Shown: positions 1-64,000 of the stretch, piece after piece
How the letters are laid out: every line of letters begins with the position of its first letter
Numbering within the stretch: the first letter of the stretch is position 1
Source: Buxus sempervirens
Taxonomy: Eukaryota; Streptophyta; Magnoliopsida; Buxales; Buxaceae
Reading direction: 5' to 3'
Assembly: GCA_947561395.2 (NCBI GenBank)
Contig: OX387185.1
Location: forward strand, 34,638,213-34,702,212
Length of the DNA stretch: 64,000 bases
Notes under the pieces: generated by a model
Seen by the model: the letters and a program-made list of their open reading frames with translations, nothing else
The model's database searches: none
Told to the model about the DNA's origin: nothing
Made by a program: the position numbers and the translations under genes

Positions 1-2232
1 GGGGCATCCTCGGGATCAGCAGCCCGAGCCGGAGATGGGTCAGGAATCAGGAAATCATGCTCAAAGAAGGCGTCCTGATCATGGACCGGGCCCTGCACAA
101 GTCAAACAAGCATATCAGAATAGCAGAAACAGGAAAATGAAAGAAAAGAAAATATAAGAAGACCAGATACCTGTCTAGCCTGGAGCTCAGCAACTAAGGC
201 CTCCAGCTCCCTGATCCGGGCATCCCGCTGGGCCACGACCGCATCGTGCTCCGCGATCATATCATCGATCGCAGCCCGCTGGCTCTCGAACCGGTCCCTG
301 ATGGTGTTCAGCTCGTGTACCTGTCAACAAAAACCGAAGAGGATCAGAAATGCATATAGAAAGGCAGATAAAAACAGGAAGAGTACAAGACTTACAGTGT
401 CCTCATGGATCCGGATACGAATCCCGCCGATCTCAGTCACCCCGGCACGAGTGGGTCGATCCATCAAGCATCCAATAGACACCCTCTGGAACCACTCGTC
501 GTAGTCTCCGGCTACTGTGAGCCCCTCTGCATCCAGGAAATGATCGAACTGATCAACATCAAAACCTGGGAGGAGTGTGTCTGGACCCACAGGAGGAGGA
601 GGGACGGGGATGCGAAGTGCGCTGGTGTGCGGGAAGTACAGGCGCTCTCCCAAGTACATCACCCTACCAAGCCTCCCGAGGAAGCACTGGTAGGGCTGAC
701 GTCGTCGATCTCTATCGAAGGCGTCCTGTACCGCCATCTCACGAGCCACCCCAACATCCACGTCATCAAATCGGGACAGAAGGAGCTGCAAAAAAGGGAA
801 ACTGTCAGATACAGTCAAAATACAGGAAAGGAAAAGGAAAAAATAAAAGGCTTACATCAGATCGGCGGGCACGGTCTAAGTGCACCCGGGCAGTGCGAGG
901 CTGGCTCCTATCAGCATCTCGAACCTGGGCCGACCATCGCAGGGCCACAGGGAAATCCGCAACCTCAGGAACCGGAGAGGGGCGGAAGAAGGTCATATAG
1001 GTGTACATGAACACCTGGCAAAAGAAAAATCAGTCAAGAAAAGATAAAGCCTAAGGAATTAAACCAGACAGCTGAATGCAATACCTGTAGAATCTGCCAG
1101 AAGAACCGGCTGCTAACTCCATCGCCTCTCGGGGATGCCAAACCTCGAACTGCACGGCACAACCCGGCCAAGATGGTCCCATAAATGAGCCGACCCCATG
1201 CTAGCTGGCGGGTCTGATGGAGATCTCTCAAAGCGTCCAAAAAGAGCGGACTGACACCGGTAGTATCCTCCGGGAAGAAGCAGCTCCCCAACATCAGCAA
1301 GAATACGTGCCGGAAGATAGGAACAAAAGCAGCATCATCCACAGCCACAGTCCTGTGTCTCCCCTCGAAATGTCGAGCCAGACTCTCCCGCAGCCAGCTA
1401 ATGGAGAGCCGGCCGCTCCGCCCATCCCAAGCAGTAGGTGGCAGGGCCTGATATCCCAAGAGAAGTCCCATATCCTCCGCAGAAGGCCGCTCCAAGACAA
1501 TGGTCCGCCCCGTCAGAGGAATGCCCGTAATCATCACAAAATCGGAGGGGCGGATCCCCAGCTCCACGTCCGGCAGATGGAATGACTGCGTCTTGGGGAA
1601 ATATCTCTCCATCATGGCAAAAATAAGCGGTCGGTCGGCTCTGAAGGATGGGATGCTAAGAAAATGGTCCAGGTGGCACCTCCCAAACTCCCACCTGAGT
1701 GCTGGAGAAAGCGACTGAGCTAGATCACTGAACCTGCCCCAGCTACCTCGTAAGTGGGAGGAATGATAGGGAAGCGGCACATCTGCCCTGATGCACATAG
1801 AAGGATGGCTATCCAAGCCATGGAGGAGCTCTGTATCATGCACAGAGGCCCTCAACTCCTCAGGAACTCCTGCAAGGGCTACAGCAACCCCCTCCGGAGC
1901 CGTATCTCTGGCTCTGCCTCGGCCTCTACCACGGCCTCTCTCGCCCTCAGGGGCCTGATCCTGAACTCTGCCTCTGCCTCTACCTCGACCCCGAGCCGGT
2001 GCAACCACGGGCTAAAATTCAAGAGAAAGATGTGAAGTTTGTGTGGGAAAGAAGAGTAGAATGAAGAAAGAAAGGAAAATTTTTGAAAGCCTACCTCAGC
2101 AGAGCTCTCTCGGGAGACATCTAGCGGCTCCGACAGGGTGGCGCTGGAACTCGCCTCTGTCCGAGCCCGCGAACTGGAGGGCTGATCAGCAGGGTCAGCC
2201 TCCTCTCTAACTCGGGAACGACTCCTAGCCAT
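1..2232 (-). CDS. Plant mobile domain (PMD) protein, six coding exons, antisense inside a Tat retrotransposon; 3' end outside window
   Basis: Coding exons read on the minus strand are 2232-2095, 2011-1085, 1014-856, 785-396, 320-171 and 92 to beyond position 1. Every intron is GT-AG and phase 0, giving 588 codons plus at least 30 more. The acceptor TGTGTAG ends right at the ATG at 2232. The protein starts basic and Ser-rich (MARSRSRVREEADPADQ), then has an Arg-Gly low-complexity stretch. The PMD follows in exon 2, with HLDHFLSIPSF, MMERYFPKTQSFHLPD and the family signature SDFVMITGIPLTG. Exon 5 encodes a coiled coil (IRELEALVAELQARQ) and exon 6 is acidic and Pro-rich. PMD proteins include the nuclear MAIN/MAIL1 family, and PMDs are known from Mutator and Ty3/gypsy elements. 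No frameshift is visible, so the gene may be functional. Its role here is not known. Confidence 0.85.
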
Positions 2233-3046
2233 CTACACAGGGAAGTGTTTTATGAATTTCAAAGTTGGCTTTGCTCCCAGTCTTACATAATTTTTTCAAA
2301 TTATCATGAATTGTGGGTATTTTATCTGTTTTAGAAAGCATTTGGTATTTCTGCCTAATCAACAATTTTATGCTAAGTTGTTTGTCAAAAATTTTGTTTT
2401 TAAGGCATTTCCAAATATGGTCCTAAAAAGATTAATATTTTCTTAATTACCAGGTGTAATCAGGAAAAATGCGCAGAGCAAGATCCTAGCAAGAACTGCA
2501 GAAGCACTACCTTATGGGGAAAAATTCTAAGTGGAGAAGCCTGAGTCCAACAAGTGATCCAAATTCAAGCTAAGAAGTGGCAATTGAATTGGGAAAGAAG
2601 GCAATACAATTCAGAAGTCTCTACAAAAGCATCAAAATGATCATGCCAGGGTGGCGAGGAAAAGAAAAAAATCCGTGCATACAATCAGCAAGTGAATACC
2701 CACTAACAGTCAAAGTGATTGAATATGGATATCATCGAAGATACAAATCATGGTCATCAAGAATTATAGCACAATTGCAGCACCCAATCACAAACATGGC
2801 AATTCGGATTCCACTGACAGACAGTTCAAAAAACCGACAAGATCAATGTGGAGGGCAAGCAACAGCAGGATATCAGTCCACGGGGGTTTAGTCATGGGCA
2901 AACATCAACAAAGGCAGTCTCAATCGTGCATTGATCACAACAGATGCAGAAAATTGGCATCTAAATCAAGCTCAATCTAAGTCAATGCATAGTCTGAAAT
3001 GGTGGCAATCAATAGCTAGAGCATGACTGAACATTCGAAGACTTAC

Positions 3047-3350
3047 CTGAAATTGGAAGCAAGAAGTTGGCCGCGGAAAGCAAGAGCAAGGAAGCACGGA
3101 CGCCTGAGTCGCCGGTGCTGGTTGGAAGTTGGCAATTAACTGGAGACGAGCGAAAAACCAAAGCACCAAACTAGGGCTTGACTGCGGCTGTCAAGGAGCA
3201 ATCACGAAGTCGCCGGAGGTGCAGACTCTCGCCGGTAGCAATAGGAGCCACCGGAGCTCAGGGAATCGTCGGAGAAGAAGGGAGCAACCGTCGGGTGAAG
3301 AAGAAGAAGGAGAGAGCCGGTCTGAGTAATCGGAGCAAGAAGAAAAGAAG
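3047..3350 (-). other. Predicted 5'UTR exon of the antisense PMD gene
   Basis: Downstream (minus strand) of the TATA box at 3383-3376 comes a C/T-rich leader-like stretch that ends at a consensus donor, CAG|GTAAGT, with the intron starting at 3046. The next acceptor fits exactly before the PMD start codon at 2232. The transcript would then have a leader exon, an ~814-bp intron and six coding exons. The transcription start is estimated from the TATA position only. Confidence 0.55.
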
Positions 3351-3375
3351 AGGAAAAGTCGCGGTCGCGCGCGAC

Positions 3376-3383
3376 TTATAAAA
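3376..3383 (-). promoter_or_regulatory. TATA box of the antisense PMD gene
   Basis: Minus strand reads TTTTATAA, about 25-30 bp before the predicted leader exon. It lies directly downstream of inverted ATCCGGATAC-type motifs. Confidence 0.5.
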
Positions 3384-3390
3384 CCTGCGG

Positions 3391-3454
3391 GATCCGGATA
3401 CTTAGGCCGGATACCCGCAGATCCTTTATTATCTGGATACACTTACCGGATACC
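3391..3454. repeat. Cluster of GTATCCGG-type inverted motifs upstream of the PMD promoter
   Basis: Four half-sites or inverted pairs (GATCCGGATAC, GCCGGATACC, TATCTGGATAC, ACCGGATACC) lie within 64 bp. The same motif family recurs in the LTR at 4116-4258. Confidence 0.7.
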
Positions 3455-3620
3455 AAAAAAAAAAATAGAAAAAAGCAGAAAAAAATAGAAAAAATAGAAA
3501 AAACAGGGAAAAATAGAAAAAAAGAAGAAAAGAAAAAAAGAAAAGAAAAAAGAAAAGAAAAAAAAGAAAAGGAAAAAAAAGAGAAAAGAAAAAAGAAAAA
3601 GAAAAAAAAAAAAGAAAGCA
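3455..3620 (+). repeat. Purine-rich low-complexity tract
   Basis: About 165 bp of almost pure A/G (GAAAAA-type repeats). Long open frames across it on the other strand are Phe/Ser-rich artefacts. Confidence 0.85.
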
Positions 3621-3639
3621 AACTTGTGCTACAATTTCT

Positions 3640-3850
3640 ATTTTCTCAAAAATCCTATTCTTGTTTTGAAATCCACCTCACAGCCACGAGAGCTCTGTGG
3701 AATTTAGGACAACTTTGGGAAGTGTGCCTGGTCAAAAGGATGATATCCACTCAATTTTCAACTTGGTTTGATAAAAAATCAGTTTTTCAAAAAATCCCAT
3801 TTTTGGGCTTAAAATCCACTTCACAACCACAAAGGGCTCAGTGGAATTTA
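3640..3850 (+). repeat. Diverged tandem duplication before the polypurine tract
   Basis: About 65 bp around 3640-3705 recurs at about 3785-3850. Shared landmarks are TCAAAAA(A)TCC, AAATCCACYTCACARCCAC and GTGGAATTTA. Non-coding. Confidence 0.6.
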
Positions 3851-4012
3851 AGAACTCTTGGAGAGATGCCCCCTTAAAGTGAGGGCTTTTTGGCAAATCT
3901 CCACTCAAAAATGGTTTTCTACAGAAATTGAATTAAACCGAGCAAATCATGCTCAAGGGAATGCAATTTGGGCTTGTCTACTCTTTCCAGCTCACTGCTT
4001 CGCAGCTCCCGC

Positions 4013-4025
4013 AAAGAGGGGCAGT
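4013..4025 (+). promoter_or_regulatory. Polypurine tract of the Tat element
   Basis: AAAGAGGGGCAGT immediately precedes the LTR start TGTAGACACC. The element at 44418-55931 has AAAGAGGGGCAGC in the equivalent place. Confidence 0.8.
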
Positions 4026-4115
4026 TGTAGACACCCCAAATTGCACAAACAATCATCAAAAATCATTATCTCCTGGAAAGCCAGCACAGAATTTGAAGAA
4101 AATAAACTTTTATCT

Positions 4116-4258
4116 GTATCCGGATACTCAATCCGGATACAAATACCCTTTCCCGTATCCGGATACTCATACCGGATACATGTCGGGCTTAGCGTATCCG
4201 GTACCATGTACCGGATATCTTAAAGCCCTTTGTTATCCGGTCTGATATACCGGATACC
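4116..4258. repeat. U3 palindrome cluster (GTATCCGG...CCGGATAC)
   Basis: Four inverted repeats begin near 4116, 4155, 4194 and 4232. The outer arms TATCCGG/CCGGATA are constant while the centres differ. The third has perfect 10-bp arms (TATCCGGTAC/GTACCGGATA, 4195-4217) around a 3-bp centre. The cluster lies 160-300 bp upstream of the LTR TATA box. Confidence 0.8.
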
Positions 4259-4413
4259 TTAAGTTTGCTCAAAATTAGGGTTTTCCGAGAGCTTTTCACT
4301 TTTACCATCATGTCCCTCATTAAATGAGGGGAAATCGCGGAAATAACCTTAGGGTTTAGGTTGGAGGGGTTCTAGACATTAAGTTGTGTCTACCAATGAC
4401 CTTAGCCCTTGCC

Positions 4414-4421
4414 TATAAATA
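4414..4421 (+). promoter_or_regulatory. TATA box of the Tat-type LTR
   Basis: CCTATAAATAG context, the same as the TATA box of the LTR at 45208. It marks the U3/R region. Confidence 0.7.
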
Positions 4422-6297
4422 GGAGCCTCCTCCTTGAGCAAATGGCACACAACTCTTGTTTTGAATTCTCGCAAAGAAGAACTCCAAGAGAAGAAGAAAA
4501 CCGCTGTGGAATCGCCTCCAGCACTCAGGTAAGCCTCAACTTTTCTTTTTATTTTCCGTCTTTACATTCCTATATCTAGATCTCTTCTTCTACCTTTCTG
4601 TAGTGTAAAGCCTTGATTGTATGTGTGGAAATCCTTCCCCGGCTCAAAGTATCTCAAGACTCCCCTAGCCGTAAAACGTGAAGGCGGATCTAGGAGAAAC
4701 GAGACTGGGGATTGACCCTAGTGCTAGAACCTATGTAGCATAAAGCCTTTTTGATTGATTGTAAACCGTTCTATATTCAAAGTACCCTTGATTATCTTAA
4801 AGAGAACAGAGGGAAACGATAATGGAACGGAACCCTAGGCTATGCTAGAACCTATTTTATTGAATCTATATGCATGTGTATGGATCTTGCTAGGTTTTTT
4901 TCACTTTTGCACACATATCACTATTTTGGCGGGATAGGCTCATATTTGGGGTTTATTGCATTTATTGTGATAAATCTCAAATAAATGGCCTCAATCAATT
5001 CTGGAATGCCTTTCGGATGATTTTAAAGTATTTGTGTTCATCTTGCACGAATTTCATTTTTATCAATTTTCGGATTTGGTTTTTACTCAAAAATGGCTTA
5101 GCTTGACAGCACCTGTACCCTTACTTCGGACGTCCGTAACTTCATCATCCGGATGAATTTTGGGACGATTCCAGAACCATGGGAAAGGTGAGGCTGTCTA
5201 GTTTATGTCCACCAAATTTCATGATTTTCTATATAGCCGATTTTTGACACCTCTCTGTCGAAGTTGAGTGGACAGTTCAGGTCCAAGTACAGAACTTGTC
5301 ACTTCGACGGACCGCCATATGTTCGTTTTAAGTCCGATTCGAGTGATTTTTATTTCTGGATACTCCTTTATGAGTCTATTTTCAAATCCAGTTGGTTTCA
5401 TAATTTTTGGGTTCCATTTGAATTATTGGTAGCCGATTTACTCAGAACTGCTCATTTGCATTTTTCTGGGTAAATCTGTGATCTTCGGGGCCTGTTCGGG
5501 AGACCACCCAAGGCACATCCGAAGGGATTTTTGTATGAGGCTAGTTGCTTTTGAAAGATGGCCATACAAACTTCAATCACACCAAATTTCGTGGACTTTT
5601 ATGTAGTGGATTTTCCTAGACAATTTTCCAAAGTTGCCCACTTACCACTTTTAAAAATCCCCAGCAGCAACTTCAAAGGAGCATAACTCCTAGATTTTTC
5701 ATCGAAATGAAGTAAAATTTTGCATGAGACTCTTATTTACCCTAATCTTTCAAATGGATTTGGTTTGGTTCATTTTAGAATTGGATTTGAATGATTTCAA
5801 GGCAAATGGCATACTTTTACCGAATTTTCCGGATTTGATTTAACTTGGTTTTATGCAACCTCTACTTTGATTTCCACCTTTTGAAATACTCCAGAAATGA
5901 TATTGACATAAGAGAGGATCTAAAATCCATTTAGATCTTCATGTGAAAATATCATACATTGTTCCTTTTTCAAGGCTTTTTCATGATTTTTAGCAAGCTT
6001 CTTATTTTCTTTTTAGCATGAACATACACTTGGCAACCACTTCGTGTGGATGAATGGGGGTGCCTAACACCTTCCCCCGTTCATAATCTAATCCCCTTAC
6101 CCATCTCTGGACTTGATTTTCAAGTAGGGTTATTTTTATCCTAGAATTTGTCTTTTGGCTATTTTTGCATATTTTGAACTCTTTGGTGTCCATTCTCACC
6201 CCAAAATCTTGAATGGTGGCGACTCTCCCGTTTTTGCGTTGAGCCCGTGTGTTGACGGAGGGATGATCACTCCGGTGATTTTTTCCCATGTCTCACA

Positions 6298-6580
6298 GTG
6301 TGCAAGTAAAAACATTGATGATGAGGAGATTTCATGCATTGATGATACTGAATGCGTGGAATTAAAGAAGCTCTGTATCATGAGTTGCCTCACATTGGAT
6401 CATGGAATGGAAGTGCTTGCTAGTGAAAACACTGATGATGAGGAGATTTCATGCATTGATGATACTAAATGCATGGAATTAAAGAAGCTTTGTATCATGA
6501 GTTGCCCCACATCAGATCATAGAATGGAAGCGCTTGCTATTAGTCATCCAAATCTAATTGAGGTCAAGGTTAAGAAATGA
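6298..6580 (+). pseudogene. Open-frame fragment with two 39-residue acidic repeats, unrecognised
   Basis: The frame is open from inside the LTR through 6580. Beyond the LTR end it encodes two copies of a 39-aa repeat (117-bp period, starting near 6314 and 6431). The repeat cores are DDEEISCIDDTECVELKK and DDEEISCIDDTKCMELKK, each followed by LCIMSC. Substitutions are mainly conservative, which suggests former protein coding. The 5' part is cut off by the Tat LTR, so the Tat element appears to have inserted into this sequence. No family is recognised. It could be part of an older retroelement. Confidence 0.4.
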
Positions 6581-6607
6581 AGGGGAGTAACTTGAAAGGT
6601 TATATAT

Positions 6608-6969
6608 GTTATGAATACATCATAAATTGGTGGATGATCATTCATCTTCCTACCTCTTTGAATTCCCACCATCAGAAATGGGTAGATGACTTCTTACCTC
6701 TTGGAATTCTTAACCTTTAAAATTCCTCAATGAATCTTTCATCTATTATATGTCTACATTCATTTACATGCTCATATTCTCTTATCTTTCCATATTCTTG
6801 TAATTATGAACTTAAGCCTATAAAAAGGGGACTTGAGGAGAATGAAATATACGTAGAAGTAAGAAAGAGAATACAGAATCATATGAAAGAATGAGTAAGT
6901 ATTCTTAATTTCTTAAGAATTGTTCCCCTACAATATATGTTCTATTTTACTCTCTTCTTCTTCCTTTCA
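6608..6969 (+). repeat. 5' LTR of the copia element (approximate borders)
   Basis: Starts TGTTATGAATACATC, has CCTATAAAAAGG at about 6818 and ends near CTTTCA just before the putative primer binding region. There is no second LTR to compare, so both borders are estimates. Confidence 0.45.
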
Positions 6970-7425
6970 TAATACGTTATCAACACGAAGCTCTACCAAT
7001 TGTGAAGATACCTTATAAGAGTACGTTCTATCTCTGTAAGTTTCTTTCTTAAATCAGTATTTTCAATTTTTGATTTGTAGAATATTGAATCTTACAAAAT
7101 TCAGCCTCAATAGCTAATTAGTTTTCAATTACCTTGTAAGAGTACTTCCAATTGTTGAATGTAGAATGTAAGAAAGAGAAATATCAAGGGTTTTCTTATT
7201 TCTGGCAAGAATTATTTTATCTCAGGTCTTTGATGCTGGCATTCATCTTGATGCAATGAATCTTGGAAATACTATAAAAGAAGGAAAGAGTACCTGCAGG
7301 ATCATACAAAAGCAATGATTTTCCTTTGGCATCATCTTCATGAGAAATTGAAATATGAGCATTTTACAGTAAACGATCCTTTAACTTTGTGGAATAGTTT
7401 AAAGGTGAGATATGAACACCAGAAG

Positions 7426-8566
7426 TAGGGTTGATAATTGGGTCGGACCGGCATGGCCCAGCACGCTTAAAGCGTAATCGTGCCTAGCACGGCCCAACAC
7501 CTATTAGCGAGCCATGCCATGCCAAACATACTGAGCACTAGGCCCGCTAGGCACAATGGCCATGCGGGCCGTGGCCCGCGAAGCATGTGGGCAGCACAGC
7601 ACGCATTAAGCGTGCCGGCCCGCAGGCTTTCCCCAACGGCAAGCACGAAAAAACATTAGAAAGTGGCTTTTAGGGGGGTTTTTTGACCTTTTTACCCCCC
7701 AACAGCTATATAACAGCCATAGGGGTATACTTGTAATTGACTGTAAATGACCATTTATACCCTTCAAACAGCCAAATAACAGTCATATTTGAGGGTAGGG
7801 GTGGTAAAAAGCCACTTTTGGTTTTCTATAAATAGGCCTAACCCTTCCCAATCCTAACCATACCAATCTTCTCATCTCTTCTAAGAGTCTTGTTTAGGGA
7901 TTTTGCCATTTACTGACAAAGTGCTCACATTCTCACTCGATCAACCATTGGAAAATCTCTAAACAAGACTCTTACAATGTTATCATTTTTTTTTCTTTCT
8001 TCATTTTTTTTTTTTTTTTGGTCCTAGTAATCAGGTTCTATTTCAAAATGGCTCTTCACGTATAAATAGAAGTGAAGAGCCATTCTAAAATAACTCTTCA
8101 CCAATATGTAAGGTTTTGCAGAGCATAGGAATGCTGATTGGGCCATGTTAGTTGTAAAGGTGTAACTTGCTTCTATCACTACTAATACTCTCCTGTACAA
8201 GTAGCAATTGAAGCAAGTAACACCTTTGCAACTCCTCCGGTCCTCCCGGTTCACCAATATTTAAGTATTGTTGCATTTTCAAGGACTGCTTACGTGACAT
8301 CCATGTTTTGCAAAACCTTCTTTACTTTTCTCTTGCAGTCAGAACATGTATGCTACGTAAAAAGCCCCTTTTTTCTAATTTTTTTATTTATCCCGTGTGG
8401 CCCACGGATGGCCTGTTAACCCGTGTACCACGGCTCGGCACAGCACGACCCAGCCTTAGACGTGCAATGCCTAGGGTATTGGAATTCGGGTTGGGCACAC
8501 CGTGGCCCTCCAAGCACAAGCTAAACGTGCCCATGCTGTATCGGGCCAGCCTAATAAGCAACCCTA
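7426..8566. mobile_element. Non-autonomous hAT-type DNA transposon, 1141 bp, inserted in the copia gag
   Basis: An 8-bp target duplication ACCAGAAG lies at 7418-7425 and 8567-8574. Ends are inverted: TAGGGTTGATAATTGGG at the left, and TAGGGTTGCTTATTAGG as the reverse complement of the right. Subterminal GC-rich blocks repeat GGCCCGC, GCACGGCCC and AGCGTGCC, as in Ac-like plant hAT elements. A TATA-like TCTATAAATAGG lies near 7828. The gag frame is restored when the element and one duplication are removed. No transposase ORF remains. Confidence 0.9.
7881..8245. repeat. Three inverted repeats inside the hAT element
   Basis: AAGAGTCTTGTTTAG (about 7883) pairs with CTAAACAAGACTCTT (about 7960). 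ATGGCTCTTCAC (8048) pairs with GTGAAGAGCCAT (about 8072). AAAGGTGTAACTTGCTTC (about 8157) pairs with GAAGCAAGTAACACCTTT (about 8211). All lie in the non-coding interior. Confidence 0.7.
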
Positions 8567-9199
8567 ACCAGAAGTGTGTAATCCTCTCAAAAGCTCAATA
8601 TGATTATATGTACCTAAAGTTGCATGATTTCAAGAGTGTTAGTAAGTATGATTCTGCACTATTTAAAATCAATTCACTTTTGAAGTTATGTAGTGAGAAA
8701 GTCACCGATGAGGACATGTTGGGAAAGACATTTTTCATGCCTTGAATGTGCTCTTTAACTCATCTTGATTCTCATACTAATCAATCTACATTTGAGGTTG
8801 CAAGGATTATTCACTTGCAAAATGTTGCAAATCAATTACTGAATGCATTTACTAACACCAAAAGAGTAGTAAAATCTTATATACCTGCTATTAATACTTC
8901 ATCAAGGATTGAAGTTCTTGAAGGACACCTTGCTAACAAAGTAGAAGATGAATCTAAAGCACACCTGAAGCAAGGAAGATCTATTGAATCAAAAGATAGA
9001 AACCCCCAGAAGAGGAAAGTCCAAGGAAACAAGATTGACGCTCCTGAATAGGCCATACCAACCACACAAGTTGATAAATTAATTGGTGTTCCTGAAGAAA
9101 CTATAACTCCCATTTTGAAATCTCTTGTAAAAGAACCTAATGAAGAGGAACCTCCCAAAGAGGTATTTCATGAGATGTCTTCCCTTGAAAAGGGACAGA

Positions 9200-9476
9200 T
9201 AGGGGTGCAACTCGGTTCGGTTCGGTTCGGGTTGATGTCAACCCAAGACCAAACCGAAAATATATATACTTGAACCGAACCGAACCGAACCGAATTGAAA
9301 ACCGAACCAACTAAACCGAAAACCAAACCGAAATCCAAACCAAACCGAACCGAACTACATGAAAACTATTCGGTTCGGTTCGGTTCGGGTTGGACCAATA
9401 TATTTTTATCTCAAATAAAGGTTTTTTTGTAATATCCTTTAAGTTTAAATATAAACTTTAAAAGTTTAACATATAT

Positions 9477-9522
<46 letters not shown>

Positions 9523-9554
9523 CATAGATTATATATTATAATATATATATAATC

Positions 9555-9585
<31 letters not shown>

Positions 9586-9810
9586 GAATTCGGTTCGGTT
9601 CGGTTCGGTTTAGGGAAATACATGAATTCGGTTCGGTTTCGGTTCAGTTCGGTTTATCGAACATGAAACCCGAAACCGAACCGACCTAGTTCGGTTTAGG
9701 GATTTTTGGACCGAAACCGAACCGAACTACTATAAAACCGAACCAAACCGAACCGAAGTCGGTTTGGGTCGATTCGGGTTCGGTTTTAACCGGACCGAGT
9801 TGCACCCCTA
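9200..9810. mobile_element. hAT-type MITE, 611 bp, rich in CGGTT/AACCG repeats
   Basis: An 8-bp target duplication GGGACAGA lies at 9192-9199 and 9811-9818. Terminal inverted repeats share 17 bp, TAGGGGTGCAACTCGGT. Inside, CGGTTCGGTT arrays near both ends face AACCGAACCG arrays, with an (AT)n core at 9481-9585. It separates the two halves of a copia frame (SLEKGQI / GQIPEKIVR). Confidence 0.92.
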
Positions 9811-10690
9811 GGGACAGATACCTGAAAAAATAGTGAGATCTCAATACATTATATAAGTACATGAGGCATATAAGATAGAAAATAAAATCGTGGTCGATAA
9901 CTTATTCTGTTAGAAATGATTGGCCAAAATTAAAAGAAGCTATTTAGGTTGAATAAAATTTTTTAGCAAAATGAGAAGTTTTTGTACTTGTAATCTAAAC
10001 ACCTAAGGTTGTATCACCTATTGGATATAAGTGGGTATTTGTGCAAAAGCGCACTGAAAAGAATGAAATGGTGTGATACAAAGCCCAGCTTATTGTACAA
10101 GATTTCTCATAGAAACCTGAGATTGATTATACATGTTCTCTCGTCATCAATACAATTACAGCCATGTTTTTTTTATAAATTGATAAATATGGATCATTGG
10201 ATCATGAAACATATGTAAAAATTCCTAAAGGATATAAAATGCCAAAAGCATGCAAAATACCAGATGCATGTCAAATGCCTGAAGCATATAAATTGCAAGA
10301 AGCATGTAATTCAAGTAAATCTAAAAGCATGTGTTCTATCAAGCTACAAAGATCTTATATGGACTAAATCAATCCGGGCATATGTGCTATAATCACCTCA
10401 GCGAATATATAAAAAAAGAAGGGATTTGAGAATAATCTAATATCCATCTATTTTTATTGAGAAATTAGAATCCATATTTGCTACTATTGTGGTTTATATT
10501 TGCAATTTAAATCTTGTTGGAACTCCTTAAGAGCTTAGAACTGCTATTATATTGAAAAATAGGCTTAAGCTGAAAGATCTTGGGAAAACAAAATTTTGCC
10601 TTGGCCTGTAGCTTGAGCATTTCCCAAATGGAAATCAAGCATCTTTTTACTTCTGTTCACAGAGGAGATTGAAGAATACTTGAAGAACAA

Positions 10691-13600
10691 GTCAACGAAA
10701 GCATCCACATGACAAGTGGGTGAGTGTGTCAAGGTCATTCGTCCAACAACGCGTGCATGGCATTGGCCCGTGACATATGTAGTGCAGCATGTCGCTTAGG
10801 GGTATTCCTATCTATATAAGTAGGGGGGTCAAAGTCAAAGTATTATCGTACTAGCAATCCTGATGTTTCCCTAGTAACTAGGTCCGAGTTACCGATTCAC
10901 AAGGATAGGTACACTCTTGAGTTACTAGGCCTATCCGGGTTTTTAAACACTACTAATTCTTTAGCTAGGCACATAGCGCATGCATTCCCCTAATTATTAG
11001 AAATGTTAAATCATATCTTGGTGCATGGCAAACATATCAATCCATGTGACTGAAGGCCAGGGCGTGACAACATCAATTTGGCAAAAGTGATCATCCCACA
11101 CCACATATTTTACTCTCCCATATTCTCTTCTTTTCATGCTAGAAGAGACTTTCCCAACTTACTTTTGAGAAAGAGATATTTTTGTTCTTCCTCCAATCAT
11201 TTATACTTCATTATTTTTGGTTCCTTTGTTTCAATGCCCATATAACTATCAGTAAGAAAAAACATTCTTTTTCAAAACCGGCAATATCACATGTTCCAAG
11301 CAGACAGGGTTCACATTCTTTGAATATGATATTACAAAAAACAATAAACTAGGGTTTTAATTTTGCAAAGTCAAACTTTCACTTCATGGGATTATATTTC
11401 TTTCCACACTGCCTAAGCATCTGATACTCTAAAATAATCCGTTTGATGAATACTTAATAGTATATTATTACTTATAATCTCACAAATTCTTCACTTAGAT
11501 TAATAAGATAATACATAGGAATAATTAAAAATGTCCTGCTTGTTTCATTTGATATTATTTTTTTCCAGAAGTCCCAAATTACCCCTAAATTTCAGAATTC
11601 TTTGGTTCATGCTTAGTCCCTTGGGCGGCAAAGACTACGCATATGCTGTATAAGTTTTTTTATTAAAGAAAAAGCCATGTAACTTAAGGTCTAAAATATT
11701 GAAATGACTACTAATGTGAGAATATGAATATTTGTTAATGTAAATGCAAACCTCCAAAGGATGCTTTCTCAAAGCCGATTCAAACAATTTCATCTCTATA
11801 ATTATCATATCATGAAGGGTATCCTTTATTTTCTGATAAATCAAAATAGGCTTTTCTTTACAATTTTTGTATTTAAGAGGGATTTCAATTCTTCCTTCTC
11901 TTTCTTTGTTTTATCACCATATCTAAATACATAGTTTTATTTTGAGGTCATTGAACAACGGCTGATGAGCTACAGTTAATCAGCTGAAAACCAAATACAC
12001 TTCTTATAGTGGAAAAGGCATATACTGCCATTATAACAGAATTTTTTGGCCATGCATATTTTTTTATTTTTCTGGTTCTCATTAGACCTTACATCAGTCT
12101 GACTTCAATTGCAACCTAATCTACAGTGTATAAATCTATGCTATTATATAAAGAGAACCCTAGCGATTGTTGCTTCCCAAATGCCCCTCATTTTTATCTC
12201 CCACTTAGTTGCTTTATGTATCTATTTTAATAGCTAACTATTATTTCAATCCGACTTCTACTACCCAAAATGTCCTTCACTTTTACTTCTATTCCCTTTT
12301 ATCTAACACTTAGTTGCATACGCTTATCTAACTTGATAATTACCAAAAAAACTAATCAAGTAGTTTTGAATGCATATCCGAATGTTTTAGGAGATAAAAG
12401 TCATTCCACTATTCATTTGTCACGCGCATCGTGCATGCTTTTCCCTCGTCATCTTTAAACTCAATCATGTCATCCATTATTGTACTACTCTTCAAATGAT
12501 GGTCTTGATTTTAACTATGGCCATAAAAAAAACCTTTTATTTTTTGCTATTATTCTTTTCCGAAAATGCCACACTTTCTACTGGGGGGAAACTTCGATCT
12601 TGTCTACCCATGCGTATCTTCCCAATTCATTCTTAGACAAAATAATAAAAAAAAGGTGTCACTACGGAGACTGTTAGTGACCAAGTACTGAATCAAGTCC
12701 CTCCTCCACCACATATAATGAATAGCAATTCTCATCATCATTAATAGAAGTTAGTTCCTCTTAAAGTGGGCCGGCAGCATGAATCTTGTCTTTCCATCCT
12801 ATTCTATTAAAGACCTTTCTTCAATTTACCTGAAATTGATGCTTTCGGCACTCGCCTAGACTCAGACTTCGAATTTTTTTTTCTTTTTTGGGTGGTCAGA
12901 AAAATGGTTTTTAAAACCGAACCGGAATAGAGTTTCCATGAAAAATTATTCATGGAAGGTGAAAGGGCAAGTGCCCCTTCATTATAGGCCGGATGTCAAA
13001 ACAAAAAGGGCCCCGTAATGACTTTCATGGTCAATTATTTTCCATGATTTAAGAGTTCAGTTGAGCTTGAAAGCCATTTATTTTAATTGGCATGTCATCT
13101 TAGAAAGGAGGACTGACCATAGTTTGTTGGGATCTGACAGTTTTTTATTGCTGTTACTTTAAAAAAAATCAAACATCAAACATGTTACAAGTACTTCTAT
13201 TCATTCTCATTTGATCAACAGTCTGCATAAAACATAAACAAGTACAACCTCATTTATCTTACTAATCCAAGAAAGGCATGCCTACACAAGTAAAAAGAGG
13301 AGGAAAAAAATGGAGGGAATCAAACAAAGGTAGGGACCAGATCAAATCCACTGAAGAGTTCAACCGGCCGGAATTACTCTCAAAAAACTTCGCATGGTTG
13401 CAAATTTTAATTATTATTACCTGCTAGAAGTTGGAATCTGCAGAACCCAACAACCCTCTTTGTCTTCAACGAACATACTTGACATTTGTGAGTATATAAT
13501 AGTTGTGGAACATTTTTTTTTTTTTTTTTGGCTAAAGAATAGTTGTGCAACATATTCCCTTCTCTTTTGTCTGTCATCAATAAATTCAAAAAAAGATTAG

Positions 13601-13830
13601 GTTTGCACCTCCATTTTTCCCACCTTCATTCTTTGTCTCTTTGCACAAACCTTTAGATATCTATGTCGACTTGGTCCCTTTATTGACAATTTCCCAATAA
13701 CTTCTGCCCTTCTGACAAATGTCACCATTTGGGAGCCCTCTCTTGTTTCATTCTCCTTGTGCTCTCTGTCCACTACTTTGGCCGTTTTCTGGAGTCTGAA
13801 GTCCCCTAGGACCAAGTTTCACGCCTTTAA
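10691..13830. other. Intergenic, no gene recognised
   Basis: AT-rich DNA with only short spurious frames. Around 10790-11070 there is an LTR-like patch (TATA-like CTATATAAGTAG at about 10813, end-like GGCGTGACA near 11065) without a matching start or duplication. The last ~500 bp form the upstream region of the gene at 13924. Confidence 0.5.
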
Positions 13831-13837
13831 ACAGCCA

Positions 13838-13843
13838 TATAAA
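13838..13843 (+). promoter_or_regulatory. TATA box of the gibberellin 2-oxidase gene
   Basis: CCATATAAACCC context, 80 bp upstream of the ATG; start of transcription expected near 13868-13875. Confidence 0.6.
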
Positions 13844-13923
13844 CCCCCATCTCTATCAGAGAAGCTCCACCTGAAATCTGGAATCCTACCCCAACTCCGG
13901 CCTCTTCAGATCTCCGGGACAAA

Positions 13924-15550
13924 ATGATTGGCACAAAAATAGCAGCAGAACCACCTCTTGTAGATCAGTATAAATCTTTGTTGCATCGCCCTGGAAAAAT
14001 TCACTCCACCCTGTTAAACGAAAGCCAAAATGAAGCAGTTACAAGGGAATGTGACCTCCCATTGATAGACCTCAGTGGTCTGACATGTGATAATGAAAGA
14101 GAGAGACTGGCTTGTGCAGCAGCAATCGCAAAGGCATCGTCCGAATGGGGATTCTTCCAGGTGGTTAACCATGGTATCAGTCCTGAACTGCTTGAGGAGA
14201 TGAGAAGAGAACAGGTGAAGCTGTTTGAGGCACCCTTTGATAAGAAGAGTGGGCTTTTGAATGATTCATATAGGTGGGGAACTCCAACAGCTACTTGCCC
14301 AAACCAGTTCTCATGGTCTGAGGCCTTCCATATGCCTCTCACTAAGGTTTCAGATGAGGACTGCTATGGAGAATTCAGGTCACTTAGGTAAAGTTTTTAG
14401 TAAATTTTGAACTTGTTCACCTGTTTCAAACAGAATTTCAAAAAAGTTAAAAATGCTTGCAAATGTTTAATCAATGAGTAAACCATCTATTGTTGACAGA
14501 GAGGTGATGATGAAGTTTGCTACTGCAATGTCAAAACTTGCCCAGTCCCTTGCTGTAGTTCTTGTGGAGAATTTGGATCACCCAAAGGAAGTGTTCAGAG
14601 ATATCTGCAATGAAAGCACATGCTTCCTTCGTTTGAATCACTACCCACCATGTGAAATATCGCCAGAGATGTTCGGCTTGGTGCCTCACACTGATAGTGA
14701 TTTTCTAACCATCCTTTATCAAGATCAGGTTGGAGGATTGCAACTGATGAAGGATTCTAAATGGGTTTCTGTAAAACCGAATCCAGCCGCTCTCATTGTT
14801 AACATTGGTGATCTTTTTCAGGTAAATCCGTTGTTGCACTTAACAGATGATACAAGCTGCATAATACAAAAGAAAGATACTAAAGCCAAATCGACGATAA
14901 TCAAGAGGCCATGAAGACAAATCTAATGATAAATTTCTGTCTGATCGTTTTTGTTTTATAACATAAAAAGCCAAAGCCTAGTTGACATTATTAAAAAAAA
15001 TGTCCCAACAAAATGCTCTGTATTCCAAAAATAAAATACAACCAAGCCTATTAATTTATCATTTAACTCCCACCACAAACTGTATTCTGTTGTCAGAATT
15101 TTGTCATCATCTAAAAAAGCCTAATATTTTTGCAAGTCATACCAAGTTGTCTCATAACATTATCAATTTCTTATTACTTGTATTTTTGCATGTCATACAA
15201 GTAGTCTTTGCTCACAACTAGTCTTTGCTCACAACATTGACGATTTCTGATTACTTGTTTACACATTAATTTATCCATTTATTGTACTATTCTCAAACCA
15301 ATGTACTATTTTAATGCAGGCTTGGAGCAATGATATATATAAGAGTGTGGAGCACAAGGTGATGGCTAATAGGAAAGCTGAGAGGTACTCAATAGCTTAT
15401 TTTCTGTGCCCCTCTTATGACTCTCTGATAGGGAGCTGTAAAGAACCCTCAATCTACAAGAAGTTCACCTTCGGAGAATACAGAAGGCAAGTTCAAGAAG
15501 ATGTGAAAAGAACAGGCCACAAATTTGGCCTCCCACGATTTCGTCTTTAG
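13924..15550 (+). CDS. GA2ox8: Gibberellin 2-beta-dioxygenase, GA2ox8 type (three exons, 338 aa)
   Basis: Exons are 13924-14387, 14500-14821 and 15320-15550, with GT-AG introns in phases 2 and 0. The spliced frame is 338 codons, equal to Arabidopsis GA2ox8. The product is a 2-oxoglutarate/Fe(II) dioxygenase that inactivates gibberellins by 2-beta hydroxylation; the GA2ox7/8 group acts mainly on C20 precursors. The DIOX_N part has WGFFQVVNHGIS. The catalytic part has NHYPPC (residues 201-206), iron ligands H218, D220 (HTDSDFLTILYQD) and H274 (SVEHKVM), and the 2-oxoglutarate anchors R284 and S286 (ERYSIAYF). RWGTPTAT and WSEAFH are typical of this clade. All active-site residues are present and no lesion is seen. 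The start is the first Met in frame after the TATA box. Assignment to this clade rather than another GA2ox group rests on remembered family motifs. Confidence 0.93.
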
Positions 15551-15885
15551 GTTGCATGTAAACAATGGGACTTGGTTTTGCACTTTGAAATCAATAATCA
15601 CAACTTGAGAAAGCCAGCAGCAACAAGATGCAAATGGCATTGTGACGCAGAAGTTTATATCAAATTAACTTTTGGTACAAAATTACTCTGACATAAAGAG
15701 TTGAAATGTTACTGAAGGTACAACTAAATAAAGAGGGATGTCTGGGATCAACATGCGATAGTAACCAACATCAAGAAACCTCGTTAATTGCATAACAAGC
15801 ACGAAGGGAGAAAATAGATTGAGGAATAGAAAGAGTATTATGTAAGTAAATTAAACTGTTTTGTATGAAGTTTAAGCTGTAGTAT

Positions 15886-17692
15886 TGTAATATCCTGTAA
15901 TTTTGACTATGTAATTAAGTGTTAATGACAAGGGTATTATGGTCTTTGTATATTTTAATTGTATGTGTTCAATTGTGACCAATAGCATGTCTTATTTCAG
16001 TTTGAATTAGCGTGTGCGTTGGTAAGATTTAATTAGCGGTGTATTTGGGTTCAATGGTGTGACGCCACACCGAATCAAGAAAAGTTTATATAAACCCAAG
16101 CAATCAGGTGAGGGCTTATATGCTCGTGTGTAAAGCTAGTTGAAGAGAAAAGAAAGAGAGCCTCAAGAAGAGAGAAAGAAGAAGTAAGGGAAAAAGAGGT
16201 AAGGGAGTCTTACTAAATTGTAATTGTGTAGCGAACTGTTTGGTGTGTCTATGGTTGATACTTCATCTCTGTGTGATGAATTATACTTCCTTAGAAGTGC
16301 TTGATGATTTGTTAAAAAGTTAGATGATAAGTGTCTTAAGTGGTTGTGTAGAATTTCTAGTTTTGAATACTTGTCGGTATTAGTTGAGAAATTGTATATG
16401 GTTGTTGAATGCGGAATTCATGTTTGATTATTTGTTTGTACAATTAAAATGAACTCTGTAAATCTAATTATGATTGTAAGATTAATCGTGATAATTAATT
16501 GTGTCTTGTCAATTAATCATGGATGACATACGATTAATCCTGAGAGCAAGACAGTGCTCTGGAAAGGAAATCGTGGTGGACGATTAATTGTTAGACCACT
16601 TTGTGTATATAATTGTCATAACTTTAATGGTACATAAATACTCTGTTATTTGATTATTCCTTGAGCATGAGATAATGATATACAGCATGTAACTGTGATA
16701 TAATTCTATACCATCTGTTGTGCTTTATAAAATGTCAAATGATAATTATGTTGATGATAACTGCCTAGTGGTCATGCATGATATTGCATCACCTGACGTA
16801 ATGGGGTTTTTGGACTGACCTGATAGAGTGCATGGCACTGTCTAAGGTGTCAGGATGTGACCCCCAATGGGTAATAACCCATGTTGCTCTAGAAAATAGT
16901 GGGGGAAGATAAAAAAAATACCCCTGGGGTTGAAAATCCCCTAAACCCTGTGAGTGGCCACACAAGATGTGGATGAAGAGTGGTCCCACAACCTTCAGCT
17001 GGCCATAGTTAGTCCAGTTGTATAATCAGTCCCAAACCACCGTTCATGGAGGGTAAGGTGACTGGCTTCTCTATGACGTCCTATACCACCGCCTAGTCAG
17101 AAGGAGCATGGACTGTACACGATGGGTAAAGGGAAGACCTCCGCTTACTCCATCATGTCAAACATGGACAGTGTGTGCGTGGGAAGCATGTCATACATGC
17201 ATTGTATATCTGATTGAGATGTGTATCTTGTTATAACTATTTTTTACAATACTCAACATGATTTGATGAAATGTGATGAGATATCTTGAATGCATTACAT
17301 AATCATTATACCTAATTGTATTGGTCGTATGATTGTGATTTAGTGGGATTTCTTTACTGGGCTGTAAGCTCATGATCCCAATTTAACATTTCAGGTTAAA
17401 GATTGGCTGGCCTACACCAGTATAGCTGGGAAGAGAGAGAGAGTGAGGACAAGAGGAAAACCTTATAAATTTATGTATATGAGTCTTTTACATTTCCTGT
17501 ATTGTAAATATTGTGAGAGTAGTACATGTTATTTTGTCTTTGGTGCACAACTAGTCTCCATGTTCCGCTGTCTTCTATTTCTATGTACTCCGATGGTCAG
17601 TTGTCTCGATGTGGGAAAGTCAGTGCCTATCGAGATAGCATGGTGATTGTTGTATCCCTGATTAACTTTAATTAATGAAAGGGGATGTGACA
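15886..17692 (+). mobile_element. Solo LTR, 1807 bp
   Basis: Starts TGTAATATCC and ends GGGGATGTGACA (imperfect inverted ends TGT...ACA). It is flanked by the perfect 5-bp target duplication AGTAT at 15881-15885 and 17693-17697. TATATAAA at 16088-16095 marks the likely promoter. No gag or pol lies inside, so one full LTR remains after LTR-LTR recombination. Family not identified; the ends and length fit a Ty3/gypsy LTR. Orientation is taken from the TATA box. Confidence 0.85.
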
Positions 17693-17697
17693 AGTAT

Positions 17698-19040
17698 GGC
17701 GATGAAGTAAATTTATTACTTCATTGGAGAAAAGTAAACCAATTCATACAGAATTTCTTTGCTTTGTTGAACTAGTATATTACATCAATTTCAGGTGTGT
17801 TTTGGTGCAGGACAAAAATCTCCAGAGTCCCTACTGAACTAAATACCGGTAACAGCTATCGAAATGGTCTTCATTGCATAAATAATTATCAAAGTGTGCA
17901 TGCGATATCTGTGGTTTAGCTATATGACTGAACATTCTGAAATATAAATTTTTCAAAGCTTTGCCGCAAGCAATACCATCCCCACAGACCCATTATAACC
18001 ATTTAGGAAATTAAAATAATTATGGCCAGCAAGTTGTGATGTAGAAAGTTGAAAAATACTGATTGTATGCATGATGTGGTCTACAGTAACTTGCCTAGCT
18101 TCATCATGCAATCTTTGATATGATCTAAAGAAGCTCCATAACAAAGCAAAAATAGCCGAGTAAAACCTAAAGGACTTTTAATGTTTTAAGGATGAGTTCC
18201 ACAAGATAACATGTGCATTTTGGTCACAATTTCAGCTTCTCACCCTTCATTAATTGAATCTCCAGCCCCAGATATAATTCAAGGCATTATGCATATGACC
18301 TCCTTTTAACAGGCTTATTGCTATATGTTTGTAGTCACTGTAAGACATGGTCTGTAAGAACTAATTACTAGGGACAACCAACCAGTAAAACAGCAATACT
18401 CATTGAAACAATTCTCAATTGAATAGATAGGTGACAAATCAATATAAGCTTCATAAGTAGGAAATACCTAAGAAGGTTAAAGACAAGGTTGTTAAAATTC
18501 CTAGGCAAAGCAAGGTAACAGACCTGTTCCTAGACAATCACTCAGATATTAGGTTGTCACTTAGGCAACAAGCTTTAAATTAATAAATTTTATATGATGA
18601 ACTCCATAATAGGTTGAACAACAACAAATACAATATTTTCTAGGAAAAAATTGATCAAGGTGATTCATATCTTGCCAACATCAACTCATGCACTAAGCAA
18701 CAATATGTCAAATGTTACCAACTTCGAACAAGATAAATTCAACTAAAAGTCAGGTGGAGGAACAATAAGAACCTGGCTTGAGGAATAAATCATGCAGCAT
18801 CCAGCAATCATTCAAGATTATTTGCATGCTGTTATATGATGGAATGCATACTATTTTATTACTTTAAAGCAGTGTTTACAATATTGCAGCCATGCTGGCA
18901 ATAAGTCACCGTCCGGAGGATGGCAACATGATATACCGAGAGAAAATCAAATTTTCCCCAATTTCCAGTTAAGCCACAACATATCGTCAACATGAATAAA
19001 AAATGTACCATGTATGTGGTATGTCATGAAAAGAAGGCTA
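17698..19040. other. No feature recognised
   Basis: AT-rich sequence without a convincing frame, repeat or RNA gene. Confidence 0.5.
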
Positions 19041-19264
19041 TTAAAGCCTTCCTTCACAGGATGAGCCTCCCGTGCCAAGCGACTTGTCCACCATTCCCCA
19101 AATTTCTTCTCTTCTTGAAATTAATGATGAAAGATACTTGTGCATTAACAAAAAGGAGAAAAAAAAACAGCAAATACAAAGAACACCAAATCCAAGAGAC
19201 AAGCTGGAAAGGCCAGAAAGAAAAAATGAATACAAACTAAGGGAATGCCTTGAAAAAAAGGAGG

Positions 19265-20090
19265 TTCTGCCTCCTCCATCTCTCGCCCAATGATCAGCCA
19301 GATCGTTGGCTGAACATGGCACATGGTGGAATGAGATAGTGAAACCTCTAGCCAAAAACTTAGCCAAACAAATCACGAGAAGGAGAGACCAAGAGACACC
19401 ATCCTCCGTTAATCGAAAATATCACCATATGAGCTTCTCCTTCCACCATCAAATTTGTAAAGCCCTTCACCTATGCCTCTTTAAGGTCAAAAATTAATGC
19501 CTCCAATTCAGCTCTAGTGGAGTTAGCAACACCAGTGGGACCCGATAAAGCATGGATCACCAAACCTGAAGCGTCCCTGGAGACGCCCCAATACGACAAG
19601 ACCTAGAATTGCCCACACTACCCTCATCAAAACTCAGCTTTATCCACCCAGGAGTGGGTGGCGCCCATCAAACTAACAACCTACTACTATGGGAAGGTGA
19701 ATCAGGTAATTCAGTCAACAGAGTCAAAATATTGGATAAAGATACACCTTTAACCTCAAGAAGCGTGTGAGCCCAAAGAGCACAAGACAGCATGATGAAA
19801 TGGTACATCGCCTCCCAACTACTAACAACCCCATCAAAAATCCACCTATTCCTATCCTTCCAAACTGATCAAAGGACTACAATATCATATAGGATCCTCC
19901 CTCTTCTACCATGATGTGTGAATCTCCACTATTCCCTAAGAAGAGGGAGCCTCACAGGCTGACTCCAACAAACTATCAGACGAAGAAATTCCTCTCATAG
20001 CTGCAAAACAAACTCACAATGATGGAAAAAATGATGCACCGATTCACCTTGCTTCAGACACACAAACGTGAGGAGAAAGAGCAACAAAAG
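19265..20090 (-). pseudogene. Degenerate LINE fragment: zinc-finger (zf-RVT) and RNase H end
   Basis: Read on the minus strand in several shifted frames. CVCLKQGESVHHFFHHCEF resembles the zf-RVT motif. WIFDGVVSSWEAM follows. The RNase H part has PTPGWIKLSFDEGSVGNS, RDASGLVIHALSGP and VANSTRAELEALIFDLKEA, ending in HHVPCSANDLADHWARDG. This order (zf-RVT, then RNase H at the C-terminus) is that of plant L1-type LINE ORF2. Stops and frameshifts make it non-functional. The upstream EN and RT parts are absent. Confidence 0.7.
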
Positions 20091-20134
20091 GTTTTCTCTT
20101 TTGCAACATGCCAAAGGTATTAATCTTGCATAGT

Positions 20135-20266
20135 TGTTATCCTACGTGAATGAACGTGAACAATATTTTCTTTTCCTTTGTTTGCATAAATTTATGCTCT
20201 AATAGTTGTTTATTACTTATTTGCTATAGTTGGGAGATAGTGTTCACGTTCATTCACGTAGGACAA
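20135..20266. repeat. Hairpin with near-perfect arms
   Basis: Left arm 20135-20162 contains TCCTACGTGAATGAACGTGA; its reverse complement lies at 20241-20263. Arms match over about 24 bp, extended by GTTGT/ACAAC with one gap. The loop is about 78 bp. It could be a small MITE or an RNA foldback. Confidence 0.75.
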
Positions 20267-21263
20267 CATGGCTGGTGCTAGTAGTAGAAGGCAGGATATT
20301 GGACAAAGTCATGACACTCAATATGAAGGAAATAAGCTGAAATTGGTTTTTAACTTCTGCTATCAGATCATAAGAGGTGCAGGTGTATTATGACTAAGGT
20401 AGCATTTGACACACATATAAAAATGTGGCAAAGGAGCGTGAATATAATATCATTACTGAATGATCCCACTAAGGTTCAGAGATTGGAGCAAAGGGTACCT
20501 TGCACATTTTGGGCTTATTTTTTGCTGCTACCAAGCTGACAAGCTGTGATGGTTTCATGCTAGAGGTTGCTTCTCTGTACTGATTTTAAGATGTCGTTTT
20601 TTAGTTGTTCTTCTTTCTATGGACCCTTTGGGATCTTTACATTCTTCATAATTCCTCTTTATTCTAAATGCAATCATCATTTAACTTAATCTAAAAGAAA
20701 AAAGAAAAAATAAGACAAAGAAAAGCATTAACATCCTCAAAAATCACAAAAATATAGGTATATACTTAAATCTCAATAGTTCCAAGGTTTGAGTTAGGGG
20801 GCAAAAAAGGAAAAGGGAAAAAAACTGAAAGAAAAAAAATAGGTTTGAATGGGTTATCCAAGATATATTCCAAAGGGGCAGAGTAGGGAAGGAGCCTTCA
20901 GTGGAAAAAATATACTTTTGATAATTATAAAGTAACTTCAATACCATTGGGAAATGCAATATATTGTGATTATTCATATTCGTAGATTCCATTTTTTTTT
21001 CTCTTTCATGATTTCTTAGGTGGTGTTACTCTTCTTTCAAACCATGACTTGATCTAAAACAAATTTAGTGTTATAATTGTCAACAAAATTTCTATTCTCC
21101 AGCTCCATTAAATTTAGTTTCATTATCTGGTTAAGTTTTCGAACTAGGTTTCTACTTCTTGTTAAAAGCACTCAAAAAAAAAGAAAAAAAAAAAAGATTT
21201 CATTTGAGCTTTGTATTCTTTTTTGAGTTTGAAGAATTGTATCTCTGAGATTTTGAGACTTAG

Positions 21264-21484
21264 GGGGCATTTGCTAGATTCTGGATTCTGGCCACTGGCC
21301 ACAATCGGATTTTAGAATCCATTGGACCGTTTGGTTCAGATTATCATAGAGATTAAAGATTCAGATTCTGCAATCCACCCCATAATCAAAATCCACTTCA
21401 AAGGTGGATTATGGGGTTCTTACCTGGATTCTGGGTACCTTACATAAAATCTCTAAAAATCTATATTCCGATATATTATATTAT

Positions 21485-21528
<44 letters not shown>

Positions 21529-21786
21529 GTTTACATTATCGCGTGAACAGTGAAGCAAGGTCTCAATTCACTGTTGTTCAAAAGCCAAATCTTGAAAGAA
21601 TGATGAGATATCAATGTAATTTTCCATGCCACATATGGTTCCATCCTTCACTCTCTAGAAAGGCACGCACATCTGCGCGTGCCTTTTTTACTTATAAAGT
21701 AGAGAAGTTAAATTGTAAATTACTATTTGATATCTACCTTTTGGCTTATCAAAAGATACTTTTCACAAGTTATACCAAATGAGGCC
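21264..21786. mobile_element. Candidate MITE related to the one at 34394
   Basis: The left end GGGGGCATTTGCTAGATTCTG resembles the TIR of the 34394-35577 element (shared GGCATTTG and GATTCTGGATTCTGG-like blocks). The right end, reverse complemented, reads GGCCTCATTTGGTATAA. It contains (AT)n at about 21489-21526. Borders are uncertain and the flanking TTA/TAA is not a direct repeat. Confidence 0.4.
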
Positions 21787-22138
21787 TAAATTGAGCTAAT
21801 TAATCTCTAATGACAACCTAGGCATTATTTTTGGTCAACGACGGTGTAATATACTTAAAATTTATTTTGTTATTTAAGCTACAAAATTTATATTAATCAA
21901 CTAGAATCTAATAACCTATTATTCATCAGTTTTAAATTCATATTTAATAGGCTCTAAATGTTCTAATTATGCATAATTACTAATTAACCTTTTTATTGTG
22001 ATTATACAAGTATAAATGTCTCATTTATGAAATGTTAAGCTTGTTAGTGTAGTGATCTTGTTCAACTTGATCGAAACATAAAGAGCAACAGAGAATCACT
22101 TAAGGTATGCCCTTCTCCTCTCTCACTTCCCCATGTAT

Positions 22139-22142
<4 letters not shown>

Positions 22143-22234
<92 letters not shown>
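22143..22234 (+). repeat. (CT)n microsatellite, about 92 bp
   Basis: Uninterrupted CT dinucleotides; the Ser/Leu frame over it is an artefact. Confidence 0.97.
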
Positions 22235-22237
<3 letters not shown>

Positions 22238-22239
22238 AC

Positions 22240-24173
22240 GGCTACAATTAGTAAAGGACAGCATATGGCCTACAAGGCCTGATTTAAATTTTGAGTGGAC
22301 TAGTCATAACTTTTTATGGCTTGGCCAAAGATCAATTTTAAGCTTGTAGAATATTTTGGGTAAGGCTCAAGCCTTCCTTGGGCCAACCTAATTGCTTATA
22401 TATCATATTAGATAACAGACATTTAATTAGTAGATAATTATTTTTTATCAGTATAATTAGTGGTAATTATTACCTAACATATGTCTCACCTTAAGTGTTT
22501 CCTTAATGAAGAAGGCAAAGACTTCTCAATTTCTTTCTTTCTTTCAAATGATTTATGGTTTCCAATTGCAAATAAAATCCTTCTAAAATCTAATTATCAA
22601 CTTTCTCCTAACAATCTTCAATTCTTCATATTCAATTAGGATTTTTATTATAGATACATATAGGAAGAAGAAGAGGAAAGGTTGAAAACAATTCTAGTCT
22701 CAGAGCTATCGAGTACATTCATAGACTAATGCCAAAGATTGTTTCTTTTCAATATGATGTTTTGTTTTCAATTGTCAAACTCTAAGCCATTATTTTTTTT
22801 AAAATTTAGTTAAATGACTTTATAACATTGAGACAATGATGGTTACAACCTTTTGTTTATTAGTCAATAGACTTTTTAAGTAATCCAGTGTCAATTGATG
22901 AATTTTCAGAGTGCTTATGTCTTGGATAGTGCAAAAAATGCGGGCCAAGCTCCCACTTAAAGGTCATAAAGCCAAGCTGGCTAAAATATAGGATGGGATT
23001 GGCCCTTTGGCAAATTTTTTGAGCTGTTTTGATTGGGCTGAGCATTACCCAATCCGTGTACACCCCTCTCTATGTGTGTACGAATGTTCATGTTTGTGTA
23101 AACACTATTGACTTTCTAAGATAAAGATATTTTTATTTTATTAATTTTTATTGTATTGGTTCGTGATTCATATCATAATAGATATGGCAACAGATTTAAG
23201 ACATCCAACAACCTGTCACAATCTTTCTCCTTGACCCAAGCCTAGGACTGTCGTTACTCAAAAAAATATAGAAAGACTTAAAGGAAACACTTGGGAAAGA
23301 GATATTCCAAACAGTATAAATTACTATGGAATTAAGCTTATGATTTATACTATGAGTATAGGAAAAATTGACAAATAAAAGGTTAAAAAGAAATAAAACA
23401 AGTGTTATTAAATCAATTTAGCTCTATGTTAGAGAGGTCTGCCATCAAAGTGATCACTTTATTTAGTGAAGAACATCATCAAGAAGATGAGAAACCTTCA
23501 TATGGTTTTTATTGATCTAAAAAAGTGTATTATATTGCCCTAAATGAGTTAATTTGGTGGGTTTTAGACACAAAAAATAAAATAAAACAAAAGAGAAGCA
23601 ATAAAATATATTGAGGTTCTTAAAGACATATAGGAATAGATAACTATGGTAAAAGTTGTGGACAACAAGACATAAGTTCCCAATATTGATTGGTTTACAT
23701 CAAAGCTCAGCTATCAGTCTGTCATTTTGCTTTAGCTATAAATGAATTAATGTTTACAGTTTCAATGGCGCCAAAAATTTCCTCCAAACACTTCCTGCAA
23801 AATGTTTCAAGAGGGAGGGGGAAAGGGGGGATATCTCGCTTGATTCCAAATCGAGCAAGATGCTAGGCGAACTTCTGCTCCATTTTGGAGAAACGGAAGA
23901 ATACTAAAAAATAATGGTGCATGTAGGCATTAAACTCAGCCAGTTCCAAATCATATTGCTTGGTGGAGTTACCAGCTTGGTACCAGTCAGTTGACTCATT
24001 ATTTGTCATAACTGGTACCATGCCTGATATTGGTTTCTTAAACCTAGCTGTACACCATAAAAAAGTAGGGAATGATTTTTGTCAAGTTTACCATGAATTA
24101 TAGTATATATATACATACATATATATATATAGATGGTGAACAAGTTAGCTGTACACCTAGCTGTATATATATA

Positions 24174-24256
<83 letters not shown>

Positions 24257-25570
24257 GTTGAAAGTTAATGAATTATAGTATACAGATTTCTTCTATTTTG
24301 GCAAATTATCAACAATATCAAACAAATACGCAAAATTCTATGAAATAAAAGAGATTGACAATTACAATTACTTAAAAATCATTTGCAAGCGAGATCATGC
24401 AAATGAAAAAGGTAAAGAACATGGTGAAGAGGCAAAAGAAGCTTTTTGACCAATGACAAGGTTGTTTTGTTGGTAAAATCATTGATCTCTAATGAGATTG
24501 GTATGGATGGTGAACAAGGTTGTTTTGCTGGTAAAATCAAATCTCTAAGGAAGAGAAATCATATAAGCAAAACATTGGACAATATGGTTACCCATTTGAC
24601 CCAATTCCATTTGACAAAGCCTTGGCTTTTGAGCCTTTAACTTGAGTGCAAAAACAATATTTGATTAGATCTCCAAGGTTTCAGACATTGAAGCAACAAC
24701 TACTTAAGGCAGATATTACAATGACAACTAATGCAAGGTACAGTGACTAATGCAAGGAACCGTGAGTAATTCAGGCCTTCTACTTGGACTAAGGAATGCA
24801 TAGATCTTGATACGTACTTGGAGTAGTTAATTTGTTTTTACTTTATGATATGTGCCTTTGCTTAGAAATCAAAGATTTAGAACTGGAAGCTGGTATACTT
24901 TCTTGAATGGATCAATTAGGGGTAATTAGGGGTGAGTTTTAAGGTCTTCTAGAGGAAATTTGGACAGAATTTAGTTTCTTTGACAGCAACAAACAGACTG
25001 GTGTCTACAACAGAAACTCCTCTCAATGAAACTATGGATTTCTGCAAGAAAACCAGCTCATTGGAACCACTTGCACAGCAACAACCCCAATAACAGCTGA
25101 AGCTATTTAATTATCAAGCATCAGCAAAAATACAACAGTCATGAATCTAAGTTTCAAACATGAAGTAAAAATAATGACATGAATCCGAAGCTAATAATAT
25201 ATGCACAACAAATTAGGATCAATATCTTGTCATGCATGTTCAAGTCCCCACTCCTAGCTTGTTCATGTATATGTGCATCATATGTACTCTTTGTCATGCT
25301 TTTTAGGTAATTTCAGAAGTAAAAATACAATCACTCATGGTTTTAAAGAAACTGGTTTGCAAGTTTTGTACAAATTAGACAGAACCCAAGAATAACTTTA
25401 GTTAAGGTTATACAGCACAACCAAATTATGATCCACTTACAGAACTGTATCGCTTTATTGACTAAAAATGAGTAAACAACATCAAAATATCTAATGACAT
25501 TTGATACTTGTCCGACAGATATTTACAGCAAAGTAAATGAAAGATACCATACCATTGCCTCGTAACTTTC
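22240..25570. other. No gene recognised
   Basis: AT-rich, with short spurious frames. A ~30-bp segment (ACAAGGTTGTTTTG[TC]TGGTA) is repeated near 24456 and 24509. Nothing else stands out. Confidence 0.5.
24174..24255 (+). repeat. (CATA)n then (AT)n microsatellite
   Basis: ACATACATAC repeats pass into a long AT run. Confidence 0.95.
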
Positions 25571-25839
25571 TATCATATGTCTGCAAAAGCTACCCCAGCA
25601 CAAGGTTGACATGTTACACACTGTTGAAACATATGAGATGTGACCGACCATATGGACAGGGAGAACAGATAAGCGCATAGGGTGACAGCTGTGACAGAGA
25701 TGTCAAAATCCACAAGGGTAGGAGCTACATATGCAACGTTGGCAGAAAGATTACACCAATTGCCCAGAGAGATTCTGTGAAATTTCTGTGTTACAGCTTC
25801 ATTGTCTTCTGAAGTCTTCATGGGTTTAGAACATCCCAT

Positions 25840-28800
25840 TCAGTCAAAAAAAACAGCCACCTTATCCCTTAGACTGCTCTTCTTCTTCGTCAAGGTTACC
25901 ATTTCCTTCCCAACATCATCTTTTTGAGTTTGTGCTCTAAGCTCATAGGCCAAACCCATATCTTCAGTAACAGATGCAAGTTTCTTCTCTTCATTTTTAG
26001 TTGTTTTAAGCAATGGACCCAATAACACATCCAGCATATCCTTAGCAGGATCTCCAATTTTTCTGGAACTGACGACGTTTCCTTCACTTGCCAATCTCTC
26101 CTGCTCCTTCCATCCAGTCTCTGTAGAATTGCTGGGAGATTCAGCCATTATATTTGCAGGGAATCTCCATTCACTTTGGGTTGCCTCTAGGGAATCTCCC
26201 AATTGGTCCCTATAGAGATATGTTGCTGGTAGTTGGGAATTTGATTCAGATTTGTCTATCAAAAGCTCTTGATCTCCCATATCATCACCAGCTTTAACAT
26301 ACTGCATACATATGGTGGTAATATGAAATGTCTTAGTAGGTATACTAAAAATAGATCCTCATAAGCTAACATCTGAGACAAAACTTTATCTCCACTTGAA
26401 CCAACAACCATGCACATGCGCACTCACACCCAACCCCAAAAATGTGTGTGTGCATGCATGCAGGCAGGCAGGCAAGCACACCAAAAATACACACAAATAG
26501 TTAATATATGATAAGTGACGACTTGAAATCGGCTGGAGCCCTTGGCTGGAAGATCTGCTGGTCCAAAGGTGATGTATGTGTCTACATAGGTGCATGAAGC
26601 CTATTTGTACACACCTTCCACCGTTGGACCAGCAGATCTTTCAGCATGAGGGACCAGTGACCATGTGGCAAAAAACTTTGCTTCACAATCAATATGCTAA
26701 TCTCATCAAGGGTTACTGGACTTAAATGAACGGGAAAAGTCACAAAACGGCTCCAAAGACTTGAAAGATCTCCTGCTAAGCCACCAGCTTGGAGTGCACT
26801 TAGACTATTGCCAAAAAGATACAGAATCAAATGGAAGTTGGGGATTAGTTTGCACATCCCTCGCAGAACTCGTACAGCATTAGTTGGTATCAAAGCAAGT
26901 TATATTAGTTAAAGTTATAATCAGAAGTTGGGGATTCTAGGGGCACAAAAAACTCCAAATTGTTGAAAATAAATCTAAAACATCTTGATGTACAAAGAAA
27001 GAACCAGTAATTTTATTTCTCAATAAACTGTTGAGAAGACAACAGCTGTGAACGAGAGCTGGGAATATAAATTCAAAAATCAAATTCTTGTAGGTTTTCA
27101 TCTTAAATAATATTATCATATGTTTGTTCTCCTATTGTCCCCAATCAAGACTGCTGTGTTCTGTTAGAAAAACTACCGATGGAGAAATGGAGATCCATCC
27201 ATAATCTAGAAAGGCACTCTTTTGGTTTTCATATGAATGGGAAAAGTTCACATTAATTAGAATGCTTACACCACAAATATTAAGTGAAAAAAGTATCAGA
27301 TTCAATCAAGTAGCCCAAGAATAAAATCTCAAACTTGTTTCATGTTCCAAGAGATACTAATTTTCAGATGAACCACAAATAATGTTGAACCATTTAATAA
27401 TACCTTAGTTGAAGATAATACTGAGCCTAAAAGCTACAGCTCCCAGTATCAGATTGAAGATTCACTAATTCATGCTCCCAAAAATGATTCTATAAAAAAT
27501 TCCAATCTTCTTGGATGATACAATCAATCCAATTTTAGGGTTCAAGCATGACCTTGGTACTTTCTAGACTAAATGGAAAAGAATTCAAGCAATCGGACTC
27601 TTGAAGCATAGATTCCAAAAGTGGTTAAAGGAACTACAACATTCTATATATCAATTCGATGAATTGGAAGACTGCAATATCACCTCAAAATTTGAGGTCA
27701 TCTTTCCGCAAAGAGATTATAGAGGTATAGGACTCTACCATAACATGTTTCAACACATGGAAGCAATTCAATAACTAAAGATGTTTATTAGGGTTTTATT
27801 TTTCGAACATTATTAGAATGTAATTTTTTATGTTTAGATTTAGGTTTATTGCAGGAAATTCAAATATAAAATTTTATCCATTTAATAGTTCTTATTTAGG
27901 AGATAATTTGGGTATCTAGGAATTTTCAAAGTGTACACTTTGGTTAGAAGTCTTTTAGTTTACATTGCTAAATAGAGATATTTAAAGGCATCAATATTGA
28001 TATTTTATAATATGTCAAAATTTAATTAAAACTATGTTTCTTAATTTGAGTATGTGTACTTTCATGCATGACTCTCATCATACGTGTCTACTTTGTAGCA
28101 GTGGGTATGCTTTACTAGCGTTCTGTACAAAATGTTTTCACTTCTGCACATCCCTTTCATTACTTGTACTAATATCAATGTTCCCATGGCTCTCAATTTT
28201 GTGACTTTAACTTATGCCACTTAAATGGAGATGCAAGATATTATTGTGTTCATCCTCTGTTTGAGACACAACAGATTCTCTTTTCATTCGTAAAAACTAA
28301 TATTATAACGAGAAGTATGATTGTACTCATAAACTACTTAAGACACAATAGATTCTCTTCTTTATTCATAATAATTGACATCATTACCCTGCAGTATCTT
28401 CCTCTATTTTAGATGTAATTCCTTTCAAATTACTGTTGTTGGCTTCTCAGTTCTCAAACGACAAAACATACAGCCAGTGACAGTAGCAAGCTGTCCAGAT
28501 TTAGCGCTTGTTACACCAATCTCTCCTAGCACTTCTATGCTTCAATTGAAATATTGTTTAAGTCCTAAGGTCTTTCCCATATTCAGCTTAGCTAAAGCTC
28601 ACTTCACTTTAAAAATCCTTATCTGGCAAACATAGCATTATTTTGACTCTTTAATAACCAAATATTAAGCTAAGAAAAAGCTCTCCATAATTTCACAATT
28701 TAATAATTTTGAGAATATTTTGTCCACTTTTCTTTGATCTACTTATCCCTTACTAAGACTCTCAATTCCTTCCTCTTAAGGCAGCTAACTTGATCAAAAT

Positions 28801-31800
28801 CTCGTCTTCTTCCCTCTTAGTCTTACAAGTTTATATATGAGCTTCTCATCATTTTTCTCTTAGTCTTAAAAGTTTATATATGAGCTTTTCATCATTTTTT
28901 CATATTTATCTTATTAAAAAATTCAACATATGTCTGCTTTTCAACCCCATTAATTATCTTTTCAGTTTTCTTTTTTAAACTTCTAATATTTTTCTAAATC
29001 TTCTTGGTTCTTATTTCTTTTCCAGATTCTAAAAAGAAGCCTCTTCCTTTTAGCAAACTTTTGAACAATATCATTTAACCACCAAGTTTATTTTTGGAAT
29101 TGGTTTTTCCCACTCCTGAAGATTACTAAATGCTAAACTATTTTTTGGAAAAAAAAATTTGCTAATGTAAAATCACAAGCTATTGCCAACTCAAGGATTG
29201 ATTCCACCATCTCATTCCTAGGTCCAAAGCTCCATCCCCCAAAATATTATATCATATCCCTCACTCTTCCCACCAAAATGATCATCTAGACCTCCAACTA
29301 TAAAAATCTTCTCCCTTTTGGGAATTCCTCAAATTAAAGCATCCCTTTATTTCTAAATTATTTTTAAATTTTCCTTCTAATCCCACTTGAGATGCACAAG
29401 CACTAATGATATTAAGAATCTTTAGTCCTAAAAGTAATTTAATTACCATGAATCTATCACTAGTTCTTTTAACACCAACAACATTATCCTTCAATGTCCT
29501 AATCTACCATGATTCCTATTTGTTTCTATTTTTTTTCCTTTCCTTATACATCAAAGTTTTCTTCTAACATCTACAACATTATTCTTCAATGTCCTAATCT
29601 AACATGATTCCTATTTGTTTCTATTTTTCTACTTCTCTTATACATCAAAGTTTATACTCACCAAACTCTTCAACTTCATTTCCTTTCCATTCAGTCAGAA
29701 ACATGCAATACATAGACAACTAAAAAATCTATATATTGCTCAAATACTAATACATACCAGTTTGTGAAGGCAAGTACATGCTACTATGACTAGTTCCAAT
29801 TCATGATAGCAAAATAAAATTAATAGAAGAGATCATAACACTACGTTTGCCCTCCTGAACTCTTTTCTTAGCTACTATGAGTTCAAATCTATGTTACATG
29901 GACTCAAGTACGAGTGTCAAGGGTGGGTATGTGCCTAGGAGTCGGATCGACTTGACCCCTAAAACTTTCGATACAGAGCATCAGTTGAGATGTTCAAATT
30001 TTGGATATGAATTCTAGGATTCAGCTTCAAGGTCTCCAAATAAATGCCAATAAGGCAAGTTAGAAGCCAAGCTCTCTCTTTTATTTTTCTTTTATTTTTC
30101 TTTTATTTTTCTTTTATTTTTTTCCATATTTTTCTTTTTGTTTCAGTGCTTGCACTTAATAAAAGCTATTATCTTTTTTGATTCATAAACTGTTTATTTC
30201 CCATTTCTTCTTATCTTAGAATGACATGCCCAAAGGAACATGTAAAGGATCCGACACATATCATGAATTCATACCCATGTCGTGTCGAGTCAACACATGT
30301 ACTTTGAGGTCATGTAAAGTGTCCATGTAACATAGGTTCAAATTACAATAAATCCAACCCCATTGCATGTTTCAACTTGATATTCCACTTTTATTGCTTA
30401 TTTCTTAGATTTGGGCCCCTAAATAAGCAATCGCAATAAAATAGGATTTTATAATCAAGGTATAGTTCTCAAGATTTTCACTTCAAGCATTTAATCATCC
30501 TTGTATATTTTTCATTTTGTGCTTTTAATGACCATGAGTAAATTTCAAATCAATAAATCCACAACTTTCTCTAAAGAATGATTAATATTAATTAATTTTT
30601 GGAATTTTTCGAACTTGGGTTTTGCAGTTTAGAATTTCTTTAAAAATTTTGATCGGAAAAGCCGCTTATACATGATTTAAGCATCAAACCACCTCAATAT
30701 CAAATTATTTGAAGATGAATTGCATTAATTTTTTTTTGTATTATACTAATATTGAAATATAATATTTAAATGCCTACATATAATATAGTAATAGAAAATG
30801 TGTTTACGACTTGCAAATAATGCTAGAATTTAGTATGCTACATATACTATTTTATCTTCAAGATCTTATAAGTAAAATGTATATTTCATTTTCTTTTTGT
30901 TACTTACATGCTCTTCCTTAACATGAAACATGTATCATCTAAACTTCAAACAACACTATGAAACATTCAACAAAGCCGTGACATTAGGTTTTCCTTTTTT
31001 TCGATATTTTCTTCAAGATCAAAGCTGACATTTCAATAAATTAGAATTTCAATTGTTTTTAAGATTTTTAAAATCCTTTAGAGCTAGTATTATACTGCAC
31101 CAAGTTATAACAACCAGTCCGTATCTTTTTGGCTAGCTAGTGCCAAATGGTTCAAACTGACCATGTCTACTACAATATCTGGTCCTGAGACTTACAAACA
31201 TGCACACATATATACATATCTAAGTACTCATTTCTAAGCGTAGGTAAGGTGTTTGATAAAAATCTTCAGAGATTACTCAACATCAATTCTCATGTTTGTT
31301 GTTGCGACAATAAAAAAAATAGTTAGACTTCTTCAAAATTCTAATTAAATGAATTGCAAAGCGCAAAATGAGAAATCTTTCATAAAATTCTAATTCCACA
31401 TAACAAACAAAATCTAAGAATCATTGAAATTTTTTATGATTAAAATAGATGTGCATATAAAAAGATGAGAAACAAAAAGAATTTTATATCTTTTATGCAC
31501 TCCGGTCCCAAGCCCGGAGAAAAGAAGAGGGTTGAGTCAGGTCAGCAGCCGGTGTAAAACTCGTGCTAAATCTAAACATGACACGAAGCTTAAATTAGAA
31601 TCCCGTATACATACTAGGTAATCACCCGTTTTAAGTGACACACTGCAATAGAGCTTGAGTGCAGTGAGAAATGAGCAAGGGTTGAAGGCGTCCTCTGCAA
31701 ACAACACGCTACAGCGCCACCTGATTGCAGTGAGAATTGAGCAAGGGTTCTCGTGTCAAGTTGGACGAACGCGGGTAAAGAAGCTAGTCCACGAAAGGAG

Positions 31801-34800
31801 GATTCGCTTAGGTACTTGGAATATAGGAACTTTAATAGGGAAAAAACTAGAGCTAGTAAATACTACGAAGAAAAGGCAGATAAATATAATGTGTTTACAA
31901 GAAAATAAATGGAAAGTGGAGAAGGCTGAGGAAATGAGTATAAACTTTAGTCCACAAGGAAAGGTAATAATAAAAATAGGGTAAGAATAATGTTAGATAA
32001 GAATATAAAATATAAAGTTGTTAATGTTAGGAGAATTAGTGACAGAATAATCTTGCTTAAGTTAGTCATAGGTCAAGAAGTTGTAAATATTATTAGCACC
32101 TATGCACCTCAAGTAGATTTAGACGAGAGCATTAAAAGACTTTTTTTGGAAGAAATGGATGGGTTGATACAAGGCATATCTTAAAGTGAAAGGATATTTA
32201 TAGGAGGGGACTTGAATGGCCATGTAGGAGATGAGGGTAATAGTTATAGAGGAAGAGGCTTTGGTCAAAGGAATGAGATGGAAAGATCGTTCCTTGAGTT
32301 TGCAGTGGCCTATGACCTCACATTCGCAAACAACTTTTTCCAAAAGAGAATTGAGCATTTGGAGACTTTTAAGAGTGGCTTAAATTGATTTTTTCTTCTC
32401 AGGAGGAATGAAATAGCCACTTGTAGAGACTGCAAGGTTATTCCAAGTGAAATTTTAGCTTCACAACATAAATTAATGGTGATGGATATTTGTTTTAAAA
32501 AGTGGGAGAAAAACAATTACGCTAAAACAAACCCAAGGATAAAATGGTGGAAGTTGAAAGGAGAGAGTTCAATAATTTTTAAGAATAAGTTAATGAAAGA
32601 GGCTAGTTGGGACCTTATGGGTGATCTGACTAGGATGTGGAATGAAATAGTCAACTGCATCACAAAACCTAGAAAAGAAGTGTTAGGAGAATCACGAGGT
32701 AGTATTCCAACTCATAGTGAAACTTGGTGGTGGAGTGATGCAGTCCAAGAAGCTACTAAAGAGAAAAGACTGTATTTTAAAATTTAGCAAAAGAGTAAAA
32801 CCAGGCAAACTTAGAAAGATATAAAAATGTTAAAAAAGAAACCAAGAAGAAAATTAGTAAAGCTAAAAACATACCTATTACAACTTATATGATAAGTTAG
32901 GCAAACTTAGAAAGATATAAAAATGTTAAGAAAGAAATCAAGAAGAAAATTAGTAAAGCTAAAAACATACCTATGACAACTTATATGATAAGTTAGGTAC
33001 TAATGAAGGTGAAAACTTAATTTATAAATTATCAAGATTTAGAGAGAAAAAAACAAGAGATAGAGGTCAGGTTAAATGTATTAAAAGTGAAGATTCAAAA
33101 GTTTTGGTAAAAGATGAGGAAATTAAAGAAAAGTAGAAGGAATATTTTATGAAATAATTAAATGGGGATTGTACACAGAGATCTAGATTCTGCATGAATG
33201 ATAGCAGTAACAGAACTAGAAAACAAACTTATATTCGTAGGGTTCGAGTTGTAGAAGTTAAAGATGCTCTAGTCAAAATGAGAATAAGAAAAGCCTTTGG
33301 CCTAGATGGCATCCCTATAGAGGTGTGGAAGTGCATGGGAAATATTGGTGTATTTTGGTTGACTAAATTATTTAATAAAATTTTAAGGAATGGGAAAATG
33401 CCAAATGCTCGGAGGATTAGTGCAATAAGCAGGAGAGTGAAAATCACCGAGGGCATTAAACTTATGAGTCACACTATGAAATTGTGGAAAAGAGTGATTG
33501 AGCATAAATTAAGGCTAGTAACTAGAGTGACAGCAAAACTAATTTGGATTTATGCCTAGTAGATCCACTACCGAAGCTATATTTTTACTTGACAATTAAT
33601 AGAAAAGTCTAAAGAAAAGAAAAAAGATTTGCAAATAGTTTTTTTTTTTTTTTTAAGAAAAGCATACGATTGGGTTCCAAGAGAATTACTTTGGTGGATT
33701 TTGTAAGAAAAAGGTGTACCAATGAAATATATTGATGTAATGAAGGATATGTATGAGGGAGCCTTAACTAAATTGAAAACTATTGGTGGTGAGACAACAG
33801 ATTTTCAGGTTAAAATATGTTTGTGTCAAGGGTTAGCTATTAGCCCTTATCTTTTCGCTTTATTTATGGATCAGTTGACGAGTCATATTCAAGATGAGGT
33901 GCCTTAGTATTTATTTGCAGATTATGTAGTATTGGTAGGTCACACTAGAGAAAAAGTAAATAATAAATTAGAATTGTAAAGAGATACCTTAGAATAAAAG
34001 GGTTTTAAAATAATCTGTGCAAAGACAGAATATGTGAAATGCCCTTTCAATACAAATAACAATATAAGTAATGAAACTATTAGAATTGATTATCAGGATA
34101 TCCCTTTAATTAATTAATAAGTTCAAATATCTGGAATCAATAATACAAAAAGATGGAGAAATTGATGAAGATGTTGCACAAAGGATTAGAGCTAGTTTTA
34201 AATGGAGGGGTGCTTCTAGAGTTTTGCGTGATAAGCGTGTTCCACTTAAATTAAAGGGTAAATTTTATAAAACATCAATTTAGACCAACTATGTTGTATG
34301 GTACAAAACGTTGGCTGGCAAAGAATCAACATGTTCAGAAAATGAGTGTTGCCGAGATGAGGATGCTAAGATGGACTTTTGACAAAACTAAAGTGGCATT
34401 TGGTGGGCATTATAGAATCTGGATTCTGATTATAAACCTAGATTCTATATTCCAGATTTTATTTCCTCGATTTGAGAATCTAAGAATCCTATTTGGATAA
34501 GTAGGATTATGAACTCAGATATTTAAACTAGAATCTAGAATGTTGTTTGGTTGGCATTGATTATTGAGATTAAATTTGAAATTATTGTATTAAAAATTGC
34601 ATAAAAAATAATATAATGTATATAGAAAAATAAAAGTCTTATTTAAAATCTTATATATTATTATAATATGATTTATATTATAATATATATTATATATAAT
34701 ATTATTATATAATATAATAACATTATCATATTATATTATATTATGTGTATTATTATAATATTATTATAACATTATATAATATTATACTCTATAATATTAT

Positions 34801-36633
34801 ATTATATTATATTATATTATAATATAATATATATTATAATATACATCATGTTATAATAATATAATTTATGTTTATTATATATAATATAATAAAATATTAT
34901 ACTATAATAATATGTTTATTATAATAAACATAAATTAATGTTTATTATATTAGTATTATATTATAATAATAAATTTATTATAATATGAAATTTTAAAAAT
35001 ATTATTAATATATAATATATTATTATTATATATTATAATATTACTATATTAATATTAATAAATCAATATAATATGAAATATTAATATTACAATATTAAAT
35101 ATAATATACTAGTATATTATTATATTTTAATATATTAAATATTATTATATATTAGAATAAATTTATTACAATATTAAATTTAAAAAATATTATAAATTAT
35201 TATATTTTAATATATTAATATAATATATTAAATTTATTATAATATTATAAACATAATATTATAATATATATATTATTACAATATAATAATATGTTTATTA
35301 TAATACTATAATATTATAATATATTACATTATAATAGTTATTATGTTATTATTTATTATAATATGTTATACATAAATCTCTAAAATCACAGATTTTGAAA
35401 ATTTAAGCACCAATGTCCACAATCCCTATAATCACCAAAAAAGTAGATACTGATTATGGGCTTGATTATACAATTGGATAGTAGAATCCGGTCTTAAAAT
35501 CCCGCCCAAACACAGCTTTTAGATTATGGAATCGGATTCTACTAGAATCCAGATTCTATAATGTCCACCAAACGCCCAAGAAAGACAAAATAAGAAATGA
35601 AAACATTCGAAAGTGGTTAGGCATCGCATGCATTATGGATAAAATGAAGGAGAGTAGGTTAAAGTGGTCTGGTCATGTAAAGCGAAGACCTAGAGATGCA
35701 CCTGTTAGAAAATGCGAGAGTACGCATATTGAAGGGCCTAAGCGAGCAAGAGGAAGACCTAAAAAACATATATGGAGTCTATAAAACAAGATTTACGAAA
35801 ACATAAATTAAATAAATATATAATTTTTGATAGAGTGGGATGGAGAGACAAGATCATGTCACCAACCCCAATTTGGTAGGACCTGGCTTATGATGATGAT
35901 GATGATGAATTAGATATGTGAACAATATATATGATAGGTCCTCGTAGAGTCTTCTTTTGTGAACCTAAACGCTAACCAAATATTAATAATGTCATGGAAC
36001 CATGCCCTAATAATCATAAATTGGTAATTTGGGTATTAGGAAACCATTGAAACCCTATGTAAAATCACACTGTCTTGTTCTCCACATACTCTTTACTAAA
36101 TGTAGGGATTTGGCAACTATTTTTTATTTTGACATTAAATTGGCAGTGACAAAGTTTAAACCATTAAGGTTTAATAATTTAAAAATTAAAAAAAAAATTT
36201 AAAGGAAAAGAAAACAAAAGGCAATGATAATATTATTTAAAGTGATTAACATCTGTAAACATTCTTCATCACACATATTCTACTTGTAGTAATCAGATAA
36301 CAGATAAAATAATTGGGTTCCGCCATCCTATGAAAAAGGTGAAGAAAAATACAATTAAAGCAATTCTGACCATTCAATCAGATTTCAGAACTAAAATAAC
36401 ACTTCATAAATAAATAAAAAATAACACTTCATAAAAGAGCTAACATAAGTTGGGTAACCAACCAACAATCATCCTACCTAAAGGAGGAAAGAAAAATACA
36501 AGTCAAATGATTCTGATCATTTGAACAGGTTTCAGAACTAGAATAATTCTTCAGTGGTATTTATAGACTATAAATATCAACCTGCACAAGTGTGCATTAA
36601 GCTTAAAACAATGTCACAGCTTAAACAAAACAA

Positions 36634-36684
<51 letters not shown>

Positions 36685-37298
36685 AAACTTAAACAAAATG
36701 GACAATTTGTATTTTTTGTTTATCTCTAGTACAAGAGAAAGTAGATCACCTCTTCAGCAATGCTCATTAGATCTTCCATTGTCAATTCTTCATCCTCTTC
36801 TTTTTGTGACCGGTTACTAATTTTCTTGTGACTTCCAAGTCCACAACTCTTTGCTTCATGCATCTTTGATGCAGGTTCCAAAACTGTTCCATCACCTTTG
36901 CACTTGGCTTTCCGCTTCCCTATGCCTCCTCCAATGTGGATGGCATCATCCATATCCACAGTTTGGTGACTTGATTTCCTTCTTATTTTCTTTGCTTCAC
37001 ATTTTGCCAATAAGGTTGAATCCAAGTCTGAGGACTCCTTGTCATCCATATCCACAGTTTGGTGACTTGATTTCCTTTTTATTTTCTTTGTTTCACATTT
37101 TGCCAATAAGCTTGAATCAAAGTCTAAGGACTCCTTCCGAAGCCCTTTTTTAGCTCTGGACTTCTTCTCAGGCTGGCAATCTTTCAGTGAAAGTTCTTCC
37201 TTGAGGTTATCATTTCCATCTCCATTCCCTGACTTCTTTGATTGATCAGCAGCAGTCACACCAAGCATCCATAGAGGTAAATGTCGTTTTCGTTCCAT
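25840..37298 (-). CDS. Unrecognised plant protein, two coding exons split by a 10.4-kb intron (336 aa)
   Basis: Coding exons on the minus strand are 37298-36750 (183 codons) and 26301-25840 (153 codons plus TGA). The intron is GT-AG, phase 0, and joins SIAEE to YVKAGDD. The N-terminus is [18 protein letters not shown]. Exon 1 is rich in Lys/Ser/Asp, has basic clusters (KKIKRK, KKIRRK) that could be nuclear localisation signals, and a 32-residue tandem repeat. It ends with a short helical segment, [13 protein letters not shown]. Exon 2 ends with [14 protein letters not shown] and [15 protein letters not shown]. The frame is open and the junction is clean, so the gene is probably functional. 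I do not know its role. No signal peptide or membrane segment is seen. Confidence 0.75.
26551..26639. repeat. Hairpin with perfect 16-bp arms in the large intron
   Basis: AGATCTGCTGGTCCAA (26551-26566) and its exact reverse complement (26624-26639), with a 57-bp loop. A CACCTT/AAGGTG match extends the stem after a bulge. Confidence 0.8.
28370..29510 (-). pseudogene. RTE-type LINE fragment, inverted, within the intron
   Basis: On the minus strand 29494-29282 encodes [20 protein letters not shown] and [19 protein letters not shown], matching the RTE endonuclease segment seen at 32000-32140 ([38 protein letters not shown]). A shifted frame then reads FIVGG-like for the FIGGD motif. The remainder is strongly decayed. 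Confidence 0.6.
29889..30335. mobile_element. hAT-type MITE, 447 bp
   Basis: A perfect 15-bp terminal inverted repeat, CTATGTTACATGGAC, with an 8-bp direct target duplication GTTCAAAT at 29881-29888 and 30336-30343. The interior has no coding capacity and includes a (TTTTATTTTTC)n-like tract near 30080-30125. Confidence 0.9.
31498..35908 (+). mobile_element. RTE-type non-LTR retrotransposon, degenerate, with (GAT)n tail
   Basis: Starts near CTCCGGTCCCAAGCCCGGAG, as plant RTE leaders do. The endonuclease begins at about 31795 ([24 protein letters not shown] where LQETKW is usual; [13 protein letters not shown]). The reverse transcriptase spans about 33190-34380 ([54 protein letters not shown]). 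The catalytic box reads FADY instead of FADD. Many stops and shifts confirm that it is dead. The C-terminus resumes at 35581 after a nested MITE ([20 protein letters not shown]) and the element ends in GATGAT repeats at 35891-35908. Confidence 0.85.
34394..35577. mobile_element. AT-rich MITE inserted in the RTE reverse transcriptase, 1184 bp
   Basis: Terminal inverted repeats of about 34 bp: TGGCATTTGGTGGGCATTAT at the left, GGGCGTTTGGTGGACATTAT as the reverse complement of the right, both continuing AGAATCTGGATTCT. A 3-bp flanking repeat AAG lies at 34391-34393 and 35578-35580. The interior is nearly pure A/T (34600-35370). The ends and 3-bp duplication suggest PIF/Harbinger, but AAG is not the usual TWA. 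Confidence 0.75.
36637..36681 (+). repeat. (AT)n microsatellite in the large intron near its 5' splice site
   Basis: TATATA run of about 45 bp, 70 bp downstream (in the gene's direction) of the donor at 36749. Confidence 0.9.
36945..37136 (-). repeat. 96-bp tandem duplication within coding exon 1 of the unrecognised gene
   Basis: Units are 37136-37041 and 37040-36945. They encode two 32-residue copies starting [18 protein letters not shown] and [18 protein letters not shown]. The frame is kept and several of the changes are conservative. Confidence 0.9.
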
Positions 37299-40200
37299 TT
37301 CAAAAACAACTTCAGCAATGTATTTGCCGCTTAAAATTTCCTCGCATACAGAATATGGCCCACATCTTTAACTACAATGAAAACAAGTTAGAAATTTCAT
37401 CAAGTTCATTTATATGATGAATAACAGTTTAAGACTCTTGTGCTGATTATCTGGTGTATATGGTAGCTTAGATGAAAGGAAATCTAGAACCTCAGAAGAA
37501 ACTAAAGTTCAGGACTAAAAAAGTTTGAAAGGAACATAGCACAAGACAATAGCTAGAATCTTCATTTACAAAATCTAACTCAAGAACTTGAGAGAACCCA
37601 TATGAATAGCAAGACCTCAAAAAGAAGTCAGATGAATAGAGTACATGATAGAGTCCCCCTAACTAAACTCAACTAAGCATCAAGGATCTGCAAGTCCATA
37701 TACATTTCAATGTCAACGTTATTTAATGAAAAATTACTGTAGTTGGAATTTTCCTACAGTTAAGAGCATATCAATGCTCTTCCTTGACTCCAAACTTCAG
37801 AGAAATTGACATAACCTTCATGAGGGTTAAGCTTTTGAGATAAAATGGAAGAAAATAACTTATTTAAGCCACACACAACACATCCAAATTCTTATTGGAT
37901 TAATGAAACATGAAACCAAAAAAGATTGGCATGCAGCATTAACATTTTCAGGAAAGACTTCTGCAAATCAAAGAACACAGAAATCATCAATGAGGGCATG
38001 CAGCATTAACATTCAAACCTTAACCATATATCATCAATGACAACAAGTTGTATAACTGAAGATAGCGGCAAGTTTTATAACTGAATATGGAGCTATCCTC
38101 ACTGTAGATCAACTCATTAGCCATATCATTTGTTGCCACTATTGTTCTTGACTTGAGAACAAGATATTCATTGATGGATTCAAAGATTTCTATCGTTTTA
38201 TACATGAGAAACCTTCAATTCAGTTCCATGGACTCAATAGACCATGATATGTGTATTAATTCTCAGTAAGGCTATCTGTAATCCTGGATTTTGAGAGAGA
38301 GAAAAATGGAAATTGCTAGGGAAAGCACTTTCTCTTGTTTGGTTGGTATTTGATTGGAAAAAAGGATAGGGATTTAAATTTGGGGATTAAAAACTTTCTA
38401 TCCCAATAAGTAGAGATTTTGAAAGAAACCAAGGAAGGCAATATACTTTCCTGTAATCCTTCAAGATAGCTTGCTATCTATCTTAACTGCTGTTTAATAA
38501 TTTAACTTTACTCACTATCTATCATAACTCCTGTTGACATCTACTAATAATTAAGCGTCACTATCTATCTTTACATTAACTAACCTCATCATAATATGTG
38601 AGATCTTACCTAAAAAATTTTCAAAATCATCAAAATCTACATTTCTTTTCTCTATAATTCCGTCATATCCAAATGTTAGAAAGCAAAATAAATCTTTTTT
38701 CTTTTCTTTCTCAAATCCAAGGTTCCAAATATAGCCTAAGATTACATATAGAAAGGGAAAATGACAATTCAGAGCTCAAAATGACCATCAACACTTCGGC
38801 AGATCAATAAATAACAAATACGTATATTATATTACAATACTGCTAATAAATTATAAAATGAACCAGATTAGAAAATAGGAAGATAGAATACTTCTATATT
38901 AGCCAAAACTTGCAGGTGGGTTTCATCTACAAATAGATTCAAAAACATATTTCCATATTTTGCAAATTTGCCACGGATGATGTTCACTTGACTTTTAATT
39001 ACCTTTCCATTTGAGAGTTCTCTCATGTATTGGTGTATCTACATTTACCAATTGCATGTTGAACAATTCAAGACCAAGCATATATGCATAAGTCTCCTTT
39101 ATTCCAGTGTATCAACATTTTCCATTTGCATATATTCACCCCATACGGTTTGAATTATTACAAGAGGATCCAACATCGCTTTGAGCATACGTATGATTAC
39201 AGTTCCATAAAGGCCCGCAACCTAGTGTAGGTACTGCTAAATCAGAGTCCCCAAAGAGCTATACAAGCAATAGATGCGACATTTTATAACAAAGTGGCTG
39301 CATTTAGTCTCTAACCCACATTTTAAGCTGGTATCCTGAGATTTTTACAATCATATCAAGCGGTAGTCCCTGTTTGATTAAAGCATCAACACATAAATAA
39401 AGCTTTCATCAGCTCGTTAAATTGAACTCACTTCAAAAGAACAAAAAAATGTACAAACCTAAGAAATAGGGATTATTATCATGCAGGAATCACCAAAACA
39501 CACATTAGGTTTCGTTTCAAACAGATTCAACCTGTTACGAATAATTAAAATTATGATGTGTAGATTTCTTTCTGCTTAAAGCGTGCCTTTAAATTTAACA
39601 AAACAGTGTCACATCAACCAAATAAATTTCAGAAGCCAGAAAACTGAGACAAACAGAATACAGAGCCCAGTATATTAGTTTGAACTATCTTGTAAGCTTA
39701 ATTTATAAATTCAAGCAACAATAATGTATTTTAGCTACAGTAAGATAATGTCTATATGGAGGATATTGAAAACTGTACACATCCCAGCACCAAAGTTTTA
39801 AATTTTGTTCTCATGGATGATTTTGCTTCTCCGAACCAAAGTTTTAATTTTTTTCTCATGGATGATTTTGCTTCTCCGAAAATATTTCTGATAAAACAAA
39901 ATAAACAAAAAATATCAACATGAGAAAATTGCAGTGCCCTAGGAGGGGGAATTCCTGGAATATTTCCAAACCATGTCCGTCACTCAACAACACCAACCTA
40001 ACAGAAGTCCCAGATTGAACAGCAAACATCGTTCCTTCTTTATTTCAACCGATAACCCAACCAGATGAGCCTATCTCATCCCAAACAAATATCTCACCAT
40101 TGATAAAGAAAATAACTAAAAAACTAATTCAATAACCAAGCCCTCGCAAGCAAATTGAGTTGAAAACGCTAACTACGAGAATTATTCCGGTTGCAGTGTG

Positions 40201-40464
40201 ATTAAATTTCCCAGGGCTTTACTGATTTAATGATTAAGTTGGAATTATATAATTGAAAACTCAACAAAAACAAAATCCAACAAACATAATGAAAAAGGAA
40301 ATGAATTAATAGAAACCCTAATCTATATTTTTTTTTCTTTCCTATGCTTTAATGTTTCAACACGGTAAAATGAATCAGCAGACGTTACATTTCTAAAGAT
40401 TATATCTGCAGTTATTTATCAGAAAAAAAAAAGGATGAAATCTGGAGAAAAACAAGAAACGCAC
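37299..40464. other. Upstream or leader-intron sequence, no gene recognised
   Basis: AT-rich without a convincing frame. A 46-bp direct tandem duplication (CCAAAGTTTTAAWTTT..., ending CTTCTCCGAA) occupies 39790-39880. Confidence 0.5.
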
Positions 40465-40620
40465 CAAGTTTAAATTCAGAGAGAGCGAAGAGGATATCAC
40501 ACATTAACGCAGCCGGAGCGAGAGATCCACAGAGAGCACCGAGAAGTAATGAGGCCAAAGAAGATCAAATCTTTCGCTGCTTTGGGAAAGACACACTCGG
40601 GATCCTTCGTTTTCCTAGTC
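40465..40620 (-). other. Possible 5'UTR exon of the gene at 25840-37298
   Basis: On the minus strand a C/T-rich stretch (CTCTCTGTGGATCTCTCGCT) ends near a donor CTTG|GTGCG at 40464. It is the nearest leader-like sequence upstream of the ATG at 37298. If correct, a ~3.1-kb leader intron separates them. Weak evidence. Confidence 0.3.
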
Positions 40621-40870
40621 GGACCATCCAGAACAAAATTAAAATAGCGTAAACATGTAGCAATATTAACTCTTAGTGGTACTTTAAGTAAATAACTAAA
40701 ATTCAATCACAATATTTTTGGTAAATTATCTTTCCCTAAGTATTTATTAACATAATTACAAAAAAGTGGCATTTCAATGTTACAATGCATCTCGTGCCCG
40801 GAATGCCTTCTGCCTTCTATATTTTGTTTGATAAATAACAGCAAGAAAGCAACCCGATGATGCTCTTTAA

Positions 40871-42062
40871 GGTTGTGTTTGTTTTACCGGAAAATTGAGG
40901 AAAAGAAAATATTTTCCGGAATTCAAGGTTTTTCTTCCGTTTGTTTCAGTGGAAAATTAAAATTAACGGAAAACATTTTCCTGAACTACCGGAAAACGGG
41001 AGGAAAATAACTTCCACTAAAAATCAGCGGAAGTTATTTTCCGGTAGGAAAAAATGACCCCGACGACGCGACTACCTTTGAGCGAGGCAGGGAAGGTGAT
41101 GGCAACGCTTCCCTTCTATTCTCTTGTCTCTTTTCAGAGCTTTGCAATCGATACAACGGCGTCTGCTTTTCCCTGCACAAGCTCTGCAAGGAGGGGATTT
41201 GATGGTCTGTAGATATGATGAAGAAGCAATCCAGAGATCTGACGAGTTTGATGTTGAGAAAATGGAGAAGGAAGCCGCTGCTCGGAATAGCAGTGAGAGA
41301 CAAAAAGGGGAGAAGGGGAGGGAGTGGGATCGTAGTCAGAGAGAGAACGAGGAAAGAGTTGGGTCATCTCTCTCTCTCTCAGAGCTGGTTTTTTTCAAAC
41401 AGATTAGAGCCTAACCTTAAACCGTTGCTTTAACAGTTGACTTTTTTATGAAAATATTAAATCGTTGCTTTGACAGTTGATTTTTTTTATGAAAGTCCTA
41501 AACTGCCGTCACGCTTGATTTCTTTCTAAAATGGAATAAATCTTGGTTTCAATCTTCTATCTAACACATTAGGACTAATTTCTAATCTTTTTTATAAAGT
41601 TTGGTCACCTAAACTGCAACTTAATCGGACCAAGTACACTGTTACATCCGAACAGAGCCAGGGTTCGACATTTGCAAATTTGATAAAGTCCTATGCTAGT
41701 TTTGATATGTTAAAAAGTTAAGGGATTAAAATGTAATATTCAAATTTCACCTTTTCTGCTCTATTTAACTTTTCTTTTCAAATTTCACCAATATCTATTA
41801 TATATCCAACTTGCTAGACCTAGATAAGAGTTGTTTTTATAAGAGGGTAGAACTCTGGAGAAGTAAAGGATTTGAAATTTGCATGGAAAGTAAGCGCTCA
41901 AGCAACTTCAGTTCATAAGGGAGGTATTTTTTAGTTGCATTTGTATAAAAAAAGAATAAAGAATAAAACTCTAAAACATTTTCCATGTTACATCCAAACA
42001 CTTGGAAAATTTTTTTCCGGAAAATTTTTTCTTGGAAATTTTCCGGTGAAACAAACAAAGCC
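40871..42062. mobile_element. PIF/Harbinger-type MITE, 1192 bp
   Basis: Direct 3-bp target duplication TAA at 40868-40870 and 42063-42065. Ends are inverted: GGTTGTGTTTGTTTTACCGG at the left and GGCTTTGTTTGTTTCACCGG as the reverse complement of the right, both followed by AAAATT. Further CCGGAAAA/TTTTCCGG inverted blocks lie inside both ends. A less AT-rich core at about 41050-41400 has short frames on both strands but no recognised transposase. Confidence 0.85.
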
Positions 42063-42160
42063 TAAGAGGAAAATAAACTTGTTTTAACTATCAATGATGA
42101 ACGTGCACGTTGTGAATGAAAGAATATTATTCTCATAGTTTGTGATTTTAATTTCTTCCG

Positions 42161-43460
42161 CAATTGAATTTTAGTATTAAAATGATGACAAGCATGCATT
42201 CATGTATTGAACTATTTCTGATTTTTGCAAGGAGATTCATAACCTGGTTTATTGCATAACAGTGTACACAAGCTTGCCCCTTTTTATTCAAAGCAATTGA
42301 AAAAAAAAATGATAAACTTCTTCTCTCCATTTGTTTGAATCTTGGTAATGACACTTTTAAAGGAAGTGAAAGAGTCAAAATAATTTGTAACATATAGCAC
42401 GTAACTCCCATTTGATGTTAATTTCCTTCTCCCCTCTACACTAAACGTATATCTAATCATATGATGTTTACAGGAAGATGACAAAGCAAGACTTTAAAAA
42501 AGGACATCCAATCGTCATTACCATCTCTTCAACAAAATAATTTTTAATGGAATTGAATTTGAATAAAATGCGCGCAAATTTCTAATAAAATGCACGCAAT
42601 TGAATGTCAGTATTAAAATGATGACAAGCACTGCATTCATGTATTGAACTATTTCTGATTTTTGCAAGGAGATTCATGACCTGGTTTATTGCATAACAGT
42701 GTACACAAGCTTGCCCCATTTTATTCAAAGCAATTGAAAAAAAAATGATAAACTTCTTCTCTCCATTTGTTTGAATCTTCGTAATGACACTTTTAAAGGA
42801 AGTGAAAGAGTCAAAATAATTTGTAACATGTAGCACATAACTCCCATTTGATGTTAATTTCCTTCTCCCCTCTACACTAAACGTATATCTAATCATATGA
42901 TGTTTACAGGAAGATGACAAAGCAAGACTTTAAAAAGGACATCTAATCATCATTACCATCTCTTCGACAAAATAATTTTTAATGGATTGAATTTGAATAA
43001 AATGTGCGCAAATTTCTAATAAAATGCGCGCAATTGAATGTCAGTATTAAAATGATGACAAGCACTGCATTCATGCATTGAACTATTTCTGATTTTTGCA
43101 AGGAGATTCATAACCTGGTTTATTGCATAACAGTGTACACAAGCTTGCCCCATTTTATTCAAAGCAATTGAAAAAAAAAAATGATAAACTTCTTCTCTCC
43201 ATTTGTTTGAATCTTCGTAATGACACTTTTAAAGGAAGTGAAAGAGTTAGAATAATTTGTAACATGTAGCACATAACTCCCATTTGATGTTAATTTCCTT
43301 CTCCCCTCTACACTAAATGTATATCTAATCATATGATATTTACCGAAAGATGACACAGCAAGACTTTAAAAAGGACATCTAATCATCATTACCATCTCTT
43401 CAACAAAATAATTTTTAATGGAATTGAATTTGAATAAAATGTGCACAAATTTCTAATAAT
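42161..43460. repeat. Three tandem copies of a ~435-bp unit
   Basis: The landmark TATTAAAATGATGACAAGCA recurs at 42175, 42611 and 43045 (periods 436 and 434). All copies share GCAAGGAGATTCAT, CAGTGTACACAAGCTTGCCC and AATCATATGAT. Copies differ by scattered substitutions and 1-bp indels. The 60-residue minus-strand frames in each copy are truncated at different points, so coding is unlikely. Confidence 0.95.
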
Positions 43461-43621
43461 CAAGTAATTTTTTTTAATGAGATGTTATAGCTTATTAAAA
43501 TTGAATAAAATATAATATTTTACATACCTTAAGAAAATTGAAAAGGATACTCTCGTAATGTAATTGAATTTGTAAAAGGAAAAAAATAAACATAAAAAGA
43601 GAAGAAAATATTGATTCAAGG

Positions 43622-44417
43622 TGTAAGCACCTTATTTTTGCACCCCTGGAAGTGCTGAAAATGAAAACCCTAGCAGAAAGTCAAACCCTAAGGGGAGAAA
43701 TGTTGACTTTCTGATCAAGTAATAATTGACCACCTTGCTCTATCTCAATGGATAGAGAATCCCGACACGATTCCAACGCAACTGAGTTTGCTGGAATCGG
43801 GGTCCGGATAAAGGTTCTGCAGACCGGTCAAACTTGAGGGGGAGCCAAAAGTTGACTTTCTGCTAAACCCCGATCCAGGTGCTTACCCCCATGCCATTGG
43901 ATATAGGGCTTCGATACGGTTCTAACGCAATTGAGTTTGCCCAGATCGGAGCCCGGATGAAGAAAATATGAGCTGTCAAAGTTTCCAAGCAGCAAAACCG
44001 GCAAACTGCACACGTGGCAGAGAGCTGCACGCGTGGCAAGTGGCGCAGAAAAATATCTCGGGGATCAAATCCGTAAATATCCAAACATCCCAAATTTCTC
44101 AAGGACTAAATCTGTAGAAATCCAAGAGTATTGGATTAAATCAAAAATGCCCAGGGACTAAATCTTAAATTTCAGATTTTTCGGACAAATCCGCAGCCGA
44201 ATTAATTATCTTTAATCATTGTGTCTCGCTCGCGCGAGCAAGCGAGCGCAAAACGCGCTCGACGCCAGCCCGGCGGATACCCCATTTTTCTCCTATAAAT
44301 ACAGCAGCCTCGTTCTTGTTCAAGGTTCGGCTTTTTTTTCCTAGGGGCTTCATGCTAGTTGGCTTTTTCCTTGTTGGGGGCTTTCTCTAGTGTTGGTTCT
44401 TCCCATGGAGAACTCGT
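43622..44417 (+). repeat. 5' part of an LTR from a second Tat-like family, interrupted by the element at 44418
   Basis: Starts TGTAAGCACCTTATTTTTGC, diverged from but alignable to the LTR at 44418 (TGTTAGCACCTGATTTTTGC). Both share GACACGRTTCCAACGCAACT and GCTGGAATCGG blocks. TATAAATA lies at 44294-44301. The rest of this LTR is displaced beyond the nested element and outside the window. Confidence 0.8.
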
Positions 44418-44976
44418 TGTTAGCACCTGATTTTTGCACCCCCAAAATAAAGAAAAGTGAAAAGTCAAACTAAAAGTCAAACCCTGAGGGGGTCAAAAAT
44501 TGACTTTTTGATTCAAGTAAATTTGGCCATCAAACTTCATATCATTGGAAAAAGCAGTTCGACACGGTTCCAACGCAACTGAATTTGCTGGAATCGGAGT
44601 CCGGATGAGAAAGATATGAGCTGGTCAAACTTTTGGAGGGCGAAAAGTTGACTTTTTGCTCGACCCTAATTCGACTGCCAAACTTGATCCCAATGGATAG
44701 GTGGTTCCGAGCTGATTCCAACGACACTAAGTTTGTTGAAATCGGACACCGGACGAAGAAGTTATGAGCAGTTGAAGTTTCAGAAAAACTGCCCATGTGG
44801 CAAAAAGGCAGCAAAAATAGACTAAACCAATAAAATAAATAAGATAAAAGTGTTTAATAATATTTTAATAAAGAGAATCTCGTTTTCTAATAAAATAATC
44901 GGAAAAATCGGATAAAAATCCTGCAATAAGCCAAATTGAATAAAGGTTTGAAATCCACACATTTTTAAAACGTGCG

Positions 44977-45193
44977 GGACCGTATTTACATTACGGGCAG
45001 GGCATGCCCGTATTTTAAATACGGGCACGCTTCTAGAAGGAAGACACGCGTCGCCGTACGGCGGAACACGCGTCCCGTACGGCCGAATCTGCGATAATTG
45101 CAAATATTCGTTTTTCGCCCGTATTTGAATTACGGGCAAGGCACGCCCGTACTTGAAGTACGGGCAAGGCACGCCCGTAGATCAAATACGGGC
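44977..45193. repeat. U3 palindrome cluster (GCCCGTA...TACGGGC), LTR 1
   Basis: Four 21-bp inverted repeats lie at 45006, 45117, 45145 and 45173, plus an imperfect one at about 44977; the last three are spaced exactly 28 bp. Outer arms are GCCCGTA/TACGGGC. Two have perfect 10-bp arms with different inner bases (GCCCGTATTT and GCCCGTACTT with matching partners). Between them lie GCCGTACGGC and CCCGTACGGCCG. The TATA box follows 15 bp after the last one. The copy in LTR 2 is at 56491-56707. Confidence 0.9.
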
Positions 45194-45207
45194 ACGGGAT
45201 TTTTGCC

Positions 45208-45215
45208 TATAAATA
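45208..45215 (+). promoter_or_regulatory. TATA box of LTR 1
   Basis: GCCTATAAATAGAG context, immediately downstream of the palindrome cluster. Confidence 0.75.
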
Positions 45216-46866
45216 GAGAGGCCTCCCCTCTTCATTTGAACAAGCCATCCTCCTTTGGCCTACCCCCTCTCCCTCTTGGTGCTTACTACGACCAAATGCT
45301 GTTCAATTACCACCACCCTATCCAAGCCCATTTAATGCCCAAAATACCCTTGTAACCCCAAAACCATGCCTAATCCTCCCAAAGCATCTTCTTAAAACCC
45401 AACCTCCTATCAAGGCTCTTTTAAAACCAATCTGGAAAATCCAAAGAGACGCGGAAGCGCTGCCGAGATTACCAGAGAACCATCACTTGTCAAAGAATTG
45501 AGAAGGTAATAGTAAAAGGGAAGTTATCTTATTCAATACATGTCAATATTTTGAGTTTAAATTGTCTCTTATTTTATTTACTGTTTCTCTCATCCATTGG
45601 CTTCTAACGTGTGCAATATTAAGCATGGTATGCTGAAGATGAAGATCCAATTAAAAGAAGGAGAAAGGGAGTTTGGATATGACAAATAAAAGTCATCTAA
45701 GACAAGATGGCTTCACTTCATATCAGATCACCTTTTCATACACTCCCTATCTTCTTGATCAATGATAAATATGTGTTTGCAAGCCTAGCCATATGATAAA
45801 GAACCTCTGATTCCTTCATGTGTTCTCATGCAAAAGATGATCATATGAAAGATAAAAAAAAAAGGGGAGAAGTAAAGAACAAGAAAATGATGAAGAAGTG
45901 AGTTCTTATGTTGCTGTGAAGATATTGTAAACCTCGGCGGATGCCACTGGATCCCTTAAAAGGCAGCCGGAACAGATCCAGAATGAAATCGGCAGCAAAT
46001 GGGCAAACGGAGTTGTGCCCGTAAACTCAGGCCGGTCCAGGCTGGACCGTGATTGCTTCACGGGCAGAAGGGACCGGAATCCATTCACGGTCAGGCTGGA
46101 CCGTAGAGCAAACACGGGCGAAATGTGAAATAATGTAAAATTTGTCATTTCTTGGTTCGGTTGGATCTGATCCGGTCTAAGCCGGCTTGAACCATCCTTT
46201 TAAAACATTTGGGCTACCTTAAGCCCATTTTTGACTTTGGGCCTAGATAGGCCCACCAAGATTCCCTTGGGCCCACTTGTGGGGCCCACTTCTGACCAGC
46301 CCAAACCCGGCCCGTTTTCAATAAAACGGGCCCAGGCCACTAGACTTTGGCTAATGGGCCCATTCCAAGCCCACTAAGCCCAAACTAAAATTGTAAATAT
46401 ATAAAACTTAATAAAATAACCAAATGGGTTACCCAATAACCCAACTGGGCCCAAGGCCCAACCATGGCAACCCACGGGTCTTCCAACGGGACCCGGGTCT
46501 GACCCACTTCACTTAAATAAATAAAAAGATAAAATCAACTAAAAAGGGACCCACACCTCCAGCGGGCCCCGCCAGACCTAACAAGGTAGCATGCTAGTCT
46601 AGGAAGGGTGAACTTGACTCAAAAACCAGGGAGACCCGAGGGACCCGTCAAACCGACGGGGCGGACCAGGGTGTCTTTAGGACTTCCCCGGACCGTAACC
46701 GAGGACTTAGCTAGAACTCTGAAAGGCCGCAGACCAGACTTAGACCCGATTAGGGCAAAACCGTGTCTGCCTGCACTCTCAGGCAGTGGCGACTCTGAAA
46801 ATCCCGAGGCACGTGCCAAAGGCGCGCCCGGTGTGCGATCTAGGCCAGGTTTAGGTGCGCACAGCT

Positions 46867-46884
46867 TGGCGACTCTGCTGGGGA
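46867..46884 (+). promoter_or_regulatory. Primer binding site, unit 1
   Basis: TGGCGACTCTGCTGGGGA, starting with TGG (complement of tRNA CCA) three bases after the LTR end. It resembles the tRNA-Arg type sites reported for Tat/Ogre elements; the tRNA identity is inferred. Confidence 0.8.
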
Positions 46885-48967
46885 CTCCCTCAACCCAGTC
46901 GGACCCTGGTTATCAAATGAGTCAACTTAGGAGGATATAGGCTAATTTAGGAAGTACTTTTTGTCCAACCTTAGTAAGGTATGGAACTCATGTAATTACA
47001 TGATATTGGGGGATCCTGTCAAACGGACATGATAATCGCCTAAGGCAAGTGGTTTTTAACAGGGACCAATGTGACCCGCCCACTTACCTGGGGATCCACC
47101 CAGATCTTGTATTACATGCTGTTCTGCACTTTTACTATAAATGTAGGAACCCTTTGTTGGCCCTTATTCGAGAATCACCCAAGCAGACACAGCACTTGAC
47201 CCCATTGCACATACAAGCACCTCACTACACCGTGAATGAATTTTTTAACTGCGTGGGGTGACATGCACGAGGGAGTCTGCATGGATGATCCGAACTGAAT
47301 GCTATCTGCACTCTGTGAATGTTCTTCTTAACCAAAACCTAGATCTCTCTAGCAGCCACCCTTCTTCAATCGAGAAACTTACTTTGGGATGGTATTAGCC
47401 CTACGCTCCCGTGGCTTGCCGGGGAAAGCAGGGTAAACCCATCTCCCCAGGTTTCTGGATTCTTCAAGCGCCCTTGGTTTCTTGCCATGGTACGCGAGGG
47501 GTCTAGTACTTGGCTCAGACCCTTGAAGGCAGGTGCCTCGGGCTGGGTATCCTTCCCCACCTATTGACTCTGAAAAACCTCGATCTGAATCTGAATGTGA
47601 ACATGAATGCTGGAATAAAATAAGGAAAAATCAATTTAAAACCCAAGAGTCCATCAGGGGCAACAACCCCGTCCTTTTGCATCGAACTGAGTGAGACCTA
47701 GACCATGGGTTGCCTTAGCCCTAAATTAGGAAACCAACCCAATTTGATCAGGGGTCTAACCCCAGATCCATGCATTTGAGTCCTGTAAACCGTGGGCCTC
47801 GACCCATTAAGTCCGCTGGAAGCACTCTAAGTCTTAGTTGGCCTTTCAAGCAGATGAAAGCCAGCCAGATCAGACAATCAGACAGAAACAGGCCAAAACA
47901 GGGGCAGAAAAAAAACCCTAGATTTAGGATTTCAGCCCACCTGCCAAGAAGCAAACTTGTACCCTCCTTTTGGGTTCCCAACAACCCTAAAGGTGATTTT
48001 CTTTACAGAATTATTTTTGTAAATTTCGCCCTCGATGGCAAGGTGTAAACATTTTTATTGTGATCTGACACCCAAAAGCAGATAAAAGAACAGATGAAAG
48101 ATAAAAGGTTGATCAGGACTTAGGAATGCTTCCTTACACAAGTATGTCTAGGAGTCGTGCCTTAACAGGCACCAACCCTTTTAGGACCATGCACACACCT
48201 GTTGGTTTTTTTTAGCATTTAACTTTCATTTTACCTGTGTATATATTTGTTCTTGCGTTAAACATGTGCACTTCGAGATCATTTACACCAACCTGTTTAG
48301 CCGCATTGTATTCAAAAATGCACAAAAATTTTCTGGGCATTCATTGAGCCGGCTTTCGAGGTGTTCATCAAAATGGCCTTCGGGCCTACATTGAATCGTC
48401 TCCATTAACATTGTCTTTTGCTATGCACAGTAAAACCGTCATTCATGGTTATATTGAGCTAGCTGTGTAGACATAAATCAAATCGCCCCTCTTGCGGCAT
48501 AAATTCTCCATGCCATTCATGGCATGATCCAAGGCACGTTTCCTGATTTACCATTTCTTGATTTCAAAGGGTTTGCACTCATGAAGCACGTGTTGCACGG
48601 TTTTGAAAACCATCAAACACGATATGATCTCCAGAGTCTCAATCTCTGAAAGATCGAACTGCAAGTTTTTTTTTTTAACATCGTAATTTTCAGGAAAAAC
48701 CCTTGATTGGATATGGCACTGTCACACACTGTTCACAGTAATGTTTTGTCGAAGTTGTGATTTTCATGCATGAATCGTCCCATATTTATTTTCACTTATT
48801 GTGACCCCAGAGCACCACTCACGGTGTAAATGATCTCGTCATACACAACACATTGTTCATAAGTTGAAAAGAAACTGATTGAGATCTTTAATGAACAGGT
48901 ACGATTCAGGTACTTCACATTAAAAGCACTAACCAGAACGCTGCATTTGCATTGAAAAAGGACTGCA
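46885..48967 (+). other. Untranslated leader between primer binding site and Gag, unit 1
   Basis: About 2.1 kb with only short frames on both strands, identical in unit 2 (58399-60481). No extra protein is recognised. Confidence 0.6.
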
Positions 48968-50308
48968 ATGAATTCTTCTGAGGCTCCAACTTCGTCATCC
49001 TCACAACCAAGAACTGAAGAACAGCAAGTCATGATGGATCTAAGTCAACAAGTAGCCATGACACATGCCACGGGGGTTCAAGTACCAGAAATCCAACAGG
49101 GACAACCACCCCAGCCGAACCTCATGACAGTTGATCTGCCACCACGGGACACCCAATTCCCACATCCGGCAGCAATAGCCACCCACCTTCCACCATGTGT
49201 GCCTGTCCAATTGGGGCAAGAAGAGCAAGACCGGAACAGGGTACGGAAGGCCCAACTTGAGGAAATGTTGGCTGCAGTAAAGGAAGACAGTAAGGCCCAA
49301 ATAGCCGCAATAAGAGAAGAACTCTTGAAACAACTCCAGCCCAACCCAGTACGTGAGGAAACCACACTGGAGAGCTTGTGTCTTTTCCCAGACATCCATC
49401 TGCCAGTAAAGTTCCGATGTCCTGACTTGCATAAGTTTGACGGTACTGGCTGTCCTTTGATACACCTGCGATCCTATGTTGGCGACATGTGCCAATATGC
49501 GAAGGACGAAAAGATCATGGTTCAGTTCTTCCAGAGATCGCTAACTGGGGCAGCATATTCTTGGTTCCTAAGTCTGGACAAGCAGAAGGTCAAGACATGG
49601 AACGACATTGCTACTGTATTCATCCAACAGTACCATTTGAACAGTCCGACGGTTCAAACCCGGGCAGAATTACAAAGACTATCAAAGGGAAATAGCGAGT
49701 TTGTAAGAGACTACGCTAAAAGATGGATAAAACTAGCAAATATGGTTCAACCCCCTCTCCTAGAACAAGAACAAACTTCTCTGTTCATTTCATCATTGGG
49801 GCAACCATACTTTACAATGCTGTTGGGACAATGTGCTGCAAGTTTCGCCGAGCTGGTGATGACGGCTGAAAGGATCGAAGATGCGGTTAAGGCTGGGAAA
49901 ATAGGAGCTTCTATGACAGAATCCTCCCAAGAAGACATAAGATATGAGGGAACGATCAACCATGACCAATCTGCTAAACGCAAGAGAGGAAATGATCACC
50001 CCTGTGCAAATGTCACCATGGCTCGACTGAAGGAGCCCTTGACTAAGGAAGAAAGAAAGAACCGTGTGTTCACACAGCTCCCATATTCCCTGGCTGAGTT
50101 GTTGCCTACCTTGCTGCAAGAAGGACACCTGAAGCAGGTTCCCCCAAATCCAAGGGCACCAGCAAGTAGAGGGTATGACCCGTCCAAGACATGTGGTTAC
50201 CATAAGGGAGCACCGGGGCATGATACTAACGAATGTTGGAGCCTCCGTCATGCAGTCCAAGATCTCCTTGAAGCTGGGGAACTCAAAATTGATCCTCCAT
50301 CAAGTTGA
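48968..50308 (+). CDS. gag: Gag polyprotein of the Tat-type element, unit 1 (446 aa)
   Basis: The Gln/Pro-rich N-terminus is followed by a predicted coiled coil (about residues 85-122, QLEEMLAAVKEDSKAQIAAI). The capsid-like Retrotrans_gag region spans about 135-305, with KFDGTGCPLIHLRSYVGDM, FFQRSLTGAAYSWFLSLD, TWNDIATVFIQQY, FVRDYAKRW and FAELVMTAERIEDAV. This matches Tat/Ogre Gag. The C-terminal module starts at RVFTQLPYSLAELLPTLL and ends in a C-x2-H-x5-H-x4-C knuckle (C409, H412, H418, C423), then WSLRHAVQDLLEAG. It would bind and package element RNA. It ends in a stop and is not fused to protease. The start is the first Met after the leader; the frame is intact. Confidence 0.9.
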   Translation: MNSSEAPTSSSSQPRTEEQQVMMDLSQQVAMTHATGVQVPEIQQGQPPQPNLMTVDLPPRDTQFPHPAAIATHLPPCVPVQLGQEEQDRNRVRKAQLEEMLAAVKEDSKAQIAAIREELLKQLQPNPVREETTLESLCLFPDIHLPVKFRCPDLHKFDGTGCPLIHLRSYVGDMCQYAKDEKIMVQFFQRSLTGAAYSWFLSLDKQKVKTWNDIATVFIQQYHLNSPTVQTRAELQRLSKGNSEFVRDYAKRWIKLANMVQPPLLEQEQTSLFISSLGQPYFTMLLGQCAASFAELVMTAERIEDAVKAGKIGASMTESSQEDIRYEGTINHDQSAKRKRGNDHPCANVTMARLKEPLTKEERKNRVFTQLPYSLAELLPTLLQEGHLKQVPPNPRAPASRGYDPSKTCGYHKGAPGHDTNECWSLRHAVQDLLEAGELKIDPPSS

Positions 50309-50454
50309 AAAGAAATTGAGAAAAAAAAAATAATAAAAAAAAAATAAAAAAAAATAAAAAAAAAAAAAAAGATCATCTCTATGCAGCCTAGCATTTCATG
50401 GATTCTGCTTTCTGATGTTTGTTTCTTCTGGCAGGAACCCCTTCAGTAGTCAGC

Positions 50455-51177
50455 ATGGACCACACCTCAGAGACAAGTCGTGATGCGGCCCAACAAATAT
50501 CCAGCATAGTGGCCTCTCTATGGAGTCTGCTAAGAATGATAACAATCAGGGAAGAAACATGGAACAAATGCTGGGAAGCATTAGGAGAAGAAAATTTTGA
50601 ACTACGATCTCAAGTAAGGGTCCTTGAAGAAGAAATCCAACAAATAAAGGGAAAGATACCCCTGAACTGTCAAGAAGTGAGCTGCCCGCCAACCATAATA
50701 GGTAGTCAGATGCAAAAAGAGAAAGGAAAAGCTGTAGCAGAGGGTGTTACTCGAGCCATGAAAAAGCAAAATCCTTTGGATGATTCCCCAAGGAGAACAA
50801 AAGAGGAAGCAGAGGCCAGAATGAGGAGGGTTTTCACCCCTTTACCATATGCACCGATAGAATTGCTTCCAACACTATTGAAGGAGGGGTATGTGCAGAT
50901 TAAGCCCCCGAACCCCCGAATGATTCGGTCCAGAAACTACAACGCTGCAGAACGATGTGAGTACCATTCTGATGCTCCAGGACACCACACAAACCGGTGT
51001 TGGGATCTGCGGCATGATATTCAAGATCTGATCGATCAAGGATTCTTGAAGGAATTGCTTGAGAAACCAGGGTCTTACATTTCTGACAAGTTGGCACAGG
51101 TCCGAATATCTGAATCAACCATCTTCCCGCAGAAAAGAGGAGATGATGCAGAAAAGGAGAATGAGGAAAGCACCTAA
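50455..51177 (+). CDS. Second Gag-like ORF with a duplicated zinc-knuckle module, unit 1 (240 aa)
   Basis: The likely start is MDHTSETSRDAAQQ at 50455 (the frame is open from 50419). It has a helical N-terminus with a predicted coiled coil (ENFELRSQVRVLEEEIQQIK), then a module parallel to the end of Gag: RVFTPLPYAPIELLPTLLKE, NPRMIRSRNY, then C-x2-H-x5-H-x4-C (CEYH...GH...C) and WDLRHDIQDLIDQGF. It lacks the capsid-like region. A poly-A stretch (50319-50370) and the acceptor-like TTTCTTCTGGCAG at about 50423-50435 separate it from Gag, so it may be translated from a spliced RNA. Possible roles are RNA binding or modulation of Gag assembly. The second copy is at 61969-62691. Confidence 0.7.
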   Translation: MDHTSETSRDAAQQISSIVASLWSLLRMITIREETWNKCWEALGEENFELRSQVRVLEEEIQQIKGKIPLNCQEVSCPPTIIGSQMQKEKGKAVAEGVTRAMKKQNPLDDSPRRTKEEAEARMRRVFTPLPYAPIELLPTLLKEGYVQIKPPNPRMIRSRNYNAAERCEYHSDAPGHHTNRCWDLRHDIQDLIDQGFLKELLEKPGSYISDKLAQVRISESTIFPQKRGDDAEKENEEST

Positions 51178-51316
51178 AAGCTTCCTGCCACGACAGGCAA
51201 CTGAATTCCAAGAATGCTGATTCGTATCAGCCACCTTTTGCATAAATTACTACTTACTTTTGTTTATGCTTTCTTTTAATTTCCGAACTTGATAACATGC
51301 TTCTTTTTGCAAGCTT

Positions 51317-51550
51317 ATGAAATCTTTTGGGAAATCACCAGAGTGTTTTACTACACCAAGGCAAGATTGTGATCTCGGGACAAACCTGAACAATCAAAAA
51401 TGGAATGTGCCAGACAGCACAAGCTGTGCGGGTTTCAACATAGCCAAAGGATCCCCCACCTGCACCACATTTGAACCCTACCTTGCCAAACAGTGGAGCA
51501 AGCTGAAAGAAAAAAAAAGGAAGAAGGGGAAAGGTGCCCATACCAGTTAA
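51317..51550 (+). CDS. Small unrecognised ORF, unit 1 (77 aa)
   Basis: Starts MKSFGKSPECF and ends with the basic tail KEKKRKKGKGAHTS. It lies about 140 bp after the second ORF, preceded by a pyrimidine-rich CTTCTTTTTGCAAG. It could be the remains of a longer coding region, since a pol gene would start around here in an autonomous element. No family is recognised. Confidence 0.3.
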   Translation: MKSFGKSPECFTTPRQDCDLGTNLNNQKWNVPDSTSCAGFNIAKGSPTCTTFEPYLAKQWSKLKEKKRKKGKGAHTS

Positions 51551-53058
51551 GGGTCACTGACATGATCCAGGATCAATGATCCCAATGACATGATGAGAGG
51601 CCATTTTTGGCTGAAATACTTCAAGCAAATTCCGCTAGTCAGACATGATTAAGCTTGATCGTCTCGTTTCTAACCCATGTTATGTCTAGCCACCCCAAAT
51701 TGGGGCAAAGTCAAAAAAAAATAAATAAATAAAGATGAAAATGGTTCTTGAGCCAGTTAATTGTACAAAAACAAGTGTTACATTCTCTGTAAAAGGATGA
51801 AAGGCCATCCTTGATTTTCTCCCAAAAATCATCTGACACAAGATGAAACCCTAGCAAAACACTTTGGGCCGAACAATCTCTTCATTTAACCCTACCATGT
51901 CCTGTCTTCAAAACTAGGGTACACAAGCTTCATGAAATTGGAGACACAAGAAAGACAAGGGGAAGATAGGGCAAAGTGAAAAGCACCCTAAAAAAGGAGA
52001 AAAGGGATAAAACCCAGAAAACAAGAATTTGAAGAACTGGGGCAATTCCCTTTGAAAAAAGAAAAGAAGAAAAAGAAAGAAAAAACAAGAGAAAAACAAG
52101 AGTTGGGGCAAGTCCCAAAAGCAAAAGTCAAGGATTGGGGCAAAGAACCCAAGAAAGGAAAGAAAAGAAAAGAACAAAGATGAAAAAAAAAGGTAAAGAA
52201 GCTACACAAAGCTGAAGGGGTAAAAGATGAAGAAAGCCCTAACCAAGAAAAGTGGACAGGACATGGCTCTTACCCTACTCACAAATTTTGAGCCTTTATA
52301 TCATTTCTTCTGGACCCATGAACCAAGCCTACATTTCGTCCTGTTATGAAGTCCTTTCTGATTACAGAGAATTTGACACTAACTCCCAGACAAACTGGCA
52401 ATGACAGAATCAAAGGAACAAAAGAACTTTGGCTAGACATAATGGTCACCCATAGAATGAAGTTATATAGGATTTGAGCTTATTTATCCTTCATTTCTAA
52501 AACACTGGAAACAAAGCCTACATTTCGTCCTACTAATAAGTCCTCTTTGATCATTGGATCGTGATCCATGGAAATTGACAGGACCCTTAGACTGGAGCAA
52601 TGCACCAAACCCGAATAAGGGAACCAAGTGAGAGAAAAACTAAGGGTGGGAAAAAGAAAAAAAGAGAGAGAGAGAGAGAAAATTAAAAGATCTGGGGAAA
52701 GGCAGTGCCAAAGAAACCCCCTGAACCAAAAACAATTCCCCTCATTCCAACTTGGGGCATGCCATTGGAGGCAAAAATGTTGAGACCTTTACAGGGAATG
52801 CTGAGAAGCATCATTTCATAAAGTCTAAATGAGAGTGTCAGGTGACTGACCCAAAGATTATTGGTCTTGTCATGGACCCACTTTGAAAAGCGGAAATTCC
52901 AAACATTGGTGAATTCCCAAAAGGTTTTAATTGCTTATGTTTTGCACGTAATTTTGATTAACTAAATTTTACTTGAACTTTTGCAGGTACTGACAAAGCT
53001 TGAAACAGACAGATAAGGCCATTACGGCAGATTCACACTGATACAGGAAAAATTGCCT
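51551..53058 (+). other. Non-coding purine-rich internal region where pol would be expected
   Basis: No RT, RNase H or integrase motif in any frame. TTGGGGCAA-type motifs recur (about 51698, 52105, 52136, 52752). A block CCTACATTTCGTCCT followed by AAGTCCT recurs near 52329 and 52518. A/G-rich tracts lie at 52060-52200 and 52640-52690. The equivalent part of unit 2 runs to the window end. Confidence 0.7.
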
Positions 53059-54447
53059 CCATGTATTCACACATGGGGCGCAGAAAAAGCCATCACGATG
53101 TATTCACACGTTGGATGCCATCACAGCGTATTCACACGTTGGATGTAAAAGCAAAATCCGTCACCATGTATTCACACATGGGGCGCAGAAAAGTCATCAC
53201 GATGTATCCACACATTGGATGCCATCACAGCGTATTCACACGTTGGATGCCAAAACAAAATCCGTCACCATGTATTCACACATGGGGCGCAGAAAAAGCC
53301 ATCACGATGTATTCACACATTGGATGCCATCACCATATACTCACACATGGGATGTAAAATGAGTCGTCACCATGTATTCACACATGGGGCGAAAGCAGAA
53401 TCGGCACCATGTATTCACACATGGAACGCAGAAAAGCCGTTCCGGCGTATTCACACGCTGATGAAAAAACAAAACCGTCACAGTGTATTCACACATTGGA
53501 CAAAGAAGAAACTAGAATCAAAACCACTGACGGATAAGTCAGAAATTGGTGAGGGAATGTCCCAACATAATTTGTGATATCAAAGCTGTTGATACATGAA
53601 TTTGAAAAAAAAAAAAAAAAAAGAGGATTGAAAGAAAGAAAAAGAAGAAGAAGAAGAAAAGAAAAATGGATTGAGAAAAGAAAGAAAAGAAAAAAGAAGG
53701 AGAGAAAAAGATTGAGAAAGAAAAGAAATGGACAAAGACAAAAGAAACAAAATGTCTCCTAAAGACAAGAGCCACCATGTATTCTCACATGGGGCACCTC
53801 AGAGGAAGTCACCATGTATTCACACATGGGACGCAAAAAGAGTCATCACAATGTATCCACACATTGGTTGACAAAAGTTTGTGAAGCCACCGACAAATAA
53901 GTCAGCTTCGAATATCATTAAGACAAAAAAGGGACAGAGACAAAAGTCACCATGTATTCACACATGGGACGCAAAAAGAGTCATCACAATGTATCCACAC
54001 ATTGGTTGACAAAAGTTTGTGAAGCCACCGACAAATAAGTCAGCTTCGAATATCATTAATATAAAAAAAAAAAAAAAAAAGACAGAGAAATTCGTCACCG
54101 TGTATCCACACATGGGACGCAAAAAGAGTCATCACAATGTATCCACACATTGGTTGACAAAAGTTTGTGAAGCCACCAACAAATAAGTCAGCTTCGAATC
54201 AAGACAAAAACACAGACAAAATTCGTCGCCATGTATTCACACATGGGACGCAGAAAGAGTCATCACAATGTATCCACACATTGGTTGACAAAAGTTTGAA
54301 AAGCCACCGACAAATAAGTCAGCTTTGAATCAAGACAAAAAGACAGAGAAAGAGTCACCATGTATTCTCACATGGGACACAGACAAAATTCGTCACCGTG
54401 TATCCACACATGGGACGCAAAAAGAGTCATAATGTATTCACACATTA
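53059..54447 (+). repeat. Array of about 25 covarying hairpins, loop TAT[TC]CACA
   Basis: Each unit is a 5-bp stem closing an 8-nt loop. Stems include CCATG/CATGG, CAATG/CATTG, CGATG/CGTTG, CAGCG/CGTTG, CAGTG/CATTG, CCGTG/CATGG, CGGCG/CGCTG and TAATG/CATTA. Units are often 37 bp apart (for example 53059, 53096; 53370, 53407; 53813, 53850). Higher-order units add GACAAATAAGTCAGCTTCGAA after pairs of hairpins between 53870 and 54330. Long frames across the array follow the repeat and are not taken as coding. Confidence 0.9.
53590..53740 (+). repeat. Purine-rich GA tract interrupting the hairpin array
   Basis: About 150 bp of AAAGAAGA-type sequence between hairpins at 53480 and 53776. The Lys/Arg frame on it is an artefact. 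Confidence 0.85.
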
Positions 54448-54600
54448 ATTGACCGAAGTTTGTTGTGGTACCGACGCCGCCAGTGATTAAACTGAAGGTT
54501 GGCTGAGGCACACCTGGGTGTTGTTTTTCAACTCACCCCCTGTGGAGACTTTACATGGTCCAACCCTGAGATACTAAGTTCAAACCAACCAGTTAACTTT

Positions 54601-54922
54601 GGGTTCTCTCTCCCAGCCGTTTGGCTAAAATAGACCAGTTTAAACCGGGTTCCCTTTCCCAGCCGTTTGGCTAAAATAGACCTGTTTAACCGTGGGTTCA
54701 CTTTCCCAGCCGTTTGGCTAAAATAGACCAGTTTAAACCGGGTTCTCTTTCCCAGCCGTTTGGCTAAAATAGACCAGTTAACCGTGGATTCCCTTTCCCA
54801 GCCGTTTGGCTAAAATAGATCAGGTCCAGGGTTCTCTTCCCCAATCATTCCAAATGATTAAAATAGATCAATTTGTCTTTGGGTTCTCTTCCCCAACTGT
54901 TTTAGGACAGTTAAAATAGATC
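54601..54922 (+). repeat. Seven tandem units: hairpin followed by AAAATAGA
   Basis: Units of about 45-55 bp have the form TTC(C/T)CTTTCCC, hairpin, AAAATAGAYC. Five carry AGCC-GTTT-GGCT. The sixth has AATCATT-CCA-AATGATT (54843-54859) and the seventh AACTGT-TTTAGG-ACAGTT (54895-54912). Sequence changes in the stem keep the pairing. Confidence 0.85.
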
Positions 54923-54954
54923 TATAATCAGGTACCAAAATAGCTTTTCGAAGT

Positions 54955-55012
54955 CCGTACCTGTTAAAATCCTGAAAAGGCACCCGTACCTGTTAAAATC
55001 CTGAAAAGGCAC
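54955..55012 (+). repeat. 29-bp perfect tandem duplication
   Basis: CCGTACCTGTTAAAATCCTG... occurs twice back to back (54955-54983, 54984-55012). Confidence 0.95.
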
Positions 55013-55918
55013 AAGCCCCCATGGGAGTACCACTACTCAAGCTCTTCAGAAGAACCCCACGAAGTTGCAAGATTACATCAATCCCCAGAAGATCAAGCAC
55101 TAATGTTTTGTTCCTTGTGCAGGTACAAAGAAGGAAGAAAAATGCAAAAATGAATATGAGAAGGATACTTTGATCCTTCATTCCCCAGCAGAGGCTTCCT
55201 CCTTTTCATCCCCAGCAGAGTTCAGAAGAAAGAAGATCGTCAAGATCCTCAAACCCTCCAACAAAACTTCAAGAGCAAAGAGAGACATCACAATAATCCC
55301 CAGAGAGTCATTTAGACAGATCATACTCCCACCATATCCCAAGCGGAGTAACTCTTGAATGGGAAAGAAGCTCTAAATGCCTCGACAAGAGAAAGAACCT
55401 GGCAAGGAGAAGCAACAAGGAAGAGCAGTAATGGGCCAATTCGCCCCTTCTTGTAAATTTTGATTCCCACTTTTGTAAATAGCATAGGCTAGAGTAGATG
55501 TGTGTGGTCTCCGAGATGATGGACAGCAGCGCGGAAGCTTCCTCCCGTCCTCCCACCTGCACTCCCAAACCCATACCCTGGTCTACTTAAAAAAAAAAAA
55601 AAAAAAAAAAACTGAAGTCACTAAAAGCTTTAAAGGAACAAACAAAAAGAAAAGAACATTGTTAAGTGCCTTGCATCAACGTCGAAACAGGCTGATGAGC
55701 TCAAAATTTAATCTTTCTCAAAAAACTAAGGAACAACCCTATTCAAACCCGAAAAAGGGTATAGGGATTCCCAAAATCAGGAAGTGATACCAAACATCTG
55801 ACGCTTCCCTTTTAAACAATTCAGTGATTGAGCTCATCGACCATGTCGACAGAAATGCAAGGTGCAAAAATAAGGTTCTTTTTCTTCTTTGCCGTTCATC
55901 CCCTAAGGTGACTCCAGC

Positions 55919-55931
55919 AAAGAGGGGCAGC
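55919..55931 (+). promoter_or_regulatory. Polypurine tract between unit 1 and LTR 2
   Basis: AAAGAGGGGCAGC directly before TGTTAGCACC, nearly identical to the tract at 4013-4025. Confidence 0.8.
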
Positions 55932-56490
55932 TGTTAGCACCTGATTTTTGCACCCCCAAAATAAAGAAAAGTGAAAAGTCAAACTAAAAGTCAAACCCTG
56001 AGGGGGTCAAAAATTGACTTTTTGATTCAAGTAAATTTGGCCATCAAACTTCATATCATTGGAAAAAGCAGTTCGACACGGTTCCAACGCAACTGAATTT
56101 GCTGGAATCGGAGTCCGGATGAGAAAGATATGAGCTGGTCAAACTTTTGGAGGGCGAAAAGTTGACTTTTTGCTCGACCCTAATTCGACTGCCAAACTTG
56201 ATCCCAATGGATAGGTGGTTCCGAGCTGATTCCAACGACACTAAGTTTGTTGAAATCGGACACCGGACGAAGAAGTTATGAGCAGTTGAAGTTTCAGAAA
56301 AACTGCCCATGTGGCAAAAAGGCAGCAAAAATAGACTAAACCAATAAAATAAATAAGATAAAAGTGTTTAATAATATTTTAATAAAGAGAATCTCGTTTT
56401 CTAATAAAATAATCGGAAAAATCGGATAAAAATCCTGCAATAAGCCAAATTGAATAAAGGTTTGAAATCCACACATTTTTAAAACGTGCG

Positions 56491-56707
56491 GGACCGTATT
56501 TACATTACGGGCAGGGCATGCCCGTATTTTAAATACGGGCACGCTTCTAGAAGGAAGACACGCGTCGCCGTACGGCGGAACACGCGTCCCGTACGGCCGA
56601 ATCTGCGATAATTGCAAATATTCGTTTTTCGCCCGTATTTGAATTACGGGCAAGGCACGCCCGTACTTGAAGTACGGGCAAGGCACGCCCGTAGATCAAA
56701 TACGGGC
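56491..56707. repeat. U3 palindrome cluster, LTR 2
   Basis: Identical copy of the cluster at 44977-45193, offset 11,514 bp. Confidence 0.9.
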
Positions 56708-56721
56708 ACGGGATTTTTGCC

Positions 56722-56729
56722 TATAAATA
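56722..56729 (+). promoter_or_regulatory. TATA box of LTR 2
   Basis: Same context as 45208-45215. Confidence 0.75.
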
Positions 56730-58380
56730 GAGAGGCCTCCCCCCTTCATTTGAACAAGCCATCCTCCTTTGGCCTACCCCCTCTCCCTCTTGGTGCTTAC
56801 TACGACCAAATGCTGTTCAATTACCACCACCCTATCCAAGCCCATTTAATGCCCAAAATACCCTTGTAACCCCAAAACCATGCCTAATCCTCCCAAAGCA
56901 TCTTCTTAAAACCCAACCTCCTATCAAGGCTCTTTTAAAACCAATCTGGAAAATCCAAAGAGACGCGGAAGCGCTGCCGAGATTACCAGAGAACCATCAC
57001 TTGTCAAAGAATTGAGAAGGTAATAGTAAAAGGGAAGTTATCTTATTCAATACATGTCAATATTTTGAGTTTAAATTGTCTCTTATTTTATTTACTGTTT
57101 CTCTCATCCATTGGCTTCTAACGTGTGCAATATTAAGCATGGTATGTTGAAGATGAAGATCCAATTAAAAGAAGGAGAAAGGGAGTTTGGATATGACAAA
57201 TAAAAGTCATCTAAGACAAGATGGCTTCACTTCATATCAGATCACCTTTTCATACACTCCCTATCTTCTTGATCAATGATAAATATGTGTTTGCAAGCCT
57301 AGCCATATGATAAAGAACCTCTGATTCCTTCATGTGTTCTCATGCAAAAGATGATCATATGAAAGATAAAAAAAAAAGGGGAGAAGTAAAGAACAAGAAA
57401 ATGATGAAGAAGTGAGTTCTTATGTTGCTGTGAAGATATTGTAAACCTCGGCGGATGCCACTGGATCCCTTAAAAGGCAGCCGGAACAGATCCAGAATGA
57501 AATCGGCAGCAAATGGGCAAACGGAGTTGTGCCCGTAAACTCAGGCCGGTCCAGGCTGGACCGTGATTGCTTCACGGGCAGAAGGGACCGGAATCCATTC
57601 ACGGTCAGGCTGGACCGTAGAGCAAACACGGGCGAAATGTGAAATAATGTAAAATTTGTCATTTCTTGGTTCGGTTGGATCTGATCCGGTCTAAGCCGGC
57701 TTGAACCATCCTTTTAAAACATTTGGGCTACCTTAAGCCCATTTTTGACTTTGGGCCTAGATAGGCCCACCAAGATTCCCTTGGGCCCACTTGTGGGGCC
57801 CACTTCTGACCAGCCCAAACCCGGCCCGTTTTCAATAAAACGGGCCCAGGCCACTAGACTTTGGCTAATGGGCCCATTCCAAGCCCACTAAGCCCAAACT
57901 AAAATTGTAAATATATAAAACTTAATAAAATAACCAAATGGGTTACCCAATAACCCAACTGGGCCCAAGGCCCAACCATGGCAACCCACGGGTCTTCCAA
58001 CGGGACCCGGGTCTGACCCACTTCACTTAAATAAATAAAAAGATAAAATCAACTAAAAAGGGACCCACACCTCCAGCGGGCCCCGCCAGACCTAACAAGG
58101 TAGCATGCTAGTCTAGGAAGGGTGAACTTGACTCAAAAACCAGGGAGACCCGAGGGACCCGTCAAACCGACGGGGCGGACCAGGGTGTCTTTAGGACTTC
58201 CCCGGACCGTAACCGAGGACTTAGCTAGAACTCTGAAAGGCCGCAGACCAGACTTAGACCCGATTAGGGCAAAACCGTGTCTGCCTGCACTCTCAGGCAG
58301 TGGCGACTCTGAAAATCCCGAGGCACGTGCCAAAGGCGCGCCCGGTGTGCGATCTAGGCCAGGTTTAGGTGCGCACAGCT

Positions 58381-58398
58381 TGGCGACTCTGCTGGGGA
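58381..58398 (+). promoter_or_regulatory. Primer binding site, unit 2
   Basis: Same sequence and spacing as at 46867-46884. Confidence 0.8.
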
Positions 58399-60481
58399 CT
58401 CCCTCAACCCAGTCGGACCCTGGTTATCAAATGAGTCAACTTAGGAGGATATAGGCTAATTTAGGAAGTACTTTTTGTCCAACCTTAGTAAGGTATGGAA
58501 CTCATGTAATTACATGATATTGGGGGATCCTGTCAAACGGACATGATAATCGCCTAAGGCAAGTGGTTTTTAACAGGGACCAATGTGACCCGCCCACTTA
58601 CCTGGGGATCCACCCAGATCTTGTATTACATGCTGTTCTGCACTTTTACTATAAATGTAGGAACCCTTTGTTGGCCCTTATTCGAGAATCACCCAAGCAG
58701 ACACAGCACTTGACCCCATTGCACATACAAGCACCTCACTACACCGTGAATGAATTTTTTAACTGCGTGGGGTGACATGCACGAGGGAGTCTGCATGGAT
58801 GATCCGAACTGAATGCTATCTGCACTCTGTGAATGTTCTTCTTAACCAAAACCTAGATCTCTCTAGCAGCCACCCTTCTTCAATCGAGAAACTTACTTTG
58901 GGATGGTATTAGCCCTACGCTCCCGTGGCTTGCCGGGGAAAGCAGGGTAAACCCATCTCCCCAGGTTTCTGGATTCTTCAAGCGCCCTTGGTTTCTTGCC
59001 ATGGTACGCGAGGGGTCTAGTACTTGGCTCAGACCCTTGAAGGCAGGTGCCTCGGGCTGGGTATCCTTCCCCACCTATTGACTCTGAAAAACCTCGATCT
59101 GAATCTGAATGTGAACATGAATGCTGGAATAAAATAAGGAAAAATCAATTTAAAACCCAAGAGTCCATCAGGGGCAACAACCCCGTCCTTTTGCATCGAA
59201 CTGAGTGAGACCTAGACCATGGGTTGCCTTAGCCCTAAATTAGGAAACCAACCCAATTTGATCAGGGGTCTAACCCCAGATCCATGCATTTGAGTCCTGT
59301 AAACCGTGGGCCTCGACCCATTAAGTCCGCTGGAAGCACTCTAAGTCTTAGTTGGCCTTTCAAGCAGATGAAAGCCAGCCAGATCAGACAATCAGACAGA
59401 AACAGGCCAAAACAGGGGCAGAAAAAAAACCCTAGATTTAGGATTTCAGCCCACCTGCCAAGAAGCAAACTTGTACCCTCCTTTTGGGTTCCCAACAACC
59501 CTAAAGGTGATTTTCTTTACAGAATTATTTTTGTAAATTTCGCCCTCGATGGCAAGGTGTAAACATTTTTATTGTGATCTGACACCCAAAAGCAGATAAA
59601 AGAACAGATGAAAGATAAAAGGTTGATCAGGACTTAGGAATGCTTCCTTACACAAGTATGTCTAGGAGTCGTGCCTTAACAGGCACCAACCCTTTTAGGA
59701 CCATGCACACACCTGTTGGTTTTTTTTAGCATTTAACTTTCATTTTACCTGTGTATATATTTGTTCTTGCGTTAAACATGTGCACTTCGAGATCATTTAC
59801 ACCAACCTGTTTAGCCGCATTGTATTCAAAAATGCACAAAAATTTTCTGGGCATTCATTGAGCCGGCTTTCGAGGTGTTCATCAAAATGGCCTTCGGGCC
59901 TACATTGAATCGTCTCCATTAACATTGTCTTTTGCTATGCACAGTAAAACCGTCATTCATGGTTATATTGAGCTAGCTGTGTAGACATAAATCAAATCGC
60001 CCCTCTTGCGGCATAAATTCTCCATGCCATTCATGGCATGATCCAAGGCACGTTTCCTGATTTACCATTTCTTGATTTCAAAGGGTTTGCACTCATGAAG
60101 CACGTGTTGCACGGTTTTGAAAACCATCAAACACGATATGATCTCCAGAGTCTCAATCTCTGAAAGATCGAACTGCAAGTTTTTTTTTTTAACATCGTAA
60201 TTTTCAGGAAAAACCCTTGATTGGATATGGCACTGTCACACACTGTTCACAGTAATGTTTTGTCGAAGTTGTGATTTTCATGCATGAATCGTCCCATATT
60301 TATTTTCACTTATTGTGACCCCAGAGCACCACTCACGGTGTAAATGATCTCGTCATACACAACACATTGTTCATAAGTTGAAAAGAAACTGATTGAGATC
60401 TTTAATGAACAGGTACGATTCAGGTACTTCACATTAAAAGCACTAACCAGAACGCTGCATTTGCATTGAAAAAGGACTGCA

Positions 60482-61822
60482 ATGAATTCTTCTGAGGCTC
60501 CAACTTCGTCATCCTCACAACCAAGAACTGAAGAACAGCAAGTCATGATGGATCTAAGTCAACAAGTAGCCATGACACATGCCACGGGGGTTCAAGTACC
60601 AGAAATCCAACAGGGACAACCACCCCAGCCGAACCTCATGACAGTTGATCTGCCACCACGGGACACCCAATTCCCACATCCGGCAGCAATAGCCACCCAC
60701 CTTCCACCATGTGTGCCTGTCCAATTGGGGCAAGAAGAGCAAGACCGGAACAGGGTACGGAAGGCCCAACTTGAGGAAATGTTGGCTGCAGTAAAGGAAG
60801 ACAGTAAGGCCCAAATAGCCGCAATAAGAGAAGAACTCTTGAAACAACTCCAGCCCAACCCAGTACGTGAGGAAACCACACTGGAGAGCTTGTGTCTTTT
60901 CCCAGACATCCATCTGCCAGTAAAGTTCCGATGTCCTGACTTGCATAAGTTTGACGGTACTGGCTGTCCTTTGATACACCTGCGATCCTATGTTGGCGAC
61001 ATGTGCCAATATGCGAAGGACGAAAAGATCATGGTTCAGTTCTTCCAGAGATCGCTAACTGGGGCAGCATATTCTTGGTTCCTAAGTCTGGACAAGCAGA
61101 AGGTCAAGACATGGAACGACATTGCTACTGTATTCATCCAACAGTACCATTTGAACAGTCCGACGGTTCAAACCCGGGCAGAATTACAAAGACTATCAAA
61201 GGGAAATAGCGAGTTTGTAAGAGACTACGCTAAAAGATGGATAAAACTAGCAAATATGGTTCAACCCCCTCTCCTAGAACAAGAACAAACTTCTCTGTTC
61301 ATTTCATCATTGGGGCAACCATACTTTACAATGCTGTTGGGACAATGTGCTGCAAGTTTCGCCGAGCTGGTGATGACGGCTGAAAGGATCGAAGATGCGG
61401 TTAAGGCTGGGAAAATAGGAGCTTCTATGACAGAATCCTCCCAAGAAGACATAAGATATGAGGGAACGATCAACCATGACCAATCTGCTAAACGCAAGAG
61501 AGGAAATGATCACCCCTGTGCAAATGTCACCATGGCTCGACTGAAGGAGCCCTTGACTAAGGAAGAAAGAAAGAACCGTGTGTTCACACAGCTCCCATAT
61601 TCCCTGGCTGAGTTGTTGCCTACCTTGCTGCAAGAAGGACACCTGAAGCAGGTTCCCCCAAATCCAAGGGCACCAGCAAGTAGAGGGTATGACCCGTCCA
61701 AGACATGTGGTTACCATAAGGGAGCACCGGGGCATGATACTAACGAATGTTGGAGCCTCCGTCATGCAGTCCAAGATCTCCTTGAAGCTGGGGAACTCAA
61801 AATTGATCCTCCATCAAGTTGA
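60482..61822 (+). CDS. gag: Gag polyprotein, unit 2 (446 aa)
   Basis: Amino-acid sequence identical to the Gag at 48968-50308, with the same capsid-like region and C409/H412/H418/C423 knuckle. The perfect identity points to very recent duplication or to an assembly duplication. Confidence 0.9.
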   Translation: MNSSEAPTSSSSQPRTEEQQVMMDLSQQVAMTHATGVQVPEIQQGQPPQPNLMTVDLPPRDTQFPHPAAIATHLPPCVPVQLGQEEQDRNRVRKAQLEEMLAAVKEDSKAQIAAIREELLKQLQPNPVREETTLESLCLFPDIHLPVKFRCPDLHKFDGTGCPLIHLRSYVGDMCQYAKDEKIMVQFFQRSLTGAAYSWFLSLDKQKVKTWNDIATVFIQQYHLNSPTVQTRAELQRLSKGNSEFVRDYAKRWIKLANMVQPPLLEQEQTSLFISSLGQPYFTMLLGQCAASFAELVMTAERIEDAVKAGKIGASMTESSQEDIRYEGTINHDQSAKRKRGNDHPCANVTMARLKEPLTKEERKNRVFTQLPYSLAELLPTLLQEGHLKQVPPNPRAPASRGYDPSKTCGYHKGAPGHDTNECWSLRHAVQDLLEAGELKIDPPSS

Positions 61823-61968
61823 AAAGAAATTGAGAAAAAAAAATAATAAAAAAAAAATAAAAAAAAAATAAAAAAAAAAAAAAAGATCATCTCTATGCAG
61901 CCTAGCATTTCATGGATTCTGCTTTCTGATGTTTGTTTCTTCTGGCAGGAACCCCTTCAGTAGTCAGC

Positions 61969-62691
61969 ATGGACCACACCTCAGAGACAAGTCGTGATGC
62001 GGCCCAACAAATATCCAGCATAGTGGCCTCTCTATGGAGTCTGCTAAGAATGATAACAATCAGGGAAGAAACATGGAACAAATGCTGGGAAGCATTAGGA
62101 GAAGAAAATTTTGAACTACGATCTCAAGTAAGGGTCCTTGAAGAAGAAATCCAACAAATAAAGGGAAAGATACCCCTGAACTGTCAAGAAGTGAGCTGCC
62201 CGCCAACCATAATAGGTAGTCAGATGCAAAAAGAGAAAGGAAAAGCTGTAGCAGAGGGTGTTACTCGAGCCATGAAAAAGCAAAATCCTTTGGATGATTC
62301 CCCAAGGAGAACAAAAGAGGAAGCAGAGGCCAGAATGAGGAGGGTTTTCACCCCTTTACCATATGCACCGATAGAATTGCTTCCAACACTATTGAAGGAG
62401 GGGTATGTGCAGATTAAGCCCCCGAACCCCCGAATGATTCGGTCCAGAAACTACAACGCTGCAGAACGATGTGAGTACCATTCTGATGCTCCAGGACACC
62501 ACACAAACCGGTGTTGGGATCTGCGGCATGATATTCAAGATCTGATCGATCAAGGATTCTTGAAGGAATTGCTTGAGAAACCAGGGTCTTACATTTCTGA
62601 CAAGTTGGCACAGGTCCGAATATCTGAATCAACCATCTTCCCGCAGAAAAGAGGAGATGATGCAGAAAAGGAGAATGAGGAAAGCACCTAA
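61969..62691 (+). CDS. Second Gag-like ORF, unit 2 (240 aa)
   Basis: Identical protein to 50455-51177, in the same position behind the unit 2 Gag. Confidence 0.7.
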   Translation: MDHTSETSRDAAQQISSIVASLWSLLRMITIREETWNKCWEALGEENFELRSQVRVLEEEIQQIKGKIPLNCQEVSCPPTIIGSQMQKEKGKAVAEGVTRAMKKQNPLDDSPRRTKEEAEARMRRVFTPLPYAPIELLPTLLKEGYVQIKPPNPRMIRSRNYNAAERCEYHSDAPGHHTNRCWDLRHDIQDLIDQGFLKELLEKPGSYISDKLAQVRISESTIFPQKRGDDAEKENEEST

Positions 62692-62830
62692 AAGCTTCCT
62701 GCCACGACAGGCAACTGAATTCCAAGAATGCTGATTCGTATCAGCCACCTTTTGCATAAATTACTACTTACTTTTGTTTATGCTTTCTTTTAATTTCCGA
62801 ACTTGATAACATGCTTCTTTTTGCAAGCTT

Positions 62831-63064
62831 ATGAAATCTTTTGGGAAATCACCAGAGTGTTTTACTACACCAAGGCAAGATTGTGATCTCGGGACAAACC
62901 TGAACAATCAAAAATGGAATGTGCCAGACAGCACAAGCTGTGCGGGTTTCAACATAGCCAAAGGATCCCCCACCTGCACCACATTTGAACCCTACCTTGC
63001 CAAACAGTGGAGCAAGCTGAAAGAAAAAAAAAGGAAGAAGGGGAAAGGTGCCCATACCAGTTAA
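62831..63064 (+). CDS. Small unrecognised ORF, unit 2 (77 aa)
   Basis: Identical to 51317-51550. Confidence 0.3.
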   Translation: MKSFGKSPECFTTPRQDCDLGTNLNNQKWNVPDSTSCAGFNIAKGSPTCTTFEPYLAKQWSKLKEKKRKKGKGAHTS

Positions 63065-64000
63065 GGGTCACTGACATGATCCAGGATCAATGATCCCAAT
63101 GACATGATGAGAGGCCATTTTTGGCTGAAATACTTCAAGCAAATTCCGCTAGTCAGACATGATTAAGCTTGATCGTCTCGTTTCTAACCCATGTTATGTC
63201 TAGCCACCCCAAATTGGGGCAAAGTAAAAAAAAAAATAAATAAATAAAGATGAAAATGGTTCTTGAGCCAGTTAATTGTACAAAAACAAGTGTTACATTC
63301 TCTGTAAAAGGATGAAAGGCCATCCTTGATTTTCTCCCAAAAATCATCTGACACAAGATGAAACCCTAGCAAAACACTTTGGGCCGAACAATCTCTTCAT
63401 TTAACCCTACCATGTCCTGTCTTCAAAACTAGGGTACACAAGCTTCATGAAATTGGAGACACAAGAAAGACAAGGGGAAGATAGGGCAAAGTGAAAAGCA
63501 CCCTAAAAAAGGAGAAAAGGGATAAAACCCAGAAAACAAGAATTTGAAGAACTGGGGCAATTCCCTTTGAAAAAAGAAAAGAAGAAAAAGAAAGAAAAAA
63601 CAAGAGAAAAACAAGAGTTGGGGAAAGTCCCAAAAGCAAAAGTCAAGGATTGGGGCAAAGAACCCAAGAAAGGAAAGAAAAGAAAAGAACAAAGATGAAA
63701 AAAAAAGGTAAAGAAGCTACACAAAGCTGAAGGGGTAAAAGATGAAGAAAGCCCTAACCAAGAAAAGTGGACAGGACATGGCTCTTACCCTACTCACAAA
63801 TTTTGAGCCTTTATATCATTTCTTCTGGACCCATGAACCAAGCCTACATTTCGTCCTGTTATGAAGTCCTTTCTGATTACAGAGAATTTGACACTAACTC
63901 CCAGACAAACTGGCAATGACAGAATCAAAGGAACAAAAGAACTTTGGCTAGACATAATGGTCACCCATAGAATGAAGTTATATAGGATTTGAGCTTATTT

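Follow-up and report, generated by a model that had tools for sequence, protein, structure and literature searches.

Hairpin units with a shared loop in the 3' array of a gag-bearing LTR retrotransposon of Buxus sempervirens, a candidate cis-acting RNA element

The LTR retrotransposons of the Tat lineage in plants (Ogre, Retand and the soybean Gmr9/GmOgre) carry 3' tandem repeats whose function is called unknown in the accessible parts of the papers that describe them (PMC11963269, PMC3305785), and which gave rise to most of the satellites of Lathyrus sativus according to the accessible part of another (PMC7004042). In Retand, as far as the same kind of partial text goes, an antisense ORF with a Transposase_28 domain lies between pol and the 3' LTR in 97% of clusters (PMC11963269). 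The array described here resembles these repeats in its place between the coding part and the 3' LTR, in its variable number of units and in its family-specific sequence, and it shares with the soybean minisatellites the interleaving of unit types (PMC11963269, PMC3305785, PMC7004042, all in part). The accessible text of these three papers gives no count for "hairpin" or "secondary structure", nor does PMC11963269 for "stem-loop", PMC3305785 for "palindrom" and "stem", or PMC7004042 for "palindrom"; the word check also covered PMC6317226, for "hairpin" only. A literature search returned, among the matches listed, no report of Tat-lineage repeats as RNA hairpin arrays, the paper of Macas and colleagues on hypervariable 3' UTRs being known via citations. 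Unlike the Tat-lineage repeats as described, the units of the present array are hairpins with signs of selection on the sense strand.

Among known RNA hairpins, the iron-responsive element combines a 5' bulged C, a short upper helix and a 6-nt loop CAGUGN. The units of the Buxus array also have a 5' bulged base, a short upper helix and a 6-nt loop, but the bulge is an A, the loop is AYYCWC, the units stand in a tandem array and they find no match at gathering score in Rfam 15 (44400-64000 searched). In phage MS2 the coat protein reads an A in a 5' bulge together with an apical loop motif, and the unpaired 5' A, the short conserved loop and the several copies of the motif recall both the MS2 operator and the dispersed packaging signals, to the extent that the source is accessible (PMC6281560). 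MS2, however, has one TR site and degenerate dispersed ones, whereas the units here are similar, tandem and numerous, with a loop other than that of MS2, and the likeness is meant as a works-like comparison only, the present array being known from its sequence. The enod40 stem-loops are likewise plant RNA hairpins related to repeats, some of them in LTR elements, but in the part of the source consulted they are single stem-loops in a host non-coding RNA, whereas the present array lies in the element's own UTR (PMC10578108).

The element and the architecture of its hairpin units

The window, that is, the whole stretch of 64,000 nucleotides analysed, contains an LTR-int-LTR-int-LTR block that runs from 44418 to beyond 64000 (Table 1). 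The LTRs have TG..CA ends and a single 5-bp target-site duplication, CTCGT, lies at both outer sides of the block (the stretch past the third LTR being locus L071), as in LTR retrotransposons; positions 44418-52485 and 55932-64000 are 99.91% identical over 8070 bp, and the arrangement looks like a recent tandem event. The gag ORF matches the Pfam domain Retrotrans_gag (2.2e-10) and pol is absent at the ORF level, as in non-autonomous LTR retrotransposons. A previous reading of the sequence alone (the sequence-only reading) had called the element gag-only; the lack of pol stands at that level, but there is a second ORF besides gag, 85 aa of which are 58% identical to the Gag C-terminus and include the C-H-H-C motif. 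Both frames are open in many copies among the matches listed, and ORF2 and Gag perhaps form a two-protein Gag system without pol. The hairpin array sits between ORF2 and the polypurine tract, an interval with no sense frame longer than 142 aa and with no Pfam match above the cut-off in the 11 frames scanned of 46 frames of at least 50 aa; the antisense scan covered five frames of 92-102 aa in 51178-55931, none of which matches Pfam, and a further antisense frame, of 108 aa, lies at 50900-51226. Tandem repeats between the coding part and the 3' LTR are found in the Tat lineage (Ogre/Retand), although not exclusively there, and the element is not filed as Retand.

Two observations concern the surroundings of the block. 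Its insertion target (43623-44417) belongs to a related LTR family with 8553 first-look candidates in the genome, 40 of them scored, and a blind scan of 1.5 kb beside copies of that neighbouring family (L061-L064, maybe solo or 5' LTRs) found no recurrent loop. Positions 42159-43459 hold a 436-bp tandem repeat in three copies with 96% matches.

Table 1. Features of the retrotransposon block in the window
Feature	Position	Strand	Remarks
Target-site duplication CTCGT, left copy	44413..44417	.	right copy past the window end, in locus L071
First LTR	44418..46863	+	2446 bp, TGTTAG...GCACA; repeated at 55932; end set by the flank of the third LTR
Putative primer-binding site TGGCGACTCTGCTGGGGA	46867..46884	+	proposed from position and 5'-TGG
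Internal region	46864-55931		between first and middle LTR
gag ORF	48956..50308	+	450 aa stop to stop; Retrotrans_gag domain; C-terminal C-H-H-C knuckle-like motif, read by eye
ORF2	50416..51177	+	253 aa stop to stop; carries a copy of the Gag C-terminal module
Hairpin sub-array 1	53059..53498	+	13 units (one mismatched); stems CCATG, CGATG, CAGCG, CGGCG, CAGTG
Example of a full unit	53195..53221	+	CATC - bulged A - CGATGT - ATCCAC - ACATTG - GATG
Hairpin sub-array 2	53775..54447	+	12 units in blocks of ~138 bp
Second tandem array	54601..54823	+	46-bp units with AGCC-GTTT-GGCT inverted repeat
AATCATT-CCA-AATGATT	54843..54859	+	unrelated stem in the slot of the second array (between ..CCC and AAAATAGA)
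AACTGT-TTTAGG-ACAGTT	54895..54912	+	third stem in the slot of the second array
Polypurine tract AAAGAGGGGCAGC	55919..55931	+	
Middle LTR	55932..58377	+	second internal region then follows: tandem LTR-int-LTR-int-LTR

About 25 hairpins had been reported at 53059-54447, and the count holds: 24 units, all on the + strand, differ from GTATYCACAC by no more than one substitution and pair at all five stem positions (Watson-Crick or G.T), while a 25th unit near 53333, with arms CCATA/CATGG and loop TACTCACA, has the single A.C mismatch that had already been seen. The exact loop TATYCACA occurs 24 times on the + strand of the 64 kb (two of these, at 36953 and 37049, outside the array) and never on the - strand. 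Chance does not explain the hairpins: 53040-53520 folds better than its shuffles (see below), and a blind scan of the element for 8-nt loops on at least three different 5-bp stems flagged two loops, with 15 and 7 units; in window positions 1-44400, both strands, it flagged one, in a simple AT-rich repeat. The description of the unit as a constant 8-nt loop on 5-bp stems captured the recurrence of loop and stem, but a better one is given by the minimum-energy fold, with a 4-bp outer helix, a bulged A on the 5' side, a 6-bp inner helix (one U-A pair more than was described) and the 6-nt loop AYYCWC. The outer helix, C(G/A)UC / G(A/G)(C/U)G behind the bulged A, pairs in 69 to 91% of 1321 units, depending on the position, and the bulge is an A in 1161 of them. 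The loop is among the most conserved parts, since four spellings account for 1048 of the 1099 loops located through their stems alone.

Some simpler roles of the unit were considered. A coding function of the array was rejected because the spacing of the units is not in frame (remainders modulo 3 of 1, 0 and 2 in 733, 317 and 229 cases, unlike a coding repeat); the longest sense frame across the array measures 107 to 305 aa among 42 loci. A PUF-type site UGUA was also rejected, the first U being replaced by C in approximately one fifth of the units, and kissing or dimerisation between loops is unlikely, given that the loops are, by eye, neither self-complementary nor complementary to each other.

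The genome searched comprises 676.5 Mb in 247 contigs, in which a DNA search for the array gave at least 104 matches (40 of 552 candidates scored); 62 of the 104 match rows were merged into 40 arrays and all 40 sequences were used. These contain 1261 loop matches at no more than one mismatch, 1134 of them fully paired in the 5-bp stem. A gag search gave 94 hits, two of them the window's own, and at least 34 of the other 92 have one of the 40 scored arrays downstream, 31 of them at 2.5-3.1 kb. No autonomous partner turned up in these array and gag searches. The array is also present in five of eight older relatives (gag identity 80-88%, picked from 58 gag hits without a scored array) within the 4.5 kb fetched for each; in the same 4.5 kb, the other three (L053, L055 and L056) have no array. 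With three near-duplicates of their neighbours excluded (L020, L032 and L043), 42 loci were obtained, with a median of 30 units with a common loop per locus.

Pairing in shared and private changes

If pairing matters to the element, its trace should be sought in the changes that spread. A contrast of the McDonald-Kreitman kind was made between changes found in at least three loci (shared), assumed to have arisen mostly while the lineage was still jumping, and changes found in one locus (private), assumed to be mostly post-insertion and neutral. The tree was built with FastTree from 683 distinct 48-mers representing 1218 units, with parsimony states; the 103 of 1321 units whose loops fall outside the four common spellings were left out of this contrast, as well as of the covariation null and the unit counts. 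All five inner-stem positions are paired in 1118 of the 1218 units, and inner-stem changes from a paired state kept or broke pairing in a ratio of 33:5 when shared and of 65:77 when private (Fisher p=5.7e-6); changes in two loci (13:9) stayed outside the test. With transitions only, the ratios are 33:4 and 65:49 (p=2.9e-4). The tree is a poor one, built from short sequences, and repeats exchange sequence, both of which limit the contrast; a second version dispensed with the tree and sorted the units according to their flanking sequence (23 of 111 flank classes used, covering 1135 of 1321 units). It gave, for single changes by unit position, 18:6 shared and 22:41 private (p=0.0014), and the shared and private classes each have, in addition, four double changes in which pairing is kept. 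The outer helix fails this contrast with the tree (20:16 vs 50:62, p=0.34) and without it (12:12 vs 16:30, p=0.30), 17 of 104 outer pairs are mismatched in their majority state, and a count of stem types that uses neither tree nor position is not significant (p=0.16). At the level of sequence, the analysis shows that the units are real, with 16 to 45 of them in each array, and that inner pairing has been preserved among the changes that spread.

Block duplication is plain in the array, with periods of 104 bp and 138 bp, and one could regard it as an ordinary neutral minisatellite of the 3' UTR, whose palindrome was inherited once and then copied. The arrays of the Tat lineage are hypervariable (PMC7004042) and their function is given as unknown (PMC11963269), at least in the accessible text of both papers, which suits such a view; the presence of several stem types with two-sided changes does not, and the view conflicts with the contrast between shared and private changes, so that we consider it very improbable.

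Template switching between the arms of an inverted repeat is a further way in which stems could stay paired without selection. The published mechanism, as given in the accessible part of its description, yields compensatory stem changes and should also correct the stems of young copies, invert loops and remove G.U pairs (PMC8794818). In its favour, pairing was restored by five of the seven private changes whose starting state was unpaired, an outcome not expected under selection, and on the tree the private class contains three pairing-preserving double changes, as does the shared class. Against it stand the private changes from a paired state, which are unbiased as counted above; the absence of inverted loops in the 42 loci (0 vs 1015 forward); and the majority states at 26 unit positions, where the 130 inner pairs are 123 Watson-Crick, 7 G.U and none mismatched, A.C included. 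Two loop classes were excluded from that count: TATTGACA, whose 8 members are not genuine units, and AATTCACA, with 28 units, a degenerate first unit at the array start whose arms, like CGGCA/CACTG, are mismatched as read here. Moreover, the shared restorations mostly alter the 5' base (GT to AT in 12 cases, at pairs -3/10 and -4/11, and GT to GC in 1, the direction depending on midpoint rooting of the tree), while in the intrastrand model correction goes towards the 5' base, again on the accessible text (PMC8794818). On this balance, template switching seems very improbable as the cause of the pairing.

The strand on which pairing is kept separates an RNA structure from a DNA-level site, whether that site is double-stranded DNA bound as a cruciform or dyad, or single-stranded cDNA folded into a hairpin. 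G.U pairs exist in the sense RNA only, their complement being A.C, and consequently a preference for G.U argues against a DNA dyad. On the tree, new G.U and new A.C pairs number 17:4 among shared changes (p=0.007) and 54:49 among private ones (p=0.69); mutational input is thus close to symmetric, as seen in the private class. Without the tree the figures are 11:6 shared and 20:16 private, with no clear bias. Folding of 53040-53520 gives z -5.8 on the sense strand, with 0 of 100 shuffles as good, and -2.0 on the antisense strand. When base pairs were restricted to a span of 36, with 40 shuffles for each stretch, the local z of sub-array 1 is -9.9 sense vs -2.6 antisense, and four other stretches of the element (gag, LTR and two UTR pieces) range from -1.7 to +1.2. 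Sub-array 2, with its near-perfect dyads, scores equally on both strands (-7.9 and -7.8), and this is what speaks for a DNA site; the sense-strand preference for G.U, the asymmetry of sub-array 1, and the asymmetric loop, which the 24 units present in one orientation, speak against it. The DNA inverted site, which had been offered earlier as one of two objects of selection, is thus disfavoured by strand asymmetry and appears quite unlikely. The other, an RNA structure, gains support from these results and from the older relatives: because of the pairing of shared changes, the G.U preference and the sense folding of sub-array 1, a sense-strand RNA structure was probably maintained while the elements transposed.

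Covariation of the paired columns was first claimed for all the stems, and the part that rises above a phylogenetic null, the yardstick that the sequence-only reading had itself set, is narrower. In an alignment of 120 of the 126 units drawn, chosen without regard to their stems and read with a ten-pair structure, 91.2% of cells are paired, against 82.3% with the 3' letters shuffled and 17-51% (maximum 50.8%) with the arms slid, and 125 cells are changed on both sides against 48.8 in shuffles, both controls ignoring relatedness. No separation from shuffles appears in the number of pairs with a two-sided change (8 of 10, vs 6.9 when shuffled; equalled or exceeded in 108 of 500 shuffles) or in that of pair types (126 of 500), and RNAalifold predicts only four inner pairs on the same alignment. 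For the phylogenetic null, 100 simulations preserved both the tree and the number of changes in each column, and 990 column pairs were ranked. Pair -4/11 comes first, above the maximum of all simulations, and -2/9 second (E=0.61); the outer-helix pair -9/15 takes eighth place (E=6.9), with five column pairs from outside the structure ahead of it. In these sequences, covariation therefore clearly exceeds the phylogenetic background at -4/11 only, and at -2/9 it is suggestive.

Candidate readers of the array

An element without pol should need foreign enzymes, and the array may be related to that need. Each unit would fold in the sense RNA into a bulged hairpin with the loop AYYCWC, in which the letters of the loop and the pairing are kept and the letters of the stem are free. 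A constant loop and bulge, an interchangeable stem and many copies would together make a multivalent binding site for a protein; by analogy, such binding at the array is likely. The reading that we favour, and hold to be reasonably probable, is that the array is a cis-acting RNA element, a multivalent protein site in the 3' UTR of the genomic RNA of this non-autonomous gag-bearing LTR retrotransposon. Less firmly, the protein could be the element's own Gag or the knuckle-bearing product of ORF2, both of which have a knuckle-like motif that could bind RNA, and the array might help an RNA that lacks pol to enter particles whose enzymes come from a helper; packaging through Gag had been raised as a speculation in the sequence-only reading and stays a hypothesis. 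Gag or the ORF2 protein is the leading option as reader, although only a tentative one.

The same RNA element could instead be read by a host protein acting in nuclear export, 3'-end formation, stability or escape from silencing, an alternative that we rank next and find somewhat unlikely. Retroviral packaging signals usually sit in the 5' leader and the array is located in the 3' UTR, two points that would suit a host reader. In addition, about half of the recently active Retand elements have arrays and only some of these elements are non-autonomous, according to the accessible part of the survey (PMC11963269), so that there is no need to link the array to the missing pol. On the other hand, loops that are specific to subfamilies (AYYCWC vs the CAAG type in one sister copy) would better fit a fast-coevolving protein of the element than a conserved protein of the host.

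If the repeats are selected RNA hairpin arrays, as the favoured reading has it, their function would become testable, in the sense of what binds them, and they would provide a way for gag-only parasites to compete for packaging. Tandem MS2 arrays are used in the laboratory, and the present array would be their natural counterpart. The contrast of shared and private changes is applicable to other transposon RNA structures.

Sister and neighbouring arrays

A sister subfamily is represented by dozens of ORF2 hits at 68-75% identity among the matches listed (150 of 8387 candidates scored), and one full copy of its array was read (L069, reverse strand). Behind its ORF2 the window hairpin survives as two relics, of which one has an altered 3' arm but pairs fully (CAGTG/TACTG) and the other is mismatched; they are followed at approximately 2270-3680 of the reversed locus by an unrelated tandem array of possible hairpins with 8-nt loops of the CAAG type on the stems GGAG/CTCC, AGAG/CTCT, AGGG/CCCT and GACA/TGTC, with four pairs on 37 of 56 such octamers. 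This type of array is repeated in the genome (at least 72 match rows, 40 of 2290 candidates scored), and another locus, L070, has a fragment of it together with one imperfect relic of the window hairpin. Shuffled sequences fold as well as the sense strand of the L069 array (local z -1.1; -3.1 for the antisense strand), and the blind constant-loop scan did not flag it. The same place in the element may be refilled with new hairpin arrays, which we put forward as a lead. A wider proposal, doubtful as matters stand, is that RNA hairpin arrays form a general class to which the hypervariable minisatellites in the 3' UTRs of these plant gypsy elements belong, with a loop constant within each family and free stems, the loop serving as a password for the Gag of that family.

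Within the element itself, the second array (54601-54912) is a lead as a hairpin array; its fold z is -1.9 on the sense and -3.6 on the antisense strand (-1.0 and -2.5 for the local fold). Its slot holds three unrelated inverted repeats, AGCC/GGCT, AATCATT/AATGATT and AACTGT/ACAGTT, whose commonest spellings are found in 37, 20 and 28 of the 42 loci.
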